A stretch of DNA of 64,000 nt. Origin: Sphingomonas sp. LR60 (GTDB taxonomy: Bacteria > Pseudomonadota > Alphaproteobacteria > Sphingomonadales > Sphingomonadaceae). The position numbers were made by a program, and so were the translations under genes. The stretch covers positions 903,501-967,500 of the forward strand of contig NZ_JASPFK010000001.1 of NCBI RefSeq assembly GCF_036855935.1, in the 5' to 3' direction. Below, in pieces: positions 1 to 64,000 of this stretch; the first letter of the stretch is position 1, and the number at the start of each line of letters is the position of its first letter. The notes beneath the pieces are model-generated. The model saw only the letters and a list, made by a program, of their open reading frames with translations. It did no database searches and had not been told where the DNA came from.

Positions 1-1667
1 CCTATTCGCTGATCGGCCGTCGCCTGATCGAGGCCGGGCAGCGCACCTATAGCCAGACCGTCGATACGTTCAGCGTCACCGGCACGATCGACGGCAAGTT
101 CCAGCTGTTCGGCCGCAACTGGTATTACGACGCCAACGCCGTGCTGGGCGTCAACGACGCGCATCAGCTGTTTACGGGCAATCTGAACGCGGCGCGACTG
201 GCGCAGGCGCTCGGCCCGGTCGGCCAGTGCACCGGCGAGTGCGTGCCGTTCAACATCTTCGGCGGGCAGGGATCGATCACGCCGGCGATGCTCGCCTTCG
301 TCGGCTTCGATGAGCGTTCGCGCAGTTCGCAGGAGGTGCGAGACTACACCTTCAACCTGTCGGGCGAGTTGTTCGACCTGCCGGGCGGTCCGGTCGGGAT
401 CGCGGCCGGTTACGAGCATCGCTACCAGCAGGGCAGCTTCACTCCCGATCCGATCATCCAGGCCGGGCTCGGCGCGGACATCCCGGCGCAGGCGGCGCGC
501 GGCAGCTTCTACGTCAACGAAGTCTATGGCGAGTTGCGCCTGCCGCTGATCCGCGACGTGCCGCTGTTGCGTCTGGTCGAGCTGAACGGCGCGGTGCGGC
601 ACTCGAATTTCTCGATTTCGGGCAGCAACACCTCGCTGACCGGCGGGGTGTTGTGGAAGCCGGTGTCCGACCTGCTGCTGCGCGGCCAATATGCCGAGAG
701 CTATCGCGCGCCGTCGATCGGTGAGCTGTTCGGCGCGCAATCGCGCTTCGATGCGAACCTCGACGATCCGTGCACGAGCGCGGCGGGCGGGTTGTTCCAG
801 AGCAATCCGACGGTGCGCGCGAACTGCGTCGCCAACGGCGTCCCTACGAACGGCAGCTATGTCGAGCCGCAGGGCGGGCAGATCAGCGTCCTGACCGGCG
901 GCAATCGCGCCCTCGCGCCCGAGACGGCGAAGACGTGGCTGTTCGGCGGCGTGTACAGCCCGGCATGGGCGCGCGAGGGCTTCGCGAGCGCGCTCAGCCT
1001 CGAGGTCAATTACTATGACATCAAGGTGAGTGGCGCGATCGCGTCGATCCCGGCCAACGTGCTGCTGAACCGCTGCGCACAAAGCGGTGACTCGCTGTCG
1101 TGCGCGGCTGTACAACGGACGCCGAACGGCTTCATCTCGGCGATCAACGGCTTGTTGCTGAACACCGGCGGGATCCAGACCCGCGGTATCGACGCGACGT
1201 TCAACCTGCGTACCCGCCAGACGGGCGCGGGAACGTTCGGATTGTCGGTCAGCGGCAACTATCTGTTGGCGTATAAGGAGATCGTGCCCGCCACTACCGG
1301 CACCACCACGATCGACTTCACCGGCACCGAGCGCGGGAGCCCGGATCAGGCCTATCCGCACTTCAAGGGGCAGGCGACGATCGATTGGGACATCGGCCCG
1401 GTCGCGGCGGCGTTCACCGGCCGCTACATCGACAACATCATCGAAAGCCAGAACGGCCGCGCGATGGACCGTCGCTTCTACGGCGACGTACAGCTGTCAT
1501 TCCGGCCGAGCTGGGTCGGCGACCGCGTCGGTTTGACGCTCGGGATCAACAACGTCTTCGACACTGATCCGCCCGCCTGCTTCTCGTGCAGCCTCAACAA
1601 CTATGATCCGACCACCTACGACGTGCCGGGTCGGTTCGGCTATGCGCGGGTAAGCTACGGCTTCTGA
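1..1667 (+). CDS. TonB-dependent receptor, C-terminal part (5' end outside window)
   Basis: The reading frame is open from the first bases of the window and ends with TGA at 1665-1667, so only the C-terminal part (about 555 residues) of an outer-membrane TonB-dependent receptor is present. The visible part is beta-barrel: alternating aromatic/polar strands, an SYRAPSIGELFG segment typical of the mid-barrel, cysteine-bearing extracellular loops (e.g. CFSCSLNNYD near the end), and a terminal strand ending in Tyr-Gly-Phe, the usual outer-membrane assembly signal. The plug and TonB box lie upstream of the window, so the substrate class cannot be judged. The first in-frame ATG at 141 is internal and not the true start. 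The gene converges on the siderophore-type receptor that follows, separated by a GC-rich hairpin. Family assignment is secure; ligand unknown. Confidence 0.9.
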   Translation, partial: YSLIGRRLIEAGQRTYSQTVDTFSVTGTIDGKFQLFGRNWYYDANAVLGVNDAHQLFTGNLNAARLAQALGPVGQCTGECVPFNIFGGQGSITPAMLAFVGFDERSRSSQEVRDYTFNLSGELFDLPGGPVGIAAGYEHRYQQGSFTPDPIIQAGLGADIPAQAARGSFYVNEVYGELRLPLIRDVPLLRLVELNGAVRHSNFSISGSNTSLTGGVLWKPVSDLLLRGQYAESYRAPSIGELFGAQSRFDANLDDPCTSAAGGLFQSNPTVRANCVANGVPTNGSYVEPQGGQISVLTGGNRALAPETAKTWLFGGVYSPAWAREGFASALSLEVNYYDIKVSGAIASIPANVLLNRCAQSGDSLSCAAVQRTPNGFISAINGLLLNTGGIQTRGIDATFNLRTRQTGAGTFGLSVSGNYLLAYKEIVPATTGTTTIDFTGTERGSPDQAYPHFKGQATIDWDIGPVAAAFTGRYIDNIIESQNGRAMDRRFYGDVQLSFRPSWVGDRVGLTLGINNVFDTDPPACFSCSLNNYDPTTYDVPGRFGYARVSYGF

Positions 1668-1674
1668 CGATCCC

Positions 1675-1698
1675 GTACCCCGGCGAAGGCCGGGGTAC
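1675..1698. terminator. GC-rich hairpin between convergent receptor genes
   Basis: A perfect 10-bp inverted repeat (GTACCCCGGC / GCCGGGGTAC) with a GAAG loop starts 8 bp after the TGA of the upstream receptor gene. There is no T-run. The core CCCCGGCGAAGGCCGGGG recurs at 14757-14774, so this is probably a dispersed sphingomonad palindrome that may also act as a bidirectional transcription stop. Confidence 0.5.
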
Positions 1699-1731
1699 GC
1701 TCAGCTTGAATGGATCACACCCTAGCGCGTC

Positions 1732-3806
1732 TCAGAGTTCCAGGCGCAGCGACGCGCGCACCGTTCGCGGTGCGCCGGGATAGATCCACAAGGCGCTGTA
1801 CGAACTGGCGGCGTACCGTTGATCGAGCAGGTTGTCGGCCTCCAGACGCACGCGCACGCCCTCGACAAGCGGGGCTTCGACGGCCGCTTTCACCTTTGCA
1901 TAGGCCGGCAGCGATATCGGCGTCGCCGTCAGCGATCCCGCGCGATCACCGACATAAGCGGCGCCGCCGCTGAGCTGCCAGTCGCCCCGGCTGGTCGGGA
2001 TCCGGTGCACGACCAGCAACGTGCCCGAATGCTCGGGCACGTTCAGGACCTCGGGCGTCGGGAACGCCGCGTCATCCGCCTTGGCATCGAGCCACGCATA
2101 ATTGGCGACGATCTGCCAGCGCGTGCCGAGCCGGGCCGAGGCGTCGACCTCGATCCCGCGACTGACGATGCTCCCGACGGGGGCGAGGAAATTCGCGTCG
2201 ACCGGATCGGTGGTCAGGATATCTTGCTTGCGGATGTCGAACCATGTCGCGGCAAGATCGACGCCGGGCAGCTTGGCGGCGACACCCACCTCGTAACCGC
2301 GCCCCTTTTCCGGACCGAAGCCGGCGCCAGTCCGATCGGTGCCGGTGTTCAGCGAGAAGTTCTCGCCCCAATTGGCGTGCACCGCGATCGCGTCCGTCAC
2401 GCGGTAGCGGGCACCGACGCGAAAGGTCACGGGCTCGTCGATGTTGCGGCCGACCGCGCCGGTGTTGTTGTTGACGATCTTCTGTCGATACGGATCGATC
2501 CGCGCGCCGCCGACCAGTGTCAGCCGATCGGAAACGTCCCACATGTCCTGCACATAGAAGGTGCTCGCCCAGCGGATCTCGTCGTTGTTGGTGAACGGCC
2601 GCAATGGGGCTGCCTCCGATCCATAGACCGGATCGTACAGGTCGATCGCATAGGGCGCGCCGGCGGAGGGATTGATGCGCATCCATCGCTCGCCGTAAAG
2701 GAAGCGATAGCCCTTCACGCCGGCGCTGATCCGGTGCGCTCCGATCCGCCCGGCAAGCTCGAGCCGCGCCGACAGGTCGTCGACACTGAAGTCGCGCGAC
2801 CGGCGCTGTCGCCACAACGCGCTGCCCACGATCCGCGACTGATCCGCGGACAGGCCCTTCAACGTTCCGGTGCGCCACACCGCGCCGCCGTTGAGCGTCC
2901 AGCCTCCTCCCAGCTCGGCCGATCCGGTAATCTGATGCTGGTCGTTGCGCGACCGGGTGAGACCGTTCGCGGGCTCGCCATAATAATTCGAGCGCGGCAA
3001 GGCGTTGGCGTCGCCGTCGACCGCCGGGATGCCGCGGTCGAAGGGCGTGTCGAACTGGCTGAACTCGCCGGTATAGGTGAGGCGGAATGCATCGCTCGGC
3101 TGCCAGGTCAGCGATGGCGAAACCACGCGGCGGCGGAGGGTGACGGTGTCGCGCCACCCGTCGCTGTCTTCACCCGCGACCACGATCCGCGCGGCCAGCG
3201 TATCGCTGAGCGGCCCGGTGGCCTCGAGTTCGACACGGCGCGTGTCGAACGAGCCATAGCTGAGCAAAGCAATCGCATGCGGGGTAAAGCGCGGAACCTT
3301 GGTCACGATGTTGACCCGCCCGCCCGGATCAACGTCCCCGAACAGGGCGCCCGCCGGCCCCTTGAGGACCTCGATCCGTTCGGTCGTGGCGGGATCGCGC
3401 GGCGGCGCCATCCCGCGGTTGGCGAGAAAGCCGTTCAGATAATATTCCGCGCCGCCGTCCGGCGTGCCGAGAAACCCCGCACCGCGAAGTTGTCGATGAC
3501 GCCGCCCCGGTTGTTCTGCTGGCTGAAGCCGCTGACGAGTTCCAGCGCGTCGCTCAGCCGGTACGTTCCCGCCGCGTCGAGGATGTCGCGCTCGATCGAG
3601 CGACTGGATTGCGACATGCGTTCGGTGGCCCGATCCGAGGATGATGCGCGATCCACGTCCTCGCGGGTGCCCAGCACGACGATCTCGTCATCATCGTCTT
3701 GCGTCGACGGCTGCTGTGCCTCGGCGGCTAATGGCGCCAGGCCGAGCGCGAGCGTGCAGGAAACGGTGGACGCACACCGGCGCACGCGATGGACGATGAA
3801 GGACAT
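1732..3806 (-). pseudogene. TonB-dependent siderophore receptor, one-base frameshift
   Basis: Probable outer-membrane receptor for ferric siderophores. Reading from the ATG at 3806 (GGAG 8 bp upstream), there is a signal peptide ending AEA-QQ (residues about 1-30), a TonB-box-like EIVVLG at 41-46 and the first part of the plug with AVRGF. The frame then breaks in a C4 run at 3475-3478 (G4 on the coding strand). One added base joins NFAVRGF to LGTPDGGAEYYLNGF and then to IEVLKGPAGALFG, the plug hallmark of siderophore receptors. The rest is a full 22-strand-type barrel ending LRLEL. The repaired product would be 691 residues, normal for the family. The indel may be a sequencing error. A possible Fur-like palindrome lies just upstream. 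A catecholate or hydroxamate ligand cannot be told apart here. Confidence 0.85.
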
Positions 3807-3848
3807 TGCTACTCCGGATTGCGGCTCGCTCACGCCGCCACGTAGGTG

Positions 3849-3865
3849 ATGATGCAACGTATCAT
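3849..3865. promoter_or_regulatory. Inverted repeat upstream of siderophore receptor, possible Fur-type operator
   Basis: ATGAT-GCAACGT-ATCAT is a perfect 5-bp inverted repeat with a 7-bp spacer, 43 bp upstream of the receptor ATG (3806) and 72 bp from the divergent transporter start. Position and AT-rich half-sites would suit iron-responsive repression, but the match to a canonical Fur box is weak. Inference only. Confidence 0.25.
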
Positions 3866-3936
3866 ACGGCGTGTTGGCGGGAGTGCAACCGCCTCCGACA
3901 TTCGCCATTGAGGTTAACCAGTGCTAACTGGCTGAT

Positions 3937-5895
3937 ATGTTGAAGAGCGAAATCAATCCCCGCGTGTTCTGGGGCGCGTCCGCGATCATCGCCTTGTTGC
4001 TGGTCACGACGCTTGCGATGCCGGGCACCGCCGACGCCGCGTTCAAGGCGGCGCAGAGCTGGGCCATCGACACGTTCGGCTGGTTCTATATCTCCGCGGT
4101 CGCGGTATTCCTCGTCGTGGTGCTGACGCTCGGTTTCGGGCCGGCCGGCAAGCTGAAGCTCGGCCCTGACGATTCCGAACCCGACTTTCCCTATCTGTCG
4201 TGGCTCGCGATGCTGTTCGCGGCCGGCATGGGCATCGGGCTGATGTATTTCGCGGTCGCCGAGCCGATCCAGCATTATATCTCGCCCCCCGAGGCGCCGA
4301 GTGGCACGATCCTCGCCGCGCGCGAGGCGATGGCGATCACCTTTCATCATTATGGCGTCCACGCCTGGGCGATCTACGCGCTGGTCGGGCTGAGCCTCGC
4401 CTATTTCACGTATCGCAAGGACATGCCGCTGACGCTGCGATCCGGGCTGTCGCCGATCCTCGGCAAGAGGATCGACGGTCCGCTGGGCGACGCGATCGAC
4501 ATCTTCGCGGTGTGCGGCACGGTGTTCGGCGTCTCGACCTCGCTCGGCTTCGGCGTGTCGCAGATGACCGCGGGGCTGGCGTATGAATATGGCGTCGCCG
4601 ACACGATCACGACCAAGATCGTAGTGATCGTGCTGGTGATGAGCGCGGCGACGCTGTCGGTGATAAGCGGCGCGGATCGCGGCATCCGCCGACTGTCCGA
4701 GCTGAACCTCGTGCTGGCCGTGCTGTTGATGTTGTTCGTGATGGCCGTCGGGCCGACGTTGTTCCTGCTGCGCGCGCTGGTACAGAATTTCGGCCTCTAT
4801 CTCGATCACTTCGTGAAGCGGACCTTCACGCTCTATGCCTATGAACCGCGCGCGTGGATGGCGGACTGGACGCTGTTCTACTGGGCATGGTGGATCGCCT
4901 GGTCGCCGTTCGTGGGCATGTTCATCGCGCGCATCTCACGCGGGCGGACGATCCGCGAGTTCGTGACCGGCGTGCTGTTCGTCCCGACCGCCTTCACCTT
5001 CCTGTGGATGACCGTCTTCGGTAACACCGCGATCTCGCTCGATCTCGGCGTGGCGCACGGCGGGATCGCCAGTGCGGTACAGGCGAACCTGTCGACCGCC
5101 CTGTTCAAGTTCCTCGAATATCTGCCCGCCGCCAGCATCACATCGACGTTGGCGATCGCATTGGTCGCGATCTTCTTCGTGACCTCGGCGGATAGCGGTG
5201 CCCTGGTCATCGATACGCTGGCCTCGGGCGGCACCGAGGACACGCCGCGATGGCAGCGTATCTACTGGTGCGTGCTGCTCGGCGTGACCGCGACGCTGCT
5301 GCTGGTGGCGGGCGGGCTCGGCGCGTTGCAATCGGCGACGTTGCTTGCTGCATTGCCGTTCTGCTTCATCATGCTGTTGCTGGCGTTCGGGCTGATCCGG
5401 CAGACCAACGCCGATCTCGCGGGGGTGACGCTGCCGGGCGACGCGCCATCGGTGGGCGAACGGATCAAGCGCCTGCTGGTCCCCGCGCGGCGCGCCGACA
5501 TCGTCGAACAGATCGCCGGGAACGGCGAAGCGGCACTGCAGTCCGTGCAGGATGCGATGGAGAAGGAGGGCTGGACCGCCAGCCGGCTGGAGACCGGCGA
5601 GGGATCGGTCGAACTCACCATCACCGCGGCGGACGGTAGGCCGTTCAGCTACCGGCTGACACCGCGCTCGCGCCCGCTCGCCGCCTACACCGCGCTCGAG
5701 GCATCCGAAGGTCGCCGCAGCCTGGCATGGATGCTGGCGGCGCAGACCAATGGCGAGCCCGGCTTTCGCGATCTGACCGGCTTCACCGTCGCGCAGATCA
5801 CCAATGACGTACTGACCCAGCTCGAACGCTGGCGGCTGGCTGCACCGAAGGGCGAGCGCCCCGCCACTGCAGGCCCCACCACCGCGGGGCTGTAA
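3937..5895 (+). CDS. BCCT-family betaine/choline/carnitine transporter
   Basis: An inner-membrane, sodium- or proton-coupled transporter for quaternary ammonium compounds (652 residues). About twelve hydrophobic helices are visible. The family hallmarks are present: the glycine-rich FAAGMGIGLMYFAVAEP stretch (residues about 92-108), the HYGVHAWAIYALVGL segment, and the signature WWIAWSPFVGMFIARISRGRTIREF (about 312-336) with the aromatic residues that form the substrate box. A roughly 130-residue cytoplasmic C-terminal extension follows the last helix, as in longer BetT/BetP-like members where such tails sense osmotic stress. Length is close to E. coli BetT (about 677). No bet oxidation genes are adjacent, so glycine betaine versus choline cannot be decided. 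The ATG at 3937 has only a poor ribosome-binding site. A strong hairpin follows the stop. Confidence 0.92.
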   Translation: MLKSEINPRVFWGASAIIALLLVTTLAMPGTADAAFKAAQSWAIDTFGWFYISAVAVFLVVVLTLGFGPAGKLKLGPDDSEPDFPYLSWLAMLFAAGMGIGLMYFAVAEPIQHYISPPEAPSGTILAAREAMAITFHHYGVHAWAIYALVGLSLAYFTYRKDMPLTLRSGLSPILGKRIDGPLGDAIDIFAVCGTVFGVSTSLGFGVSQMTAGLAYEYGVADTITTKIVVIVLVMSAATLSVISGADRGIRRLSELNLVLAVLLMLFVMAVGPTLFLLRALVQNFGLYLDHFVKRTFTLYAYEPRAWMADWTLFYWAWWIAWSPFVGMFIARISRGRTIREFVTGVLFVPTAFTFLWMTVFGNTAISLDLGVAHGGIASAVQANLSTALFKFLEYLPAASITSTLAIALVAIFFVTSADSGALVIDTLASGGTEDTPRWQRIYWCVLLGVTATLLLVAGGLGALQSATLLAALPFCFIMLLLAFGLIRQTNADLAGVTLPGDAPSVGERIKRLLVPARRADIVEQIAGNGEAALQSVQDAMEKEGWTASRLETGEGSVELTITAADGRPFSYRLTPRSRPLAAYTALEASEGRRSLAWMLAAQTNGEPGFRDLTGFTVAQITNDVLTQLERWRLAAPKGERPATAGPTTAGL

Positions 5896-5900
5896 ACGCG

Positions 5901-5928
5901 CCCGGCGTTGTGCCATACCAACGCCGGG
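5901..5928. terminator. Hairpin after the BCCT transporter gene
   Basis: A perfect 10-bp inverted repeat (CCCGGCGTTG / CAACGCCGGG) with an 8-nt loop begins 5 bp after the TAA of the transporter gene, between convergent genes. There is no U-tract, so it is a candidate rather than a textbook intrinsic terminator. Confidence 0.55.
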
Positions 5929-6023
5929 TGTTCGCAAGAGATTGATGCGGGCAGGTTCTCACGTTGGTCGGGCCGCCAACGCCGAACTCTTTCGCCTCTC
6001 CGCACAGCTACCGCCGGCAGCGA

Positions 6024-6743
6024 TCATTCGGGTTGCCGCGACGTATTCGCATCGATCAGCGCATTGTCGATCAGCGTTTCCATCGCGCGCCGTGCGGCGT
6101 CGCCATCGCCCGCGACCAGCGCGCGGAACACGGCGTGGTGATCGGGCATCGGATCGCGCAATTGTTGGCGCTTGTCGCGCGAGAACCGCGTGGTCCATTC
6201 GACGGCGGCGGCGATCGAGTTGGATAGCGTCAGCAGCGGTTCGTTGCGCGTCGCATCCAGCACGGCGAGGTGGAACGCCTGGTCGGCGGCGCGCCCTTCC
6301 GCGGTCAGCAGGCCGTGCCGTTCCATCTCCTGCAGCGAATGCCCCATCCGCGCCAGCTGGCGCTCGTCGCGCCGCCGTGCCGCCAGCGCCGCGGCGGAGG
6401 GCTCGACGATGCGGCGCAGCTCGAAGATGCCGTCGATGAAGTCGCGGGTCGCGCCGCCCTCGAACATCCATCCCAGCACGTCGATGTCGAGCATGCTCCA
6501 TTTCGCACGCTCATTCACCCGGGTCGCGCTCTTCAGCCGCTGCTGAACGAGCCCCTTGGCGGCGAGCACCTTCAACGCCTCGCGATAGGCACCGCGCGAA
6601 ACGTTGTTCTCGGCGCTGAACCGTTCCTCGCTCACCAACGCGGTGCCGGGCGCGAGCTTCCCGGTCACGATGGCGACGCCGAGATCGTGCGCGATCCCGC
6701 CGCGAATGTCGTCTGGACGGGTGGAGGAATGCCGCGCGCTCAT
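6024..6743 (-). CDS. GntR-family (FadR subfamily) transcriptional regulator
   Basis: DNA-binding regulator of 239 residues when started at the ATG at 6743 (MSARHSS). A longer in-frame start at 6821 would add a tail that does not fit the family and would run into the operator region. The N-terminal winged helix is visible as IVTGKLAPGTALVSEERFSAENNVSRGAYREALKVLAAKGLV (about residues 25-66), the GntR pattern with the recognition helix at VSRGAYREAL. The all-helical FCD effector domain (about 90-225) carries FHLAVLDATRN and DHHAVFRALVAGD, whose Asp/His residues normally bind metal and a carboxylate ligand. It is divergent from the TBDR/GH39/MFS/dehydratase operon and probably represses it in response to a sugar acid. 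The ligand is inferred from context only. Confidence 0.9.
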   Translation of the reverse strand: MSARHSSTRPDDIRGGIAHDLGVAIVTGKLAPGTALVSEERFSAENNVSRGAYREALKVLAAKGLVQQRLKSATRVNERAKWSMLDIDVLGWMFEGGATRDFIDGIFELRRIVEPSAAALAARRRDERQLARMGHSLQEMERHGLLTAEGRAADQAFHLAVLDATRNEPLLTLSNSIAAAVEWTTRFSRDKRQQLRDPMPDHHAVFRALVAGDGDAARRAMETLIDNALIDANTSRQPE

Positions 6744-6857
6744 CGTCGCACCATGGTCGACCGCGCCGCAAGCCGTCAAGCACCGGTAGATTTCATGTAG
6801 TCGTACCAGAAACGAGAGCATCTGTGCGTAAAACCGGTTTATCCCGTATAGGCTTGC

Positions 6858-6878
6858 TAATCTAGTAGTACCAGATTA
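6858..6878. promoter_or_regulatory. Likely GntR operator upstream of the GH39 operon
   Basis: A 21-bp near-perfect palindrome with outer arms TAATCT and AGATTA around AGTAGTACC; only one base pair breaks the symmetry. It contains GT-AGT-AC, fitting the general GntR consensus of GT and AC separated by a short spacer. A second, weaker copy of its 13-bp core (TAGTCGTACCAGA, 6798-6810, against TAGTAGTACCAGA, 6863-6875) lies exactly 65 bp upstream, about six helical turns. A perfect 10-bp palindrome AAACCGGTTT sits between them at 6831-6840. The arrangement suits repression of both divergent genes by the adjacent regulator. Confidence 0.6.
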
Positions 6879-6923
6879 CATGGAGGCATAAGCGGCGAGA
6901 CCGCACATCAAGGGGAGAGGATC

Positions 6924-9683
6924 ATGTCGGCATTGCGACTCCGGCGGGCGACCTGCGCGTCCGCCATCGGGCTGGTATTGGCGGCGATGTCGCCGGCACA
7001 TGCCCAACAGGCGGATGCGACCGTCGGCATCGCCGCGACGCAGGAGCCGCAGCCGGGGCAGACCGGCGGACTGCCCGACCGCGCCGACGCCGGCACAGCC
7101 AGCACCGCAGCGGAGGACATCGTCATCACCGGCGTCCGTGCCAGCCTCTCGTCGGCGCAGTCGATCAAGCGCAATGCCAAGCAGATCGTCGACTCGGTCG
7201 TCGCCGAAGACATCGGCAAGCTGCCCGACAACAATGTCGTCGAGGCGCTGCAACGCGTGCCGGGGGTGCAGGTGTCGCCGCGCGCGCGTGGCGAGTCCGC
7301 CACCGTGCTGATCCGCGGATTGCCCGACGTCGTCACCGTGGTGAACGGTCGCAACATCTTCTCGACCACCGGGCGGTCGCTGTCGCTCGCAGACGTGCCC
7401 GCCGATCTCGTCGCCGGGGTCGACGTCTACAAGTCGCGCGCCGCGGACCAGATCGAGGGCGGGATTGCCGGCCTCATCAACGTCCGCACGCGCCGCCCGT
7501 TCGACTTCAAGGGCGCCGAAGTCGCGGTCGCCGCGCGGCAGGTATACAGCGAGCAACCCGACACGATCGATCCTTATGCCAGCCTGTTGCTCAGCAATCG
7601 CTGGTCGACCGGGATCGGCGAACTCGGCGCGCTGGTCAGCGTGTCCTTCCACCAGACCCGCTACCGGGACGAGACGATCTACGGCGGCGGCTTCTTCGGC
7701 TATAATCTCGACAACACGCGCGCGCCCTATACGCCGGGCATTCCGCTCGATCCGCGCGGGACCAGCGCGACGGAGCCGCGCGTGTTCCGGACCGACGTGA
7801 TCGGCGCGATCGACCGTATCGGCAAGCGCGAACGCCCGGCGGTGAACGGCTCGCTGCAATGGCGGCCCGATCCGCGACTGACGATCACCGCCGATGGCTT
7901 GTTCTACGGCTTCCGCGATCGCGGGAACAGCAACCAGAATTTCACCTCGCTCGAAGGCAGACTGGCCGCACCGCTGACCTTCAAGGGCGATACCAAGCTG
8001 GTCGATCAGGTCAGCACGCTCGGCAGCCGCGTCGCGGTATTCGGAGCGGTCAACGACAATGTCGCGGATCGCTATCAGGGTGCGCTGTCCGCCGAATGGC
8101 TGGCCGACGGCTGGCGCGTCTATACCGAGGGATCGTACACGCGTTCGGTGGCGACCGACCGCGTCGCCTCGGTCGACGTCGACTTCATCGCACGCCAGAC
8201 CAACGGCTTTTTCAACTTCGAGGGCAGTGGGACGCCGCGGTTCGAACTGCCATTCGACAACATCGCCGATCCGTCGCGCTATTTCCTGTCGCGGCTCAAC
8301 ACGCAGCGGACCGAGGGCAAGGGCGATGAACTGACCTTCCGCAGCGACATCGCCTATACCGATCCGATCGGTGTCTTCACGGAACTCGCCGCGGGCGCGC
8401 GCATCAATCGCCGCAACGCCGGATCGCAGGCGTTCAACCAGATCCTCAACTGCTCCGCGACCGGTGCCTTGCGTTGCTACACCGCGCGCGCGATCGACAT
8501 TCCCGGCTTAATGACGACGACGCCCGGCGACTTTTACGAAGGCGTCCGCCCGTTCGTTCGGCAATGGGCGTCGCCATCGACGCAGGGTGTGCTCGATAAC
8601 ATCGGGCTGCTACGCCAGCGCTTCGGCGCCGGGCCGGTCGATCCGGCGTTCCAGCAGACGCTGGGCTTCGATATCGTCGAGAAGAGCTATGCCGGCTATG
8701 TCCAGGCCAGCTTCGAGGTCGGGCAGCTCGACGGGCAGATGGGCGTGCGCGTCGTAAAGAACGATATCACCTCAAACGCCTCGCGCGCGTTGCGCGGAAT
8801 CGTCACGCCGATCACGATCAGCAGCGACGGCGTCGATGTGCTGCCCAGCATCAGCGCGCGCTACAAGCTGCGCGACAATCTGTTCCTGCGCGCTTCGGCC
8901 AGCAGCACGATCACGCGCCCCAGCTTCGCGCAGCTCAACCCCGCGCTGACGCTCACCCCGCCGGTGCCGGGCCAGCAACCGTTCGGGCGCGGCACCAGCG
9001 GCAATGCCGAACTCAAGCCGGTCCGCTCGACCAACTTCGATCTCGCCGCCGAATGGTATATCGACCGTTCCAGCTCGATCACCGCCACGCTGTTCCGCCG
9101 CTCGGTGACCGGATTCATCCAGTCGGTGACCAGCAACGTCCAGATCGACTATCTCGGCGCGGATAACGGCACGTATCAGGTCGTCAGCCCGCAAAACTCC
9201 GGATCGGGCAAGCTGACCGGAATCGAGGGCGGCTTCACCTATTTCCCGCGCTTCCTCGATGGCTTCGGCATCAGCGCGAACGGGACGTACATCGACGGGG
9301 TCAACCGGGCCTTCTCGCCTTTGCCGGGCCGCACCGGTTTCATCGAGATGCCGTTCGAGAACGTGTCGAAATTCTCCGCGACCGCGACGCTGATCTACGA
9401 GAAGAACGGGCTGTCGACCCGCGCCTCCTACGTCTGGCGTGACTCGTACAATGCCGGGCTGCATTTCACCGGGGTCAATCCCAACGGGATCACCAACGGG
9501 TCGATCAACAATCTCGACATTTCGATCGCCTATGATCTGAACCCGAAGTTCACTGTCGTCTTCGATGCGATGAACATCCTGCGCGACCTGTACCAGACCT
9601 CGTTCACCGATCCCGCGCTCTATCCGCGTGACACCGTGCTGTATTCGCGCATGTTCGCGGTCGGCATCCGCGCGCGCCTGTAA
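6924..9683 (+). CDS. TonB-dependent receptor (Xanthomonas/Caulobacter carbohydrate type)
   Basis: Outer-membrane active transporter of 919 residues and first gene of a five-gene operon. It has a signal peptide (about 1-27, ending AHA-QQ), a low-complexity stretch, a TonB box DIVITG at 65-70, and a plug containing IVAEDIGKLPDNNVVEALQRVPGVQV-type sequence and VLIRGLPDVVTVVNGRN, the signature of the long receptor subfamily found in Caulobacter, Xanthomonas and sphingomonads. The barrel ends in FAVGIRARL. A strong AGGGGAGAGG ribosome-binding site precedes the ATG. Neighbours (GH39 glycosidase 26 bp downstream, MFS transporter, sugar-acid enzymes) imply import of an oligosaccharide containing xylose, rhamnose or uronic acid. 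Ligand identity is inference. Confidence 0.92.
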   Translation: MSALRLRRATCASAIGLVLAAMSPAHAQQADATVGIAATQEPQPGQTGGLPDRADAGTASTAAEDIVITGVRASLSSAQSIKRNAKQIVDSVVAEDIGKLPDNNVVEALQRVPGVQVSPRARGESATVLIRGLPDVVTVVNGRNIFSTTGRSLSLADVPADLVAGVDVYKSRAADQIEGGIAGLINVRTRRPFDFKGAEVAVAARQVYSEQPDTIDPYASLLLSNRWSTGIGELGALVSVSFHQTRYRDETIYGGGFFGYNLDNTRAPYTPGIPLDPRGTSATEPRVFRTDVIGAIDRIGKRERPAVNGSLQWRPDPRLTITADGLFYGFRDRGNSNQNFTSLEGRLAAPLTFKGDTKLVDQVSTLGSRVAVFGAVNDNVADRYQGALSAEWLADGWRVYTEGSYTRSVATDRVASVDVDFIARQTNGFFNFEGSGTPRFELPFDNIADPSRYFLSRLNTQRTEGKGDELTFRSDIAYTDPIGVFTELAAGARINRRNAGSQAFNQILNCSATGALRCYTARAIDIPGLMTTTPGDFYEGVRPFVRQWASPSTQGVLDNIGLLRQRFGAGPVDPAFQQTLGFDIVEKSYAGYVQASFEVGQLDGQMGVRVVKNDITSNASRALRGIVTPITISSDGVDVLPSISARYKLRDNLFLRASASSTITRPSFAQLNPALTLTPPVPGQQPFGRGTSGNAELKPVRSTNFDLAAEWYIDRSSSITATLFRRSVTGFIQSVTSNVQIDYLGADNGTYQVVSPQNSGSGKLTGIEGGFTYFPRFLDGFGISANGTYIDGVNRAFSPLPGRTGFIEMPFENVSKFSATATLIYEKNGLSTRASYVWRDSYNAGLHFTGVNPNGITNGSINNLDISIAYDLNPKFTVVFDAMNILRDLYQTSFTDPALYPRDTVLYSRMFAVGIRARL

Positions 9684-9709
9684 CCGACCAGAAAAAGAGA
9701 GGATCCTCG

Positions 9710-11398
9710 ATGCGTCCCTATTGTCATCTGCTCGCCCCGTTATTGCTGGCCGGAACGCTGTTCGCCCCCGCCGACGCGCAGGGCGCCGCTGCCCCCCGCC
9801 CGGTGCGGATCACGGTCGACACCGCACGGACCGAGGGCAAGCTGCCCCGCATCTGGCGGTTCTTCGGCGCGGACGAGCCGAATTATGCGACGATGAAGGA
9901 CGGCACGAAGCTGATCGCCGAACTCGGCAAGCTGAAGCGCGGCGACATCTATTTCCGCGCGCACAATCTGCTCAACACCGGTGACGGCACCGCTGCGTTC
10001 AAATGGGGCAGCACCGACATCTATAACGAGACGCCCGACGGCAAGCCGATCTACAATTGGACCAACGTCGACCGGATCATCGACACCTATCGCGCGGCGG
10101 GTATCCACCCGTACCTGCAGATCGGGTTCATGCCGGAGGCGATGTCCTCCGCCCCCGCCGGCACGCCCTATCGCCACGATTGGCGGCCGGGGTTCGACTA
10201 TAAGCGGATCATGTCGGGCTGGGCCTATCCGCCCAAGGACTATGACAAGTGGCGCGAGCTGGTCTTCCAATGGACCAGGCACAATGTCGAACGCTACGGC
10301 CGTGCCGAGGTCGAGCGCTGGTATTTCGAGATCTGGAACGAGGCGAACGGCTGGTACTGGAAGGCCAGCCACGACGAATTCTACAAGATGCACGATTATG
10401 CGGTCGACGGCATCCGGCGCGCGCTGCCGACCGCACGCGTCGGCGGCCCGGATGCGGCGGGCGCGGGCGGCGCGTTCATGGACGGCTTCCTGAAGCACGT
10501 CACCTCCGGCCGGAACTACGCCACCGGGCAGGTCGGCACGCCCACCGACTTTCTCGCGTTTCACGCCAAGGGCCGCCCGACCTTCGTCGACGGCCATGTC
10601 CGAATGGGGATCGCGCAACAGCTCAAGGAGGCGAACGACGGCTTCACCAAGACGCTGTCGATCCCGGCGCTCGCGACAAAGCCGGTGGTGATCGGCGAAA
10701 GCGATCCGGAGGGGTGCGCCGCCTGTCCGGGGCCGGCGAACGCCTATCGCAACGGCACGATGTATTCGAGCTACACCGCCGCCAGCTTCGCGCGGATGTG
10801 GGAGCTGGCGGCGCGCCGCAAGGTCAATCTCGACGGTGCGCTGACCTGGGCGTTCGAGTTCGAGGACCAGCCATGGTTCGCCGGCTATCGGCAATTGTCG
10901 TCGAACGGCGTCGACCTGCCGGTGCTCAACGTCTTCCGCCTGTTCGCGCAGCTCGGCGACGATCGGCTGGCCGCGACCAGCGACGCGCAACTGCCGCTAG
11001 ATACCGTGATGAGCGAGGGCGTGCGCGGCGCCGCCGACGTCGGGACGATCGCGACCCGCACCGCCGACGGCAAGGTCGCGGTGCTCGTCTGGCACTATCA
11101 CGACGACGACGTTCCCGGCGCAAGTGCTGCGGTGACGCTGGCGTTCGGTGGATTGAAGGGGCGTCCGGCGCGCGCGACGCTCTGGCGGGTCGATGGCGAC
11201 AATGCCAATGCGTTTACCGCGTGGAAGAAGATGGGCTCGCCGATCGCGCCCGACGACGCGCAATATCTGCAACTCGAAAAGGCATCGATGATGCAACCGC
11301 AGCCGCTCGTGCTGACCGGCGGGAAGGGCGGCACCGCCACCACGACGCTCGACGTCCCGCGGCAGGGGATCGCGCTGGTCGTGATCGATGCCAAGTAG
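9710..11398 (+). CDS. GH39-like glycoside hydrolase (beta-xylosidase family), exported
   Basis: Secreted or periplasmic glycosidase of 562 residues with a signal peptide ending ADA-QG (about 1-24). The catalytic (beta/alpha)8 barrel has the clan GH-A signature WYFEIWNEANGWYW, placing the acid/base Glu at 211, and VVIGESDPEGC, placing the likely nucleophile Glu at 330. The C-terminal part (about 430-562) is a beta-sandwich with ADVGTIATRTADGKVAVLVWHYHDDD, the accessory domain usual in GH39 xylosidases. Length agrees with the family (about 500-560). AGAGGATC precedes the ATG. It would release a monosaccharide from oligomers imported by the preceding receptor. GH39 also contains other specificities (arabinobiosidase, iduronidase, galactosidase), so the sugar is not certain. 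Confidence 0.82.
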   Translation: MRPYCHLLAPLLLAGTLFAPADAQGAAAPRPVRITVDTARTEGKLPRIWRFFGADEPNYATMKDGTKLIAELGKLKRGDIYFRAHNLLNTGDGTAAFKWGSTDIYNETPDGKPIYNWTNVDRIIDTYRAAGIHPYLQIGFMPEAMSSAPAGTPYRHDWRPGFDYKRIMSGWAYPPKDYDKWRELVFQWTRHNVERYGRAEVERWYFEIWNEANGWYWKASHDEFYKMHDYAVDGIRRALPTARVGGPDAAGAGGAFMDGFLKHVTSGRNYATGQVGTPTDFLAFHAKGRPTFVDGHVRMGIAQQLKEANDGFTKTLSIPALATKPVVIGESDPEGCAACPGPANAYRNGTMYSSYTAASFARMWELAARRKVNLDGALTWAFEFEDQPWFAGYRQLSSNGVDLPVLNVFRLFAQLGDDRLAATSDAQLPLDTVMSEGVRGAADVGTIATRTADGKVAVLVWHYHDDDVPGASAAVTLAFGGLKGRPARATLWRVDGDNANAFTAWKKMGSPIAPDDAQYLQLEKASMMQPQPLVLTGGKGGTATTTLDVPRQGIALVVIDAK

Positions 11399-12662
11399 CA
11401 CGCCGACGCCCCGGACGGCGGCGCGCGGCGGCTGGGGCATCGCCTTCGTCGTCGCGGTCGCGATTGCGATCAGCTATCTCGACCGCCAAACGCTGCCCTG
11501 GGCGATCGCCAGCATCCAGCGTGACATACCGATCGGCAACCAGACCAAGGCGCTGCTCGATTCGGCGTTCCTCGCCACCTACGGCCTCATGTATCTCGGC
11601 GGCGGCTGGCTGCTCGACCGGATCGGGACGCGCCGCGGGTTCGTCGCAATCATGGCCTTCTGGTCGCTCGCCTGCGCCAGCCACGGCCTGGCCGGCGGGG
11701 TCGCGGCGCTGATCGTCAGCCGCCTGTTGCTCGGCATGGGCGAGGGCGGCGGCTTTCCGGCGGCGACGCGCGCGGTGGCGGAGCGGTTCGCGCCGGAACG
11801 GCGCGCCACCGCGCTGGGGATCATCAACGCCGGCACCTCGGTCGGCGCGGTGATCGCGCCGCCGCTGATCGCGCTGCTGCTCACGCACGCCGACTGGCTG
11901 GGGCTGGCGAGCTGGCGCTGGGTATTCTTCGTCACCGGCGCGTTCGGGCTGGCCTGGGCGCTGTGGTGGGCGATCGTCTACCGCGATCCACCGGCGGCCG
12001 TGGTGGTGAGCGAGGTCGCGGCGCCCCGCCTGCGCGACCTGCTGGCGCGGCGCGAGGTGCTGGGCGTCGTCGGCGCCAAGTTCCTCAGCGACGGCGCCTG
12101 GTATTTCTACCTCTTCTGGCTGCCGAAGTATCTGTTCGACGCCCATGCGTTCGACCTGAAACAGGCCGCGACGATCGGCTGGATTCCCTATGCCGCGGCG
12201 GGTGTCGGCAGTGTCGCGGCGGGCGGTTTGTCGAGCCGGCTGCTGGCGCGCGGTCTCTCGGTGAACGCCGCGCGCAAGATCGCGCTCGGCGCCTGCGCCG
12301 CCTGTATGCCATGGGTGATGCTGGTGCCCGCCGCACCGTCGATCGGCTGGGTGATCGCGCTCTTCAGCCTCGCCTTTTTCGGGCAGCAGGGCTGGTCGAC
12401 GCTGGTGATGACGCTGCCGACCGACCTGATCCCGCGCGCGGCGCTCGGCCGCGTTGCCGGGCTGGTCGGGATGGGCGGGGCGTTCGGCGGGATCGTTATG
12501 GGGCAGGCGGCGGGCTGGGCGCTCGACCACGGCTTTGGCTACGCGCCCGTCCTCGCCACCGCCGCCTCGCTCCACCTTATCGCCTTCGCCCTCATCTGCC
12601 TCGCCGTGCCGCGCATCGTGCGGCTCGATTTCAGTTCCGATTCCAGGAGAGTTTTGTCGTGA
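11388..12662 (+). CDS. MFS transporter, hexuronate/sugar-acid (ACS) type
   Basis: Inner-membrane major facilitator of 424 residues with 12 predicted helices. The first helix contains AISYLDRQTLPWA and the loop after helix 2 has the MFS signature GGGWLLDRIGTRRGF; helix 4 has SRLLLGMGEGGGFPAATRAVAERF, a pattern typical of the anion:cation symporter subfamily (ExuT, GudP, galactonate transporters). The start overlaps the end of the GH39 gene by 11 bp, indicating translational coupling. Its position between a glycosidase and a sugar-acid dehydratase supports uptake of an aldonate or uronate released in the periplasm. The exact substrate is not determined by sequence. Confidence 0.88.
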   Translation: MPSSTPTPRTAARGGWGIAFVVAVAIAISYLDRQTLPWAIASIQRDIPIGNQTKALLDSAFLATYGLMYLGGGWLLDRIGTRRGFVAIMAFWSLACASHGLAGGVAALIVSRLLLGMGEGGGFPAATRAVAERFAPERRATALGIINAGTSVGAVIAPPLIALLLTHADWLGLASWRWVFFVTGAFGLAWALWWAIVYRDPPAAVVVSEVAAPRLRDLLARREVLGVVGAKFLSDGAWYFYLFWLPKYLFDAHAFDLKQAATIGWIPYAAAGVGSVAAGGLSSRLLARGLSVNAARKIALGACAACMPWVMLVPAAPSIGWVIALFSLAFFGQQGWSTLVMTLPTDLIPRAALGRVAGLVGMGGAFGGIVMGQAAGWALDHGFGYAPVLATAASLHLIAFALICLAVPRIVRLDFSSDSRRVLS

Positions 12663-13837
12663 AGATCACCGAAGTCCGCACCCGCGTCGTGCAATGGAAG
12701 GGGCAGACGCAGGCGCTGCCGCCGCATTTCTGCACCAACCCGATGGACGCCGTCTCACCGATGCTGTCCCCCGACACCATGGGCAGCTTCACCTTCCACG
12801 GCTGGCTGATCGTCGAGGTCTTCACCGACAAGGGGCTGGTCGGCATCGGCAATGCCGCGCTGGCGCCGATGCTCGCCAAGCAGTTGATCGACGCGCATCT
12901 CGCCCCGCTGCTGATCGGTCATGACCCATGGGATACGGAATTCCTGTGGCAGCACATGTACCGTAAGACGATGGCCTTCGGACGCAAGGGCCTGGTGATG
13001 GCCGCGATCTCCGCGATCGACATCGCGCTCTGGGATCTGATGGGCAAGGACGCCCGCCAGCCGTGCTTCCGCCTGATGGGCGGTCGCACGCGCCCGCGGA
13101 TCCCGGTCTATGCCAGCCGTCTCTATTCGATCCCGCTCGACCAATTGGCAGCGGAGGCCACGCGCTACAAGGCGCAAGGGTTCAAGGCGATGAAGCTGCG
13201 CTTCGGCTGGGGCCCCGACGATGGCGCCGCGGGCATGGCGCGCAACGTCGAACTGGTGCGCACCGTGCGCGACGCGGTCGGTGACGAGATCGACGTGATG
13301 GCCGATGCCTATATGGGCTGGAGCCTCGATTATGCGAAGCGGATGATGCGGTTGATCGAGCCGTTCAACCTGCGCTGGCTGGAGGAGGCGATCATCCCCG
13401 ACGATCTCCACGGCTATCACGAGCTGCGCCGCTTCGGCTCCACGCCGATCGCGGCGGGCGAGCACGAATTCACCAGCTACGGTTTCCGCCAGCTGATCGA
13501 GGCGCGGGCGCTCGACTATATCCAGTTCGACACCAACCGCGTCGGCGGGTTGACCGCTGCGCGCAAGATCCAGGCACTGGCCGAGGCGCATGGCATCCCG
13601 GTCGTCCCGCACGCCGGACAGATGCACAATTACCATGTCGTCATGGCCAGCCTGAATTCGCCGATCGCCGAATATTTTCCCAAGGTCGACGTGGAGGTCG
13701 GCAACGAATTGTTCTGGTATGTTTTCAAGGGCGAACCGGTCGCCGAGGACGGCTATGTCTCGCTCAGCGACGACGTGCCCGGTCTGGGGCTGGAAATCGA
13801 CGAGGCTGCGCTGGCCAATTTCGAGGTGACGCAATGA
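12659..13837 (+). CDS. Enolase-superfamily sugar-acid dehydratase, L-rhamnonate dehydratase-like
   Basis: Cytoplasmic Mg-dependent acid-sugar dehydratase of 392 residues. The GTG start at 12659 overlaps the TGA of the MFS gene (GTGA) and is preceded by AGGAG 9 bp upstream; a longer open frame upstream is antisense-like noise inside the MFS gene. An N-terminal capping domain is followed by the (beta/alpha)7-beta barrel with metal ligands Asp216 (MADAYMGW), Glu242 (RWLEEAI) and Glu268 (AAGEHEF), and a catalytic His at 318 (PHAGQMHNYH). RFGWGPDDGAAGM and the spacing of these motifs resemble L-rhamnonate dehydratase more than mandelate racemase or galactonate dehydratase. It would convert an aldonate to a 2-keto-3-deoxy acid. 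Substrate moderately certain. Confidence 0.8.
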   Translation: MKITEVRTRVVQWKGQTQALPPHFCTNPMDAVSPMLSPDTMGSFTFHGWLIVEVFTDKGLVGIGNAALAPMLAKQLIDAHLAPLLIGHDPWDTEFLWQHMYRKTMAFGRKGLVMAAISAIDIALWDLMGKDARQPCFRLMGGRTRPRIPVYASRLYSIPLDQLAAEATRYKAQGFKAMKLRFGWGPDDGAAGMARNVELVRTVRDAVGDEIDVMADAYMGWSLDYAKRMMRLIEPFNLRWLEEAIIPDDLHGYHELRRFGSTPIAAGEHEFTSYGFRQLIEARALDYIQFDTNRVGGLTAARKIQALAEAHGIPVVPHAGQMHNYHVVMASLNSPIAEYFPKVDVEVGNELFWYVFKGEPVAEDGYVSLSDDVPGLGLEIDEAALANFEVTQ

Positions 13838-14702
13838 CGGAACGCACGATCGCCTTTCTCGGGCTTGGGATCATGGGCGCGGGGATGGCGCACCGGCTGA
13901 TCGCGGCAGGGTTCGATGTGGTGGTGTGGAACCGCTCCCCGGACAAGGCCGCGCCGCTCGCCGCCGCCGGTGCACGCGTCGCCGCCACCCCCGCCGCTGC
14001 CGCGCAGGGCGCTGGCGTGGTCGTGGCGATGCTCGCCGACGACGTCGCCTCGCGCAGCGCGTGGCTGGGTGCGGACGGCGCGCTGGCCGCGATGGCGCCC
14101 GGCACCGTCGCGATCGAGTCGAGCACGTTGACCGTCGAATGGGTCCGCACGCTCGAGGCCGAGGCCGCTGCGGCGGGCGTCCGGCTGCTCGACGCGCCGG
14201 TCAGCGGTAGCCGTCAGCAGGCCGAGGAGGAAGCCTCCGCTTCCTGGTCGGCGGCGACGCCGACGCGCTGGCACAGGCGCGCGCCGCATTGGGCGCGATG
14301 GGCAGCGAGATCGTCCACCTCGGCCCCTCGGGAAGCGGCGCGGTGTTCAAGCTCATCAACAACTTCCTCTGCGGCGTGCAGGTCGCCAGCCTCGCCGAGG
14401 CGGTGGTGATGATCGAGCGCAGCGGAATGGACGCCGCGCGCATCGTGCCACTGCTGATCGCGGGCGCGCCCGGCAGCCCGATCGCGAAGCTCATCGCGCC
14501 CCGTATGCTCGATCGTGACTACGACCCGCGCTTCTTCCTGCCGTTGATGGCAAAGGACCTCGGCTATGCTCAGGCCGCCTTCGCCGAGCAGTCCATCGAT
14601 CTGCCAAGCGCCGCGGCCGCACGCGCGCGGTTCGAAGCGGCGGCGGCAGACCACGCCGTCGACGACATGTCGGCGGTCGTCGAGGGCGTCCGCAAAGGCT
14701 GA
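13834..14702 (+). pseudogene. NAD(P)-dependent beta-hydroxyacid dehydrogenase (HIBADH family), one-base frameshift
   Basis: Member of the 3-hydroxyisobutyrate/tartronate-semialdehyde reductase family. The start overlaps the preceding TGA (ATGA). The Rossmann motif GLGIMG is at residues 10-15, WNRSPDKAAPL gives the NADP-type second strand, and DAPVSGS the substrate-binding segment. The frame is lost in GAGGAGGAAGC at about 14229-14230; one extra G continues as EEGSLRFLVGGDADALAQARAALGAMGSEIVHLG, and then the catalytic-Lys helix GSGAVFKLINNFL. The repaired length is 289 residues, exactly typical. As last gene of the operon it could reduce or oxidise a hydroxyacid produced downstream of the dehydratase. 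The indel is probably a sequence error, but a true loss cannot be excluded. Confidence 0.85.
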
Positions 14703-14751
14703 TTGCTTTACCGGTGACGGCGGGCGCCAGAATGTGGGCCGCCGGAGCCGA

Positions 14752-14792
14752 AGCGTCCCCCGGCGAAGGCCGGGGCCCAGCTGGGGGACGCT
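14752..14792. repeat. Nested palindrome, dispersed repeat type
   Basis: Outer arms AGCGTCCCCC (14752-14761) and GGGGGACGCT (14783-14792) are perfect inverted repeats. Inside them lies CCCCGGCGAAGGCCGGGG, the same hairpin core found after the first receptor gene at 1677-1697. It starts 50 bp after the dehydrogenase stop and could serve as a transcription stop or mRNA-stabilising hairpin. Confidence 0.7.
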
Positions 14793-14823
14793 AGAGTGCG
14801 ATGACTCAACGTCGAACCGAAAC

Positions 14824-14900
14824 CGTCATTGCGAGCGCAGCGAAGCAATCCAGGGCGTCCTGGTTCGGCTCTGCATTGCTTCGCTGCGCTCGCAATGACG
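14824..14900. repeat. Perfect 26-bp inverted repeat (CGTCATTGCGAGCG family)
   Basis: The left arm at 14824-14849 begins CGTCATTGCGAGCGCAGCGA and the right arm at 14875-14900 is its exact reverse complement. The 25-nt loop itself contains a small CCAGG/CCTGG hairpin. Sequences of this kind are widely dispersed between genes in many proteobacteria. Size (77 bp), perfect arms and absence of coding capacity suggest a non-autonomous REP- or MITE-like element. No flanking target duplication was recognised. Confidence 0.8.
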
Positions 14901-15236
14901 AGCGTGGGTCGGCTCAAAGTCATCCTGGTCTAGTGGTGCACGTGGCGCTTTATCTCTCAATCCTTCCCAACCGAGCCCCGGCCTCAGCCGGGATACGAAG
15001 ACGGATGGCTCAAGCCAGCTAGATCAAACTCCGGTTCGCCGGCACCCGCATCCCCCGCGCCTTCGCCTTCCTCAGATTCCGTTGCTATTTTCCCACCGCG
15101 ACGGTGCTATTTTCGGCTGCGTTCGTGCACCGTCCGTGCCGGGATCGGCACCGTGGCGCACTCCGAATTCAACCTACGCTTCACGTTTGTCCTACTAACG
15201 CCCAACCAAACGAACCTCCTAAGACGCCGCTTCAAT

Positions 15237-15263
15237 CAGCCTCTCCCCTTAGGGGAGGGGCTG
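15237..15263. repeat. Short palindrome CTCCCC-TTA-GGGGAG
   Basis: Twelve-base arms (CAGCCTCTCCCC and GGGGAGGGGCTG) around TTA, with one mismatch. It is a third repeat type in the same non-coding stretch and resembles common dispersed intergenic palindromes of sphingomonads. Confidence 0.55.
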
Positions 15264-15510
15264 AAGTAGGGAGTCGCAGACCAAAACCTCGTAATCCCGC
15301 TCAAAAACCCCGCACTTTCCCAAGGAAAATGGTGACGTTACCGTGCCCGGCCCGGTGATGCGCAAAAGTCACGCTCGCTGACTTAGATCACTGCGGTGCA
15401 CTGGTCCGACAAGATATGGCTTGCGAGCCAACATCACCTTGGATATTTGCTTGTCCGAGTAATGGGCGATCAACGCTCATGCCGAACTGCAACTTAGAAG
15501 GGGGAGTCCT

Positions 15511-18393
15511 GTGGCACTCAAGCCTGTTGTTTTCGCTTCTGTTTCCGCTCTGGCGCTGCTCGCGGCGACGCCCGGTTACGCGCAGGCCAACCCCGAACAG
15601 CCCGGGCAGGCGGGTAGTCCGACAGATCAGGCGGGCACTGGTCCCGGCGGCACTGTCGCTGGCGACGACCAGGCCGAACAGGATATCGTCGTCACCGGCG
15701 TGCGCGCGTCGATCGTCGGTGCCCTCAACCGCCGCCGCAACTCGACGCAGATCGTCGACTCGATCGTCGCGGAAGATGTCGGCAAACTGCCCGACAACAA
15801 CGTCGTCGAGGCATTGCAGCGCGTTACCGGCATTCAGGTCACCGACCGCGGCCAAGGCGAAGCGGCGGGGATCGCGATCCGCGGCCTGCCCGACGCGCTG
15901 ACGACGCTCAACGGCCGCAACATCTTTACCGCGTCCGGACAGGCGTTTGCGCTTCAGGACGTATCGGCGAACCTCGTGAAGCGTGTCGACGTGTTCAAGA
16001 CGCGCGCCGCCGATCAGATCGAGACCGGCCTTGCCGGGCAGGTTGACGTCGTCACGCGTCGTCCGTTCGATTTCAACGGCTTCGCCATCTCCGCGCTGGC
16101 GCGCGGGATCTACGATCAGGAAGCCGACAAGATCAATCCGAACGGCGCGCTGCTCATCAGCGATCGTTGGGAAACCGGCATCGGCGACATCGGCGTGCTG
16201 GTCAACGGCAGCTACACGCGCTCGAAGTTCCGCACGATGTCGACGACGGCGGGCGCCTTCGTGCCGTTCGCCACGCTCACGCCGCCCGCGGGAACGTGCC
16301 TGGATCCTTTCCAGCGTATCTTCCCGGCACCGGTCAACCCGACCACGGGTGAGTTCATCAACACCTGTGGGCTGGGCAATTGGAAGGCCGGGAACGAGAC
16401 CGGGCTGCCGACCGCAACCGGATCGACGCTGCCGGTCAATGGGATCGCGACGCCTTACTGGCTGTCGCGCGACGCGGTTTTCTCTTCTGATCTGTATGGC
16501 TTGCGTGAACGCCCATCCGCGAACATCGCGGTGCAATGGGCGCCCAACAGCAGCTCGGTCTACACCGCCGAAGCCTATTACGCTGGGTTCCGCGGCGAAA
16601 CGTTCAACAGCCTGCAATTCAGTTTCGTCGATTACTGGAAATCGCCACAGAACCCGACGCTCTACGACGGAACCAACATCGTTAAATCCCGTGTCGCCAA
16701 CGACGTCTACGGCTTCAACAGCGGCGACTATAACCGCGCGAAGACCGACAGCTTCGTCTATGCCTTGAACGGCAAATGGGATCTGGGGGGACGCGGCAAC
16801 ATCGTCGCCGATGCCGCCTATCAAACCAGCAAGACCCAGTCCGACTTCTTCGCGCAGCGTGTCGAACGCACTGCCCAGCAGATCGTCGTCGACTTCAACG
16901 CTGGCGGCGGGCTGCCGTCCTACCACTTCAACGATGACAAACTGCTGACTGATCCCGCGCAGTGGAATGTCGCCCAATTGTATGACAATTCCAACCGCGA
17001 TACCGGCAGCGCATTCACCGCCACGCTCGACGGCAACTACACCTGGGACTCCGGCTTCGTCCGCCAGATCAAGGCAGGATTCCGCTTCGACGATCGACGC
17101 GCGTCCAGCTTCGTGCGCACCGCCGACGCTGCGCCGCTCAACCGCTCGTTGGCCAGCTTCCCGACCGAGGCGACCTTCACCAACAGCGACTTCTACCAGG
17201 GTCGCGCCGACGTACCGACCAGCTGGGTGCTGCCGAACGGCTATTACAATTATCGAAATCGCGATACGATTCGCGGGCTTTACGGCCTACCGACCTCGAG
17301 CCAGCTGAAGACGACCGAGGTGTTCAGCGTCGACGAGAAGACGTTGGCGGCATACCTTCAGGCGGATGGCGAACTCTCGATCTTCGGGCGTCCGCTGAAG
17401 CTCCAGGCCGGCGTTCGTTACGTGGCGGTGGATACCGACGCGATCTTCCGCGATCGCTTCAACAACGGCGCGATCTCGCGGTCGTCGCCGGGGTCGGATC
17501 GCTTCCTGCCCAGCTTCACCGCCCGCTACGAATTGACCGACAATTTCCGCGTCCGCTTCAACTACGGCGAGACGCTCCGCCGCCCCGACTTCAGCGCCAT
17601 CAACCCGAACTTCTCGCTGACGGGTGATCTGACCGGGGTCGGATACGGCACCGGCGGCGCTGGCACCGCGACGCTGCAGCCAACCACATCCAAGAACTAC
17701 GACGTTGCGGTCGAATGGTATTTCGATCGCAACAGCGCGATCACGGTCACCGGTTTCCGACGCGAAATCAGTGGCCTGGTGGTGCCAGTCAGCCAGCTGG
17801 AATTCATTCCCAACAACGGCATCGTCGCGGGCAAGACCGACAATTTCGTCATCAGCCGCCCGGCGAACGCGTCGGACGGCGTGCTCAAGGGACTAGAAGT
17901 CGGGCTCACCTACTTCCCGACCTATCTGCCTTCGGTTCTCGATGGCTTGGGTTTCCAGGGCAGCCTGACCCTGCTGGATTCAACGCAGAACGTGCCCGAG
18001 TTCAACCTGGCCGGGCAGCAGACCGGCGAGCTGCGCTCCGGCTTCTTCGGCGTGTCGGATTTGTCGTACAATGCCACGCTCGCCTACGACAACGGCCCGA
18101 TCGGCGCACGCCTCTCCTACGTCTGGCGCAAGGCATGGCAGGTTCGGTACGAGGCCCGGTTGTTCGCTAACCCCTTGGGCGTCTGGCGCCGGCCGGAGGG
18201 CAGCCTCGACTTCCAGCTGACCGCCAAACTGACCGACCGCCTCGGTCTGACCTTCGACGCGGTCAATCTGCTCCGACTAAAGCAGCAGGAGTATTACAAG
18301 TTCGGCGATGCCGGCGACGAAAACCGCTACAACCTCGGCTCCGTCCTGGTGCCCAGGACGTTCGCGGTTGGCGTGCGATATAGCTTCAACTGA
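15511..18393 (+). CDS. TonB-dependent receptor paired with an arabinanase gene
   Basis: Outer-membrane receptor of 960 residues. It starts with GTG at 15511 behind a strong GAAGGGGGAG site, has a signal peptide (about 1-25, GYA-QA), a Gly/Pro/Gln-rich spacer, a TonB box DIVVTG at 58-63, and the plug sequence IVAEDVGKLPDNNVVEALQRVTGIQV followed by IAIRGLPDALTTLNGRN. The plug is very similar to that of the receptor at 6924, so the two are close paralogues of the same carbohydrate-type subfamily; the barrels differ. It ends in AVGVRYSFN. The GH43 lipoprotein 65 bp downstream suggests an arabinan- or arabinoxylan-derived ligand. That link is inference. Confidence 0.92.
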   Translation: MALKPVVFASVSALALLAATPGYAQANPEQPGQAGSPTDQAGTGPGGTVAGDDQAEQDIVVTGVRASIVGALNRRRNSTQIVDSIVAEDVGKLPDNNVVEALQRVTGIQVTDRGQGEAAGIAIRGLPDALTTLNGRNIFTASGQAFALQDVSANLVKRVDVFKTRAADQIETGLAGQVDVVTRRPFDFNGFAISALARGIYDQEADKINPNGALLISDRWETGIGDIGVLVNGSYTRSKFRTMSTTAGAFVPFATLTPPAGTCLDPFQRIFPAPVNPTTGEFINTCGLGNWKAGNETGLPTATGSTLPVNGIATPYWLSRDAVFSSDLYGLRERPSANIAVQWAPNSSSVYTAEAYYAGFRGETFNSLQFSFVDYWKSPQNPTLYDGTNIVKSRVANDVYGFNSGDYNRAKTDSFVYALNGKWDLGGRGNIVADAAYQTSKTQSDFFAQRVERTAQQIVVDFNAGGGLPSYHFNDDKLLTDPAQWNVAQLYDNSNRDTGSAFTATLDGNYTWDSGFVRQIKAGFRFDDRRASSFVRTADAAPLNRSLASFPTEATFTNSDFYQGRADVPTSWVLPNGYYNYRNRDTIRGLYGLPTSSQLKTTEVFSVDEKTLAAYLQADGELSIFGRPLKLQAGVRYVAVDTDAIFRDRFNNGAISRSSPGSDRFLPSFTARYELTDNFRVRFNYGETLRRPDFSAINPNFSLTGDLTGVGYGTGGAGTATLQPTTSKNYDVAVEWYFDRNSAITVTGFRREISGLVVPVSQLEFIPNNGIVAGKTDNFVISRPANASDGVLKGLEVGLTYFPTYLPSVLDGLGFQGSLTLLDSTQNVPEFNLAGQQTGELRSGFFGVSDLSYNATLAYDNGPIGARLSYVWRKAWQVRYEARLFANPLGVWRRPEGSLDFQLTAKLTDRLGLTFDAVNLLRLKQQEYYKFGDAGDENRYNLGSVLVPRTFAVGVRYSFN

Positions 18394-18458
18394 CCTCGGG
18401 ACAAGGGCGGACCCATCGGTTCGCCCGCTCGTGCATCGATGGAAAAGGAACACCGCTC

Positions 18459-19562
18459 ATGAAGCGTACCCTTTCGCTTGCCTTGTTGCTGCTCGCGTCC
18501 GGCTGCGGCTCCGATGGAGGAACGCCCTCGGCATCGCCGGCACCGAGCGGGGCGGCGCCGACGCCGACGCCAAGCCCCACGCCGTCGCCAACTCCGAGCC
18601 CTTCGCCGACCCCGAGCCCGTCACCGACCACGGCATCGCTTGCGCTGACCGGCAACGTCAGCCCTGTCCACGATCCCGCCATCCTGAAGGACGGCGACAC
18701 CTATTATCTTTTCACCACCGGCAATGCGGGTGACGCAGAGGGCTTGTTAGGGCTACGGACCTCGACCGATCTCCGCAATTGGACGCTGCGTGGCGGGAGT
18801 TATCGCTCGCTGCCGGCCTGGGCCACGACCGCGGTGCCCGGCGCGACCGGCATGTGGGCTCCCGACATTTCCAAGGTGAACGGCCAGTATCGATTGTATT
18901 ATTCGATTTCGACCTTCGGGCGGAACCAGTCGGCGATCGGCCTGGCGACCGCGACGTCGATCGACCCCGCTGCACCCGCCGCGAATTGGCAAGACCAGGG
19001 CCCGGTCATTCAGTCGCAGACCAGCGACGACTTCAACGCGATTGATCCCATGGCCTTCACCGATGGCGATGGTCGCGCATGGCTGGCGTTCGGCAGCTAC
19101 TGGACGGGGATCAAGCTAATCCGCATCGATCCCGCCACCGGGCTGCGGCTGGCCGGGGACGCCGCGCCGCGCGCGCTGGCGCAGCGCCCTTCGCCAGGTG
19201 CGATCGAGGCGCCTTATGTCGTCCGGCACGGCAATTATTATTACCTCTTCGTGTCGTTCGATGCCTGCTGCCAAGGCGCGGCGAGCACGTACAACACCGT
19301 GGTCGGACGCTCTGCCGCACCCGACGGGCCGTACGTCGACCGCGACGGACGCGCGATGCTCCAAGGCGGCGGCACGCTCGTGCTGGCAAGCGGGCAGGGC
19401 ACCGGCAGCCGCTTCGTCGGGCGCGGGCACGTGGCGATCCTCAGCCAGTCGGACGGCGACTATATCGTCTATCACGCCTATGACACGCAGCGGAACGGCG
19501 CACCGACGCTGCAGATTCAGCCGATCGTCTGGGATGCGAACGGCTGGCCGGCCGTTCAGTAA
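18459..19562 (+). CDS. GH43 endo-arabinanase-like lipoprotein
   Basis: Five-bladed beta-propeller glycosidase, 367 residues. A lipoprotein signal ends at Cys16 (LASGC), followed by a Pro/Thr/Ser linker (about 22-60, PTPSPTPSP repeats) that would hold the enzyme away from the membrane. Catalytic residues of GH43 are visible: HDPAI with the base Asp72, MWAPD at 131-135, AIDP with Asp195 and the acid Glu249 in AIEAPYV. SFDACCQG is the double-cysteine segment seen in endo-1,5-alpha-L-arabinanases. AAGGA precedes the ATG. It is coupled to the TBDR upstream, so it probably cuts arabinan at the cell surface or in the periplasm. Arabinanase is favoured over xylosidase by the short single-domain form. 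Confidence 0.85.
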   Translation: MKRTLSLALLLLASGCGSDGGTPSASPAPSGAAPTPTPSPTPSPTPSPSPTPSPSPTTASLALTGNVSPVHDPAILKDGDTYYLFTTGNAGDAEGLLGLRTSTDLRNWTLRGGSYRSLPAWATTAVPGATGMWAPDISKVNGQYRLYYSISTFGRNQSAIGLATATSIDPAAPAANWQDQGPVIQSQTSDDFNAIDPMAFTDGDGRAWLAFGSYWTGIKLIRIDPATGLRLAGDAAPRALAQRPSPGAIEAPYVVRHGNYYYLFVSFDACCQGAASTYNTVVGRSAAPDGPYVDRDGRAMLQGGGTLVLASGQGTGSRFVGRGHVAILSQSDGDYIVYHAYDTQRNGAPTLQIQPIVWDANGWPAVQ

Positions 19563-19622
19563 TGGTCGAAAAGGCGGAACGCTGGTTGCTTCAGCGAGCA
19601 GGCACGAAGCGTCACTCGGTTC

Positions 19623-20957
19623 TTACGGCCGGGATAGAGGTAGGCGAACGAGCACTCTCAGGCCTGAGCCGTGTTCATTGAAGCCCAGGTCCAGCGTGCC
19701 GCCGTACAGCCCGGCAATATCTCGTGAGACCGTCAGCCCCAATCCTGTTCCGGGCTTCGTCTCGTCGAGCCGCACCCCCACGCCGAGGACACGATCCCGA
19801 GCCTCGGGAGGTATCCCGGGACCGTCATCGGCGATGACGATCTCGATCCACGCAGCGTCGATCGAAGCGGTGATCCTGACGGTGTCGTGCGCCCACTTGC
19901 AGGCATTGTCGATCAGGTTCGAGAGGATTTCGGACAAGTCGCCGGGGTCACACGGAACCGCGATCCGCAACGGCACATCGTTGACGATCGTTACGTCGCG
20001 CCCTGCATGCAGCCGCCGCATCGCCTCGACGATCTCCGCAGTGAACGTCGCGAGGTCGGCGACGATGCCGGTGCCGCGCCCGCCGGCCGCCGCAGCGCGC
20101 TTCATCTGATAGTCGATCTGGCGCTGCATCCGTTCGCACTGGTCGAGGATGAATTGCGCCGCTTCCGTCTGACCGGACTGCGCGAGCTGTTCCGCTTCAC
20201 TCGTCACCAGCGCGAGCGGGGTGCGGAGATTGTGGCCGAGGTTGCCCGCCTCCACCCGTGCCCTCGCGACCAGCACCGCCTGAGCCTCGATCAGTTCGTT
20301 CAGCCGACCGACGATGCCGGCGAACTCACTTGGCACGGCGTCAGGAAGACGGTCGCGTTCGCCGCGGCGGAGGTCGTCGATCCAACCGGCGAGGCGCTGG
20401 GTGGGGCGCAGACCGTAGCGGACCTGCAGCGCCGCACCGACGAGCATCAGTGCGGCGAAGGCGCCGAGCGATACGGCGAGGTCGCTGGCGAAGGCGCGCA
20501 GTTCGGCGTCGAGCACGCTTCCGGAAGCGGTGATCGAGAAGAGCAGCCCGCCCGGGCCGGGACGATCGATGCGCAGAAGCCGTTCGTGATGATCGCGGGT
20601 CCACGTCGGTACGTCGGGAGCTTCGTTGCGTGAGGTGACGAGGTGGTGGCCAGCCAGTGAGGCGGAGGTGAGCATCGGCTTCCCACCACGTTCCACCTGC
20701 CAGTAGAAACCGGAGCGGGGATCCTGAAAGCGCGGGTCGGAGAGGGGGCGATCCAGCACCGGGTGCCCGTCACGGCCGGGTTCGGTGAGGCTCGTCAATT
20801 CGTCGAGATGGTTGGTCAGGTCGCTGACGAACGTGTGGGTGACGTGCCGGCCATAGAGCCCACTGATGACGAAGCCCGCCACCAACGTCCCCAGTCCCAC
20901 CCACAGCAACGAGGCAACGGCGAAGCGGAAGCGGAGGCTGTGGGTGCGCGGACTCAC
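19623..20957 (-). CDS. Sensor histidine kinase of a two-component system
   Basis: Inner-membrane sensor kinase of 444 residues. GTG at 20957 overlaps the response-regulator TGA (GTGA), which fixes the start; the much longer open frame upstream is the out-of-frame regulator gene. Domains: helix 1 (about 10-32), a periplasmic domain of about 130 residues, helix 2 (about 163-185, AVSLGAFAALMLVGAALQV), a HAMP-like linker, an H-box GHNLRTPLALVTS, an N-box NLIDNACKWA and G-boxes DDGPGI and GTGLGLTVSRDIAGLYGG. The H-box has GHNLRTP in place of the commoner SHELRTP, though the phospho-His is kept. Being divergent from a heavy-metal efflux operon suggests metal sensing like CusS/CzcS. Signal not proven. 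Confidence 0.88.
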   Translation of the reverse strand: MSPRTHSLRFRFAVASLLWVGLGTLVAGFVISGLYGRHVTHTFVSDLTNHLDELTSLTEPGRDGHPVLDRPLSDPRFQDPRSGFYWQVERGGKPMLTSASLAGHHLVTSRNEAPDVPTWTRDHHERLLRIDRPGPGGLLFSITASGSVLDAELRAFASDLAVSLGAFAALMLVGAALQVRYGLRPTQRLAGWIDDLRRGERDRLPDAVPSEFAGIVGRLNELIEAQAVLVARARVEAGNLGHNLRTPLALVTSEAEQLAQSGQTEAAQFILDQCERMQRQIDYQMKRAAAAGGRGTGIVADLATFTAEIVEAMRRLHAGRDVTIVNDVPLRIAVPCDPGDLSEILSNLIDNACKWAHDTVRITASIDAAWIEIVIADDGPGIPPEARDRVLGVGVRLDETKPGTGLGLTVSRDIAGLYGGTLDLGFNEHGSGLRVLVRLPLSRP

Positions 20958-21606
20958 GGTAGCAGCCGGTAGCCGAAGCCGCGCACCGTCGCGATGCGGT
21001 CGCGGCCGATCTTTCGGCGCAGACGTCCGATCAGCACCTCCACGGTATTGGGATCGCGCTCCGCCTCCAGCGCGTAGAGCCGGTCGAGGATCGCATCGCG
21101 CGAGAGCGTGCGGCCTGGCTCCAGCAGGAAGGCGCGGAGTAGACGGAATTCGTTGCGCGTCAGCTCGATCGGCGCGCCGTCCAGCCACGCCTCGCGCGTG
21201 CCGGTGTCGAGCGCCAGCGCGCCATCCGCCAGCCGCGCGACGTGATGTCCTGCCGCTCGCCGCGCCAGCGCGTGAAGGCGGGCGATCAGCTCTTCCGCTC
21301 GCACCGGCTTGACGAGGAAATCGTCGGCTCCTGCGTTGAGGCCCTCCACCTTCTCCTCCCAGCTGCCGCGCGCGGTGAGGATCAATATCGGAACTGCCAC
21401 GCCGCGCCGTCGCAGCAGCCGCACCAGATCGAGCCCCCCATTCCGGGCAAGCCGAGATCGACGATGAGCGCATTAAAGCCGTCTTCGACGAAGCCCGCCG
21501 CGTCCTCCGCACTCGCCAACCATTCGCCGGTGATCCCGGCGCGCGTCAGGCTGGCGATCGTACGCCGCGCCAGTTCCGCCTCGTCTTCGACCATCAGGAT
21601 GCGCAT
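20954..21606 (-). pseudogene. OmpR-family response regulator, one-base frameshift
   Basis: DNA-binding response regulator starting at ATG 21606 (MRILMVEDEAEL). The receiver domain shows the acidic pocket Glu7-Asp8 and the phospho-acceptor Asp50 (LIVDLGLPGMGG). Right after it the frame breaks in a C6 run at 21434-21439 (G6 on the coding strand). One more G gives PGMGGLDLVRLLRRRGVAVPILILTARGSWEEKVEGL and a normal receiver with the switch Thr and the conserved Lys (FLVKP). The OmpR winged helix follows (LTRNEFRLLRAFLLEPGRTLSRDAILDRLYA to GFGYRLLP). Repaired length 217, standard. Because its partner kinase is intact and coupled, a sequencing indel is the simplest explanation. Probably regulates the divergent efflux operon. 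Confidence 0.87.
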
Positions 21607-21656
21607 TGCTGTCAAGTGACAGCATTTTGGCAGGTTCGCCAGCTAGAGAAGCGGGC

Positions 21657-22742
21657 GTGACCAAGACGCACCTTCCGCTGTCGCTGCTGATCGCAGGGCT
21701 GATCGCCGGCTGTTCGGGCGGCGAGGCGCCGGGGCCGGCCCCCACGCCTACGCCCACGACGTCGCTCGGTACGATGGGGTTGAGCGCCAAGCAGATCGCG
21801 CGGCTCGACATCAAGTTCGCCAAGGCCGAGGCCGCCACGGAGGTTCCGGTCGCCGAAGTGCCCGCGACGATCGCTCCACCGCCCAACGCGCGCGTCGCGG
21901 TAGCGGCGATGATCCCCGGAGTGGTGACGCGCACGATGGTCGTCGAAGGTCAACAGGTTCGCGCCGGACAACCGCTAGCGGTCGTCGTCAGCCGCGACGT
22001 GCTGACGATGCAGGCAGGAAGGGAACAGGCGTCCGCGCGAGCGAACGTGTCGCGGCTCAACGCCCGTCGGCTCGATCAACTCGCGCGCGAGGGCGTGATT
22101 GCCGGAAGCCGGGCGGACGAAGCCGCGGCGTCGCGGCGCGAAGCCGAGGCGGAACTGGGCGAACAGCGCCGCACGTTGGCGCTGATCAACGCCGGGCGTA
22201 GCGGCGGCAACTACACGCTGACCGCGCCGATCGCGGGCACGATCACCAAGGCGAGCGTGCAGACCGGGATGCCGGTCGACGGCGCAAGCGCACCCTATGT
22301 GATCGACGCCACGGGCCGCTACGAACTCACCGCGCAGCTGCCCGAGCGGCTGATCGGCACGATCAAGCCGGGGATGACGGTGATGCTGGACGGCGTGGCC
22401 GGAACCGTCACCAGCGTCGGCGCGACGGTCGAGCCGGAGACGCGCTCCGCAATGTTGCGCGCGAAGATCCCCGCTGCGCCGGGCCTCGTTGCCGGCCGCG
22501 CCACGACCGCCACGTTGCTGAAGCCAGCCGATGGCGTGGCGGTCGCGGTGCCGAGCGCCGCAGTCGTCATCATTGAGGGTCGAACGGTCGTGTTCGTGCG
22601 CACTCCCAAGGGCGTCGTGCGCCGCGCCGTTACCAGCGCGGGCGGGGCGGGCGGCCGCACGGTCCTCACCGCGGGCGTGAAGGCCGGGGAACAGGTCGCT
22701 GTCTCCGGGACGAGCGAGCTCAAGGCCCTCGCGGCAAACTGA
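21657..22742 (+). CDS. RND efflux periplasmic adaptor (membrane fusion) lipoprotein
   Basis: Periplasmic adaptor linking an RND pump to its outer-membrane channel, 361 residues. The GTG at 21657 is preferred: it gives a clean lipoprotein signal VTKTHLPLSLLIAGLIAGC with the lipobox LIAGC, while an ATG at 21606 would overlap the start of the divergent regulator and bury the signal. A Pro/Thr-rich linker follows. The lipoyl/hairpin region is seen in GVVTRTMVVEGQQVRAGQPLAVV and the mirrored SGGNYTLTAPIAGTITKASVQTGMPV, with a helical hairpin (about 115-170) between them, then the beta-barrel and membrane-proximal domains. First gene of adaptor-pump-DUF3240-TolC. Typical of heavy-metal RND systems. 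Confidence 0.88.
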   Translation: MTKTHLPLSLLIAGLIAGCSGGEAPGPAPTPTPTTSLGTMGLSAKQIARLDIKFAKAEAATEVPVAEVPATIAPPPNARVAVAAMIPGVVTRTMVVEGQQVRAGQPLAVVVSRDVLTMQAGREQASARANVSRLNARRLDQLAREGVIAGSRADEAAASRREAEAELGEQRRTLALINAGRSGGNYTLTAPIAGTITKASVQTGMPVDGASAPYVIDATGRYELTAQLPERLIGTIKPGMTVMLDGVAGTVTSVGATVEPETRSAMLRAKIPAAPGLVAGRATTATLLKPADGVAVAVPSAAVVIIEGRTVVFVRTPKGVVRRAVTSAGGAGGRTVLTAGVKAGEQVAVSGTSELKALAAN

Positions 22743-22752
22743 GGGCAGACGG

Positions 22753-25700
22753 ATGCTTCGTGCCCTTGCCGCCTGGTCGCTCTCCTATCGCCTGCTCGTG
22801 CTGGCGCTGTCGATCGTGACGGCGGCGCTGGGGGCATGGGCCTTTGCCACGCTGCCGGTCGATGCCTATCCCGACATCGCGCAGACGCAGGTCAAGATCA
22901 TCCTCAAGGCGCCCGGCATGACGCCCGAGGAAGTCGAGACGCGGATCATCGCACCGATCGAGCTGGAGATGCTCGGCTTGCCGCGCCAGTCCGTGCTCCG
23001 CTCGACCGCGAAATATGCGATCGCCGACGTCACGATCGACTTCGACGAAGGCACCGACATCTATTGGGCGCGTCAGCAGGTGACCGAGCGGCTGGCGGGC
23101 GTGATGAAGGACATGCCGGAGAGTGTGTCGGGTGGCCTCGCGCCGATCTCCACGCCGCTCTCGGAAGTGTTCATGTTCACCATCGAGGGGTCGCTGACGC
23201 TCGCCGAGAAGCGCGAGTTGCTCGACTGGACGATCCGACCTGCGCTGCGCACGGTGCCCGGCGTCGCGGACGTCAACGTGCTGGGCGGCCATGTGCGCAC
23301 CTATGAGGTGCGCCCCGATCCGGTACGCATGGCCGCCGCGGGCCTGACGATCGAGGCGGTCGCCGACGCGGTGGAGCGTGGAAATCGTAACGATGGCGCA
23401 GGGCGCCTGTCGCGCGGCGACGAGGCACTGATCGTCCGCGCAGTCGGCGCGATCCGCGACGCGGACGATCTGCGGCAAATGGTGGTCGTGGCACGGAACG
23501 ACCGGATCGTGCGACTGGGTGACATCGCTACGGTCGGTGCGGGCAGCCAGACGCGCTACGGCGGGCTCACGCGCAACGGCCGTGAGTCGGTCGAGGGTCT
23601 CGTCCTCGCGCTGCGCGGCGCAGATGCGCGCAAGGTGGTGGAGGGCGTCGAGGCGCGGCTTGAGGAGTTGAAGCCGGGCCTCCCCAAAGGCGCGACGATC
23701 GACGTCTTCTACAACCGTTCGGACCTGATCGAACATGCCGTGGGCACAGTGCAGGAGGCGCTGATCGAGGCGATCGTGCTGGTGGTGATCCTGCTCGTCA
23801 TCTTCCTTGGCGATTGGCGCGCGGCGGCGATCGTCGCGACCACGCTGCCGATGGCGGCGCTCATCACCTTCCTCGCGATGCGCTACATGGGCATGTCGGC
23901 GAACCTCATGAGCCTTGGCGGGTTGGCGATCGCGATCGGGATGCTGGTCGATGGCGCCGTCGTGGTGGTGGAGAATGTCGTCGATCGGCTCGCACATGCC
24001 AAGGACGAGGGTGTGCCACGGTTGAACGTGGTATTTCGCGCCACCGCCGAGGTGGTAGTACCCGTGTCCGCCGGGCTGCTGATCATCGCGCTCGTCTTCG
24101 TGCCGCTCTTGTCGCTGCAGGGACTGGAAGGGAAGCTCTTCGCGCCGGTCGCCCTAACGATCATGTTCTCGCTCGCCGCGGCGCTGTTGCTCGCGCTGAC
24201 GCTCGTCCCGGTGCTCGCTTCCTACGGGCTGAAAGCGGGGCAGCATCGCGAGCCGTGGATCATGCGGATGCTCGCGCCACGCTACCACCGGCTATTGGCC
24301 GGCGCGTTCGCACGCAAGCCGCTGGTCTATGGCGTGGCGGCCGCGGGGCTGGTGCTGGCGGTGCTGGCTTACGGCGCGGTCGGCAAGACGTTCATGCCGA
24401 CGATGGACGAGGGCGCGGTGGTGATGCAGACCACCAAGCTGCCCTCGATCGGCCTTACCCGCACCCTCGCGCTGGACGGCAAGGTCGAGGAGGCGATCAT
24501 CGCCGCGGTGCCCGAGGTTGAGCGGATTGTCGCGCGCAACGGCGTCGACGAGATCGGGCTCGACGCGATGGGGCTCAACGAGACCGATATGTTCATGGCG
24601 CTGAAACCGCGCGCGGCGTGGCGTGGCACGAAGCAGGATATCGTCGACGGCATCCGCAAGGTGATGGAGGGGATGCCGGGGATCGAGCCGGTATTCACGC
24701 AACCGATCGAGATGCGTGTCTCCGAGATGCTCACAGGTTCGCGTGGCGATCTGGCGATCAAGATCTTCGGCCCCGATCTGGCGACGCTTTCGTCGCTGGC
24801 GGGGCAGATCGAGGGCACGTTGCGCGGCGTGCGCGGGGCATCAGAGGTGGTGACGGCGGCGAATGCGACCGTCGATTATCTCCAGCTCGATGTCGATCGC
24901 GCGGCGGCAGGCCGGTTCGGCATGCCGGTCGACAGCTTCGAGGATATGCTGCGCGCGCAGGTCGAGGGTCTTCCCGCGGGCACCGTGATCGAGGCGCAGA
25001 AGCGTATCCCGGTGCTCATCAAGGGCGACGATGCCGTGCGCGAGGATCCGGCGCGCTTCCGCGACCTGCAAATGGTGACCCCCGGTGGCACGGTCGCCCG
25101 CGTCAGCGATCTCGCGCGCGTCACCGAAACGCAGGGGCCGGTGATGCTGAGCCACGAGAGCGGCGGGCGCTATGCCTTGGTGCAAGCATTCGTGTCGGGG
25201 CGCGATCTCGTCGGTTTCGTCGAAGAGGCCAAGGCCAAGGTCGAAACGCAGGTGAAGTTGCCGGACGGCTACCGCATCGTGTGGGGCGGGCAGTTCGAGA
25301 ACCAGCAGCGGGCCGCGGGGCGATTGATGTTGGTGATCCCGATCGCGCTGTTGATGATCTTCTTCGTGCTGTTCGCGACGCTCAAATCGATGCGCGGGGC
25401 GCTGCTGATCCTCGCCAATATCCCCTTTGCGGCGGTCGGCGGGATCGTGTCGTTGTGGATCTCGGGGGATTTCCTGTCGGTGCCGGCGTCGGTCGGGTTC
25501 ATCGCCCTGCTCGGCATCGCGGTGCTCAATGGGCTGGTGCTGGTAAGCTACTTCCGGCAGCTGCGTGCGGAGGGCGTGTCACTCGCCGATGCGGTGCGGC
25601 TGGGGGCGGAGCGGCGATTGCGGCCGGTGCTGATGACCGCGTCAATCACCGCCTTCGGGCTGGTGCCGTTGCTGTTCGCGACCGGGCCGGGATCGGAGAT

Positions 25701-25821
25701 CCAGAAGCCGCTGGCGATCGTCGTGATCGGGGGGCTGGTATCGTCGACGTTGCTGACCCTGGTGCTGCTGCCGTTGCTTTACGAGCGGTTCGGCGAGAGC
25801 AAGGCGGAACGCATGGCATGA
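22753..25821 (+). CDS. CusA/CzcA-type heavy-metal RND efflux pump
   Basis: Inner-membrane proton-driven RND transporter of 1022 residues. Hallmarks of the heavy-metal (HME) branch: VDAYPDIAQTQVKI and APGMTPEEVETRIIAPIE near the N-terminus, YNRSDLIEHAVGTVQEALIEAIVLVVIL before helix 2, GLAIAIGMLVDGAVVVVENVVDRL in helices 4-5, and GKTFMPTMDEGAVVMQTTKLP at the start of the second periplasmic loop. Twelve helices in the 1+5+1+5 pattern are visible. It starts 10 bp after the adaptor gene. It exports cations from periplasm or cytoplasm through the adaptor and the TolC-type channel encoded downstream. Mono- versus divalent specificity (Cu/Ag or Co/Zn/Cd) cannot be read reliably. Confidence 0.92.
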   Translation: MLRALAAWSLSYRLLVLALSIVTAALGAWAFATLPVDAYPDIAQTQVKIILKAPGMTPEEVETRIIAPIELEMLGLPRQSVLRSTAKYAIADVTIDFDEGTDIYWARQQVTERLAGVMKDMPESVSGGLAPISTPLSEVFMFTIEGSLTLAEKRELLDWTIRPALRTVPGVADVNVLGGHVRTYEVRPDPVRMAAAGLTIEAVADAVERGNRNDGAGRLSRGDEALIVRAVGAIRDADDLRQMVVVARNDRIVRLGDIATVGAGSQTRYGGLTRNGRESVEGLVLALRGADARKVVEGVEARLEELKPGLPKGATIDVFYNRSDLIEHAVGTVQEALIEAIVLVVILLVIFLGDWRAAAIVATTLPMAALITFLAMRYMGMSANLMSLGGLAIAIGMLVDGAVVVVENVVDRLAHAKDEGVPRLNVVFRATAEVVVPVSAGLLIIALVFVPLLSLQGLEGKLFAPVALTIMFSLAAALLLALTLVPVLASYGLKAGQHREPWIMRMLAPRYHRLLAGAFARKPLVYGVAAAGLVLAVLAYGAVGKTFMPTMDEGAVVMQTTKLPSIGLTRTLALDGKVEEAIIAAVPEVERIVARNGVDEIGLDAMGLNETDMFMALKPRAAWRGTKQDIVDGIRKVMEGMPGIEPVFTQPIEMRVSEMLTGSRGDLAIKIFGPDLATLSSLAGQIEGTLRGVRGASEVVTAANATVDYLQLDVDRAAAGRFGMPVDSFEDMLRAQVEGLPAGTVIEAQKRIPVLIKGDDAVREDPARFRDLQMVTPGGTVARVSDLARVTETQGPVMLSHESGGRYALVQAFVSGRDLVGFVEEAKAKVETQVKLPDGYRIVWGGQFENQQRAAGRLMLVIPIALLMIFFVLFATLKSMRGALLILANIPFAAVGGIVSLWISGDFLSVPASVGFIALLGIAVLNGLVLVSYFRQLRAEGVSLADAVRLGAERRLRPVLMTASITAFGLVPLLFATGPGSEIQKPLAIVVIGGLVSSTLLTLVLLPLLYERFGESKAERMA

Positions 25822-26117
25822 GCATCGTGCTGTTGCGTTTTGCCGGTGCGGCAAGCGATGCCGAACCGATCGTCGAGGCGCTGCGCGCCTTATCGACCGC
25901 CCCGATCCATCTCCGCGACGAAATCGTCCGAGGACTGGATTTCGCTGATGCCGGGACGGCCGAGCGCGTGACGGGCGCGCTGCGCCGCGTCGCGATCGAA
26001 CTGGCGGTAGTTGAAGAAGACGTACCGGCGCTGGTCGCCGCGGTAGAGGCGTCACGCCGGCGGCTTCCCGTGCGCTGGATGACGCTGCCGGTTCACGACA
26101 TGGGGCGATTGGCATGA
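25818..26117 (+). CDS. DUF3240-like small protein in metal-efflux operon
   Basis: A 99-residue soluble protein encoded between the pump and the channel gene, overlapping both by 4 bp (ATGA at each junction). The fold looks alternating beta/alpha. RVTGALRRVAIELAVVEEDVPALVAAVEASRRRLPVRWMTLPV resembles the DUF3240 family, small proteins repeatedly found inside Czc/Cus-type operons and distantly like ferredoxin-fold (PII/CutA-like) proteins. No signal peptide or Cys/His metal motif is seen. Function unknown; tight coupling suggests a stoichiometric role with the pump, perhaps as a cytoplasmic modulator. Family assignment is from memory of the motif and moderately certain. Confidence 0.7.
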   Translation: MSIVLLRFAGAASDAEPIVEALRALSTAPIHLRDEIVRGLDFADAGTAERVTGALRRVAIELAVVEEDVPALVAAVEASRRRLPVRWMTLPVHDMGRLA

Positions 26118-27331
26118 AGCGCGCGCTACTTATTCTGGCGCTCGCGACGCCGCTGCCGGTGCTCGCGCAGGAGCTGCCCCCCGCGGACGAGGTGCGCGCT
26201 GCCCTGGAAGCCTATCCTGCGGTCATGGCCGCCGATGCGCGCGTCGATGCCGCGCGCGGTGCCGGCGATGCACTCCGCGCCGGGCCGCATGAGGTGACCC
26301 TGCAGGGCACGCTCTCCAATCGCCGGGTGGACCTGGAAGGCCGCGACTATCGGGAATATGATGCCACGCTCAGCCGTGCGGTGCGCCTGCCCGGAAAGGC
26401 GTCGCTCGACCGCAAGGCGGCCGGACTCGGGGTCGAGGTGGCGATCAATCGTGCCGAGGATGCGCGGCATCAGGCGGCGCTCGCCTTGGCGGAGCTGTGG
26501 TATCGCTGGCTCGGTGCGAGCGCAGGGCACCGCAATGCACTGGCGACACAAGGGAATTTAGAGCAGGCCGCGCGTGCGATCGACCGCCGCGTGGCGCTCC
26601 GCGACGCGGCGGTGCTCGACGCGGATCAGGCCGCCGCTGCGGTCGCCTCAGCCGCTTTGAGGGTGGGTGAGGCCGCCGCCACGCGCGACCGCGCGCGGGC
26701 GGAGCTGGCGGCGACCTTACCCGAACTCGCGCTGCCGAGTGAAGCGCCCGATCTCGCGGTGGCCGAGACGTACGAAGCCGCGCTGGCGTCGCTCGCCGCG
26801 GATGCGGTGACCAAGAGCCACGATATCACCGCAGCCGACCGCAATTCGGATCGCGAGGGCGCGCTCGCCCGCCGCGCGAAGCTCGATCGCCTGCCCGATC
26901 CGACGCTTGGCCTGCGCAGCTTTCAGGAGCGCGGCGGGCAGGAGAAGGGCGTCGGTGTGTTCCTGTCGCTGCCGTTCGGCGGCGGCTATCGCCGCGGACT
27001 GGCGGCCGAAGCAGCCGGTACCGCCCGCGCCGCGACCTTCGAGGCCGCGAACGTGCGCCGCGAGGTGGAGGCGCATTCCGCCGGTGACCTGGCCGAAACC
27101 CGCACCCGGCTCGCCGCCTGGCGCGCCGCCCGCGCCGCGGTCGCCCGCTCGGATGCTGCCGCGACGAAGACGGCGCGTGGGCAGGACCTCGGCGTGGTCG
27201 ATCTCGCCGATCGCCTCTACGCCGACCGCCTGGCCTATGAAGCACGCGCGGCGGAAATCGACGCCCGCACCGCCGCCGCGCTTGCGGTGACGAAGATGCG
27301 CATCGATGCCCACGCCCTGTGGATCAAGTGA
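26114..27331 (+). CDS. TolC-family outer-membrane efflux channel
   Basis: Outer-membrane factor of the tripartite efflux system, 405 residues, with a signal peptide ending VLA-QE (about 1-18). The rest is long Ala/Arg/Glu-rich amphipathic helices in two repeated halves, with strand-like segments HEVTLQGTLSNRRVDLEGRDYREYDATLSRAVRLPGK and PTLGLRSFQERGGQEKGVGVFLSLPFGGGYRRG at equivalent places, the usual CusC/CzcC layout. No lipobox Cys follows the signal. The ATG overlaps the stop of the DUF3240-like gene. Last gene of the operon. Confidence 0.87.
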   Translation: MKRALLILALATPLPVLAQELPPADEVRAALEAYPAVMAADARVDAARGAGDALRAGPHEVTLQGTLSNRRVDLEGRDYREYDATLSRAVRLPGKASLDRKAAGLGVEVAINRAEDARHQAALALAELWYRWLGASAGHRNALATQGNLEQAARAIDRRVALRDAAVLDADQAAAAVASAALRVGEAAATRDRARAELAATLPELALPSEAPDLAVAETYEAALASLAADAVTKSHDITAADRNSDREGALARRAKLDRLPDPTLGLRSFQERGGQEKGVGVFLSLPFGGGYRRGLAAEAAGTARAATFEAANVRREVEAHSAGDLAETRTRLAAWRAARAAVARSDAAATKTARGQDLGVVDLADRLYADRLAYEARAAEIDARTAAALAVTKMRIDAHALWIK

Positions 27332-27363
27332 CGCGACTGAAGCAGCTTCCGCGCCCAAAGCTT

Positions 27364-28107
27364 CTATTGTGGTTCGGAAGCCGGTGACGGTGCGGGCTCG
27401 GACGGGTCGTTGCCTGCCGGCGTCGTGATTACTGGCGGCGGAACGACCACAACAGGAATGTTGACGGGTTGCGCGATCGGTGGCGAAGCCGGGCGGTAAA
27501 ACGTTCGCCAGGCGTCGAATTCACGATAAAATTCCACGAACGGTCGATCAAGCCGTAGCAAAGCTGCTCGGGCAAAGGTCGGCAGATCACCGTCCGCCAC
27601 CTGACCGACTTGTGCCACCTCCACGCGGGCGGCCGCGCAGAAGCCCGCACGCATCGCTGGCTGCGCGTAGAAGTTGTAGATACGCGTCTGATCGTCGTCG
27701 TAGACGCGCTGCCAGTCTATCCAGCCGGGCTCTTGCCATTCGCGAACATAGGCCTGGTAGTAGCGGTCGATCGTGGCCGCGTGCCCCTTTATCCAGGCGT
27801 TGTAAGCATCGACGATCCCGCCGCCTTCCAGGTCGCAGCCGAGCGCCGCGACGTTCAACGCGTTGCGCAGATGCCAGACTGCGGCTTGGTCCGTATTGTT
27901 CAGGTTTGGCGTGAAATAGGCACCGTCCTCGAGCTTTGCTGGTATCTTCATGCCGACATAGCCGCCCGCCGGCATTGGAGGGAGCGGGGGCGTGACGGTC
28001 ACGATGGGGAGTGGCGGCTGCACGGGAATGGGCGGCGTAGCGCAGCCCGACATGGTGAGAGCAAGTCCGCCGAATAGTCCCCAGCCAATTTTCACGCGCA
28101 TTGTCAT
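27364..28107 (-). CDS. Hypothetical lipoprotein
   Basis: Not recognised as a named family. The 247-residue product has a lipoprotein signal ending LTMSGC (Cys at about 22), Pro-rich segments at both ends (PPIPVQPPLPIVTVTPPLPPMP; PVVVVPPPVITTPAGNDPSEPAPSPASEPQ), and a helical, aromatic-rich centre (about 60-195) with FTPNLNNTDQAAVWHLRNALNVAALGC and FYREFDAWRTFYRP. The Pro-rich tails look like spacers that could cross peptidoglycan. It is encoded convergently with the efflux operon and stands alone. Two possible starts (28107 and 28101) differ by two residues. Confidence 0.7.
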   Translation of the reverse strand: MTMRVKIGWGLFGGLALTMSGCATPPIPVQPPLPIVTVTPPLPPMPAGGYVGMKIPAKLEDGAYFTPNLNNTDQAAVWHLRNALNVAALGCDLEGGGIVDAYNAWIKGHAATIDRYYQAYVREWQEPGWIDWQRVYDDDQTRIYNFYAQPAMRAGFCAAARVEVAQVGQVADGDLPTFARAALLRLDRPFVEFYREFDAWRTFYRPASPPIAQPVNIPVVVVPPPVITTPAGNDPSEPAPSPASEPQ

Positions 28108-28352
28108 GGTTCGCCCAGATACATCATCGCTACGCTCTTAGCCCGTAGCAGATGATTGCCAAAAGAATGGCAAGCATTGCCGTTCCCCGCTTCCTCTCGG
28201 AGGGTAGGAGACCCCACCCTTTCCGTCAGGTGAGAGCGATCAAACTTGAAAGCTGAGCGGGCGGGGCGTCGACGGTCCAGCTTAAGCGTTCTTCAGTCTG
28301 AACGGTCACGAGACCCGTGCCCTGAGAAGGCTGGCATGCTAGGGCCGCCGAC

Positions 28353-28673
28353 ATGTCGAAATCACAAAGCACCGGCGGAACCGTGACCGTCGACGATATC
28401 ACCTACCAGTGGCAGCTCGAGCGTGAACCGCATCTGTCGGATGATGACGGCTGGAAGGGTATGACGATCGCCCTTCTTCAGCGCGATGCGAAGCGGCAGG
28501 CATGGGTGGAGTTTCCGGCGCCCAAGCGGCTCTTGAAGGGGTTGCCGCGGGGGCGTCTGCAACTCGATGATGCAACGATATCGCGGTGCGTGCGCGCTGC
28601 CTTGTCGGCGGGGTGGGAGCCGATGTCGCGGGGAAAGCCAGTCGTCTTTATGGTCGATGCCGACGGGAATTGA
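28353..28673 (+). CDS. Conserved-looking hypothetical protein, 106 aa
   Basis: Small soluble protein with no signal or membrane helix. It has a compact alternating pattern (VTVDDITYQWQLEREPHLSDDDGWKGMTIALLQ, WVEFPAPKRLLKGLPRGR, ISRCVRAALSAGWEPMSRGKPVVFMVDADGN) and biased but globular composition, suggesting a real gene. No domain recognised. It lies 78 bp upstream of rlmJ on the same strand but has no obvious connection. Confidence 0.65.
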   Translation: MSKSQSTGGTVTVDDITYQWQLEREPHLSDDDGWKGMTIALLQRDAKRQAWVEFPAPKRLLKGLPRGRLQLDDATISRCVRAALSAGWEPMSRGKPVVFMVDADGN

Positions 28674-28751
28674 AGCCGGGAAGGGGGTAGTCGCCTCGCT
28701 CGGACGCGACGGTCACCGCTCGCTCGTTAAGATCACTAGGATTTGAAGTCA

Positions 28752-29582
28752 GTGAATTACCGTCATTCGTTCCATGCCGGAAACAGCGCCGATGTGGTCA
28801 AGCACTGTCTGCTGATGTCCCTCGTCCAGGCCCTGCAGCAAAAACAGAGCGCGCTGACCCTCATCGATACCCACGCCGGCTGCGGGCTCTACGACCTGAA
28901 TGGCGAAGATGCGCAACGCACCGGTGAGTCGGTGCTCGGCGTGCAGCGCGTTATCGATGCCCCGGACCCGCTGCTGGACGACTATCGTGCCGCCGTGCAG
29001 GCCGTGAATGTCGGAACCGGGTCGCACCTCTATCCCGGCTCGCCACGAATATTGGCGCAGCTTCTGCGCCCGCAGGACTCGCTGATCCTGAACGAAAAGC
29101 ATCCCGAGGATGTCCGCATCCTTCGCAGCGTCATGCGCGACACCTCGGCAGCCGTGCACGAGCGAGACGCCTACGAATTCTGGTTGGCGATGGTGCCGCC
29201 CCGCACCGCGCGCGGCGTGGTGGTGGTCGATCCCCCGTATGAGCAAACGGACGAACGAGCCCGGATCACGGCAACCCTCGCTGCCGCTTACCGGAAATGG
29301 GCGCACGGCGTGGTGGTGATATGGTATCCCTTGAAGGACCGCGCGACGCATTGGCGTTGGAAGGAGCAATTGCGCAAGCTTGGCATCGCCAAACTTCTTA
29401 CGGTGGAGCATTGGTTGTACGACGACGATCGACCCGGCATCTACAATGGTGCAGGTCTTTTCATCGTCAACCCGCCCTACGCCTTCACCCAGGCGCTGGC
29501 GCCTCTGCTTGAAGCCCTTCGCGCTGTGCTGGCTCCGGAGGGCCATAGGGGTGAGCTCGAAGTGAGTTGGCTGAACGGGTGA
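28752..29582 (+). CDS. rlmJ: 23S rRNA (adenine-N6)-methyltransferase RlmJ
   Basis: SAM-dependent methyltransferase that modifies 23S rRNA at A2030 (E. coli numbering). The family's N-terminal signature NYRHSFHAGNSADVVKH directly follows the start. LTLIDTHAGCGLYDL forms the SAM-binding motif I, and VVVVDPPYEQ is the catalytic DPPY motif of amino-methyltransferases. GTG at 28752 is preferred: AGGA lies 10 nt upstream and the product begins like E. coli RlmJ, whereas a TTG at 28743 would leave only 1 nt to the same site. The 276-residue length is normal (E. coli 280). Housekeeping gene. Confidence 0.95.
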   Translation: MNYRHSFHAGNSADVVKHCLLMSLVQALQQKQSALTLIDTHAGCGLYDLNGEDAQRTGESVLGVQRVIDAPDPLLDDYRAAVQAVNVGTGSHLYPGSPRILAQLLRPQDSLILNEKHPEDVRILRSVMRDTSAAVHERDAYEFWLAMVPPRTARGVVVVDPPYEQTDERARITATLAAAYRKWAHGVVVIWYPLKDRATHWRWKEQLRKLGIAKLLTVEHWLYDDDRPGIYNGAGLFIVNPPYAFTQALAPLLEALRAVLAPEGHRGELEVSWLNG

Positions 29583-29624
29583 AGTATGTTCGGGGCCGGC
29601 GCAGGACTCCCTGGTTCTCCTATT

Positions 29625-31298
29625 CTATCGCCTGAAACGGATGATGCAGGTGTCGTAGGCACCGATCGACAGTCCGCCGCCAACCTCTCCGGAGGCGCAG
29701 GTCTTTGCGCCGAAGCGCGGGGTCGTGCCCTCGAAACCTTGCAGTGACGGCGTCGACGGGTTGGCGCCCGTGTTGGCGATGACGACCGCACCGTTCTGGT
29801 CGGCGGCTTCGCGCGCGAAGGCGAAGATCTTCGGGTCGCCGCTTTCGAGCGGTATGTAGCGGCCGCTGCGGAACACAGGGTCGGTCTTCCGCAAGGCGAT
29901 TAGCGACCGATACCAGTTGAGCAGCGAACCCGGATCGCGCTCCTGCGCGGCGACGTTGGTGCCGACGTAGCGCTGGTTGGCGGGCAGCCACGGCGTGCCG
30001 GTCGAGAAGCCCGCGTTGCGTGCCGTGCTCCATTGCATCGGGGTGCGCGCACGATCGCGCTCGTCGCTGCGCGGACGATTGGGGTCGAGCGGGACCTTGG
30101 CGAGCGTCGCCTTGTCCATGTCGCCCATCCCGATTTCCTCGCCGTAATACATGAGCGCGGTGCCGGGGTTGAGCAGGGTGAGCGCGGCGGCCATCTTGCC
30201 GATCAGCGCGTCATGCTTGCCGTCGCCGAACTCGCTATACTGGCGCGACTGGTCGTGGTTGCTGAAGAACTCGACCGGCGTGAGCCCCTCGAGCTGCGTC
30301 GCGGCCTCGTCGTAACGCCGCTTGAAGGTCGCGGCATCGAGCTTGTCGATGTTGCCGACCAGGAAGTTCATCGGCAGGTGAATCTCGTCCTTGTCCTTGC
30401 CGTACACCGCCCGCAGTTGCTGGACGTTGCGGGTGGAGGATTCGCCGAGCAGGACCGGGTTGCCGGGGTAGCTGTCGACGATCTTGCGCATCTCGCGAAG
30501 CACCGCGTTGGTGCCGGGCAGTTGAGAGTTGTAGGGTTTCAGCCAGACCGGATCGCCACCGGTCGGATCGGGATCCTGCGGCCATGCCGGGTCTTCGAAG
30601 AGATAGGGGGTAGCGTCGAGCCGAAACCCCGCCGCGCCATGATCCAGCCAGAAGCGCACGACGTCGAACATCGCCTTCTTCAGGCCCGGACTGGACCAGT
30701 TGAGGTCAGGCTGCTGGGAAAGAAAGATGTGGTAATACCATTGCTTGCGGGTCGTGTCCCACGTCCAGGCCGGCCCGCCGAAGATCGACTGCCAATTGGT
30801 GGGCGGCGTGTCCGGGGCGCCATCGCGCCACATATACCAGTCCGCCTTGGGATTGGTTCGTGAACTGCGCGACTCCTTGAACCACGGATGCTCGGCGGAG
30901 CTGTGGTTTACGACGAGATCGACCATCACGCGGATACCGCGCTTCTTCGCTTCGGCGACCAGCCGGTTCCAGTCCGCCATCGTGCCGTATTGCGGATCGA
31001 CCGCGGTGTAATCGGCGACGTCATAGCCGAAGTCGGCATTGGGCGAGGGGAAGAACGGCGTCACCCAGATCGCGTCGACGCCGAGTGCCTTCAGATAGTC
31101 GAGCCGCGACGTGATACCGGGCAAATCACCGACGCCATCGCCGTTCGTGTCCTGGAAGCTGCGTGGATAAATTTCATAGATGACGGCGTGTTTCCACCAT
31201 GGAACCGTCTCTGCCTTTACAGCAGACTGTTGCTGTGCAGCCACGCCACTCGACAATAGCGCGGGGTTTGATAGCGCTACCGAAAGCATCGCACGCAT
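29625..31298 (-). CDS. GH13 alpha-glucosidase/oligo-1,6-glucosidase, probably exported
   Basis: Alpha-amylase superfamily hydrolase of about 557 residues. Conserved regions: YEIYPRSFQDTNGDGVGDLPGI, MVDLVVNHSS (region I), GFRLDATPYLF with nucleophile Asp228 (II), VLLGESST with acid/base Glu286 (III) and FFSNHDQSR with Asp349 (IV). This is the pattern of oligo-1,6-glucosidases and alpha-glucosidases rather than endo-amylases. The N-terminus has a weak signal-like stretch ending VAA-QQ. An upstream ATGAAAAGACTTTG behind GAGAGGA would give a better MKRL start if one base were missing, but this is speculative. Divergent from the TBDR and halogenase genes with a LacI-type palindrome between, so probably part of a maltodextrin- or isomaltose-type regulon. 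Confidence 0.88.
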   Translation of the reverse strand: MRAMLSVALSNPALLSSGVAAQQQSAVKAETVPWWKHAVIYEIYPRSFQDTNGDGVGDLPGITSRLDYLKALGVDAIWVTPFFPSPNADFGYDVADYTAVDPQYGTMADWNRLVAEAKKRGIRVMVDLVVNHSSAEHPWFKESRSSRTNPKADWYMWRDGAPDTPPTNWQSIFGGPAWTWDTTRKQWYYHIFLSQQPDLNWSSPGLKKAMFDVVRFWLDHGAAGFRLDATPYLFEDPAWPQDPDPTGGDPVWLKPYNSQLPGTNAVLREMRKIVDSYPGNPVLLGESSTRNVQQLRAVYGKDKDEIHLPMNFLVGNIDKLDAATFKRRYDEAATQLEGLTPVEFFSNHDQSRQYSEFGDGKHDALIGKMAAALTLLNPGTALMYYGEEIGMGDMDKATLAKVPLDPNRPRSDERDRARTPMQWSTARNAGFSTGTPWLPANQRYVGTNVAAQERDPGSLLNWYRSLIALRKTDPVFRSGRYIPLESGDPKIFAFAREAADQNGAVVIANTGANPSTPSLQGFEGTTPRFGAKTCASGEVGGGLSIGAYDTCIIRFRR

Positions 31299-31382
31299 CA
31301 AAGTCTTTTCATGGGCTGCATCCTCTCTAGTCGTCGGCGAGCCGATTGGCTATTTCATGAAGATAGATGAAAAGTTTGGCAT

Positions 31383-31396
31383 TGCAATCGATTGCA
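31383..31396. promoter_or_regulatory. Perfect LacI-type operator palindrome between GH13 and TBDR genes
   Basis: TGCAATCGATTGCA is a perfect 14-bp palindrome with a central CG, matching the general LacI/GalR-family half-site layout (TGnnAnCGnTnnCA). It lies 84 bp from the GH13 ATG and 80 bp from the receptor ATG, nearly midway between the divergent genes, as expected for a shared operator. No LacI-family gene is present in the window, so the regulator would be encoded elsewhere. Confidence 0.65.
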
Positions 31397-31476
31397 GCAG
31401 CGCGTAGTCGATTCGCATGACTTCAATGTCACGGCGAGTGAAACCGCCGGGCAGCGTTAAAGGAGGGGAATGAGGA

Positions 31477-34344
31477 ATGACGTCTACACGGCAAGTGCTC
31501 GTATGTTCGACCGCGGCGCTGGCGCTGCTCTCCAGCGGTTCGGCCGCAGCACAGACCAACGTCGTTCCCGAACCCGCCCCGGCAACGGACCCTGCCACTG
31601 CACCATTGGTCGACGAGAGTGCATCGGTGCCGCAGGACATCGTCGTCACCGGTCTGCGCGCCAGCCTCGAGCGCGCGCAGGCGTTGAAGAAGAACAGTTC
31701 TTCGGTGATCGAGGCCGTGTCCGCCGAGGATATTGGCAAGCTGCCGCAGTCGAGCGTTGCCGATTCATTGGGGCGTCTCGCTGGTCTGGCCGGCGAGCGT
31801 CGCTCAGGTCGTATCAGCGGCATTTCCGTGCGTGGTTTCCGCGAGGATTTCGTCGGCACGACGCTGAATGGTCGCGAACTGATCGGCATCGGTGACAACC
31901 GCGGCGTCGAATATGACCTGTACCCGGCGGAGATCGTCGGCAGCGCGGTCGTCTACAAGACGCCGGACGCCGGCCTGACCGCGATGGGCGTGGGCGGCAC
32001 GGTCGATATCCGCACCGTCCGCCCGCTGGAGCGCAAGCGCGCGCTGATCGTCAATGGCAGCGTCGAGCAGAACGGCCAGCCGTCGCGCAACCCTGATTTC
32101 AGCAACCGCGGTTATCGTCTGGCGCTGTCGTTCAGCGACAAGTTCGCCAACGACACGATCGGCATTGCGCTGACCGCGGCGACCACGTCGTCACCGGTGC
32201 AGAACCAGTTCTCGAGCGTCTGGGGCTATGCCGACGACGCGGTCACCTCAGGCCCCAATGCGGGCAAGCAGGTGGTGTCCGGCTATGAGGCCGCGGCACG
32301 GTCGCGCGTGCTGAAGCGCGACACGCTGGCGGGCGTCTTGCAATGGCGACCGGACGAGAAGTTCACGGCGACGGTCGATGCGCTCTACATCGACTTCTCG
32401 GATAAGGGCATCTCGCGCGGCTTCATCGAGCAATTGCCGGTGGCCGCGGACGGCAGCGGCATCCTGAGTGCGGACGGCGACCTCGTCACCTCGGCACGCA
32501 CCAGCGGCTATAATTCCGTGCTGCGCAGCGATCCGCTCGACAAACAGGGCAAGCTCTTCGTCGTCGGCGGCAATCTCGCCTTCAAGCCGACGTCGAACCT
32601 GGACCTGACGCTCGATGTGTCTCACTCGAACAGCAGCAAGAACGATACGCGGGGCGAGAGCTATTCGGGCCTGGGCCGCGCGGGCCTGCGGTCGCAGGGG
32701 CCGAACACGATCCGGCAGTGGAACTACACCGATCGCGGCCTGATGTTCTCGAACAACAGCCAGACGTTCGACAATTATTCGGTCGTGAAGCTGGCGGGCC
32801 CGCAATCGTGGGGTGGCAGCCTGGCGCCGATCACGGAGCTGGACACGCCCGCGGCCCGCGCCGCCGGCATCGGCTTCGCGCAGGCGCAGGACGGGTTCGT
32901 GAACTCGGCGCTGTTCGACGAATTCCTGAATGCGGCGCGGATGGAGGCGAATTACCGCTTCGACGACAGCGTGCTGAAGTCGATCAGCGTCGCGCTGCGC
33001 TATTCGGATCATAAAAAGTCCAAGACCAACCAGGGCTTCTTCCTGACCGCGCAGACCTATCCATCCGACGGCCCGATCCCCGAGGACGCACGGCGTGGCG
33101 TCGCCGATCTCAACTGGGCGGGGCTGGGCAATGTCGTTGCCTATGATGCGCTGGGGCTGATCAACAGCGACTTCTACACGCGCTGGGATGCCGGCGCGCT
33201 GGAGCCGGATCGTCTCGGCGATACCTATGCGATCCGCGAAAAGGTGTGGCAGCCGTCGATCAAGGCCGATTTCGAAGTCACGACCGACGCGGTGCGGATG
33301 TTCGGCAACGTCGGGGTGCAGGCGCTGATCACCGATCAGCGCGGCACCGGCTTCACCTCGCTGGTCGGGTCGAACCTGCGCGTGCAGGCGACCCCGATCT
33401 CGGACGGCGCGAAATACACGCGCGTTCTGCCGAGCATGAACCTGAACTTCGACCTGGGGAACGGCCACACCGTGCGCTTCGCCGCATCGAAGGTCGTCAG
33501 CCGGCCGCGTATCGACTATCTCAATCCGGGTTCGTCGGTGAAATTCCGCAACAATGTCGCGGAGGTGACCAGCACCGACCCTGCCCGTGGGCCGTGGTTG
33601 TCGACCGGCGGCAATGCGCGCTTGCGGCCGTATGAGGCGAACCAGCTCGATCTCAGCTACGAATTCTACTTCGCCCCGGACGGGTTCGTCTCGGCGTCGG
33701 GCTTTTACAAGAAGCTTCTGAACTGGAACATCCAGAGCAATACAATCCGCGACTACACCCAGTTCTACATCCCCGGTTATCACCGTGCGGTCAGCAGCGA
33801 TGGGCAGACGGTGTATACGCCGGCCACGTTCCTGGGCGTCGATACCACCTATCGCGGCGGGCTGCGCGGCGAGGTGAAGGGGATCGAGCTTCAGGGATCG
33901 TTCCCGCTGCGGATCCTGACCGGCGCGCTCGACGGCTTCGGCGTTACCGGTGCGGCGGCGTTCACCGATGGCGGATTGGATGAAGACCTCGACATTCCGG
34001 GCCTTTCGGCGCGGGTGTTCCAGGCGACCGCCTATTTCGAGAAGTACGGCTTCTCGGCGCGCGTTTCGGCGAACAGCCGCTCCAAGTGGGTGTCGGAGGA
34101 TCGCGGTGGCAGCAACACGATCGCGCCGCTCAATCGCAGCGGCCAGACGCTGGTCGACGCGCAGATCGGCTACGACTTCGCGGGCACCAACATCCGCTAT
34201 CTGCAGGGGCTGCGCGTATCGTTGCAGGCAATGAACCTGACCGATGCACGCGACACCTATTCGGACTCCGACACGGGGCTGTTCCTTCGCAACGAGCAGT
34301 TCGGCCGCAACTTCATGCTCAACCTGACCTACGCAATCTTCTGA
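31477..34344 (+). CDS. TonB-dependent receptor upstream of two halogenase-like genes
   Basis: Outer-membrane receptor of 955 residues with a signal peptide ending AAA-QT (about 1-26), a TonB box DIVVTG at 54-59 and a plug with VSAEDIGKLPQSSVADSLGRLAGLAGERRSGR and ISVRGFREDFVGTTLNGRE, the version of the plug common in maltose-type (MalA-like) receptors of Caulobacterales and sphingomonads. The barrel ends in FMLNLTYAIF. AAAGGAGGGG sits 8 bp before the ATG. With the divergent GH13 enzyme and shared palindrome, alpha-glucan oligosaccharides are the likely ligand. Hairpin and two flavoprotein genes follow. Confidence 0.92.
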   Translation: MTSTRQVLVCSTAALALLSSGSAAAQTNVVPEPAPATDPATAPLVDESASVPQDIVVTGLRASLERAQALKKNSSSVIEAVSAEDIGKLPQSSVADSLGRLAGLAGERRSGRISGISVRGFREDFVGTTLNGRELIGIGDNRGVEYDLYPAEIVGSAVVYKTPDAGLTAMGVGGTVDIRTVRPLERKRALIVNGSVEQNGQPSRNPDFSNRGYRLALSFSDKFANDTIGIALTAATTSSPVQNQFSSVWGYADDAVTSGPNAGKQVVSGYEAAARSRVLKRDTLAGVLQWRPDEKFTATVDALYIDFSDKGISRGFIEQLPVAADGSGILSADGDLVTSARTSGYNSVLRSDPLDKQGKLFVVGGNLAFKPTSNLDLTLDVSHSNSSKNDTRGESYSGLGRAGLRSQGPNTIRQWNYTDRGLMFSNNSQTFDNYSVVKLAGPQSWGGSLAPITELDTPAARAAGIGFAQAQDGFVNSALFDEFLNAARMEANYRFDDSVLKSISVALRYSDHKKSKTNQGFFLTAQTYPSDGPIPEDARRGVADLNWAGLGNVVAYDALGLINSDFYTRWDAGALEPDRLGDTYAIREKVWQPSIKADFEVTTDAVRMFGNVGVQALITDQRGTGFTSLVGSNLRVQATPISDGAKYTRVLPSMNLNFDLGNGHTVRFAASKVVSRPRIDYLNPGSSVKFRNNVAEVTSTDPARGPWLSTGGNARLRPYEANQLDLSYEFYFAPDGFVSASGFYKKLLNWNIQSNTIRDYTQFYIPGYHRAVSSDGQTVYTPATFLGVDTTYRGGLRGEVKGIELQGSFPLRILTGALDGFGVTGAAAFTDGGLDEDLDIPGLSARVFQATAYFEKYGFSARVSANSRSKWVSEDRGGSNTIAPLNRSGQTLVDAQIGYDFAGTNIRYLQGLRVSLQAMNLTDARDTYSDSDTGLFLRNEQFGRNFMLNLTYAIF

Positions 34345-34359
34345 TCGGCCCGGTGCGCG

Positions 34360-34382
34360 CCATCCCGGCAATGCCGGGGTGG
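34360..34382. terminator. Intercistronic hairpin between receptor and halogenase genes
   Basis: Arms CCATCCCGGC and GCCGGGGTGG around AAT form a 10-bp stem with one wobble pair, 16 bp after the receptor stop and 53 bp before the halogenase start. No T-run. It may be a partial terminator or mRNA-stabilising hairpin that sets the receptor-to-enzyme expression ratio. Confidence 0.45.
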
Positions 34383-34434
34383 CCGCGTTACGGCAAGGAC
34401 CGTAAGACCGGCGACGAACCGGGGAGGAAGCGAC

Positions 34435-35931
34435 ATGTCAGCAGCGATCGAGCGGGTCGTGATCGTGGGCGGCGGCACTGCAGGGTGGATGACCGCCGCG
34501 CTGCTGGTTCGTGTGCTGGGCGACCAGATCGCGATCGAGATGGTCGAATCCGAGGAGATCGGGATCATCGGCGTCGGTGAGGCGACGATCCCGCCGATCC
34601 AGCATGTGAACGCGACGCTCGGGGTCGACGAGGCCGAGTTCCTGCGCGAAACCAAGGCGACGATCAAGCTGGCGATCCGGTTCGACGATTGGGGAGCGAT
34701 CGGCGACCGTTACTTCCACACCTTCGGCACCGCCGGGCGTAACACCGGCTTCTGCGCCTTCCATCATTATTGGCGACGCGCGCGGGAGGCCGGGGCTGAC
34801 CTGAACTACTGGGATTTCGACCTCAACTATCTGGCGGCGCGTGAGGGACGGTTCGCGAAGTTGCGCGATGGCGACCCGGAATATGCGCTGCCCTACGCCT
34901 ATCACTTCGATTCCGCCCTCTATGGCCAGTATCTTCGCCGCTACAGCGAGCGGCGCGGCGTGCGCCGCACCGAAGGCATGATCGCGAGCACCCGGCGCGA
35001 TGCCGAGACTGGTGCGGTCACCACGCTGGTCCTGCGCGACGGGCGCGAGATCGCTGGCGACCTGTTCATCGATTGCTCGGGCGCGCGCGGGTTGCTGATC
35101 CAGCAGCAATTGAACGTCGGTTACGAGGATTGGAATCACTGGTTGCCGTGCGACCGTGCGCTGGCGGTGCCGTCGCGGCTTACCGGGCCGACCGATCCCT
35201 ACACGCGCGCGATCGCGCGTAGCGCGGGATGGCAGTGGCGGATCCCGTTGCAGCACCGCGTCGGCAACGGGCTGGTCTATAGCAGTCGCCATTTGAGCGA
35301 CGATGACGCCGCCGACCTGTTGCTCGGATCACTGGAGGGCGAGGCGCTGGCCGATCCGCGGCCGATTACCTTCCGCACCGGTCGGGCGCGCCGGCAATGG
35401 GACCGCAACGTCGTGGCGATCGGCCTGTCCAGCGGCTTCCTGGAGCCGTTGGAGTCGACCAGCATCTACCTGATCCAGTCCGCGATCGTGCGATTGCTGC
35501 ACCTGTTTCCGGGGCACGGCATCGATCCGCGCGTGGTCGCCGAATACAATCGGCAGTCGCAGCTGGAATATGAGACCGTGCGCGACTTCATCATTCTTCA
35601 CTATCACGCCACGCAGCGCGACGACTCCGCATTCTGGCGGGATCTGCGTGCGATGCCGCTGCCCGACCGGCTGGCAGCGAAGATCGCGCTGTTCCGGGCG
35701 ACCGGCACGCTGTCGCAGGACCCGTTCGACATTTTCATGGAGCCGTCGTGGGTGCAGGTGATGCTGGGGCAGGGCATCGTTCCGCGCGCGCACCATCCGC
35801 TCGCCGACGGACCCACGACCGCCGAGTTGCGCGAGCAGCTGAGTGAGTTAGCGGCGGCGCGGCGCGCGCCAGTGGCGGCGATGCCGCTGCACGATGCATT
35901 CCTGGATGCGTTCGGTGGTCGCGCCGCGTGA
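34435..35931 (+). CDS. Tryptophan 7-halogenase-like flavoprotein (first of two)
   Basis: FADH2-dependent halogenase family protein of 498 residues. VGGGTAGWMTA (11-21) is the FAD-binding Rossmann motif, Lys78 in KATIKLAIRF matches the catalytic lysine of PrnA/RebH, WQWRIP at 266-271 is the WxWxIP motif diagnostic of flavin halogenases, and FLEPLESTSIYLIQ contains the conserved segment near the chloride/FAD site. All residues needed for halide oxidation by hypohalous acid transfer are thus present. GGGGAGGAAG precedes the ATG. Members of this branch sit downstream of TBDRs in many sphingomonads and Caulobacterales; their natural substrate is mostly unknown and need not be tryptophan. A role in modifying imported ligand is possible. 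Confidence 0.9.
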   Translation: MSAAIERVVIVGGGTAGWMTAALLVRVLGDQIAIEMVESEEIGIIGVGEATIPPIQHVNATLGVDEAEFLRETKATIKLAIRFDDWGAIGDRYFHTFGTAGRNTGFCAFHHYWRRAREAGADLNYWDFDLNYLAAREGRFAKLRDGDPEYALPYAYHFDSALYGQYLRRYSERRGVRRTEGMIASTRRDAETGAVTTLVLRDGREIAGDLFIDCSGARGLLIQQQLNVGYEDWNHWLPCDRALAVPSRLTGPTDPYTRAIARSAGWQWRIPLQHRVGNGLVYSSRHLSDDDAADLLLGSLEGEALADPRPITFRTGRARRQWDRNVVAIGLSSGFLEPLESTSIYLIQSAIVRLLHLFPGHGIDPRVVAEYNRQSQLEYETVRDFIILHYHATQRDDSAFWRDLRAMPLPDRLAAKIALFRATGTLSQDPFDIFMEPSWVQVMLGQGIVPRAHHPLADGPTTAELREQLSELAAARRAPVAAMPLHDAFLDAFGGRAA

Positions 35932-37388
35932 CCCCGCCTGCACAAATCGTAATTTTGGGCGGTGGAAGTGCGGGGTGGATCACCGCCAACCTGCTGGCGC
36001 ACGCGTGGCCGGCAAGTTGTATCACCCTGATCGAGGCGCCGGAGATCGGCACGATCGGGGTAGGTGAAGGCTCGACACCGTCGCTCAAGCGCTTCTTCGA
36101 GATCATCGGCATCGCCGAAGACGTGTGGATGCCGCGCTGCCAGGCGACCTACAAAGTCGGGATCCGCTTTGCAGGCTGGAGCCCAGCCGCGCCGTGGACC
36201 GATTACCGGCATCCGTTCACGACGCAGATCGACGTGCATACCGAGGAAGCGTTCGTGCTCAACTGCCGCAATCGGCGGTTGGGCCATGACGTACCGGTGC
36301 GACCCGACGATTTCCTGCTCAACGGCGTGCTCGCGGCGCGCGGGCTGGCGCCGGTTGCGCCGCCGCATTTTCCGTTCCGCATTGAATATGGCTACCATTT
36401 CGACGCGGGCCTGCTCGGTGCCTTCCTGCGCGACACCGCTGTGGCAGGCGGCGTGGAGCATCGCGCGGCACGCGTGACCGGTGCCATGCGCGCCGCGGAC
36501 GGTGACGTCGAGGCGCTGGTTCTCGACGGTGGCGAGCGCATCGCGGCCGACCTGTTCGTCGATTGCAGCGGTTTTGCGGGTCTGCTGATCGAACGGACGC
36601 TCGGCGTGCCGTTCGTCAGCTATCGCGGGCAGTTGTTCAACGATGCAGCGGTGGTCGTGCAGACGCCGCTGACGGACGCGCCGGCGGTCGAGACATTGTC
36701 GACTGCGCTATCGGCGGGCTGGTGCTGGTCGATCCCGCTGCGACACCGCATCGGACACGGCTATGTCTATGCTGGCGATTTCCTGTCCGCCGAAGCGGCC
36801 GAGCGCGAGTTGCGCATCGCCAGCGGCTGCGGCGAGGCGGCGGCGATACGACATCTGCGATTCCGGACCGGGCGGATGGCGCGGCATTGGGAGCGCAACT
36901 GCCTGGCGGTCGGGCTCGCGCAAGGCTTCATCGAGCCGCTGGAGGCGACGGCGTTACATTTGGTGCTCAACACCGTCGAGCAATTCATCGATCATTATGC
37001 AACGGGCACGCGTGATGCGTTCAACGACATCATCTCGGCGCGCTTCGATGGCGTGCGGGACTATATCGCCGCGCATTACAAGCTGACCTCGCGCGCCGAC
37101 ACCGACTATTGGCGCGCGAACGCTGCTAACGAGGATATGCCTGACGCGTTGCTGCACTTCCTCGACGCATGGTTCCGTCGCGCCGACCTTAGCGAGGCGC
37201 TTCGTCAGATCGGAGAACGGGCGCAGTTCGGCAGCCTGTCGTGGCATTGCCTGCTGGCCGGTTACGGTGCGTTCCCTGCGGTGACACAGCCTGCGCGGAG
37301 CGACGTCGATTTCTACGCTGCGCGCAGTGTCGCGACCTTCTTGAACGGATGCAGCCGCAACTTCGATGCGGTGTCGTACCCGAGCTAG
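35928..37388 (+). CDS. Tryptophan halogenase-like flavoprotein (second of two)
   Basis: Second flavin-dependent halogenase-family protein, 486 residues. The GTG start overlaps the preceding TGA (GTGA), so the two are translationally coupled. It has the Rossmann motif LGGGSAGWITA (10-20), Lys76 in QATYKVGIRF, WCWSIP at 265-270 (WxWxIP), and GFIEPLEATALHL, where the usual Ser-Thr is replaced by Ala-Thr. It is clearly diverged from its neighbour, so this is not a recent duplication. Two coupled halogenases could form a hetero-complex or act on different positions or substrates. The flavin reductase they require is not encoded nearby. Confidence 0.88.
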   Translation: MTPPAQIVILGGGSAGWITANLLAHAWPASCITLIEAPEIGTIGVGEGSTPSLKRFFEIIGIAEDVWMPRCQATYKVGIRFAGWSPAAPWTDYRHPFTTQIDVHTEEAFVLNCRNRRLGHDVPVRPDDFLLNGVLAARGLAPVAPPHFPFRIEYGYHFDAGLLGAFLRDTAVAGGVEHRAARVTGAMRAADGDVEALVLDGGERIAADLFVDCSGFAGLLIERTLGVPFVSYRGQLFNDAAVVVQTPLTDAPAVETLSTALSAGWCWSIPLRHRIGHGYVYAGDFLSAEAAERELRIASGCGEAAAIRHLRFRTGRMARHWERNCLAVGLAQGFIEPLEATALHLVLNTVEQFIDHYATGTRDAFNDIISARFDGVRDYIAAHYKLTSRADTDYWRANAANEDMPDALLHFLDAWFRRADLSEALRQIGERAQFGSLSWHCLLAGYGAFPAVTQPARSDVDFYAARSVATFLNGCSRNFDAVSYPS

Positions 37389-37440
37389 ATATCTCGAACG
37401 AAGAGTGCGTTCTGGCAATCGGAGGCAAGCCGAACTGCGT

Positions 37441-38775
37441 TCACGTAAACACCGACAAACAAAGTACGAGCAGGAGCGCGATTACCGAGATCAACGTCTC
37501 GCAAACCGTCCAGCTACGGATCGTGTCGGTGACGCTCAGCCCGAAGTACTCCTTCACCAACCAAAAGCCGCCGTCGTTGACGTGGCTTAGCACGACCGAC
37601 CCTGCGCCGGTGGCGAGCACCAGCAATTCAGGTCGCACCGCCGGCTGGGCGGCGGCGAGTGGTGCCACGATCCCGGCGGCGGTCGCCATGGCGACGGTCG
37701 CCGATCCGGTCGCCACCCGCATCAGCGCCGCGATCGACCAGGCAAGCACCAGCACCGGGACGTGCCATTGCGTGGCCAGCCCCACCAGCGCGCCGGACAC
37801 CCCGCCGTCGGTCAGCATCCGGCCGAAGCCGGCGCCGACGCCCACGACGAGCGTGATCAGCGCGGTCGGGGCAAGGCAGTCGTTGGTGTAGCGCTGGATC
37901 GTCTCCATCGTCAGCCCGCGCGCGAGTCCGAGCGTCCAGTAGCTCGCCAGCACCGCGAAGAGCAGCGCGACCACCGGCGTTCCGACGAAGCGGACGATCT
38001 GGTCCGCAGTCGAGCCAGGTATCGTGATCGTTGCGCCGACGCTCCCTAGCAGCATCAGCGCGACCGGCAGCAACAGGGTGGCGACGGTGATGCCGAAGCC
38101 CGGCAGCACGCGGTCGGGCCTCTCCGCGACCGGCGTCATCGACGGCGCGGCAGGAGCAAGGCGCGGCACGATCAACCGGGCGTAGAGCGGCCCGGCGATG
38201 GCGGCGGTCGGAACGCCGACGATCAGCGCGAACAGCACGGTCAGCCCGACGTCGGCGCCGAACGCCTGGGTCGCCAGCATCGCGGCGGGGTGGGGCGGTA
38301 CCATCGCATGGACGACCGACAAGCCCGCCGCCATCGGCAGCCCGAGCCGCATCGGATGCTGCCCCAGCCGGGCGGCCACCGCGAAGACGATCGGCACCAG
38401 CAGCACGAAGCCAACCTCGAAGAACACCGGCAAGCCGACGATCAGCGCGACCGTCATCATCGCCCAGTCGGCGCGGCGTGCGCCGAAAAAGCCGATGACG
38501 GTTTGCGCAACCTGGTCCGCGCCGCCCGACTCGACCATCATTTTGCCGAGGATCGTTCCCAGCGCGACGACGAGCGCGATATGGCCGAGTGCGCCGCCGA
38601 CCCCGGCCTCGAACGCCTTGACGATCGAGGCCGGGGGCAGCCCAGTCGCCAGCGCAAGGCCGAGCGAGACCAGCACCAGCGCGATGAATGGGCTGAGCCG
38701 GACACGGACGATCAGCGCGATCAGGATCGCGACCGCGGCCGCGCCCTCGATCAGCAACAGCGTGCCGGACGCCAC
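37441..38775 (-). CDS. GntP-family permease (gluconate / D-serine DsdX type)
   Basis: Inner-membrane proton symporter of 444 residues with 12-14 hydrophobic segments. LGTILGKMMVESGGADQVAQTVIGFFGARRADWAMMTVALIVGLPVFFEVGFVLLVPIVFAVA and HAMVPPHPAAM are hallmark stretches of the GntP family. The family carries gluconate and related acids, but also D-serine (DsdX, about 445 residues). The genes upstream encode RidA, a D-aminoacylase and a D-serine dehydratase-like enzyme, so a D-amino acid is the more likely substrate here. GTG start immediately follows the RidA TAA with no gap. Specificity is inference. Confidence 0.88.
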   Translation of the reverse strand: MASGTLLLIEGAAAVAILIALIVRVRLSPFIALVLVSLGLALATGLPPASIVKAFEAGVGGALGHIALVVALGTILGKMMVESGGADQVAQTVIGFFGARRADWAMMTVALIVGLPVFFEVGFVLLVPIVFAVAARLGQHPMRLGLPMAAGLSVVHAMVPPHPAAMLATQAFGADVGLTVLFALIVGVPTAAIAGPLYARLIVPRLAPAAPSMTPVAERPDRVLPGFGITVATLLLPVALMLLGSVGATITIPGSTADQIVRFVGTPVVALLFAVLASYWTLGLARGLTMETIQRYTNDCLAPTALITLVVGVGAGFGRMLTDGGVSGALVGLATQWHVPVLVLAWSIAALMRVATGSATVAMATAAGIVAPLAAAQPAVRPELLVLATGAGSVVLSHVNDGGFWLVKEYFGLSVTDTIRSWTVCETLISVIALLLVLCLSVFT

Positions 38776-39168
38776 TTACGGTTTCTTCCAAGCCACGCAG
38801 TCCACCTCGACCTTGCAGTCGACCACCATCTGCGACACCACGCAGGCGCGCGCCGGCGGGTTGGCGCCGAAATATTCCTTGAAGATGCGGTTGAACGACA
38901 TGAAGTCGCGCGCATCGTCCAGCCACACGCCGCAGCGCACGACATGCTCAGGGCCGTAGCCGGCCTCCTCCAGGATCTTCAGGACGTTGCGGATCGCCTG
39001 GTGCGTTTGCGGGACGATCCCGCCATCGATCACCTCGCCATCGACCATCGGCACCTGTCCAGAGACGTAGAGCCAGCCGTCGGCCTGTACTGCGCGTGCA
39101 AAGGGCAAATGCTGCCCGCCGGTGCCGCTGCCGCCTTCGACGCCGTAGCGCTTGATCCCGTCACTCAT
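38776..39168 (-). CDS. RidA-family enamine/imine deaminase
   Basis: Cytoplasmic Rid protein of 130 residues that hydrolyses reactive enamines/imines such as 2-aminoacrylate released by PLP enzymes. GWLYVSGQVP, GGIVPQTHQAIRNVLKILEEAG and ARDFMSFNRIFKEYFGANPPARACVV are the family motifs, and Arg107 in PARACV corresponds to the catalytic Arg105 of RidA. It overlaps the end of the D-aminoacylase gene by 8 bp. In this cluster it would detoxify or complete the product of a PLP-dependent D-serine dehydratase. Confidence 0.9.
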   Translation of the reverse strand: MSDGIKRYGVEGGSGTGGQHLPFARAVQADGWLYVSGQVPMVDGEVIDGGIVPQTHQAIRNVLKILEEAGYGPEHVVRCGVWLDDARDFMSFNRIFKEYFGANPPARACVVSQMVVDCKVEVDCVAWKKP

Positions 39169-40636
39169 TCATCGATCCTCTTCGTTGAAAAACGTTCTGG
39201 CTTTCCGGGCGGCGCAGCATCTGGCCGGCGCGCGCGCCGGTCATCCCGGCGCGATCAAGCGTCGCGACGCCATTGACCCACACGCCCAGCACGCCCGCGG
39301 CGGGCTGCTCGGGATCGTCGTAGCGGGCGCGGTCCGCGATCCGTGCGGGATCGAACAGCACGAGATCCGCCGCCATGCCGGCACGTACATAGCCGCGATC
39401 CACCAGCCCGAAGCGATCCGCGGCCAGTCCGGTCATCTTGCGGATCGCCGCTGGGAGCGACAACAGGCCGCGCTTGCGAACGTAATGCGCGATGACACGT
39501 GGGAAGCTGCCCCATAGTCGTGGGTGCGGACGCGGATCGCAGGGCAAGCCGTCCGACCCGATCATGGTCAGCCGGTGGGCGAGGATGCGGTCGACGTCGG
39601 CCTCGGCCATGCAATGATAGACGGCGCCGGCCGGTTGCAGCCGTTTGGCGGCGTCCAGCGGCGCGACGCCCCAGTCTGCGGCGATCTCACTTAGCATCCG
39701 GCCAACCTGCGCCGGCTCCGCGTCCGACCAGGTAATCATGATCGGCGTTTCCGGGACGACCTGCCCCAGGTCGAGCGTCGAGGAACTGGCGGTATAGGGA
39801 TAACAGTCACAGCCGACCGGATGCGTGGCGGCGGCCACCTCCAATTGTTCGAGAATGGCACCGCTGCGGCCATGTTGCGGCGCACCCGCGCATTTCAGGT
39901 GCGAGACCACCAGCGGCGCAGTGGCATGGCGAGCGATGGCGACCGCCTCGTCGATCGCAGCGCTGATGCCGCTGCCCTCGCTGCGCAGGTGGGTGCAATA
40001 GACGCCGCTCGTCCCGCGCAACGCCGCAGCGACGGCCATCACCTCGTCCGTAGAGGCCTGAATTGCATTGGCATAGGCCAGTCCGGTCGAGAAGCCGAAC
40101 GCCCCGGCTGCCAGCGCTTCGGCGAGGTCGGCGCGCATTGCGCTGCGCTCCGCGACGCTGGCGTCACGGTCGAGCCGGTCGAGATGTCGCGCGCGCAAGG
40201 CTGTGTGGCCGACCAGCGCGGCGACGTTGGTTGCGGGGCCAGTGGCGTCGACCGCAGCGGCGTAAGCGGCGAACGTGGCGTAACGGAACGCCTCCGGTGC
40301 GCCGAGCAACACCATGGGATCGGGCAAGGTATCACCGGTGGCACAGCCGGCGCCTGCGCTGATCCCGCAGTTGCCGACGACGACCGTCGTGACGCCCTGC
40401 GTGACCTTTGCCGTCATCAAAGGGCGTGTGATTACAACGAGATCGTCATGGGTATGCGCGTCGATGAAGCCGGGTGCGAGGGCGAGGCCGCGCGCGTCGA
40501 TAGAGCCGGTGGCGGGTGGGTCGCTCGCCGGCGTGATGGCGGCGATGCGGCCGGCGCGGATCGTCACGTCGGCGAGGAAGCCCTCGCTGCCGGTGCCGTC
40601 GTAGAGCATCGCTCCGGCAATCGTCGTTTCGGTCAT
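39161..40636 (-). CDS. N-acyl-D-amino-acid deacylase (D-aminoacylase)
   Basis: Zinc amidohydrolase that removes the acyl group from N-acyl-D-amino acids, 491 residues. ATG at 40636 is chosen because GGGAGGAGGG lies just upstream; the open frame extends to 40672 without support. Motifs: FIDAHTHDD with His61 and His63, GNCGIS with Cys90 (bridging metal ligand in characterised D-aminoacylases), CTHLRSEG and VVSHLKCAG supplying two further His ligands, and IGSDGLPCDPRPHPRLWGSFPRVI near the C-terminus, a strong family signature. Together with RidA and the permease it forms an operon transcribed away from a PLP enzyme. It would release free D-amino acids from N-acylated peptidoglycan- or metabolite-derived forms. 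Confidence 0.93.
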   Translation of the reverse strand: MTETTIAGAMLYDGTGSEGFLADVTIRAGRIAAITPASDPPATGSIDARGLALAPGFIDAHTHDDLVVITRPLMTAKVTQGVTTVVVGNCGISAGAGCATGDTLPDPMVLLGAPEAFRYATFAAYAAAVDATGPATNVAALVGHTALRARHLDRLDRDASVAERSAMRADLAEALAAGAFGFSTGLAYANAIQASTDEVMAVAAALRGTSGVYCTHLRSEGSGISAAIDEAVAIARHATAPLVVSHLKCAGAPQHGRSGAILEQLEVAAATHPVGCDCYPYTASSSTLDLGQVVPETPIMITWSDAEPAQVGRMLSEIAADWGVAPLDAAKRLQPAGAVYHCMAEADVDRILAHRLTMIGSDGLPCDPRPHPRLWGSFPRVIAHYVRKRGLLSLPAAIRKMTGLAADRFGLVDRGYVRAGMAADLVLFDPARIADRARYDDPEQPAAGVLGVWVNGVATLDRAGMTGARAGQMLRRPESQNVFQRRGSMNE

Positions 40637-40707
40637 GATGCCCTCCTCCCGCATTGTCACTGCGCCCCGCAATTAAGTAAACGTCTTGGAGTTTCAGGAG
40701 GCTGGCG

Positions 40708-41937
40708 GTGACGGTGATCGAGTTGAACAAGGGGGTGGGCCAGGGTGAGGGGCCGTGGGACCTGCTGGCCGGCGATGTGCCGTTCCCTGCCGCGGTGCTG
40801 AGCGCGTCGAGGATGGCGCACAATCTCGCGTGGATGCGTTCGTTTATCGAGGCTTACGACATGGCGCTCGCACCGCATGGGAAGACCAGCATGGCGCCCG
40901 CGCTGTTCCGGCGGCAGCTCGATGCCGGGGCGTGGGGCATTACCGTCGCCACCAGCCAGCAGGCGGAAGTGGCGGCAGCGCATGGTGTCGGACGCATTTT
41001 GATCGCCAATCAGGTCGTGGGTGCAGCGAATGTCGCCAAAATAGCCGGGCTTGCAGCGCGTCCGGACCTCGATTTGCTGTGTCTGGTCGACAGTCCGGCG
41101 GGTGTGGCGATGCTGGGGACCGCATGTCGCGCGCGCGGCGTGACGCTCGACGTGCTGATCGAGCTGGCGCCCGAACGCGACCAGCCGGGCTTCCGAACCG
41201 GCATCCGTGACGAGGCGCAACTCGCGGCGTTGCTCGACGCGCTTGCCGAGTGGGGCGGCGTTTTGCGGCTGGCGGGGATCGAATTCTACGAAGGCGTGCT
41301 GCCCGACGAAGCCGAGGTGCGCCGCTTCGTGCGGCGCGCGGTGGACGTCGTCACGCGGCTGGTGCGCGCGGGAGCGATCGAGCGCGCGCCCGCGATCCTG
41401 ACCGGTGCGGGATCGGCGTGGTATGATGTCGTGGCGGAGGAGAGCGCGGGGGCGACGCGCGACGGCGCGGTGCAGGTGCTGCTTCGGCCGGGCTGTTATC
41501 TGAGCCACGACGACGGCCTGTACCGCGCCGCGCAGGAGCGGATCCTCGAGCGAAACCCGGTCGCCCCGACGCTCGGCGAAGCGCTGCTGCCGGCGCTGCG
41601 CATCTGGGCGGTGGTGCAGTCGATCCCCGATCCGGCCCGCGCTGTAGTGGCGATGGGCAAGCGCGACGTCGCCTTCGACGCCGGGCTGCCACGTCCCGCG
41701 ACCCTGTTTCGCCCCGGCCGCGACACCAGCCCGGCGACCGCGCCCGCGCATTGGGAGGTCACCGGCCTGATGGACCAGCACGCCTATCTGGCGATCACGC
41801 CGGGCGACGATCTGGCGGTCGGCGACGTGCTGGCCTTCGATATCTCGCATCCGTGCCTGACCTTCGACAAATGGCGGCGCGTGCTGGTCGCCGACGACGC
41901 GCATCGCGTAGTGGAGGTGGTGGAGACGTTCTTCTGA
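40708..41937 (+). CDS. Zn/PLP D-serine dehydratase / D-threonine aldolase-like enzyme
   Basis: Fold-type III PLP enzyme of 409 residues, with an alanine-racemase-like barrel and a C-terminal beta domain. Lys59 in APHGKTSMAP is the likely Schiff-base lysine. SHPCLTFDKW contains His381 and Cys383, matching the HxC zinc pair of eukaryotic-type D-serine dehydratase and D-threonine aldolase. GTG start at 40708 with AGGAGG 6 nt upstream. Divergent from the D-aminoacylase operon with 71 bp between. D-Ser to pyruvate via aminoacrylate, or D-Thr to Gly plus acetaldehyde, are both possible; the RidA partner favours a dehydratase. Confidence 0.87.
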   Translation: MTVIELNKGVGQGEGPWDLLAGDVPFPAAVLSASRMAHNLAWMRSFIEAYDMALAPHGKTSMAPALFRRQLDAGAWGITVATSQQAEVAAAHGVGRILIANQVVGAANVAKIAGLAARPDLDLLCLVDSPAGVAMLGTACRARGVTLDVLIELAPERDQPGFRTGIRDEAQLAALLDALAEWGGVLRLAGIEFYEGVLPDEAEVRRFVRRAVDVVTRLVRAGAIERAPAILTGAGSAWYDVVAEESAGATRDGAVQVLLRPGCYLSHDDGLYRAAQERILERNPVAPTLGEALLPALRIWAVVQSIPDPARAVVAMGKRDVAFDAGLPRPATLFRPGRDTSPATAPAHWEVTGLMDQHAYLAITPGDDLAVGDVLAFDISHPCLTFDKWRRVLVADDAHRVVEVVETFF

Positions 41938-41958
41938 GCGTCGCCACCGGGGAGGGGC

Positions 41959-44067
41959 TCAGCGCGTCAGGATGCCGATCTCCGCGATCGCCAGTCGCTT
42001 CTCGCCCTTGGCGGTGCGGGTAAAGGCGATCTCGATATAGCGACCACGATGCGGGCGGGCGAAGGCGAGCCGCTGCGGGGCCTGATTGGCGGCGATGTTG
42101 CTGAACTCGCCGCGCTCCTGCGGCGGTCCGGTCAACGCCGGATCGTTGCCGACCCGCACCGTCCAGGCGGCGGGGTCACCGGCACCCTGCGGCGCGTGCC
42201 AGCCGGGTTTCAGCACGAACCCACGCACGTCGACGCTGCGACCGAGGTCGATCGTCACCGAGCAGGGGCGACCATCGGGACCGGTCAGCGGCGCGATCCA
42301 GTCGGTGCGGTTCAATTCGTCGATCAGCCGTTCGGCGTCGGGGGCGCTGGCGCGAACGATCTTCCAGTCGCTCTTGCGGATATCGAAGCTCTGCCGGCCG
42401 ATCGTGCTGACCGCGCGGGTGGCGCGGTGGATACCGATCGCCTGCACCACGCCGCCGTCGGGAAGCGCGAAAGGTGCGGTATAGCGCGGCGAGGTGAGCG
42501 TCGGGGCGCTGCCCTCGGTGGTGAATGCGATCTCCTGACCCGGCGCGTCGCTGGTCAGCGTCACCATGCCGTCGCGGTCGCGCACGATGTGCGGCGGCTC
42601 CAGCAGCACCGGGGCGAGATAGAGGCCGAATTCGGTGATCGCAGGCGCGGCGCGGGTCGCGACGATCCGCAACCGTACACCGCGGGTGGTGACGGGTGTG
42701 TCGAGACGGATCACGCGCTGCGATCCAATACCTTCCTTGCTGGCGACCTCGACCCACGCACCGGCGCGCTGGACGTCGATCGCGAACCGATCGACGCGCA
42801 GGCCGAACGGCAGATGTTCGGCGAGCCGCACCACGTCGAAGGTCCGGGCGCTGCCGAGATCGAGCGTCAACGTCGGCGCCGTCGCGCCGTCGTGGCTCGC
42901 CCAGAAGCTGTTCGGATCGCCGTCGAGCACGTTCGCCGCGGCATGGCCGGGCCGCGCGCTGCTGGCGACGGGTCGCGCACCGCTGGCGAGATTGGTGGCG
43001 TACATACGGCGCAGCGCGGCCCCGAACGCGGTGAGATTGCCGACATCCTCGTCGGTGACCAGCCCGCGTGTGTCGGGGGCGAGGTTGAGCAACAGCCCCG
43101 CGCTGCGTCCGACCGTCTCGAAATAGATCTTCATCAGATTGGCGGGGCTGCGGCTCTGCCCGTCCTCATAGGCGTGCCAGAACCAGCCGTAGCGGGTCGA
43201 GACATCGGCCTCCGCGGGCCACCAGACCGAGCCGCCGCGCACACCGCTATTGCCCTTTTCGGGGGTGAAGCCCTTGTCGTCCATCGTCGCCCAGCACGGA
43301 TCGCTGGCCTCGCCTTCCTCGTTGCCGACCCAGCGCAGATCGGCGCCGACCGGATCGAAGGTGCAGGCCATCGGCTGCAGTTCGTGGACATAGTCGATGA
43401 TCGACGGCCAGTTGTAATAAGGCACGGCGTCGATCTTCCGCACTTCGCGCGCGCCGCCATAATAGCCGTCGCCGCCGTTCGCGCCATCGAAGAACACTTC
43501 GTAGATCGGGCCGTAGTTGGTCAGCAGCTCGCGGAGCTGGTTGCGGAAGAAGGTGATATATTCGGGACGCCCGTATTCGGCGTGATTGCGATCCCACGGC
43601 GACAGGTAGATGCCGAACCGGAGCCCGTGGCGGCGGCAGGCGGCGGACAGCTCCCCGACGATGTCGCCCTTGCCGTTCCTGTACGGGCTGTTCTTGACGC
43701 TATGCTCGGTATAGGCGCTCGGCCACAGGCAGAATCCATCGTGATGCTTGGCGGTGATGATCAGCCCGCGCAGCTCGGCGGCCTTCGCCGCGCCGACGAT
43801 CTGGTCGGCGTCGAACTGCTTCGGATCGAAGATCGCCGGATCCTCGTCGCCATAGCCCCATTCGCGATCGGTGAAGGTGTTGATCGTGAAGTGGACGAAG
43901 GCATTCTGCTCCAGCCGGTGCCACGCAAGCTGCCGCGCCGAGGGCGTCGCGCCGTACGGGACCAGCTTGGCGGCGGACGGCGCAGCGAGCGCGGACGCGG
44001 GGAAGGACAGGCCGGCGGCGGCACCGGCGATCACGCCGCGCCGCGACAAATGGGGGAGAGAGGTCAC
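41959..44067 (-). CDS. GH29 alpha-L-fucosidase with C-terminal carbohydrate-binding region
   Basis: Exported retaining alpha-L-fucosidase, 702 residues. GTG at 44067 overlaps the TGA of the GH20 gene (GTGA) and gives a twin-arginine-like signal LSRRGVIAGAAAGLSF with cleavage near ALA-AP (about 29). The GH29 barrel shows AKHHDGF at 106-112, FGIYLSPWDRN at 151-161 and nucleophile Asp194 in EVFFDGANGG. After residue about 360 a discoidin/F5-8C-type domain follows (DGDPNSFWASHDGATAPTLTLDLG), then further beta-rich sequence with a second DLGRSVDVRGF repeat. Last gene of the sigma/FecR-controlled locus. Removes terminal fucose, probably from hexosamine-containing glycans given its GH20 partner. Confidence 0.92.
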   Translation of the reverse strand: MTSLPHLSRRGVIAGAAAGLSFPASALAAPSAAKLVPYGATPSARQLAWHRLEQNAFVHFTINTFTDREWGYGDEDPAIFDPKQFDADQIVGAAKAAELRGLIITAKHHDGFCLWPSAYTEHSVKNSPYRNGKGDIVGELSAACRRHGLRFGIYLSPWDRNHAEYGRPEYITFFRNQLRELLTNYGPIYEVFFDGANGGDGYYGGAREVRKIDAVPYYNWPSIIDYVHELQPMACTFDPVGADLRWVGNEEGEASDPCWATMDDKGFTPEKGNSGVRGGSVWWPAEADVSTRYGWFWHAYEDGQSRSPANLMKIYFETVGRSAGLLLNLAPDTRGLVTDEDVGNLTAFGAALRRMYATNLASGARPVASSARPGHAAANVLDGDPNSFWASHDGATAPTLTLDLGSARTFDVVRLAEHLPFGLRVDRFAIDVQRAGAWVEVASKEGIGSQRVIRLDTPVTTRGVRLRIVATRAAPAITEFGLYLAPVLLEPPHIVRDRDGMVTLTSDAPGQEIAFTTEGSAPTLTSPRYTAPFALPDGGVVQAIGIHRATRAVSTIGRQSFDIRKSDWKIVRASAPDAERLIDELNRTDWIAPLTGPDGRPCSVTIDLGRSVDVRGFVLKPGWHAPQGAGDPAAWTVRVGNDPALTGPPQERGEFSNIAANQAPQRLAFARPHRGRYIEIAFTRTAKGEKRLAIAEIGILTR

Positions 44068-46373
44068 CGAGGCTCCTTCGGGGTCAGTCGCACCGTGTCG
44101 ATGCCGTAGAGCGGCCCGCCGACCGGCGGCGCGATCGTGAGACAGAGGTCTGCCTTGGCGGTCGCGGCCGACAGCGGTGCGGTCAGCGTGAGGCGGTTCG
44201 GTGCGGTGGCGGGATCGGGCAGCGGCATCGCGGCCAGCACCGGGCCGGCGCAGTCTCCGGCGTGGACCATCAGCGTGCCGAAGCTGGTCGGATGGTAGCG
44301 CCATACCACCTGCTCGCGCTGCGGCTGGCGGAGCGCGAAATTGCGCGGGAGCCGTCCGATCGTCACGCTGATCGCATCGACCTGATCGAGCGGGGCGTCG
44401 GGATACCGCCAGCAGCTATCGAAGATGTTCATGCTGTGCGCCGGCCCGGCGGTCGCGTCGGGCGAGAGCGGGAGGCGCAGGAGGATGCCGGTGGTGGTGC
44501 ACGGCGGCAGCGCCGCGCTGGTGCGGGTCAGCAGGGCGGCGGGGGTGGTGTCGAAGCGGCGCGCCGCCGAGAGCGCGCGGCCGTCAGGGGCGATCGTGAC
44601 GGCGCGGATCACGCTTCCCGCTGCGACCGTCAGCGGCGTGGCATAAGCGGGGGAGGCGGCGGACGGCGCGCTGCCGTCGGTCGTATAGCGGATCGTGCCA
44701 TAGTCCGCCTGATGGGTCAGCGCGACCGTGACGCGCTTCGCACGCAGCGCCGCGCCGACGCTGCCTGCAACGGCGAAGTCGATCGCGAAGGCGGCGTCGG
44801 CGGCGGCGATCCCCTGTCGGCGATAGCGGTCCATCTGCGGATCGAGCCGGGTGAGGAATGCCGGCCAGTCGCGCGCCGCCTTCGGGGACCAGGCCATTTC
44901 CGCCAGCGCGGCGAGGCGCGGGAACAGCGCATGTTCGCGCTGTTCGGGGGTGACCATATATTCCGCCCAGAGATTGGCCTGCGCGCCGAGCACATGATGC
45001 GCACGGGCGGGCGCGATCGCGGCGGGCAACGGATCATAAGCGTAGACGTCGGCGAGCGTCTGTATCTTCAGCCGGCCGGGCGGCTCGTCACCGCGCGCGC
45101 TTTGCAGATTGTCGAGATAGAGCACCGGGCCGGGCGAAAGCACCACGTCATGCCCCAGATTCGCCGCCTCGATCGCGCCAGCCTCGCGGCGCCACGACAT
45201 GACCGAGGCGGAGGCGGGCAGTCCGCCCTCGAGGATCTCGTCCCATCCGATCAGGCGGCGGCCGTGGCGAGCGAGATGTTTGCCCAATTGGCCGATATAC
45301 CAGCTTTGCAGATGCTGTTCGTCGGCGATGCCCAACGCGCGCATCTGCGCCTGCACCGTCGCCGATGCCTGCCACTGGTCCTTCAGCGCCTCGTCGCCGC
45401 CGACATGGATATAGGGCGAGGGGAAGATCGCCATCACCTCGTCGAGGACGTTGCGGACGAAGGTCAGGCTGCGCGCGTCGGTGCCGAACAGGTACGGGTT
45501 GATCCCCCAGTTGCCCGACACCGACGGGCGGTCGCCGAGTACGCCGATCTCCGGATAGGCGGCGATCGCCGCCTGTGCATGGCCCGGCAAGTCGATCTCC
45601 GGCACGATCGTCACCGCGCGCGCCGCGGCGTACGCGACCAAGGCGCGCAATTGCTCCTGCGTGTAGAAGCCGCCGTACTGGCCCGCCGGTGCGCCGTCGT
45701 TGGGGGTCGTCGACGCGCGCCACGCACCGCGCCGCGTCAGGTCGGGATAGCGTTTGATCTCGATCCGCCAGCCCTGGTCGTCGGTCAGGTGCAATTGCAG
45801 CCGGTTGAGCTTGTGCTGCGCCATCATGTCGATGACGCGCTCGATCGCGGCGATCGGCTGCATATGGCGCGCGACGTCGAGCATCACGCCGCGCCACGCG
45901 AAGCGCGGGCGGTCGTCGATCGCCATCGCGGGCACGGCGACGGCGTCACCGTAATGCGCGTCGGGCGAGAGCATTTGGGCGAGCGTCATCGCGCCATAGA
46001 AGAGTCCGGCATCGCTGGCGGCGGTGATGCGGATCCCGGCGGGGGTGACGTCGAGGCGGTAGCGTTCGTCGCCGGCGCTGGCCTTGCCGGTGCGGACGAA
46101 GCGGATCGCAGCTGCGCCACCCTCGGCGACCCGCAGGCGCAGGCCGCGGGTGCGGGCGACGATCTCGACCGCGCGTTCGGCGGCGTTGCGCGCGGGGGGA
46201 TCGCGGCGCGGCACCACGAGCGTCGCGCCATCCTCGACCCGGAACGCTCCGGTGCCCGGCATGACGGCGGCCGGCACCGGCAAGACCGCTGTCAGCGGGG
46301 CGGCGGCGAGCGGGCTGGACGCCAGCAGCGCCGCTGCCAACGCTGCGCCGCAGAGGGGACGGCCTGTCATCAT
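44064..46373 (-). CDS. GH20 beta-N-acetylhexosaminidase, exported
   Basis: Hydrolyses terminal beta-GlcNAc or GalNAc by substrate-assisted catalysis; 769 residues from ATG 46373 (GGGAG upstream). Signal peptide ends near LAA-AP. The GH20b domain (about 30-150) precedes the barrel with RGVMLDVARHMQP, LNRLQLHLTDDQGWRIEIKRYP, PEIDLPGHAQAA and the catalytic pair Asp327-Glu328 in HVGGDEA. A chitobiase-type C-terminal domain (QADYGTIRYTTDGSAPSAASPAY) and about 150 more residues of beta-rich sequence follow. It lies 38 bp downstream of the STN receptor gene and overlaps the fucosidase gene, so all three are probably co-transcribed. Confidence 0.93.
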   Translation of the reverse strand: MMTGRPLCGAALAAALLASSPLAAAPLTAVLPVPAAVMPGTGAFRVEDGATLVVPRRDPPARNAAERAVEIVARTRGLRLRVAEGGAAAIRFVRTGKASAGDERYRLDVTPAGIRITAASDAGLFYGAMTLAQMLSPDAHYGDAVAVPAMAIDDRPRFAWRGVMLDVARHMQPIAAIERVIDMMAQHKLNRLQLHLTDDQGWRIEIKRYPDLTRRGAWRASTTPNDGAPAGQYGGFYTQEQLRALVAYAAARAVTIVPEIDLPGHAQAAIAAYPEIGVLGDRPSVSGNWGINPYLFGTDARSLTFVRNVLDEVMAIFPSPYIHVGGDEALKDQWQASATVQAQMRALGIADEQHLQSWYIGQLGKHLARHGRRLIGWDEILEGGLPASASVMSWRREAGAIEAANLGHDVVLSPGPVLYLDNLQSARGDEPPGRLKIQTLADVYAYDPLPAAIAPARAHHVLGAQANLWAEYMVTPEQREHALFPRLAALAEMAWSPKAARDWPAFLTRLDPQMDRYRRQGIAAADAAFAIDFAVAGSVGAALRAKRVTVALTHQADYGTIRYTTDGSAPSAASPAYATPLTVAAGSVIRAVTIAPDGRALSAARRFDTTPAALLTRTSAALPPCTTTGILLRLPLSPDATAGPAHSMNIFDSCWRYPDAPLDQVDAISVTIGRLPRNFALRQPQREQVVWRYHPTSFGTLMVHAGDCAGPVLAAMPLPDPATAPNRLTLTAPLSAATAKADLCLTIAPPVGGPLYGIDTVRLTPKEPR

Positions 46374-46411
46374 TCGCTCTCCCGATCGTGGCAGCGCCGC
46401 CCGCGGGGGCA

Positions 46412-49400
46412 TCAGAACCGCGTCGTCGCCGACACCGAGATCATCCGCCCCAGCGTGTCATACCGCTGCGGGATCGTATTGCCGCGCGACAGCGCATAGT
46501 CATAGGTGTTGGTCAGGATCGGCTGTTGACGGTCGAACAGATTGTTGACCGCCGCGGTCAGCGTCAGCCCGTCGGCGATGTTGAACGCCAGCGCGAGGTC
46601 GAAGTAATTGTACGCCGGGACGCGCGTGAAGTCGGTGACGGCGGTCTCCGGCTTCGAATTCGGTCCGCCATTCTGGCCGGCGGTGGTGCCGGCGATGTAG
46701 CGCCACGCCAGCGAGGCGCTGAACACCTCGTCCTGTGTCGTATAGGTGGCGCGGGCATTGTGGACCCAGCGCGGTGCGGGCTGCGGGCACGAGCCGCCGA
46801 AATAGCCGACGCAATTGATGCGCGGCTGGTTGACCGCGGCCTGTCCGCCCTGATCGGTGGTCAGCGTGCCGTTCATCAGCAGGTCGAGCTTGCCGGCCTG
46901 TGCGCCGAGCCGCAGCGAATATTGCGCCTGGAAGTCGTAGCCCTCCGCATAGAGGCGATAAGCGTTGAGGTTGCCGCCCTGGATATAGCCGCCCGCGCCA
47001 CCGGTGCTGGTGAGCTGATAGGTGGTCGGGTCGCGCACCAGTCGGCTGCAATAATAAGGATCGTTGGTGATGACGCAGCCGTCGACCGCAAAGCTGGCGC
47101 CGAGATAGCTGATCACGTCGTTGACCTGGATCGTGTAGCGATCGACCGACAGACTGAAGCGCGGCAGGAAGCGCGGCGTCAGGACGAAGCCGTAGGTAGT
47201 GGTCCGCGCGTCCTCAGGCACGATCGGCGTGCCGTTGTTGCGTTGCCGGCAGACGTCGTCGACGCAGCGGATGCTGCCGGGCACGCCCGCGGCGAGGCCG
47301 TTGCCGTAGAGATTGTCGGGCAGCCCGGTCAGCCGGCACGCCTCGCGGCTGGCGAGCGGTGTGACGCCGTTGACGCTGGCGCACGGGTCGACGATCGTCG
47401 CATTCTGGTAGCTGATCGTCTGGTTGGCCTCGCGCAGGCCGGGGGCGCGCGCGGCGCGGTTGCGGCCGAAGCGGAAGGTGATGTCCTCGCTCGGCGAGTA
47501 GACCGCCTCGATCTTCCACGTGTTGAAGGTCTCGGGGTTGGTGCTGTACTTGGACAGGCGGTAGCCGCCGTTTACCTGCAACAGCTTGATCAGGGACACG
47601 TCCTGCACCAGCGGCAGCTGCGCCTCGACATTGCCCTCGACGACGTCCTGTTGCGCGAACCGGTCCGCGACGCCGCCATAGACTTCGATGAAGCGCGCGT
47701 TCTGGAGCCCGCGCTCCTGTTGCTTGCGATATTCGGCACCGATCGCGATCGCGAGGCCCTGCTCGGCGAACGGCGAGCGGATGCCGTAGCGGGTGAGGTC
47801 GGCGGTGAGGTTGGCGGTGACGTCGTAGAATTTGGCGCGCAGGTCGCTGTTGCCGAGCCCTTCGTTGAACAAATAATTGCTCAGCGCGGCGCTGCCGCGG
47901 TTGTCGGCGACGAAGACGTTGAGCGGGACGCACGACGGATCGCTGCCGTCGACCACCGAGCGGCACGTCGGTACGCCCCCGACGTTGACGACGTCGAGCG
48001 CGCGGTTGACGTGCGCGGCGACCGGATTGCCGCCCGGCTGCCACAATTGCCGGCTCTCGTCGTAGACGCCGCCGATGTCGTAGCGCCAGCCTTCGGCGAT
48101 CTCGCCGCGGACCGAGGCGTTGATGCGGGTCTGCGTGTTGGTGAACGTCTCCTTGTCGCGGTCGCCGGCCAGACCGGGGAAGCCATATTGCACGCCGAGC
48201 GGCGCGAAGGCGGTGGTCCCGGCGGCGGTACCGCAGATCGTCTGTGCCTGCGACGCGGACAGGAACGGATTGTCGCAATTCACCCGGTACGTGCCCTGCA
48301 CATACGGGCCGTAGAGCAGGTTTGCCGACTTATCACGCAGGTACATGACGCCGAGCGAGAACTCGGCGGCCGACGACGCCTTGAAGTTGATGAACCCGCC
48401 GGCGTTGAAGCGCTCATAGCCGCGCGCGGCGAGCCGGTCGCCCTGATTGGCGTAGCCGGGGATGGTCGCGGCGGGCGCGAAGGTGCCGGGGCTGCCGGTG
48501 ACGTTCGAGTAATTGACGCCATTGGCGGTCAGCGTGCCGTTGGGCGAGGCGGCGGTGACGCCGCAGATAAGATTGTTGACGCGCAACGGATTGCCCGTGT
48601 CACGGCGCAGCTGACAGCCCGAGGCGTCACGATCGCGGAACAGGATGCCGTCGGCGGTGCGGTAGGTGCCGTAGACCGAGACGTTGAGCCGGTCGTCGAG
48701 GAAATTGTGCCCCAGGTCGCGCTGAGATCGGCACGCCCGCCGTCGTTGGTCATGCCGGTCGGCGTCGTGATCCCGTAGCGCGCGGCGACCGGGGTCGAGA
48801 CGTTGTTGCGGTTGTTGTGGTTGTAGAAGCTGTAATTGGCCGAGAGCTGCAGCCCGGTGAAATTGCGCTTGAGGACATAGTTGACCACGCCCGCGATCGC
48901 GTCGGAGCCATAGACCGACGAGGCGCCGCCGGTCAGGACATCGACGCGCTCGACCAGCGACACCGGGATCAGGTTGGTGTCGACCGATTCCGTGCCGGCG
49001 ATGCGTTGTCCGTTGATGAGCGACAGCGTGCGGTTGAAATCCAGCCCGCGGAGTTTGACGCCGCGCTGTTGACCGTTGCTCTGCTGATAATTCTGCTGCG
49101 CGTCGGGTTGCACCTGCCCGAGCCGGTTGGTCACTTCCTCAAGATTGACCGCGCCCTGCGCCCTGATCTCCGAAGCGGTGACGGTGGTGATCGGGCTGGC
49201 GGATTTCAGATTGGGGCGGACGATGCGCGTGCCGGTGACGACGATATCGACCGCCTCGGCCGGCTGCTGCGCCGGCACGGGCGGCTCGCCTGCGATCGCG
49301 GCGGCGCGCGCCGGCTCGCCCTGGTCGATCTGCCCGAGCGTGCTGAACCCGGCAGGGGAGGGCGCGGCGGCCTGAGCGCTGACCACGAAAACGCCCTGCT

Positions 49401-49710
49401 GGGTCCGCGAAGCCGCGAAGCCGCTGTTGCGGAGCAATTGAGTGAGCGCAGTGCCGACCGGCATCGTGCCGGAAACGGCCGGCGCGCGGCGGGTCGCGAG
49501 CCGCGCCTCGTCGAAGACGATCTGGATATGCGCCTGCTGCGCCAGCGTGCGCAGCGCCTGCGCCAATGGCTGGGGACGAACATCGATCGGCACCGCGGTC
49601 TGCTGCGCTTGTGCGGGCGTCGCCGCGAGCGCCGCGGTCAACATCGTCGCTGCCAAGGCGATCGTGCTCGAACGCGCAACGATAATACCAAACCCACTCC
49701 TGCCGATCAT
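46412..49710 (-). pseudogene. STN-domain TonB-dependent receptor (FecA-like transducer), one-base frameshift
   Basis: Outer-membrane receptor that both imports and signals. Signal peptide ends AQA-QQ (about 1-36); the secretin/TonB short N-terminal (STN) domain (about 41-112, IDVRPQPLAQALRTLAQQAHIQIVFDEARLATR) contacts the FecR-type anti-sigma factor; TonB box DIVVTG is at 155-160; then plug with VTNRLGQVQPDAQQNYQQSNGQQRGVKLRGLDFNRTLSLINGQRI. The frame breaks in a C4 run at 48710-48713 (G4 coding): ATWG should continue HNFLDDRLNVSVYGTYRTADG and then LRVNNLICG. The C-terminal 724 codons are intact to ISVSATTRF. Repaired length 1099. Followed by GH20 and GH29 genes, so the ligand is probably a fucosylated amino-sugar glycan. 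Indel likely technical. Confidence 0.87.
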
Positions 49711-49762
49711 ACCGCCCCCATTTTTTGGTTACCGCAATATGACGTGTGACGATGCGAAACCC

Positions 49763-50850
49763 TCAGCGCAGAGCAGATCTTTTTTGCGATACTGTCGGTA
49801 ACGGCTGATTTCGAGCCGAATTGGTATGGTCCGGCCGAAGCGGCGCCAGCAGGATGGCGCCTTCCGATACGACCGCGCGTACCGGAAAGGCAGCGACCAC
49901 GCCCTGCACGAAGGCGTCAGTGTCGCCGGTGTTGAACACCCCGCTGACCCGCACGTCGGCCGCTTGCGGCGAGACGGTGATCGGCTTGCCGACATTGTAA
50001 CGATTGACCCGCTGGACCGCGACGGTCAGCGGCTCGCTGGCAAACGACAATTGCCCGCCGCCCGGTCGATCACCGATCGACGCGGCGCGCAACGTCGCCT
50101 CCGCCGTATCGTCGGACAGGATCAACTCGCGACCGGGGGTCAGCGCCTGCTCGGCTGGCTCGCGTCCACCCGAAACCCGCGCGAGCTGCGTCGACGGGCC
50201 GCTGCCACGATCGCGCAGCACCGCGACATGCCCCTCATAGAGCGCGACGCGCACCTCGCGCGACAGCCGCTCGACCGAGAACGCCGTGCCGACCGCCACC
50301 ACCACGCTGGTGCCGCTCGTCACCGCGAACGGGCGCAACGGGTTCTTGGCAACCTTGAAACTGGCGCGCCCGCGTTCGAGCGTCAGGTCGCGCCGGTCGT
50401 CGCTGAACCGTACGCGGACCGCGCTGTCGGCATCCAGCACCATCGTCGATCCGTCGGCGAGCACCACGGCGCGCTGTTCGCCGACGCGCGTCTCGTAAAG
50501 CGTCGCGCGGTCGCGCAGCAGCAGCGTGACGCCGACCGCAAGGAGCAACGCGGCGGCAAGTGCCAGCCATGGCGCGACGCTTCCGCGCGGGGAGTCCAGC
50601 GTCGTCGTCCTGCCACCTGCACCGCCGCCAGCGCCTGCTGCCGCAGCGGCAGCAGCTCGGGGGCGTGCGCGTCGAGCGCGATCCCGTCCCACAGCCGCCG
50701 CGTCCGCGCGAAGCGTTCACGATGCGCCGGATCCTGTGCCAGCCATGCGTCGAGCGCCTGCTGCTCGGCGGTGGAGGGATCGCCCTCATGAAGGCGCAGG
50801 CACCAGGCAATGGCCTGATCGTCGATCGCCTGTTCGCGGGCGGTGCTCAT
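49763..50850 (-). pseudogene. FecR-family anti-sigma factor, one-base frameshift
   Basis: Inner-membrane sigma regulator. The start overlaps the sigma gene stop (ATGA). The cytoplasmic DUF4880-type part (about 1-85) reads AIAWCLRLHEGDPSTAEQQALDAWLAQDPAHRERFARTRRLWDGI. The frame is lost near 50600-50612; one added base links AAVQVAG to TTTLDSPRGSVAPW and the transmembrane helix LALAAALLLAVGVTLLL. The FecR domain follows (VLADGSTMVLDADSAVRVRFSDDRRDLTLERGRASFKVAKNPLRPFAVTSGTSVVVAVGTAFSVE) and a C-terminal DUF4974-like part that would bind the receptor STN domain. Repaired length 362, usual for the family. The exact indel position is uncertain because the linker is not conserved. Confidence 0.85.
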
Positions 50851-51374
50851 CGCTCGCCTCCGGCATCGCGCAGCAGCGTACGCATCGCCGTGGCGATATG
50901 CTTTTCGACCGCGCTGACCGAGACGCCGAACGTGTCCGCAATCTCCTTCCGCGGCATGCCCTCGAGACGGTACAGGATGAAGATGTGGCGGGTCCGTTCT
51001 GGAAGGGTGGCGAGCACCGCGGCGACGCGGCCGACGCTTTCGCGCGCCTCGAGGAAGCGGGCGGCGTCGAGCTGATCGACGTCGGCCTCCCGCGCCGGAT
51101 CGTCGTCGAGGTGATAGCGGTGGCGGACCGTCTCGCGACGGTAGTGGTCGTTGACGAGATTGGCGGCGATCCGAAAGATATAGGCTTCGGGATTGTCGAC
51201 GACATGCGGCGGCCCGGCGGCCAGCCGGCAGAACAGGTCCTGCGTCAGATCCTCGGCATGGGACGGGTCGCGCAGCCGTCGCTGGAAGAATGCGATCAAC
51301 GCCGGACGGAGTCGACCGGACAGCGCCAGCAGGTCCGCAGACAGGGCCCTTGGTTGAGGTCGATCCATTCGCAT
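50847..51374 (-). CDS. ECF sigma factor, FecI type
   Basis: RNA polymerase sigma factor of 175 residues (ATG 51374; an ATG two codons later at 51368 is also possible). Region 2 is seen as AFFQRRLRDPSHAEDLTQDLFCRLAAG and NPEAYIFRIAANLVNDHYRRE; region 4 as LPERTRHIFILYRLEGMPRKEIADTFGVSVSAVEKHIATAMRTLLRD with its helix-turn-helix. This is the FecI/PvdS-like class that is released when an STN receptor binds ligand and signals through FecR. First gene of sigma-fecR-receptor-GH20-GH29. No target promoter could be read with confidence. Confidence 0.92.
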   Translation of the reverse strand: MRMDRPQPRALSADLLALSGRLRPALIAFFQRRLRDPSHAEDLTQDLFCRLAAGPPHVVDNPEAYIFRIAANLVNDHYRRETVRHRYHLDDDPAREADVDQLDAARFLEARESVGRVAAVLATLPERTRHIFILYRLEGMPRKEIADTFGVSVSAVEKHIATAMRTLLRDAGGER

Positions 51375-51448
51375 AGAGAGTAGACGGGTGAGCGGTCGAA
51401 AGACACAGCGACCGCGGCGAATTTCGGTCCGAACCTCCGATAACAGGG

Positions 51449-51781
51449 TTATCTGTGGCCTGTCTGCTGTTCGAACCAGCTCGCATAAGGGGTGTTGGCG
51501 ACCATTCGGCGGTTGAGGTCCGGCGCGCCGTCTTCCCACCAGACCGGTCCGCGCTCGCCAAGCGCAACCTTTGCGCGATCCACCGCCGCGCGTGCCTCCG
51601 CGACACCGGCCGCATCGCTCTGACGCAGCGCCACGCCTACCCCGCGTCGGGCCTGCATCAGCTCACCGACAAGTAAGCTGCGGCACTCTTCGGGCAGCGA
51701 CGGGTCCGACCGTCGCCAGAGGCGGCCTCGAACGACGAAATAGCGACCGTCCGGTGTGATGGGATGATTGTCCGTGCTCAC
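51449..51781 (-). CDS. Hypothetical protein, 110 aa
   Basis: Small soluble protein starting MSTDNHPITPDGRYFVVRGRLWRRSDPSLPEE, followed by a helical Ala/Arg-rich centre (LLVGELMQARRGVGVALR, GVAEARAAVDRAKVALGERGPVWWEDGAPDLNRRMV). I recall similar short proteins in many alphaproteobacteria, without known function; I do not recognise a named domain. It is 21 bp upstream of the end of the aldo/keto reductase gene on the same strand and 75 bp before the sigma gene, so it may share a transcript with either. Confidence 0.72.
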   Translation of the reverse strand: MSTDNHPITPDGRYFVVRGRLWRRSDPSLPEECRSLLVGELMQARRGVGVALRQSDAAGVAEARAAVDRAKVALGERGPVWWEDGAPDLNRRMVANTPYASWFEQQTGHR

Positions 51782-51802
51782 GACTGCCGTCTGATCGTCT
51801 GC

Positions 51803-52633
51803 TCACAGCATCTCGAGCGGGCGACGATCACGGGGCCGCGGGAATGCGGCATCCAAGGCAGCGAGATCGTCGTCCGACAGCACGAATTCGGCCGCCGCGT
51901 GATTCTCGCGAACATGCGCCACCGTACCGGCCTTCGGGATCGCGATTATTCCGTCGCGGCGCAGTGCCCAGGCCAAGGCGACCTGCGCAGACGTGGCGCC
52001 GATCGATCCTGCCACGTTCGCGAGCGCGGGATCCGTGACAAGCCTCCCCTGCTCGACGGGGCTGTAGGCCATCACCGGCATCTCATGCTTGTCCAGCCAG
52101 GGCAGCAGATCATGTTCGGGACCGCGCCGCGACAGGTTGTAGAGGATCTGATCGGTGGCGCAGGCACCGCCGCCGGCCAGGACGAGTTCTTCCATGTCGG
52201 CCGTGTCGAGGTTGCTGACGCCCCAATGGCGTATCTTGCCGGCCTGCTTAAGTGCTTCCATTGCCTCAACGGTCTCGCCGAGCGGCACCGATCCGCGCCA
52301 GTGAAGGAGGTAGAGGTCGAGCCGGTCGGTCCCGAGCCGCCGCAGGCTGGCGTCGCAGGCAGCGGCAAGCCGTTTGCGCGATGCGTTCTGCGGATACGCC
52401 TTGCTGACCAGGAATAGCTGATCACGAACCTCACCCAGCGCTTCAGCGATCAGTGTTTCGGCGGCGCCATCCCCGTACATTTCGGCCGTGTCGATGAGGG
52501 TCATGCCCAGCTCGACACCTGCGCGCAGCGCCGCGATCTCGGCGGCACGTCGATCGCGACGCTCGCCCATCATCCACGTGCCTTGGCCAAGCGCCGGAAC
52601 CTTCTCGCCATCGGGCAGGGTCGCGAACTTCAT
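51803..52633 (-). CDS. Aldo/keto reductase
   Basis: NADPH-dependent oxidoreductase of 276 residues from ATG 52633 (a TTG one codon earlier is less likely). The TIM barrel carries the family tetrad: Asp48 and Tyr53 (LIDTAEMYGDG), Lys78 (LVSKAYP) and His111 (LYLLHWRG). GVSNLDTADMEELV and YNLSRRGPEHDLLPW are the usual substrate/cofactor segments, and IPKAGTVAHVRENHAA binds the NADP phosphate. It lacks the motif set of any specific named enzyme. Located between an unknown gene and the GH130 gene, all on the minus strand and closely spaced (35 bp to GH130). Substrate unknown. Confidence 0.92.
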   Translation of the reverse strand: MKFATLPDGEKVPALGQGTWMMGERRDRRAAEIAALRAGVELGMTLIDTAEMYGDGAAETLIAEALGEVRDQLFLVSKAYPQNASRKRLAAACDASLRRLGTDRLDLYLLHWRGSVPLGETVEAMEALKQAGKIRHWGVSNLDTADMEELVLAGGGACATDQILYNLSRRGPEHDLLPWLDKHEMPVMAYSPVEQGRLVTDPALANVAGSIGATSAQVALAWALRRDGIIAIPKAGTVAHVRENHAAAEFVLSDDDLAALDAAFPRPRDRRPLEML

Positions 52634-52668
52634 CAACGTCTCTTTCTGCGAGTTGGTCTGGCGGTCGG

Positions 52669-53952
52669 CTATGCCACTCGTTCCATGACCGACAGGAGAT
52701 CGTCGACGCTGCCGGTCGTGAAGGCGCTGTATTCGTCGCCGACGGCATAGGGCAGCAGGATGCGACGTTTATGCAGTAACGCGCCGCAGCTGTAGGTCAC
52801 GTTCGGCACATAGCCGCCGCGTTGTTCGGCAGAGGGGAAGAGCAGCGGCGACGGCGTGCGTGCCAGCACCTTTGCGGGATTGTCCTTGTCCAGCAGGCAC
52901 GCGCCGACGCAATAGCCGCGCACCATGCCGACGCCATGGGTGAAGACGAGCCAGCCTTCGTCGATCTCGATCGGCGACCCGCAATTGCCGATCTGGACGA
53001 ACTCCCAGGGGTATTTCGGACCCATGATCCGCATCCCCTCGTCCCAATTGTAGAGATCGTCGGAGTAGAGCAGCCAGACGTTCACATTGTCCTGCCGTCC
53101 GAGCATGGCGAAACGACCGTCGATGCGCCGCGGGAACAGCGCCATGCCCTTGTAGCTGGCGAAGGTGCCGGTGAGCGCCCGCATCTCGAAGCTGCGTTCG
53201 TCGATGCCGCGGAGCAGCTCGGACCGGGCGGCGCTGCCGTCGAAGGCGGTGTAGGTGCCGATGACGCTTTCCACGCCGTCGTGGTCGGTGAACCGCACGA
53301 GGCGGAGGTCTTCCACGCCCTGGCGTTGGCTGGGCAGGACCGGGAAGATCACGGTCTCCGACACGTCCTCGCTGTCATCGGCCATCATCCTGACCCAGCC
53401 ATCGTCGTTGCTGTCGACGCGGGGCGGCACGCCCTGTTCGCTCGGCGGATCGATGACGAGCCCGGTGCTGCCGTCCCAAGCGCCCGTCCGGAAGGTGACG
53501 GACGAAACGTGACCCTCGCCGACGCCGCGCAGCGACACGAGGAAGCGGACGTTGTCGTCGTCGGTCTTTTCGTCGGGCAGCGTGACGATGCTCGGATTGA
53601 ACAACGCGGCCGATTCGAAGGCATATTCCTGGCTGAAATAGGCGCCGATCAGCAACCGGTCGCGCTCGGCCTCGACGGTGATCCCGACATCGGCTTTCAC
53701 CTCCTCGAACCGCCGCAGGAACACGCCGTGCACATTGCGGTGTCGCTTCTGCATCGCTTCCTGCAGCAATTGCAGCATCCGGTCACGCATCGGCTCGTCG
53801 AGCGACATGACGCGCCGGACGACGTCTTCGGCGCGGGTGGGTTTGCGGTCGAACGCAGGCGGATAACCGAAAGTGAACGGCCGAATGACCGTCCGTGAGG
53901 GATCGGGCTTCAATTCGACGTCCAGCTTGGTGAACACTTCCGCTGCGAGCAT
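52669..53952 (-). CDS. GH130 family beta-mannoside phosphorylase/hydrolase
   Basis: Five-bladed beta-propeller enzyme of 427 residues acting on beta-linked mannosides. ATG 53952 (AAAGG upstream) gives MLAAEVFTKLDVELKPDPSRTVIRPF; the frame extending to 54069 has no support. Family segments: FNPSIVTLPDEK, GMALFPRRIDGRFAMLGRQDNVNVWLLYSDDLYNW, GNCGSPIEIDEGWLVFTHGVGMVRGYCVGACLLDKDNPAKVLARTPSPLLFP and YVPNVTYSCGALL. GH130 includes mannobiose and mannosyl-GlcNAc phosphorylases as well as hydrolases; the arginines needed for phosphate could not be assigned reliably, so phosphorolysis is not certain. No signal peptide, hence cytoplasmic. Divergent from a TBDR, which may supply the oligosaccharide. Confidence 0.85.
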   Translation of the reverse strand: MLAAEVFTKLDVELKPDPSRTVIRPFTFGYPPAFDRKPTRAEDVVRRVMSLDEPMRDRMLQLLQEAMQKRHRNVHGVFLRRFEEVKADVGITVEAERDRLLIGAYFSQEYAFESAALFNPSIVTLPDEKTDDDNVRFLVSLRGVGEGHVSSVTFRTGAWDGSTGLVIDPPSEQGVPPRVDSNDDGWVRMMADDSEDVSETVIFPVLPSQRQGVEDLRLVRFTDHDGVESVIGTYTAFDGSAARSELLRGIDERSFEMRALTGTFASYKGMALFPRRIDGRFAMLGRQDNVNVWLLYSDDLYNWDEGMRIMGPKYPWEFVQIGNCGSPIEIDEGWLVFTHGVGMVRGYCVGACLLDKDNPAKVLARTPSPLLFPSAEQRGGYVPNVTYSCGALLHKRRILLPYAVGDEYSAFTTGSVDDLLSVMERVA

Positions 53953-54062
53953 GCGCCGCCTTTCACAATGGTCCGGGCGCTGAACGCCGGACGTGCGTCT
54001 CGCGGTCCCAGGTAATTGGAAGGGTGGCGAATGATCGTCCGGTTGGGGGTGTTCCCGGCCCC

Positions 54063-54091
54063 TTGACATGTTGTCGACGCAATCCGCTATT
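54063..54091 (+). promoter_or_regulatory. Candidate sigma-70-type promoter for the TBDR at 54143
   Basis: A perfect -35 hexamer TTGACA (54063-54068) is followed after 17 bp by GCTATT (54086-54091), a weak -10 matching three of six bases. It lies about 50 bp upstream of the AAGGGAG ribosome-binding site and ATG of the receptor gene. Reasonable but unproven. Confidence 0.4.
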
Positions 54092-54142
54092 GCGTGTCAC
54101 TCGCATATTTGGCATCGGCAACTCCATAAGGGAGAATCATTC

Positions 54143-56227
54143 ATGGTTGCTGTGCTGCAGGCCCGCTCGACGCGGGTGCTTCTGCTGTCGATGTCGTGCG
54201 TCGCCGCCGCATCGCTGTTTTCGACGCCGGCCATCGCGCAAGAAACGCAAGGCGATATCGTCGTCACCGCCGATCGCCGGGACAGCTTCGGTGCCGATTA
54301 TGTGCAGGCCGGCACGTTCCGCGACGCCCGCCTGATCGACACGCCGCTGACCGTCGCGATCATGACGAAGCCGTTGCTCGATGCGCAGCAGGCCCGCTCG
54401 ATCAACGATGCGGTGCGCAACACCGCCGGGGTTTCACAGGCGCAGATCAACACCAGCATCTACAGCAACCTGGCGGTGCGCGGGGTTACGCTCAACAACT
54501 TCACCAACGTCCGCTGGAACGGCGTGCTGCCGGTGGTGAACCTGATCGAGCAGCCGATCGAGAGCAAGGACCGGATCGAGGTCCTGAAGGGCGCGGCCGG
54601 GCTCTATTATGGTTTCGCCACGCCCTCGGGCATCGTCAATCTCGTGACCGAACGGCCGACCGCGACGCCGGTGACACGGTTCGAGCTGCAAGGCGATGGG
54701 AACGGCTCGGTCGGCATGAGCGCCGACGTCAGCCGCCGCTTCGGCTCGGCCGGGATGCGCGTCAATGCCGGCACGGGCATCCTGGAGACGGGCGTCCGCC
54801 GGACCGAGGGCACCCGGAGCTTCGTGACCGGGGCGTTCGACTGGACGCCGGCGGATGGGGTTAAGATCCTGCTCGACGCCGAATATATCTACAAGACGAT
54901 CACCGAGCCGACCGAGTTCAGCCTGACGCCCGTGAACGGTACGATCACGCTGCCGCCGCTCCCATCGCCGCGCCAGAACCTCGGTGCGGACTGGATGCAG
55001 GCGCGGGGCCGGGAAACCAACCTGCTGGCGCGGGTGAACTACGACTTCGCACCCGGCTGGCGGTTCGCCGGGGCGGTTGGGCGGTCGTATCTGTCGCGCG
55101 ACCGGGCCTATTCCTCGTTCGGTCGCTATGATCCGGTGACCGGCGACGGCACGCTCACCGTCGCGCAGACGACCGGCAACGATTACACCAACGTCGTCTA
55201 TCGCGGCGACCTCTCCGGCACGATCCGGACCGGACCGATCGAGCATAGCCTGCTGGTCGGCGTCGCTTTCCAGACGCGCGACGGCAACGTGCCGACTGCC
55301 GTGCGCCGCACCTTCGCGCAAAACCTCTACGACCCGGTCCTCATCCCGTATCAGTCGGCACCGCCGCGGATCATTCCCAATCCGACGCGGACCGAGGATC
55401 TGGGCGTCTATGTCTTCGACCGGGCGTCGCTGGGCGACTGGCTGCAGGCGACGGTCGGCTGGCGCAAGACACGCTACACGGATGTCAGCCGCACCAATTC
55501 CTACGAGGTGACGCCCGATACGCTGTCCTATGGCGTGATGGTCAAGCCGGTTCGCTGGATCAGCGCCTATGCCAATTATATCGAGGGGCTGGAGCCGGGA
55601 CCGATCGCGCAGCAGATCGCCAACAATGCCGGCGAGATCCTCCCTGCCGCCGTCAGCCGCCAGAAGGAGGCCGGAGTCAAGATCGCGCCGCTTTCCGGGC
55701 TGCTCCTGACCGGCACCTATTTCCACATCGCGCGCCCCTCCGCTTATCTGAACAGTGCGAACTTCTTCGTGCAGGACGGGGAGGCGATCTATGAGGGCGG
55801 CGAGTTCAGCGCGGTCGGCGAGATCGGCCGCCACCTGTCGATCACGGCAAGTGCGATGACGCTCTCCGCACGCCAACGGACGGGCGCGGCCAGCGTGGTC
55901 GGCAAGCGGATCGAGAATGCCGCGCCGTTCTCGGGCTCGGTCTTCATGGAATATCGCCTGCCTTCGGTGTCCGGGCTGAGCCTGTCGGCGGGCATGTTCC
56001 GGGTCGGGCGTCGGGCGGTGAACGCGCTCAACCAGGGTTATGCGCCGGGCTATACGACGTTCGACCTGGGCGCTGCCTATCGCTTCGACTTGCTGGGCAA
56101 GCGTGCGACGCTCCGCGCTTATGGCGATAACATCACCGACCGACGTTACTGGGCATCGACCGGATCGAACCTGCTTGCCCAAGGGCTGCCGCGGACGGTG
56201 AAGATGAGCCTGTCGCTGGACCTGTAA
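54143..56227 (+). CDS. TonB-dependent siderophore-type receptor divergent from GH130 gene
   Basis: Outer-membrane receptor of 694 residues; ATG 54143 with AAGGGAG upstream. Signal peptide (about 1-33, AIA-QE), TonB box DIVVTA at 38-43, and a plug with DARLIDTPLTVAIMTKPLLDAQQARSINDAVRNTAGVSQAQ and RIEVLKGAAGLYYGFATPSGIVNLVTERPT, the layout of the siderophore receptor subfamily (FhuA/FepA-like plugs). The barrel ends with YGDNITDRRYWASTGSNLLAQGLPRTVKMSLSLDL, also siderophore-type. No iron-transport genes are near; the closest partner is a mannoside-active GH130 enzyme. So either it scavenges a siderophore or it is a glycan importer of atypical class. A strong hairpin follows the stop. Confidence 0.9.
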   Translation: MVAVLQARSTRVLLLSMSCVAAASLFSTPAIAQETQGDIVVTADRRDSFGADYVQAGTFRDARLIDTPLTVAIMTKPLLDAQQARSINDAVRNTAGVSQAQINTSIYSNLAVRGVTLNNFTNVRWNGVLPVVNLIEQPIESKDRIEVLKGAAGLYYGFATPSGIVNLVTERPTATPVTRFELQGDGNGSVGMSADVSRRFGSAGMRVNAGTGILETGVRRTEGTRSFVTGAFDWTPADGVKILLDAEYIYKTITEPTEFSLTPVNGTITLPPLPSPRQNLGADWMQARGRETNLLARVNYDFAPGWRFAGAVGRSYLSRDRAYSSFGRYDPVTGDGTLTVAQTTGNDYTNVVYRGDLSGTIRTGPIEHSLLVGVAFQTRDGNVPTAVRRTFAQNLYDPVLIPYQSAPPRIIPNPTRTEDLGVYVFDRASLGDWLQATVGWRKTRYTDVSRTNSYEVTPDTLSYGVMVKPVRWISAYANYIEGLEPGPIAQQIANNAGEILPAAVSRQKEAGVKIAPLSGLLLTGTYFHIARPSAYLNSANFFVQDGEAIYEGGEFSAVGEIGRHLSITASAMTLSARQRTGAASVVGKRIENAAPFSGSVFMEYRLPSVSGLSLSAGMFRVGRRAVNALNQGYAPGYTTFDLGAAYRFDLLGKRATLRAYGDNITDRRYWASTGSNLLAQGLPRTVKMSLSLDL

Positions 56228-56274
56228 GCTGGCGAACTGGCTGGGTGGCCGGGTACGTGGTTCCCGGCGACCGT

Positions 56275-56311
56275 GCGGGGCATCGTCAGACCTGGTCTGG
56301 CGATGCCCCGC
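56275..56311. terminator. Strong bidirectional hairpin between convergent genes
   Basis: A 37-nt almost perfect hairpin: outer arms GCGGGGCATCG and CGATGCCCCGC (11 bp) and inner arms CAGACC and GGTCTG (6 bp) around a single T, with one mismatch between the two stems. It sits 47 bp after the receptor stop and 10 bp before the end of the convergent TpsB gene, so it can end transcription from both sides. Confidence 0.75.
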
Positions 56312-56321
56312 GCCGCATTCC

Positions 56322-58030
56322 TCAATACCGGATCGTCAGTCCCATGAACGCGCGCGTGGCGCGTGGGTCGAGGCCGGCGAGGCGTCGTGCCTGCACGTCG
56401 CGCGTCAGCGGCGTCGCGATTTCGGCATAGGCCGACAGCCGGCCCGACAAAGCGAGACGCACGCCGCCCCCGGTCGATGACAGCGAATTGGTACGCGATT
56501 CACCCGGAAGCACCACCTCGTTCGACACCGTGCCGACATCGTAGAAACCGTAGAATTGCGCGCCGAGCTGCGCTGCGGGCAGACCGGTGTTATATTGCAG
56601 TTCGACACGCCCCGCGACGCCCTTGTCGCCGATGATCTCGGAGGGGTCGTAAGCGGTGCCGATCACCGCGCCGCCGACACCGAATTGTTCGGACGAGAAG
56701 AGCGAGCCGCCGAACGACGTCTGCGCCTTGACGACGCCGTACAGGTTGAGCCCCTGCCAGATCGTGTCCAGGCTCTGCCGACGCGAAAGCTCCGCGGTCA
56801 GCTTGTGAAAGCCGTTGCGCGCGCGCGGGCGGGAAGGGTTGGGGCGTGCCTCGCTCAGGCTGCCGAGCATCGACAAGCCCTGGCTATATTCGACGACCAG
56901 CAGGTTCTGCCCCCCGCATGGTCGGCGACGTCGTAGCTCGCGTTCAGCCGCAGCGCGCGGATGCGGTCGTATGACGACGGCGTGAGATCGGGCGCGTCGT
57001 TGATGACCGTACGGCTGTCGAGATAATGGAACGCCAGCCCGACGCGCACCGTCTGCGCCCGCGACCGCAGGAGCGGATAGCCGAGCCGCGCGCCGAGCGT
57101 CGTACCGTCGGCGCGCGCGTTCAACGGCTTCAGCACGAAGCCCGGGCGCGAATGGCTGTAACCGGCGCTCGTGGTCAGCAGCAGGCCATCGCCGCCCAAG
57201 GGCAGGTCGATCTGTCCGTTGACATATTGAAGTTCCGAAGCCGGCGCGGCGCCGGCATAGTTGAGCGCGATCCGCTCCCCGAGCCCCAGCGCATCGTTGG
57301 TGGCGACGCCGCCGTAATATTGGATGGGGCCGATATAGCGGCTGCCGTGATTGTCCATTCCGGCATAGGCATCGATCGCCTTGTGCGTCGCGACGATCGT
57401 GACCAGCGATCCGCCCGCCACGTCGGGCGCGGGCGCAAGCACCGCCCGCGCGTCGACACCGGCCAGATCGTTCATCAGCAGCAGGTAACGTTCGAGCACC
57501 TTGCCGCGGAGCGGGCGCGAGGCGACCAGCGCATCGGCATAGCGCCGCAGGACGCGACTGGCCTTGCCCTGCACCTCGACCTTGCTGACGAAACCCTCGA
57601 CCACCTGTAGCCGAAGCACGCCATCCTCGACGCGCTGTGCCGGCACGATCACCCGCGACAGCACATAGTCGTCGCTACGGTAGCGGGCGGTGATCGCATC
57701 GGCGAGGCGGAAGGCGTCCGTCAACGTGATTTCCCGGCCCAGCAGCGGCCGGATAAGGTCATCGAACGCGCCCGCGGGATAGACGGTGCTGCCCTCGACG
57801 CGGATGTCGCGCACGGTCAGCCGGACATTGGCGGCGGCCTCAGGCGCGACCGTCTCCGGGATCTCCGGCGTGACGATCTCGGGTGCGGTGCGTGGCAGCG
57901 GGGGCGGCGCGAGCTGCTGCTGGACGCGACCGGGGTCGACCTGGGCGGGGAGCGGAGCGACCTGGGCGCTCGCTTCGGTGGCCAGCAGCAGGGTGCCCGT
58001 CAGACAGGCGGCATGGGCAAGGCGCTTCAC
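56322..58030 (-). pseudogene. TpsB/ShlB-FhaC family two-partner secretion transporter, one-base frameshift
   Basis: Outer-membrane Omp85-superfamily pore that exports the adjacent giant exoprotein. GTG at 58030 overlaps the exoprotein TGA (GTGA). Signal peptide ends ASA-QV (about 1-22), a Pro-rich region follows, then two POTRA domains (LTVRDIRVEGSTVYPAGAFDDLIRPLLGREITLTDAFRLADAITARYRSDDYVLSRVIVPAQRVEDGVLRLQVVEGFVSKVEVQG) and the 16-strand barrel. The frame breaks in a C6 run at 56910-56915: DHAGG should continue QNLLVVEYSQGLSMLGS. The final 184 codons are intact and end MGLTIRY, a proper terminal strand. Repaired length 569, normal. The frameshift is probably technical because the partner gene is maintained. 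Confidence 0.88.
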
Positions 58031-61000
58031 TTGCGCGACTCCAGCTTGAGAGAGGATATGAAGGAATTGGCGTATTCGTTGGCGCCTTGGACGCTGCGAT
58101 CCTGGATCGTCAGCGTCGCATTGGCATTGCCGACGTTCAGCGGGACCGCAGGCGGCGTGGGCACGAAGGAGGTGGCAAGCCCGGTGCTGACCGCCACCTC
58201 TCCGGCCGTCGATGGCGCGGCCACTGGCGTCGCGAGGAGCGACTGGAGCGGCTGGGTGGCGACCAGCGCCTGCAAGGGCACAGGAACCGGTGCAGGCGTC
58301 ACCGTCATCGTGCCGTTGCGGTAGGTCACGACGTAATTCGCCAGCTGCCCGCCCGACGCGTAAATCACATAGCTGCCGGCGGGGGATTGTACCGTGGCAT
58401 CGGTCGACAGGATCGGCGCGATGCCGGTCGAGGCGGCGGTATCGCTGCCCACGAACCCGCTGTAGCTCGCGGTCAGCACCGGCATCGGATCGCCCGACAT
58501 CCGCACCTGATCATCCGCACGCACCAGCAGCGCCGCCGGAAGGATCGTACCGGCCGCGCCAACCACGCTGCCGGTGGGCAGCGCGTAATTGGCCAGCGAC
58601 GTGCCGGCCCCGGCGAGATAATCGCTTGCCGACAACAGCACGGACACGGGCAATGCCTGGCCGGCGTTCGCGGAGGCGAAGGCGCCGGCGGTCCGCGCGA
58701 TGCCGATCGACTCGCCCGCGACGACGCCGCGGATCCGGTAGCTGGACGGCGTAAGTGCTGCGGTCGAGGTGCCGTCATAGGTCTTGGACACGGAGCCGGC
58801 GATCAGTTCGACCGACAGACGCGCCGGATCGATCGCTACCGACAGCCCGGTTGGCTGGCCGGCGAGCGCGTAATTGCCCGCATCCGCGCCGGTAAGCGCG
58901 AAGCCGCTGGCGGTTACCGCCTGCGTGCCTGCATTCTTGCTGGCCGCCGTGCCGGTGCCGTGGGTGAGGTCGACCGCGTCGCCACCGACCACGCCCGACA
59001 GCGTGCCCCCTGACAGCGCCACCGCAGTGGTGCCGTCATAGGCGCGCGCCTGCGTCGTGACGCCGCCGAGCGCGAGCTGCTTTGCCGTGATCGTCGCGGT
59101 CAAGCTGCTCGGCTGGCCGGAAAGGACATAATTGCCGGCATCGGAGCCGTTCAGGACGAAGCCGGAGACGGTCACCGTCTTGCCGGTGCCGACGTTGCGG
59201 TCGGCGAGGCTGCCGGTGCCGGTGACCAGGCCGACGGCGTCTGCGCCGACCAGGCCGGACAGCGTGCCGCCCGACAGCGCCACATTGGTGGTGCCGTCAT
59301 AGCTGCGGTCGAGCGCGGTGACGCCTGAGAGGCTGATCGCCTTGGCGGCGATGTCGACCGAAAGCGTGTTCGGTACTCCACCCAGCGCGTAATTGGCTGC
59401 GTCCGCGCCGCTCAGCTGGAAGCCGGCCACGGTGACGGTCTTGCCAGTCCCGACGTTGCGGTCGGCGAGGCTGCCGGTGCCTTGTACCAGCGACACCGTG
59501 TCACCGCCCAGCAGACCCGCGACGGTGCCGCCAGTCAGCGCGACCGTGGTCGTGCCGTCGTAAGTGCGATCGATCGCACCCACGCCCGAGAGCGTCACCG
59601 CGCGTTGCGCGATCGCTACCGACAGCCCGGTCGGCTGGCCGGCGAGCGCGTAGTTGCCCGCATCCGCGCCGGTGAGCGCGAAGCCGCCGGCGGTTACGGC
59701 CTGCGTGCCCGCATTCTTGCTTGCAGCGGTGCCGGTGCCGGTGGCGAAACCGACCGCATCGCCACCGACCACGCCCGACAGCGTGCCCCCTGACAGCGCC
59801 ACCGCAGTGGTGCCGTCATAGGCGCGCGCCTGCGTCGTGACGCCGCCGAGCGCGAGCTGCTTTGCCGTGATCGTCGCGGTCAAGCTGCTCGGCTGGCCGG
59901 AAAGCACATAATTGCCGGCATCCGACCCGTTCAGGGCGAAGCCGGAGACGGTGACCGTCTTGCCGGTGCCGACGTTGCGGTCGGCGAGGCTGCCGGTGCC
60001 GGTGACCAGGCCGACGGCGTCTGCGCCGACCAGGCCGGACAGCGTGCCGCCCGACAGCGCCACATTGGTGGTGCCGTCATAGCTGCGGTCGAGCGCGGTG
60101 ACGCCTGAGAGGCTGATCGCCTTGGCGGCGATGTCGACCGACAGCGTGTTCGGTACTCCACCCAGCGCATAATTGGCTGCGTCCGCGCCGCTCAGCTGGA
60201 AGCCCGCCACGGTGACGGTCTTGCCGATGCCGACGTTGCGATCGGCGAGGTTGCCGGTGCCTTGTACCAGCGACACCGTGTCACCGCCCAGCAGGCCCGC
60301 GACGGTGCCGCCGGTCAGCGCGACCGTGGTCGTGCCGTCATAGGTGCGGTCGATCGCACCTACCCCCGAGAGCATCACCGAGCGTTGCGCGATCGCTATC
60401 GACAAGCCGATTGGCTGGCCGGCGAGCGCGTAGTTGCCCGCATCCGCGCCAGTGAGCGCGAAGCCGCTGGCGGTCACTGCCTGCGTTCCCGCATTTTTGC
60501 TGGCCGCCGTGCCGGTGCCGGTAGCGAAACCGACCGCATCGCCACCGATTACACCGGACAACGATCCGCCTGACAGCGCCACGGCGGTGGTGCCGTCATA
60601 GGCGCGCGCCTGTGTCGTGACGCCGCCCAGCGCGAGCTGCTTTGCCGTGATCGTCGCGGTCAGTCCGCTCGGCTGGCCGATCACGTAATTACCTGCGTCC
60701 GCGCCGGTCAGCCCGAAGCCGCTGAGCGATACCGCCTTGCCGACACCGACGTTGCGGTCGGCCAGCGTGCCGCCGGTCAGGGCGACCGTTGTCGTGCCGT
60801 CGTAGACACGGTCCTGCGCGGCTAAGCCGCTGACCGACAGTGCGCGGGCGGCGATGTCGACCGACAGCGCGCTGGGAACGCCACCCAATGAGTAGTTAGC
60901 CGCATCGGCGCCGCTCAGCGCGAACCCGGTGACGCTCACGCTCTTGCCGATGCCGACATTGCGGTTGGCGAGGCTGCCGGAGCCTTGCACCAGCGACACC

Positions 61001-64000
61001 GCGTCGCCGCCCAGCAGGCCCGCGACGGTGCCGCTGGTCAGCGCGACCGTGGTCGTGCCGTCGTAGCTGCGGTTCACCGCGCTGACCCCCGAGAGCGTCA
61101 CCGCCAGCGGAGTGATCGTCGCGGAGAGTCCGGTCGGCTGCCCGGCGAGCAAGTAATTGCCCGCATCCGCGCCGTTCAGGGCGAAGCCGCTGGCCGACAC
61201 CGCATGGGTGCCGGCGTTGCGGCTGGCGGAGACGCCGGTGCCACCCGCCACACCCACGATATCCGATCCGACCACGCCCGACAGCGAGCCGCCGGTCAGC
61301 GCAATCGCGGTCGTGCCGTCATACGCACGCCCCTGTGCCGCGACGCCGCCCAATGTCAGCTGCTTTGCCGTGATCGTCGCGGTGAGGCCGCTGGGTTGCG
61401 ACAGGACATAGTTGCCCGCCGCTGCGCCGGTCAGCGTGAAGCTCGACAGCGAGACGGCCTTGCCGATGCCGACATTGCGATCGGCCAGCGCACCCGATCC
61501 GGCATTGAACCCGACCGTGTCGCCGCTCAGCACGCCGGACAGCGAGCCGCCCGACAGCGCCACGGTGGTGGTGCCGTTGTAGGTACGGTCCACCGCCGAC
61601 AAGCCTGCCAGCGTCAGCGCGCGCGCGGTGATCGTGCCGATCGTCGCGGAGGTCGACCCGGTCGGGAGCACGTAGTTGGAGAGCAGGGTGCCCGAACCGG
61701 CGGTGAAATCGCCTGCCGACAGCGATGCGGTGACGTTGAGGTGCGTCCCGACGTTCGCGGTCGCATAGCTGCCCGAGGTCGTACCGATCGCGATGCTGTC
61801 GCTGCCGTAAAGCCCCGTCAGCTGGAAGTTGCCCTGCGACAAGGTCGCGGCGGTGGTGCGGTCATATTGCTTGCCGACCGATCCGGTCAGCGCCAGCGTC
61901 AGCACCTTGGGTGTGACCGTGACCGTGCCGTTGGCGAAGGTGATCGCATAGCCAAGCGGCGAGGCGAGGGTGCCTTGGCCGATCGTCAGCGCATAGCTGC
62001 CGCCGACCGCATTGCCTGCCTGATAGCTGGTGCTGGTGGTCACCGCGCCCGAAAGCGCGGTCGCTTGCGTGTCGCCGTCGATGAAGCCGGTGACGCTGGG
62101 GGTGACGCTGCCTGCGGAGTCGCCATAGCCGACCGTGGTGTTGCCGGTGACGGTCAGGACCGGCACCACGCTGTAGACGAACAGGTCGTCGGTCGCGGAG
62201 AGACTGGAAGGCGGGTTTGCGCTCAGCGTCCGACCGTAGAACTTGCCGTCCGCCGTCAGCCCGCCCAGCGTGTTGTTCCGCGGATCGGCGGAATAGACGA
62301 GGAAGCGCCCGGCGCCCGCCGACAGCGCGGCCGCGCCAGCGTTGTTGACGAACGCGCCGCCAGTCGCGAGCAGGATCGAGGTGCCGCTGCCGGTGGCTGT
62401 GATCGCACCGTTCAGCGTCAGCGATCCGCTGGCGGAGCCGAGGTTGCGGACGTCGACCGTGCCGGCGTGGATCGTGCCCAGCGCGATATTGCTCGCGTCG
62501 TTGTAGGTCTTGTCGGTGCTGAGGGCGAGCTTGATCGATACCGCACCGGTGGTGGTGATGGTGGAGCTGGCGAGCGCGATCTCCGCATTGCCTGCATCTC
62601 GCTGGGCATCGACCACGCCGTTGGCGACGCTGCTGTTGGCGAGCAGCGTCAGGTTGCCGGCACCCAGACTGATGTCGGCGCCGCCGGCGATGCTGTGCCC
62701 CGCCTCCAGCGTCAGGTTGCCGGTGGCGTTGCCGGCGGTCGCGATCGCATCGTTGATGAAGATGTTGCTGCTCGCCTGCAACACCAGCGAGGTGCCGTTG
62801 TTGAGCGATTTTTCGATCAACGACGGCGCGATCGTCATCGTCGACTGTGCCGCGCGGGCATAGGTCCAGCCGGTCGGGTCGGCGAAGCCCAGCGTTATCC
62901 GCCCGGTCCCTTCCTGGCTGAAGTTCAGGAGCAGCGATCCGGTCGCCGACAGCTTGTAGCCAAGGCCGAAGAACGTCGGCGCCATGGCATCGCCGTAGAA
63001 GCTGTTGCGCAGGCTCATCGTGCCCGTCAGCGGCGTGGCGCCGTCATGATAGGTGATCGCGCTTCGGCCGTTGCCGGCATAGATGCTGTTGATGATGTAG
63101 CTGCCGCCCGGCAGCCGAATGACCCCATAGTTTCCGAGCGAGTCTCCCGACGCGGCACCGACCAGCGAATTCGTCGCGTCCAGCGTGCCGGTGAACGACC
63201 CGCCCACGGCCACTTCCGTGACGGCACCGGCGTTGCCGGCGGTATACGGATTGACGAACAGCGTCTTGCCGTTGGCCAGATCGTATGTGAAGGACGGCCC
63301 GGCAAAGCCGACCTGGTCGCCGGTCGTCGTCCCGATCGCGCTATTGGCGACGGAGACCGTGCCGTGGAGCCCGGTGGTGCCGTCCATCAGCGTGGTGGCG
63401 CCCCGCATGCCTGACCAATAGGAGCTGAAGATCGCGATGCGGCCGTCCGCCAGCACCTTGAAGCGATCGGACCCCAGCCGGTCGCCGTCGTCCAGAATAG
63501 AGTAATACTCTCGGGTCACGTTGGACGGGACAAAGAGCGTGCCAGCAGTCGATCCCACCAAACTGTTGGCGGCGCTCACCTGACCTGCGAAGATGCCGCC
63601 ACCCGCGAACGTGCCGTCGCTCTTGCCTAGCGTCACCGCACCGGTGCGATTGCGCCAGTTGGTGTTGATGAGCAGGAAACGATCGTTGCCGATCGTGTCG
63701 ATGGGCGCCGATGCCCCTTCCGGGTTGCTGCCGACCCGGTCGCCGCCGACCCAATAGCGGAGCCCGACCGTGTTTCCGTAAGTATAATTGTAGGAGCTGA
63801 TGTAGCGCGTCGCCGCCTGCGCGCCGACCAGGCTGTTCGCGGCCGAGATCGATCCCGTCAGCGAGCCGGTGCCGTCGACGAGCGCGCCGGTGGTGCCGTT
63901 GACGAAGGTGACCGCGCCACGCTGCTGCGACCAGTTCGGGCTGGCGATCAAGAAGTTGCTGTTGCCCAGTACGGTCACGCCGCCGCTGCCGACATAGTCG
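58027..64000 (-). CDS. Giant TpsA-type exoprotein with YDG/MBG repeats (5' end outside window)
   Basis: Partial gene: at least 1990 codons in the window, still open at its edge, so the signal peptide and TPS secretion domain lie beyond. Reading from the visible N-terminal side: about five units of 80-90 residues with GAVT...NSLVG..GD.VG patterns (window 62900-64000), typical of filamentous-haemagglutinin-like beta-helices; a linker; MBG-type domains; then thirteen YDG-type units (Y-D/N-G/R-T followed by LSGG, DRNVG, GADAGNY) at about 58800-61900; a last MBG-type unit and a C-terminal tail SFISSLKLESRK without a recognisable toxin domain. Surface adhesin or matrix/biofilm protein is the usual role. 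It is the first gene of the pair with the TpsB transporter. Confidence 0.88.
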   Translation of the reverse strand, partial: DYVGSGGVTVLGNSNFLIASPNWSQQRGAVTFVNGTTGALVDGTGSLTGSISAANSLVGAQAATRYISSYNYTYGNTVGLRYWVGGDRVGSNPEGASAPIDTIGNDRFLLINTNWRNRTGAVTLGKSDGTFAGGGIFAGQVSAANSLVGSTAGTLFVPSNVTREYYSILDDGDRLGSDRFKVLADGRIAIFSSYWSGMRGATTLMDGTTGLHGTVSVANSAIGTTTGDQVGFAGPSFTYDLANGKTLFVNPYTAGNAGAVTEVAVGGSFTGTLDATNSLVGAASGDSLGNYGVIRLPGGSYIINSIYAGNGRSAITYHDGATPLTGTMSLRNSFYGDAMAPTFFGLGYKLSATGSLLLNFSQEGTGRITLGFADPTGWTYARAAQSTMTIAPSLIEKSLNNGTSLVLQASSNIFINDAIATAGNATGNLTLEAGHSIAGGADISLGAGNLTLLANSSVANGVVDAQRDAGNAEIALASSTITTTGAVSIKLALSTDKTYNDASNIALGTIHAGTVDVRNLGSASGSLTLNGAITATGSGTSILLATGGAFVNNAGAAALSAGAGRFLVYSADPRNNTLGGLTADGKFYGRTLSANPPSSLSATDDLFVYSVVPVLTVTGNTTVGYGDSAGSVTPSVTGFIDGDTQATALSGAVTTSTSYQAGNAVGGSYALTIGQGTLASPLGYAITFANGTVTVTPKVLTLALTGSVGKQYDRTTAATLSQGNFQLTGLYGSDSIAIGTTSGSYATANVGTHLNVTASLSAGDFTAGSGTLLSNYVLPTGSTSATIGTITARALTLAGLSAVDRTYNGTTTVALSGGSLSGVLSGDTVGFNAGSGALADRNVGIGKAVSLSSFTLTGAAAGNYVLSQPSGLTATITAKQLTLGGVAAQGRAYDGTTAIALTGGSLSGVVGSDIVGVAGGTGVSASRNAGTHAVSASGFALNGADAGNYLLAGQPTGLSATITPLAVTLSGVSAVNRSYDGTTTVALTSGTVAGLLGGDAVSLVQGSGSLANRNVGIGKSVSVTGFALSGADAANYSLGGVPSALSVDIAARALSVSGLAAQDRVYDGTTTVALTGGTLADRNVGVGKAVSLSGFGLTGADAGNYVIGQPSGLTATITAKQLALGGVTTQARAYDGTTAVALSGGSLSGVIGGDAVGFATGTGTAASKNAGTQAVTASGFALTGADAGNYALAGQPIGLSIAIAQRSVMLSGVGAIDRTYDGTTTVALTGGTVAGLLGGDTVSLVQGTGNLADRNVGIGKTVTVAGFQLSGADAANYALGGVPNTLSVDIAAKAISLSGVTALDRSYDGTTNVALSGGTLSGLVGADAVGLVTGTGSLADRNVGTGKTVTVSGFALNGSDAGNYVLSGQPSSLTATITAKQLALGGVTTQARAYDGTTAVALSGGTLSGVVGGDAVGFATGTGTAASKNAGTQAVTAGGFALTGADAGNYALAGQPTGLSVAIAQRAVTLSGVGAIDRTYDGTTTVALTGGTVAGLLGGDTVSLVQGTGSLADRNVGTGKTVTVAGFQLSGADAANYALGGVPNTLSVDIAAKAISLSGVTALDRSYDGTTNVALSGGTLSGLVGADAVGLVTGTGSLADRNVGTGKTVTVSGFVLNGSDAGNYVLSGQPSSLTATITAKQLALGGVTTQARAYDGTTAVALSGGTLSGVVGGDAVDLTHGTGTAASKNAGTQAVTASGFALTGADAGNYALAGQPTGLSVAIDPARLSVELIAGSVSKTYDGTSTAALTPSSYRIRGVVAGESIGIARTAGAFASANAGQALPVSVLLSASDYLAGAGTSLANYALPTGSVVGAAGTILPAALLVRADDQVRMSGDPMPVLTASYSGFVGSDTAASTGIAPILSTDATVQSPAGSYVIYASGGQLANYVVTYRNGTMTVTPAPVPVPLQALVATQPLQSLLATPVAAPSTAGEVAVSTGLATSFVPTPPAVPLNVGNANATLTIQDRSVQGANEYANSFISSLKLESRK
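58829..60680. repeat. 780-bp higher-order tandem repeat inside the exoprotein gene
   Basis: Sequence at 58981-59040 is repeated exactly at 59761-59820 and, more diverged, at 60541-60600; blocks at 59041 and 59821, and at 59221 and 60001, are also identical. The period is 780 bp (260 codons), i.e. three successive YDG units. About 2.3 copies are present. Copies 1 and 2 differ at only scattered positions, copy 3 more, indicating recent tandem duplication or gene conversion. Confidence 0.9.

Follow-up and report, generated by a model that had tools for sequence, protein, structure and literature searches.

Two flavin-dependent halogenase-like genes behind the TonB-dependent receptor of a predicted alpha-glucoside uptake locus in Sphingomonas sp. 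LR60

Analysis of a 64,000-nucleotide stretch of the Sphingomonas sp. LR60 genome (the window) revealed a locus with the following features:

29625..31301, minus strand: GH13 exo-alpha-glucosidase / sucrose-isomerase-type enzyme (PF00128, 425.4 bits)
31382..31397: predicted LacI-type operator TTGCAATCGATTGCAG, in the intergenic region from which the GH13 and receptor genes diverge
31477..34344, plus strand: TonB-dependent receptor (TBDR) of the TonB-Xanth-Caul type (TIGR01782, 448.5 bits; PF07715 Plug)
34435..35931, plus strand: FDH1, open-site flavin-dependent halogenase-like protein of the EPLEST type (PF04820, 625.9 bits)
35928..37388, plus strand: FDH2, second halogenase-like protein, of the EPLEAT type (PF04820, 394.3 bits)

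The receptor passes the TIGR01782 cut-off (448.5 versus 310 bits) and has a plug domain (PF07715), and FDH1 and FDH2 both score far above the PF04820 cut-off of 21 bits. A gap of 90 bp separates the receptor gene from FDH1, and the GTG start codon of FDH2 overlaps the FDH1 stop codon within a 4-bp GTGA. The initial annotation had placed two overlapping halogenase-family genes behind the receptor, which is correct, and had called the locus fused, which it is not, the genes being merely co-directional. Scanning of positions 29500-38000 revealed no promoter-like site (sigma-70 model) and no terminator-like site in the gap between the receptor and FDH1 genes; two weak terminator-like sites were seen, both within coding sequence. 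There were no Rfam matches at the locus. Downstream, genes for a GntP permease, a RidA-type protein and an amidohydrolase lie on the opposite strand, convergent to FDH2.

The GH13 enzyme is probably exported; its reading frame was called mechanically from a TTG codon, and the true start may differ. Its nearest solved chains are the alpha-glucosyltransferase 6aav, the alpha-glucosidases 2ze0 and 3wy1, and sucrose isomerases, and its translation shows DLVVNH, GFRLDA, LLGES and SNHD, which we take to be the GH13 catalytic motifs. Pfam and NCBIfam searches identified no flavin reductase, tryptophan or natural-product genes in the flanks (27364-29582 and 37441-44304; the remaining window was sampled), and the same searches detected neither export nor detoxification genes in the operon. 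The lack of a neighbouring flavin reductase pointed out earlier thus holds for these flanks; it says little, given that the genome has a single PF01613 reductase match far off, at C1:3555409.

The operator TTGCAATCGATTGCAG lies about 80 bp from the start of each of the GH13 and receptor genes. Its 14-bp core, TGCAATCGATTGCA, is a perfect LacI-type palindrome with two exact sites in the 3.94-Mb genome, while the backward pattern used as a control has none; the palindrome already proposed for these two genes is predicted to serve both directions. The second exact site is flanked by a LacI gene and a TBDR gene in a sux-like locus of the same genome (L207), with one further copy of the core, carrying one mismatch, 23 bp away. 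This locus continues with a GH13 enzyme of the amylosucrase/sucrose-hydrolase type (best solved matches 2wpg, 9r8i and 3cze) and an MFS protein that partially matches a sucrose/proton symporter model (97.5 bits, under the cut-off of 511). Judged from sequence, the window locus carries the sux-like operator type, and because its core is shared with L207, the inducer is more likely to be sucrose, or an alpha-glucoside like it, than maltose. A palindrome-like match at 31268-31283, within the GH13 reading frame, was set aside as chance. Among 74 FDH-paired receptors from alpha-glucoside or EPLEAT loci, CAATCGATTG was found upstream of 8 and ATACGTAT upstream of 25, against crude-shuffle means of 0.04 and 0.34, respectively. 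These frequencies suggest that LacI-type control is common in such loci, with at least two operator types.

Both halogenase-like proteins contain the FAD motif GxGxxG (GGGTAGW in FDH1, GGGSAGW in FDH2) and the WxWxIP motif (WQWRIPL and WCWSIPL, respectively). In PrnA, the indole-pocket positions considered here include His101 and Phe103. The other residue roles of PrnA and BrvH follow PMC5945002, and the positions mapped on these two enzymes are Lys78, His95, Phe97, Glu340, Ser341 and Thr342 in FDH1, and Lys76, His95, Phe97, Glu339, Ala340 and Thr341 in FDH2. Equivalents of the catalytic PrnA residues K79 and E346 are therefore kept in both proteins (K78/E340 and K76/E339), as is the halide-loop Thr, while the equivalent of PrnA Ser347 is Ser341 in FDH1 and Ala340 in FDH2. 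The Ala beside the Glu is a subfamily signature, EPLEAT being present in 53/53 FDH2 rows and EPLEST in 45/45 FDH1 rows. The Lys, His95, Phe97 and Ser438 are invariant in the same 45 and 53 rows, the FDH1 set including one short sequence without the N-terminal motifs. The FAD motif, catalytic Lys and WxWxIP ascribed to both proteins at the outset are thus confirmed. The indole-pocket residues H95, F97, F434 and S438 occur in both, with F434 replaced by Tyr in 2/53 FDH2 rows.

The nearest solved chains to FDH1 are 9luq, 6y1w (Xcc4156) and 6frl (BrvH). As far as the alignment tells, loop 1 of FDH1 and FDH2 is not longer than that of BrvH, loop 2 is ungapped in FDH1 and five residues longer in FDH2, and both proteins appear to lack the long substrate-covering loop of the PrnA/RebH/PyrH type, which holds the Trp backbone. 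With short loops and the His, Phe and Ser pocket, both would count as open-site enzymes of the BrvH/Xcc4156 kind. FDH1 resembles these enzymes also in its PF04820 domain, catalytic Lys and Glu-Ser-Thr, whereas FDH2 differs from them in belonging to the EPLEAT subfamily.

Searching genome contigs with FDH2 identified 52 loci. By their records these come from Sphingomonas, from Novosphingobium and from Gammaproteobacteria of the Alteromonadaceae type, Rheinheimera among them, and so span Sphingomonadales and Alteromonadales. In 42 of the 52, the receptor, FDH1 and FDH2 genes are ordered on one strand, the two FDH genes mostly overlapping or lying within tens of bases of each other, and for 35 of these 42 full-trio loci the sequence retrieved around them also contains GH13, GH97 or LacI. 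Among the ten incomplete loci, two (L037 and L038) consist of FDH1 and FDH2 at a contig end, three (L061, L062 and L069) have the receptor and FDH2 with FDH1 missing, and five (L056, L068, L073, L075 and L080) have FDH2 with the other two genes out of view. The contig of L068 is short, and in L075 FDH and TBDR genes are arranged differently. As regards the three loci lacking FDH1, FDH1-like genes are present elsewhere in genomes G149 and G151-G153. At E <= 1e-100, FDH2 matches were found in 29 of 149 genomes of the family, of which 21, counting LR60 itself, had their stretches fetched; at the level of the phylum, FDH2 was detected in 18 out of 398 genomes.

Another 18 sphingomonad stretches contain a non-tandem EPLEAT gene, all of them with GH13 and GH97, and in 17 (L136 differs) the order is FDH1, GH13, GH13, GH97, FDH2. 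On the phylogenetic tree the 45 FDH1 proteins of tandem cassettes form a single clade with support of 1.0, and the EPLEAT clade comprises 71 sequences plus one other, again with support of 1.0. That the FDH pair forms part of a putative alpha-glucoside uptake locus, the context noted for the halogenases at first, is supported by the conserved trio in the 42 loci and by the 18 non-tandem stretches with GH13 and GH97. In nine more distant loci of the FDH2 type, a TBDR is present in eight, and three have Cupin_8 without GH13 or GH97. The idea that EPLEAT marks an alpha-glucoside-only subfamily was rejected, as L227, L233 and L234 are TBDR/Cupin_8 loci, and L226 and L228 have an adjoining TBDR with GH13 and GH97 not in view.

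PF04820 is matched 14 times in the LR60 genome. We count these matches as 13 genes, one of them broken across two frames; they fall into seven regions, all of which include a TBDR, and these receptors account for 7 of the 26 TIGR01782 matches above the cut-off. Other genes of these regions encode SapC, Cupin_8/JmjC and DUF6445 proteins, a ROK regulator, a GH2 exo-beta-glucosaminidase-type enzyme and an alpha-galactosidase. The halogenases are therefore not special to the alpha-glucoside locus of the window, several FDH regions having other partners. Around FDH genes in 70 sphingomonad stretches, a TBDR lies within 500 bp in 54 and within 3 kb in 60; it is farther away in one, and none was recognised in nine, three of which are edge-cut. 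The window receptor has seven matches in the 149 family genomes, and an FDH gene follows in six, L132 being the exception. In the seven genomes behind the incomplete loci, TBDR matches were found in six, of the Alteromonadales type, and an FDH gene adjoins all ten TBDR genes on the downstream side. Since the TBDR is the factor common to FDH loci, the receptor precursor was placed first among candidate substrates.

If FDH pairs act on the receptor, its Trp residues may be expected to follow FDH presence. However, an alignment of FDH-paired and unpaired TBDRs did not support such a tie. Position 445 holds Trp in 58% of the 26 non-redundant paired rows, compared with 15% of the 20 unpaired ones, and in 52/52 FDH-paired receptors from alpha-glucoside loci. 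W249 and W445 are retained throughout the clade, yet both also occur in L132, which is an alpha-glucoside locus lacking an FDH, as well as in the unpaired second TBDR of L078; the retention of W445 in L132 makes it look like a receptor-clade trait. Paired receptors show no excess of Trp (9.1 versus 10.6 per 1000 in unpaired ones, computed mostly on whole proteins, 96/106 being untrimmed). The dipeptide WG averages 2.24 per paired protein versus 0.94 expected, and 1.25 versus 0.98 in unpaired proteins; as a sign of a substrate this excess was rejected for the same weakness as W445. Mirror-tree comparison of TBDR and FDH gave r = 0.71 for 82 pairs and r = 0.56 for 26 non-redundant pairs, values reached by 0 of 2000 permutations, but was given no weight, because shared descent alone can yield both. 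Among four pairs within LR60 the distances are uncorrelated (r = -0.72).

The structure-chain search with the FDH proteins also matched PDB 5uao, which we take to be MibH. MibH is a peptide tryptophan halogenase, distant in sequence from FDH1 and FDH2 and part of an antibiotic cluster, and, unlike the MibH system, the window locus revealed no precursor peptide; the main text of PMC7336383 cites it as a model for a peptide-bound Trp substrate. According to the main texts of PMC5945002 and PMC7336383, BrvH and Xcc4156 have open sites, brominate indoles and are inactive on free Trp; peptides are proposed there as substrates, and the native ones are stated to be unknown. The former paper also describes a second FDH gene adjoining brvH. 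FDH1 and FDH2 differ in sitting in a regulated receptor operon, the main texts of the BrvH/Xcc4156 papers reporting no TonB link; the word TonB occurs 0 times in those of PMC5945002, PMC7336383 and PMC8269204. In the CciT-CciO pair of Caulobacter, the function of a TBDR needs a neighbouring cytoplasmic 2OG/Fe oxygenase (PMC12004947). The likeness lies in a receptor with a cytoplasmic oxygenase neighbour; iron uptake, Fur control and the enzyme family set CciT-CciO apart. The sux CUT locus of Xanthomonas (SuxR, SuxC, SuxB and SuxA; PMC1790865) and the Caulobacter suc locus are resembled by L207, with its LacI, TBDR, amylosucrase-type GH13 and MFS genes, whereas the window locus is without its own amylosucrase-type enzyme and transporter. 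The word halogenase occurs 0 times in the sux paper. Our search, with most subscription journals outside it, found no literature joining TBDR sugar loci with these halogenases; earlier notice elsewhere is possible.

The observed gene order, conservation, residues and shared operator are tentatively read here, as something possible rather than probable, as a LacI-controlled alpha-glucoside operon whose dedicated FDH pair may modify an indole side chain of some large substrate connected with the receptor, possibly the precursor of the receptor itself. The sugar imported by the operon would be an alpha-glucoside, either sucrose-like or of the malto-oligosaccharide type. Both FDH proteins would be cytoplasmic flavin enzymes, since their Rossmann motif begins at residue 8-11, too close to the N-terminus for a signal peptide to precede it, and they would serve the receptor system rather than secondary metabolism, with FADH2 coming from a general reductase that acts elsewhere. 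Halogenation or oxidation would fall on a polypeptide of the uptake system, foremost the receptor precursor before its export. The simplest assumption is that the target is an indole side chain carried by a larger molecule, since open-site relatives act on indoles and not on free Trp, and CciT-CciO indicates that dependence of a receptor on a cytoplasmic oxygenase exists in principle. Points against this reading are the unsupportive Trp test, FDH2 without an adjoining TBDR in L056 and L080, the missing FDH1 in L061, L062 and L069, the nine of 70 stretches with no recognised TBDR, the uncorrelated distances within LR60, and the Ala that replaces Ser next to the Glu of FDH2.

A small aromatic molecule entering with or freed from the sugar, such as the aglycone of an aryl or indolyl glucoside, or a small protective or signalling product of feeding, could instead be the substrate. 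The formation of 3-bromoindole from free indole by BrvH (main text of PMC5945002) and the occurrence of FDH2 apart from a receptor gene in L056 and L080 are in line with this. On the other hand, the same paper gives a weak activity on indole, 2.5 mU/mg, no export or detoxification genes accompany the pair, and no single ligand fits FDH families that also stand beside a GH2 exo-beta-glucosaminidase-type enzyme, an alpha-galactosidase or no enzyme; a small-molecule substrate appears rather unlikely. It is also unlikely that the FDHs are not halogenases in the cell, performing instead halide-free FAD oxidation (hydroxylation or cross-linking) or acting as folding or regulatory partners of the receptor. 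The alternative partners Cupin_8/JmjC, SapC and DUF6445 point to a shared target that is oxidised or handled rather than to halogenation in itself, and the Ser beside the catalytic Glu is lost in all 53 FDH2 orthologues; however, both proteins retain the Lys, the Glu and the halide-loop Thr, none of which a non-catalytic role needs, and FDH1 has the EPLEST of active brominases.

Least credible, and very improbable, is hitchhiking, in which the halogenases would have no relation to the receptor or be left over from a natural-product cluster. Their function is not known, and the downstream GntP, RidA and amidohydrolase genes are convergent and unrelated, but against this stand a gene order kept in 42 of 52 loci from two bacterial classes, invariant catalytic residues, and coherent clades with support of 1.0. 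Extending the receptor-directed reading to sugar receptors in general, their indole side chains might be halogenated or oxidised post-translationally, before export, by operon-encoded open-site pairs; BrvH/Xcc4156-type enzymes would then have this as their native function, within a wider set of receptor-modifying cytoplasmic oxygenases (FDH, Cupin_8/JmjC, SapC and DUF6445). Such a general scheme is speculative and, as it stands, improbable.

What is new is the conservation of the trio in Sphingomonadales and Alteromonadales, the placing of both FDHs in GH13/GH97 loci of 18 other sphingomonad stretches, the palindrome common to the window and the sux-like locus, and the presence of a TBDR in all seven FDH regions of LR60. 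New, too, is the finding that both FDHs retain their catalytic Lys/Glu and indole-pocket residues while, as aligned, having no lid to close over free tryptophan, and that FDH2 bears the Ala signature of its subfamily. Many BrvH/Xcc4156-type halogenases are known from model substrates only, as the main text of PMC7336383 states. The recurrence of the trio in distant bacteria means that the job of such enzymes can be sought at the receptor, and the pairing in an operon together with the operator suggests when they may be made and the first place to look. If the proposed reading is true, halogenation would be tied to nutrient uptake rather than to the making of antibiotics.

A second LacI-type core, ATACGTAT, was found upstream of 25 of the 74 TonB-dependent receptors (TBDRs) that are paired with flavin-dependent halogenase-like genes in alpha-glucoside or EPLEAT loci, including those of loci L030, L033-L035, L046, L131, L140 and L175. 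In L030 and L033-L035 both this core and AATCGATT are present upstream of the receptor.

Downstream of the halogenase genes the window contains the following groups of genes:
37441-41937, GntP permease, RidA-type protein, D-aminoacylase-like amidohydrolase and D-serine dehydratase/hydroxyaspartate aldolase-like gene
44064-54069 and 54068-56227, GH20 hexosaminidase, STN-domain TBDR and additional TBDR
56855-63978, ShlB/FhaC-type transporter and adjoining 1983-aa protein

The first group looks like a D-amino-acid catabolism cluster. The STN-domain TBDR is spread over two ORFs (46412-48586 and 48529-49710). The transporter and the 1983-aa protein, in which 13 YDG stretches were matched, are predicted to form a two-partner secretion pair.

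Elsewhere in the Sphingomonas sp. LR60 genome, genes for SapC (PF07277), Cupin_8/JmjC (PF13621) or DUF6445 (PF20043) occur in the TBDR-halogenase loci L015, L017, L018 and L020. Another halogenase-like paralogue (L019, C1:2044810-2046179) lies in two frames, probably reflecting a broken gene or a sequencing error. Among other genomes, G149, G150 and G155, the sources of loci L056, L080 and L073, respectively, each yielded 15-20 halogenase-like matches, which points to a large expansion of such genes.
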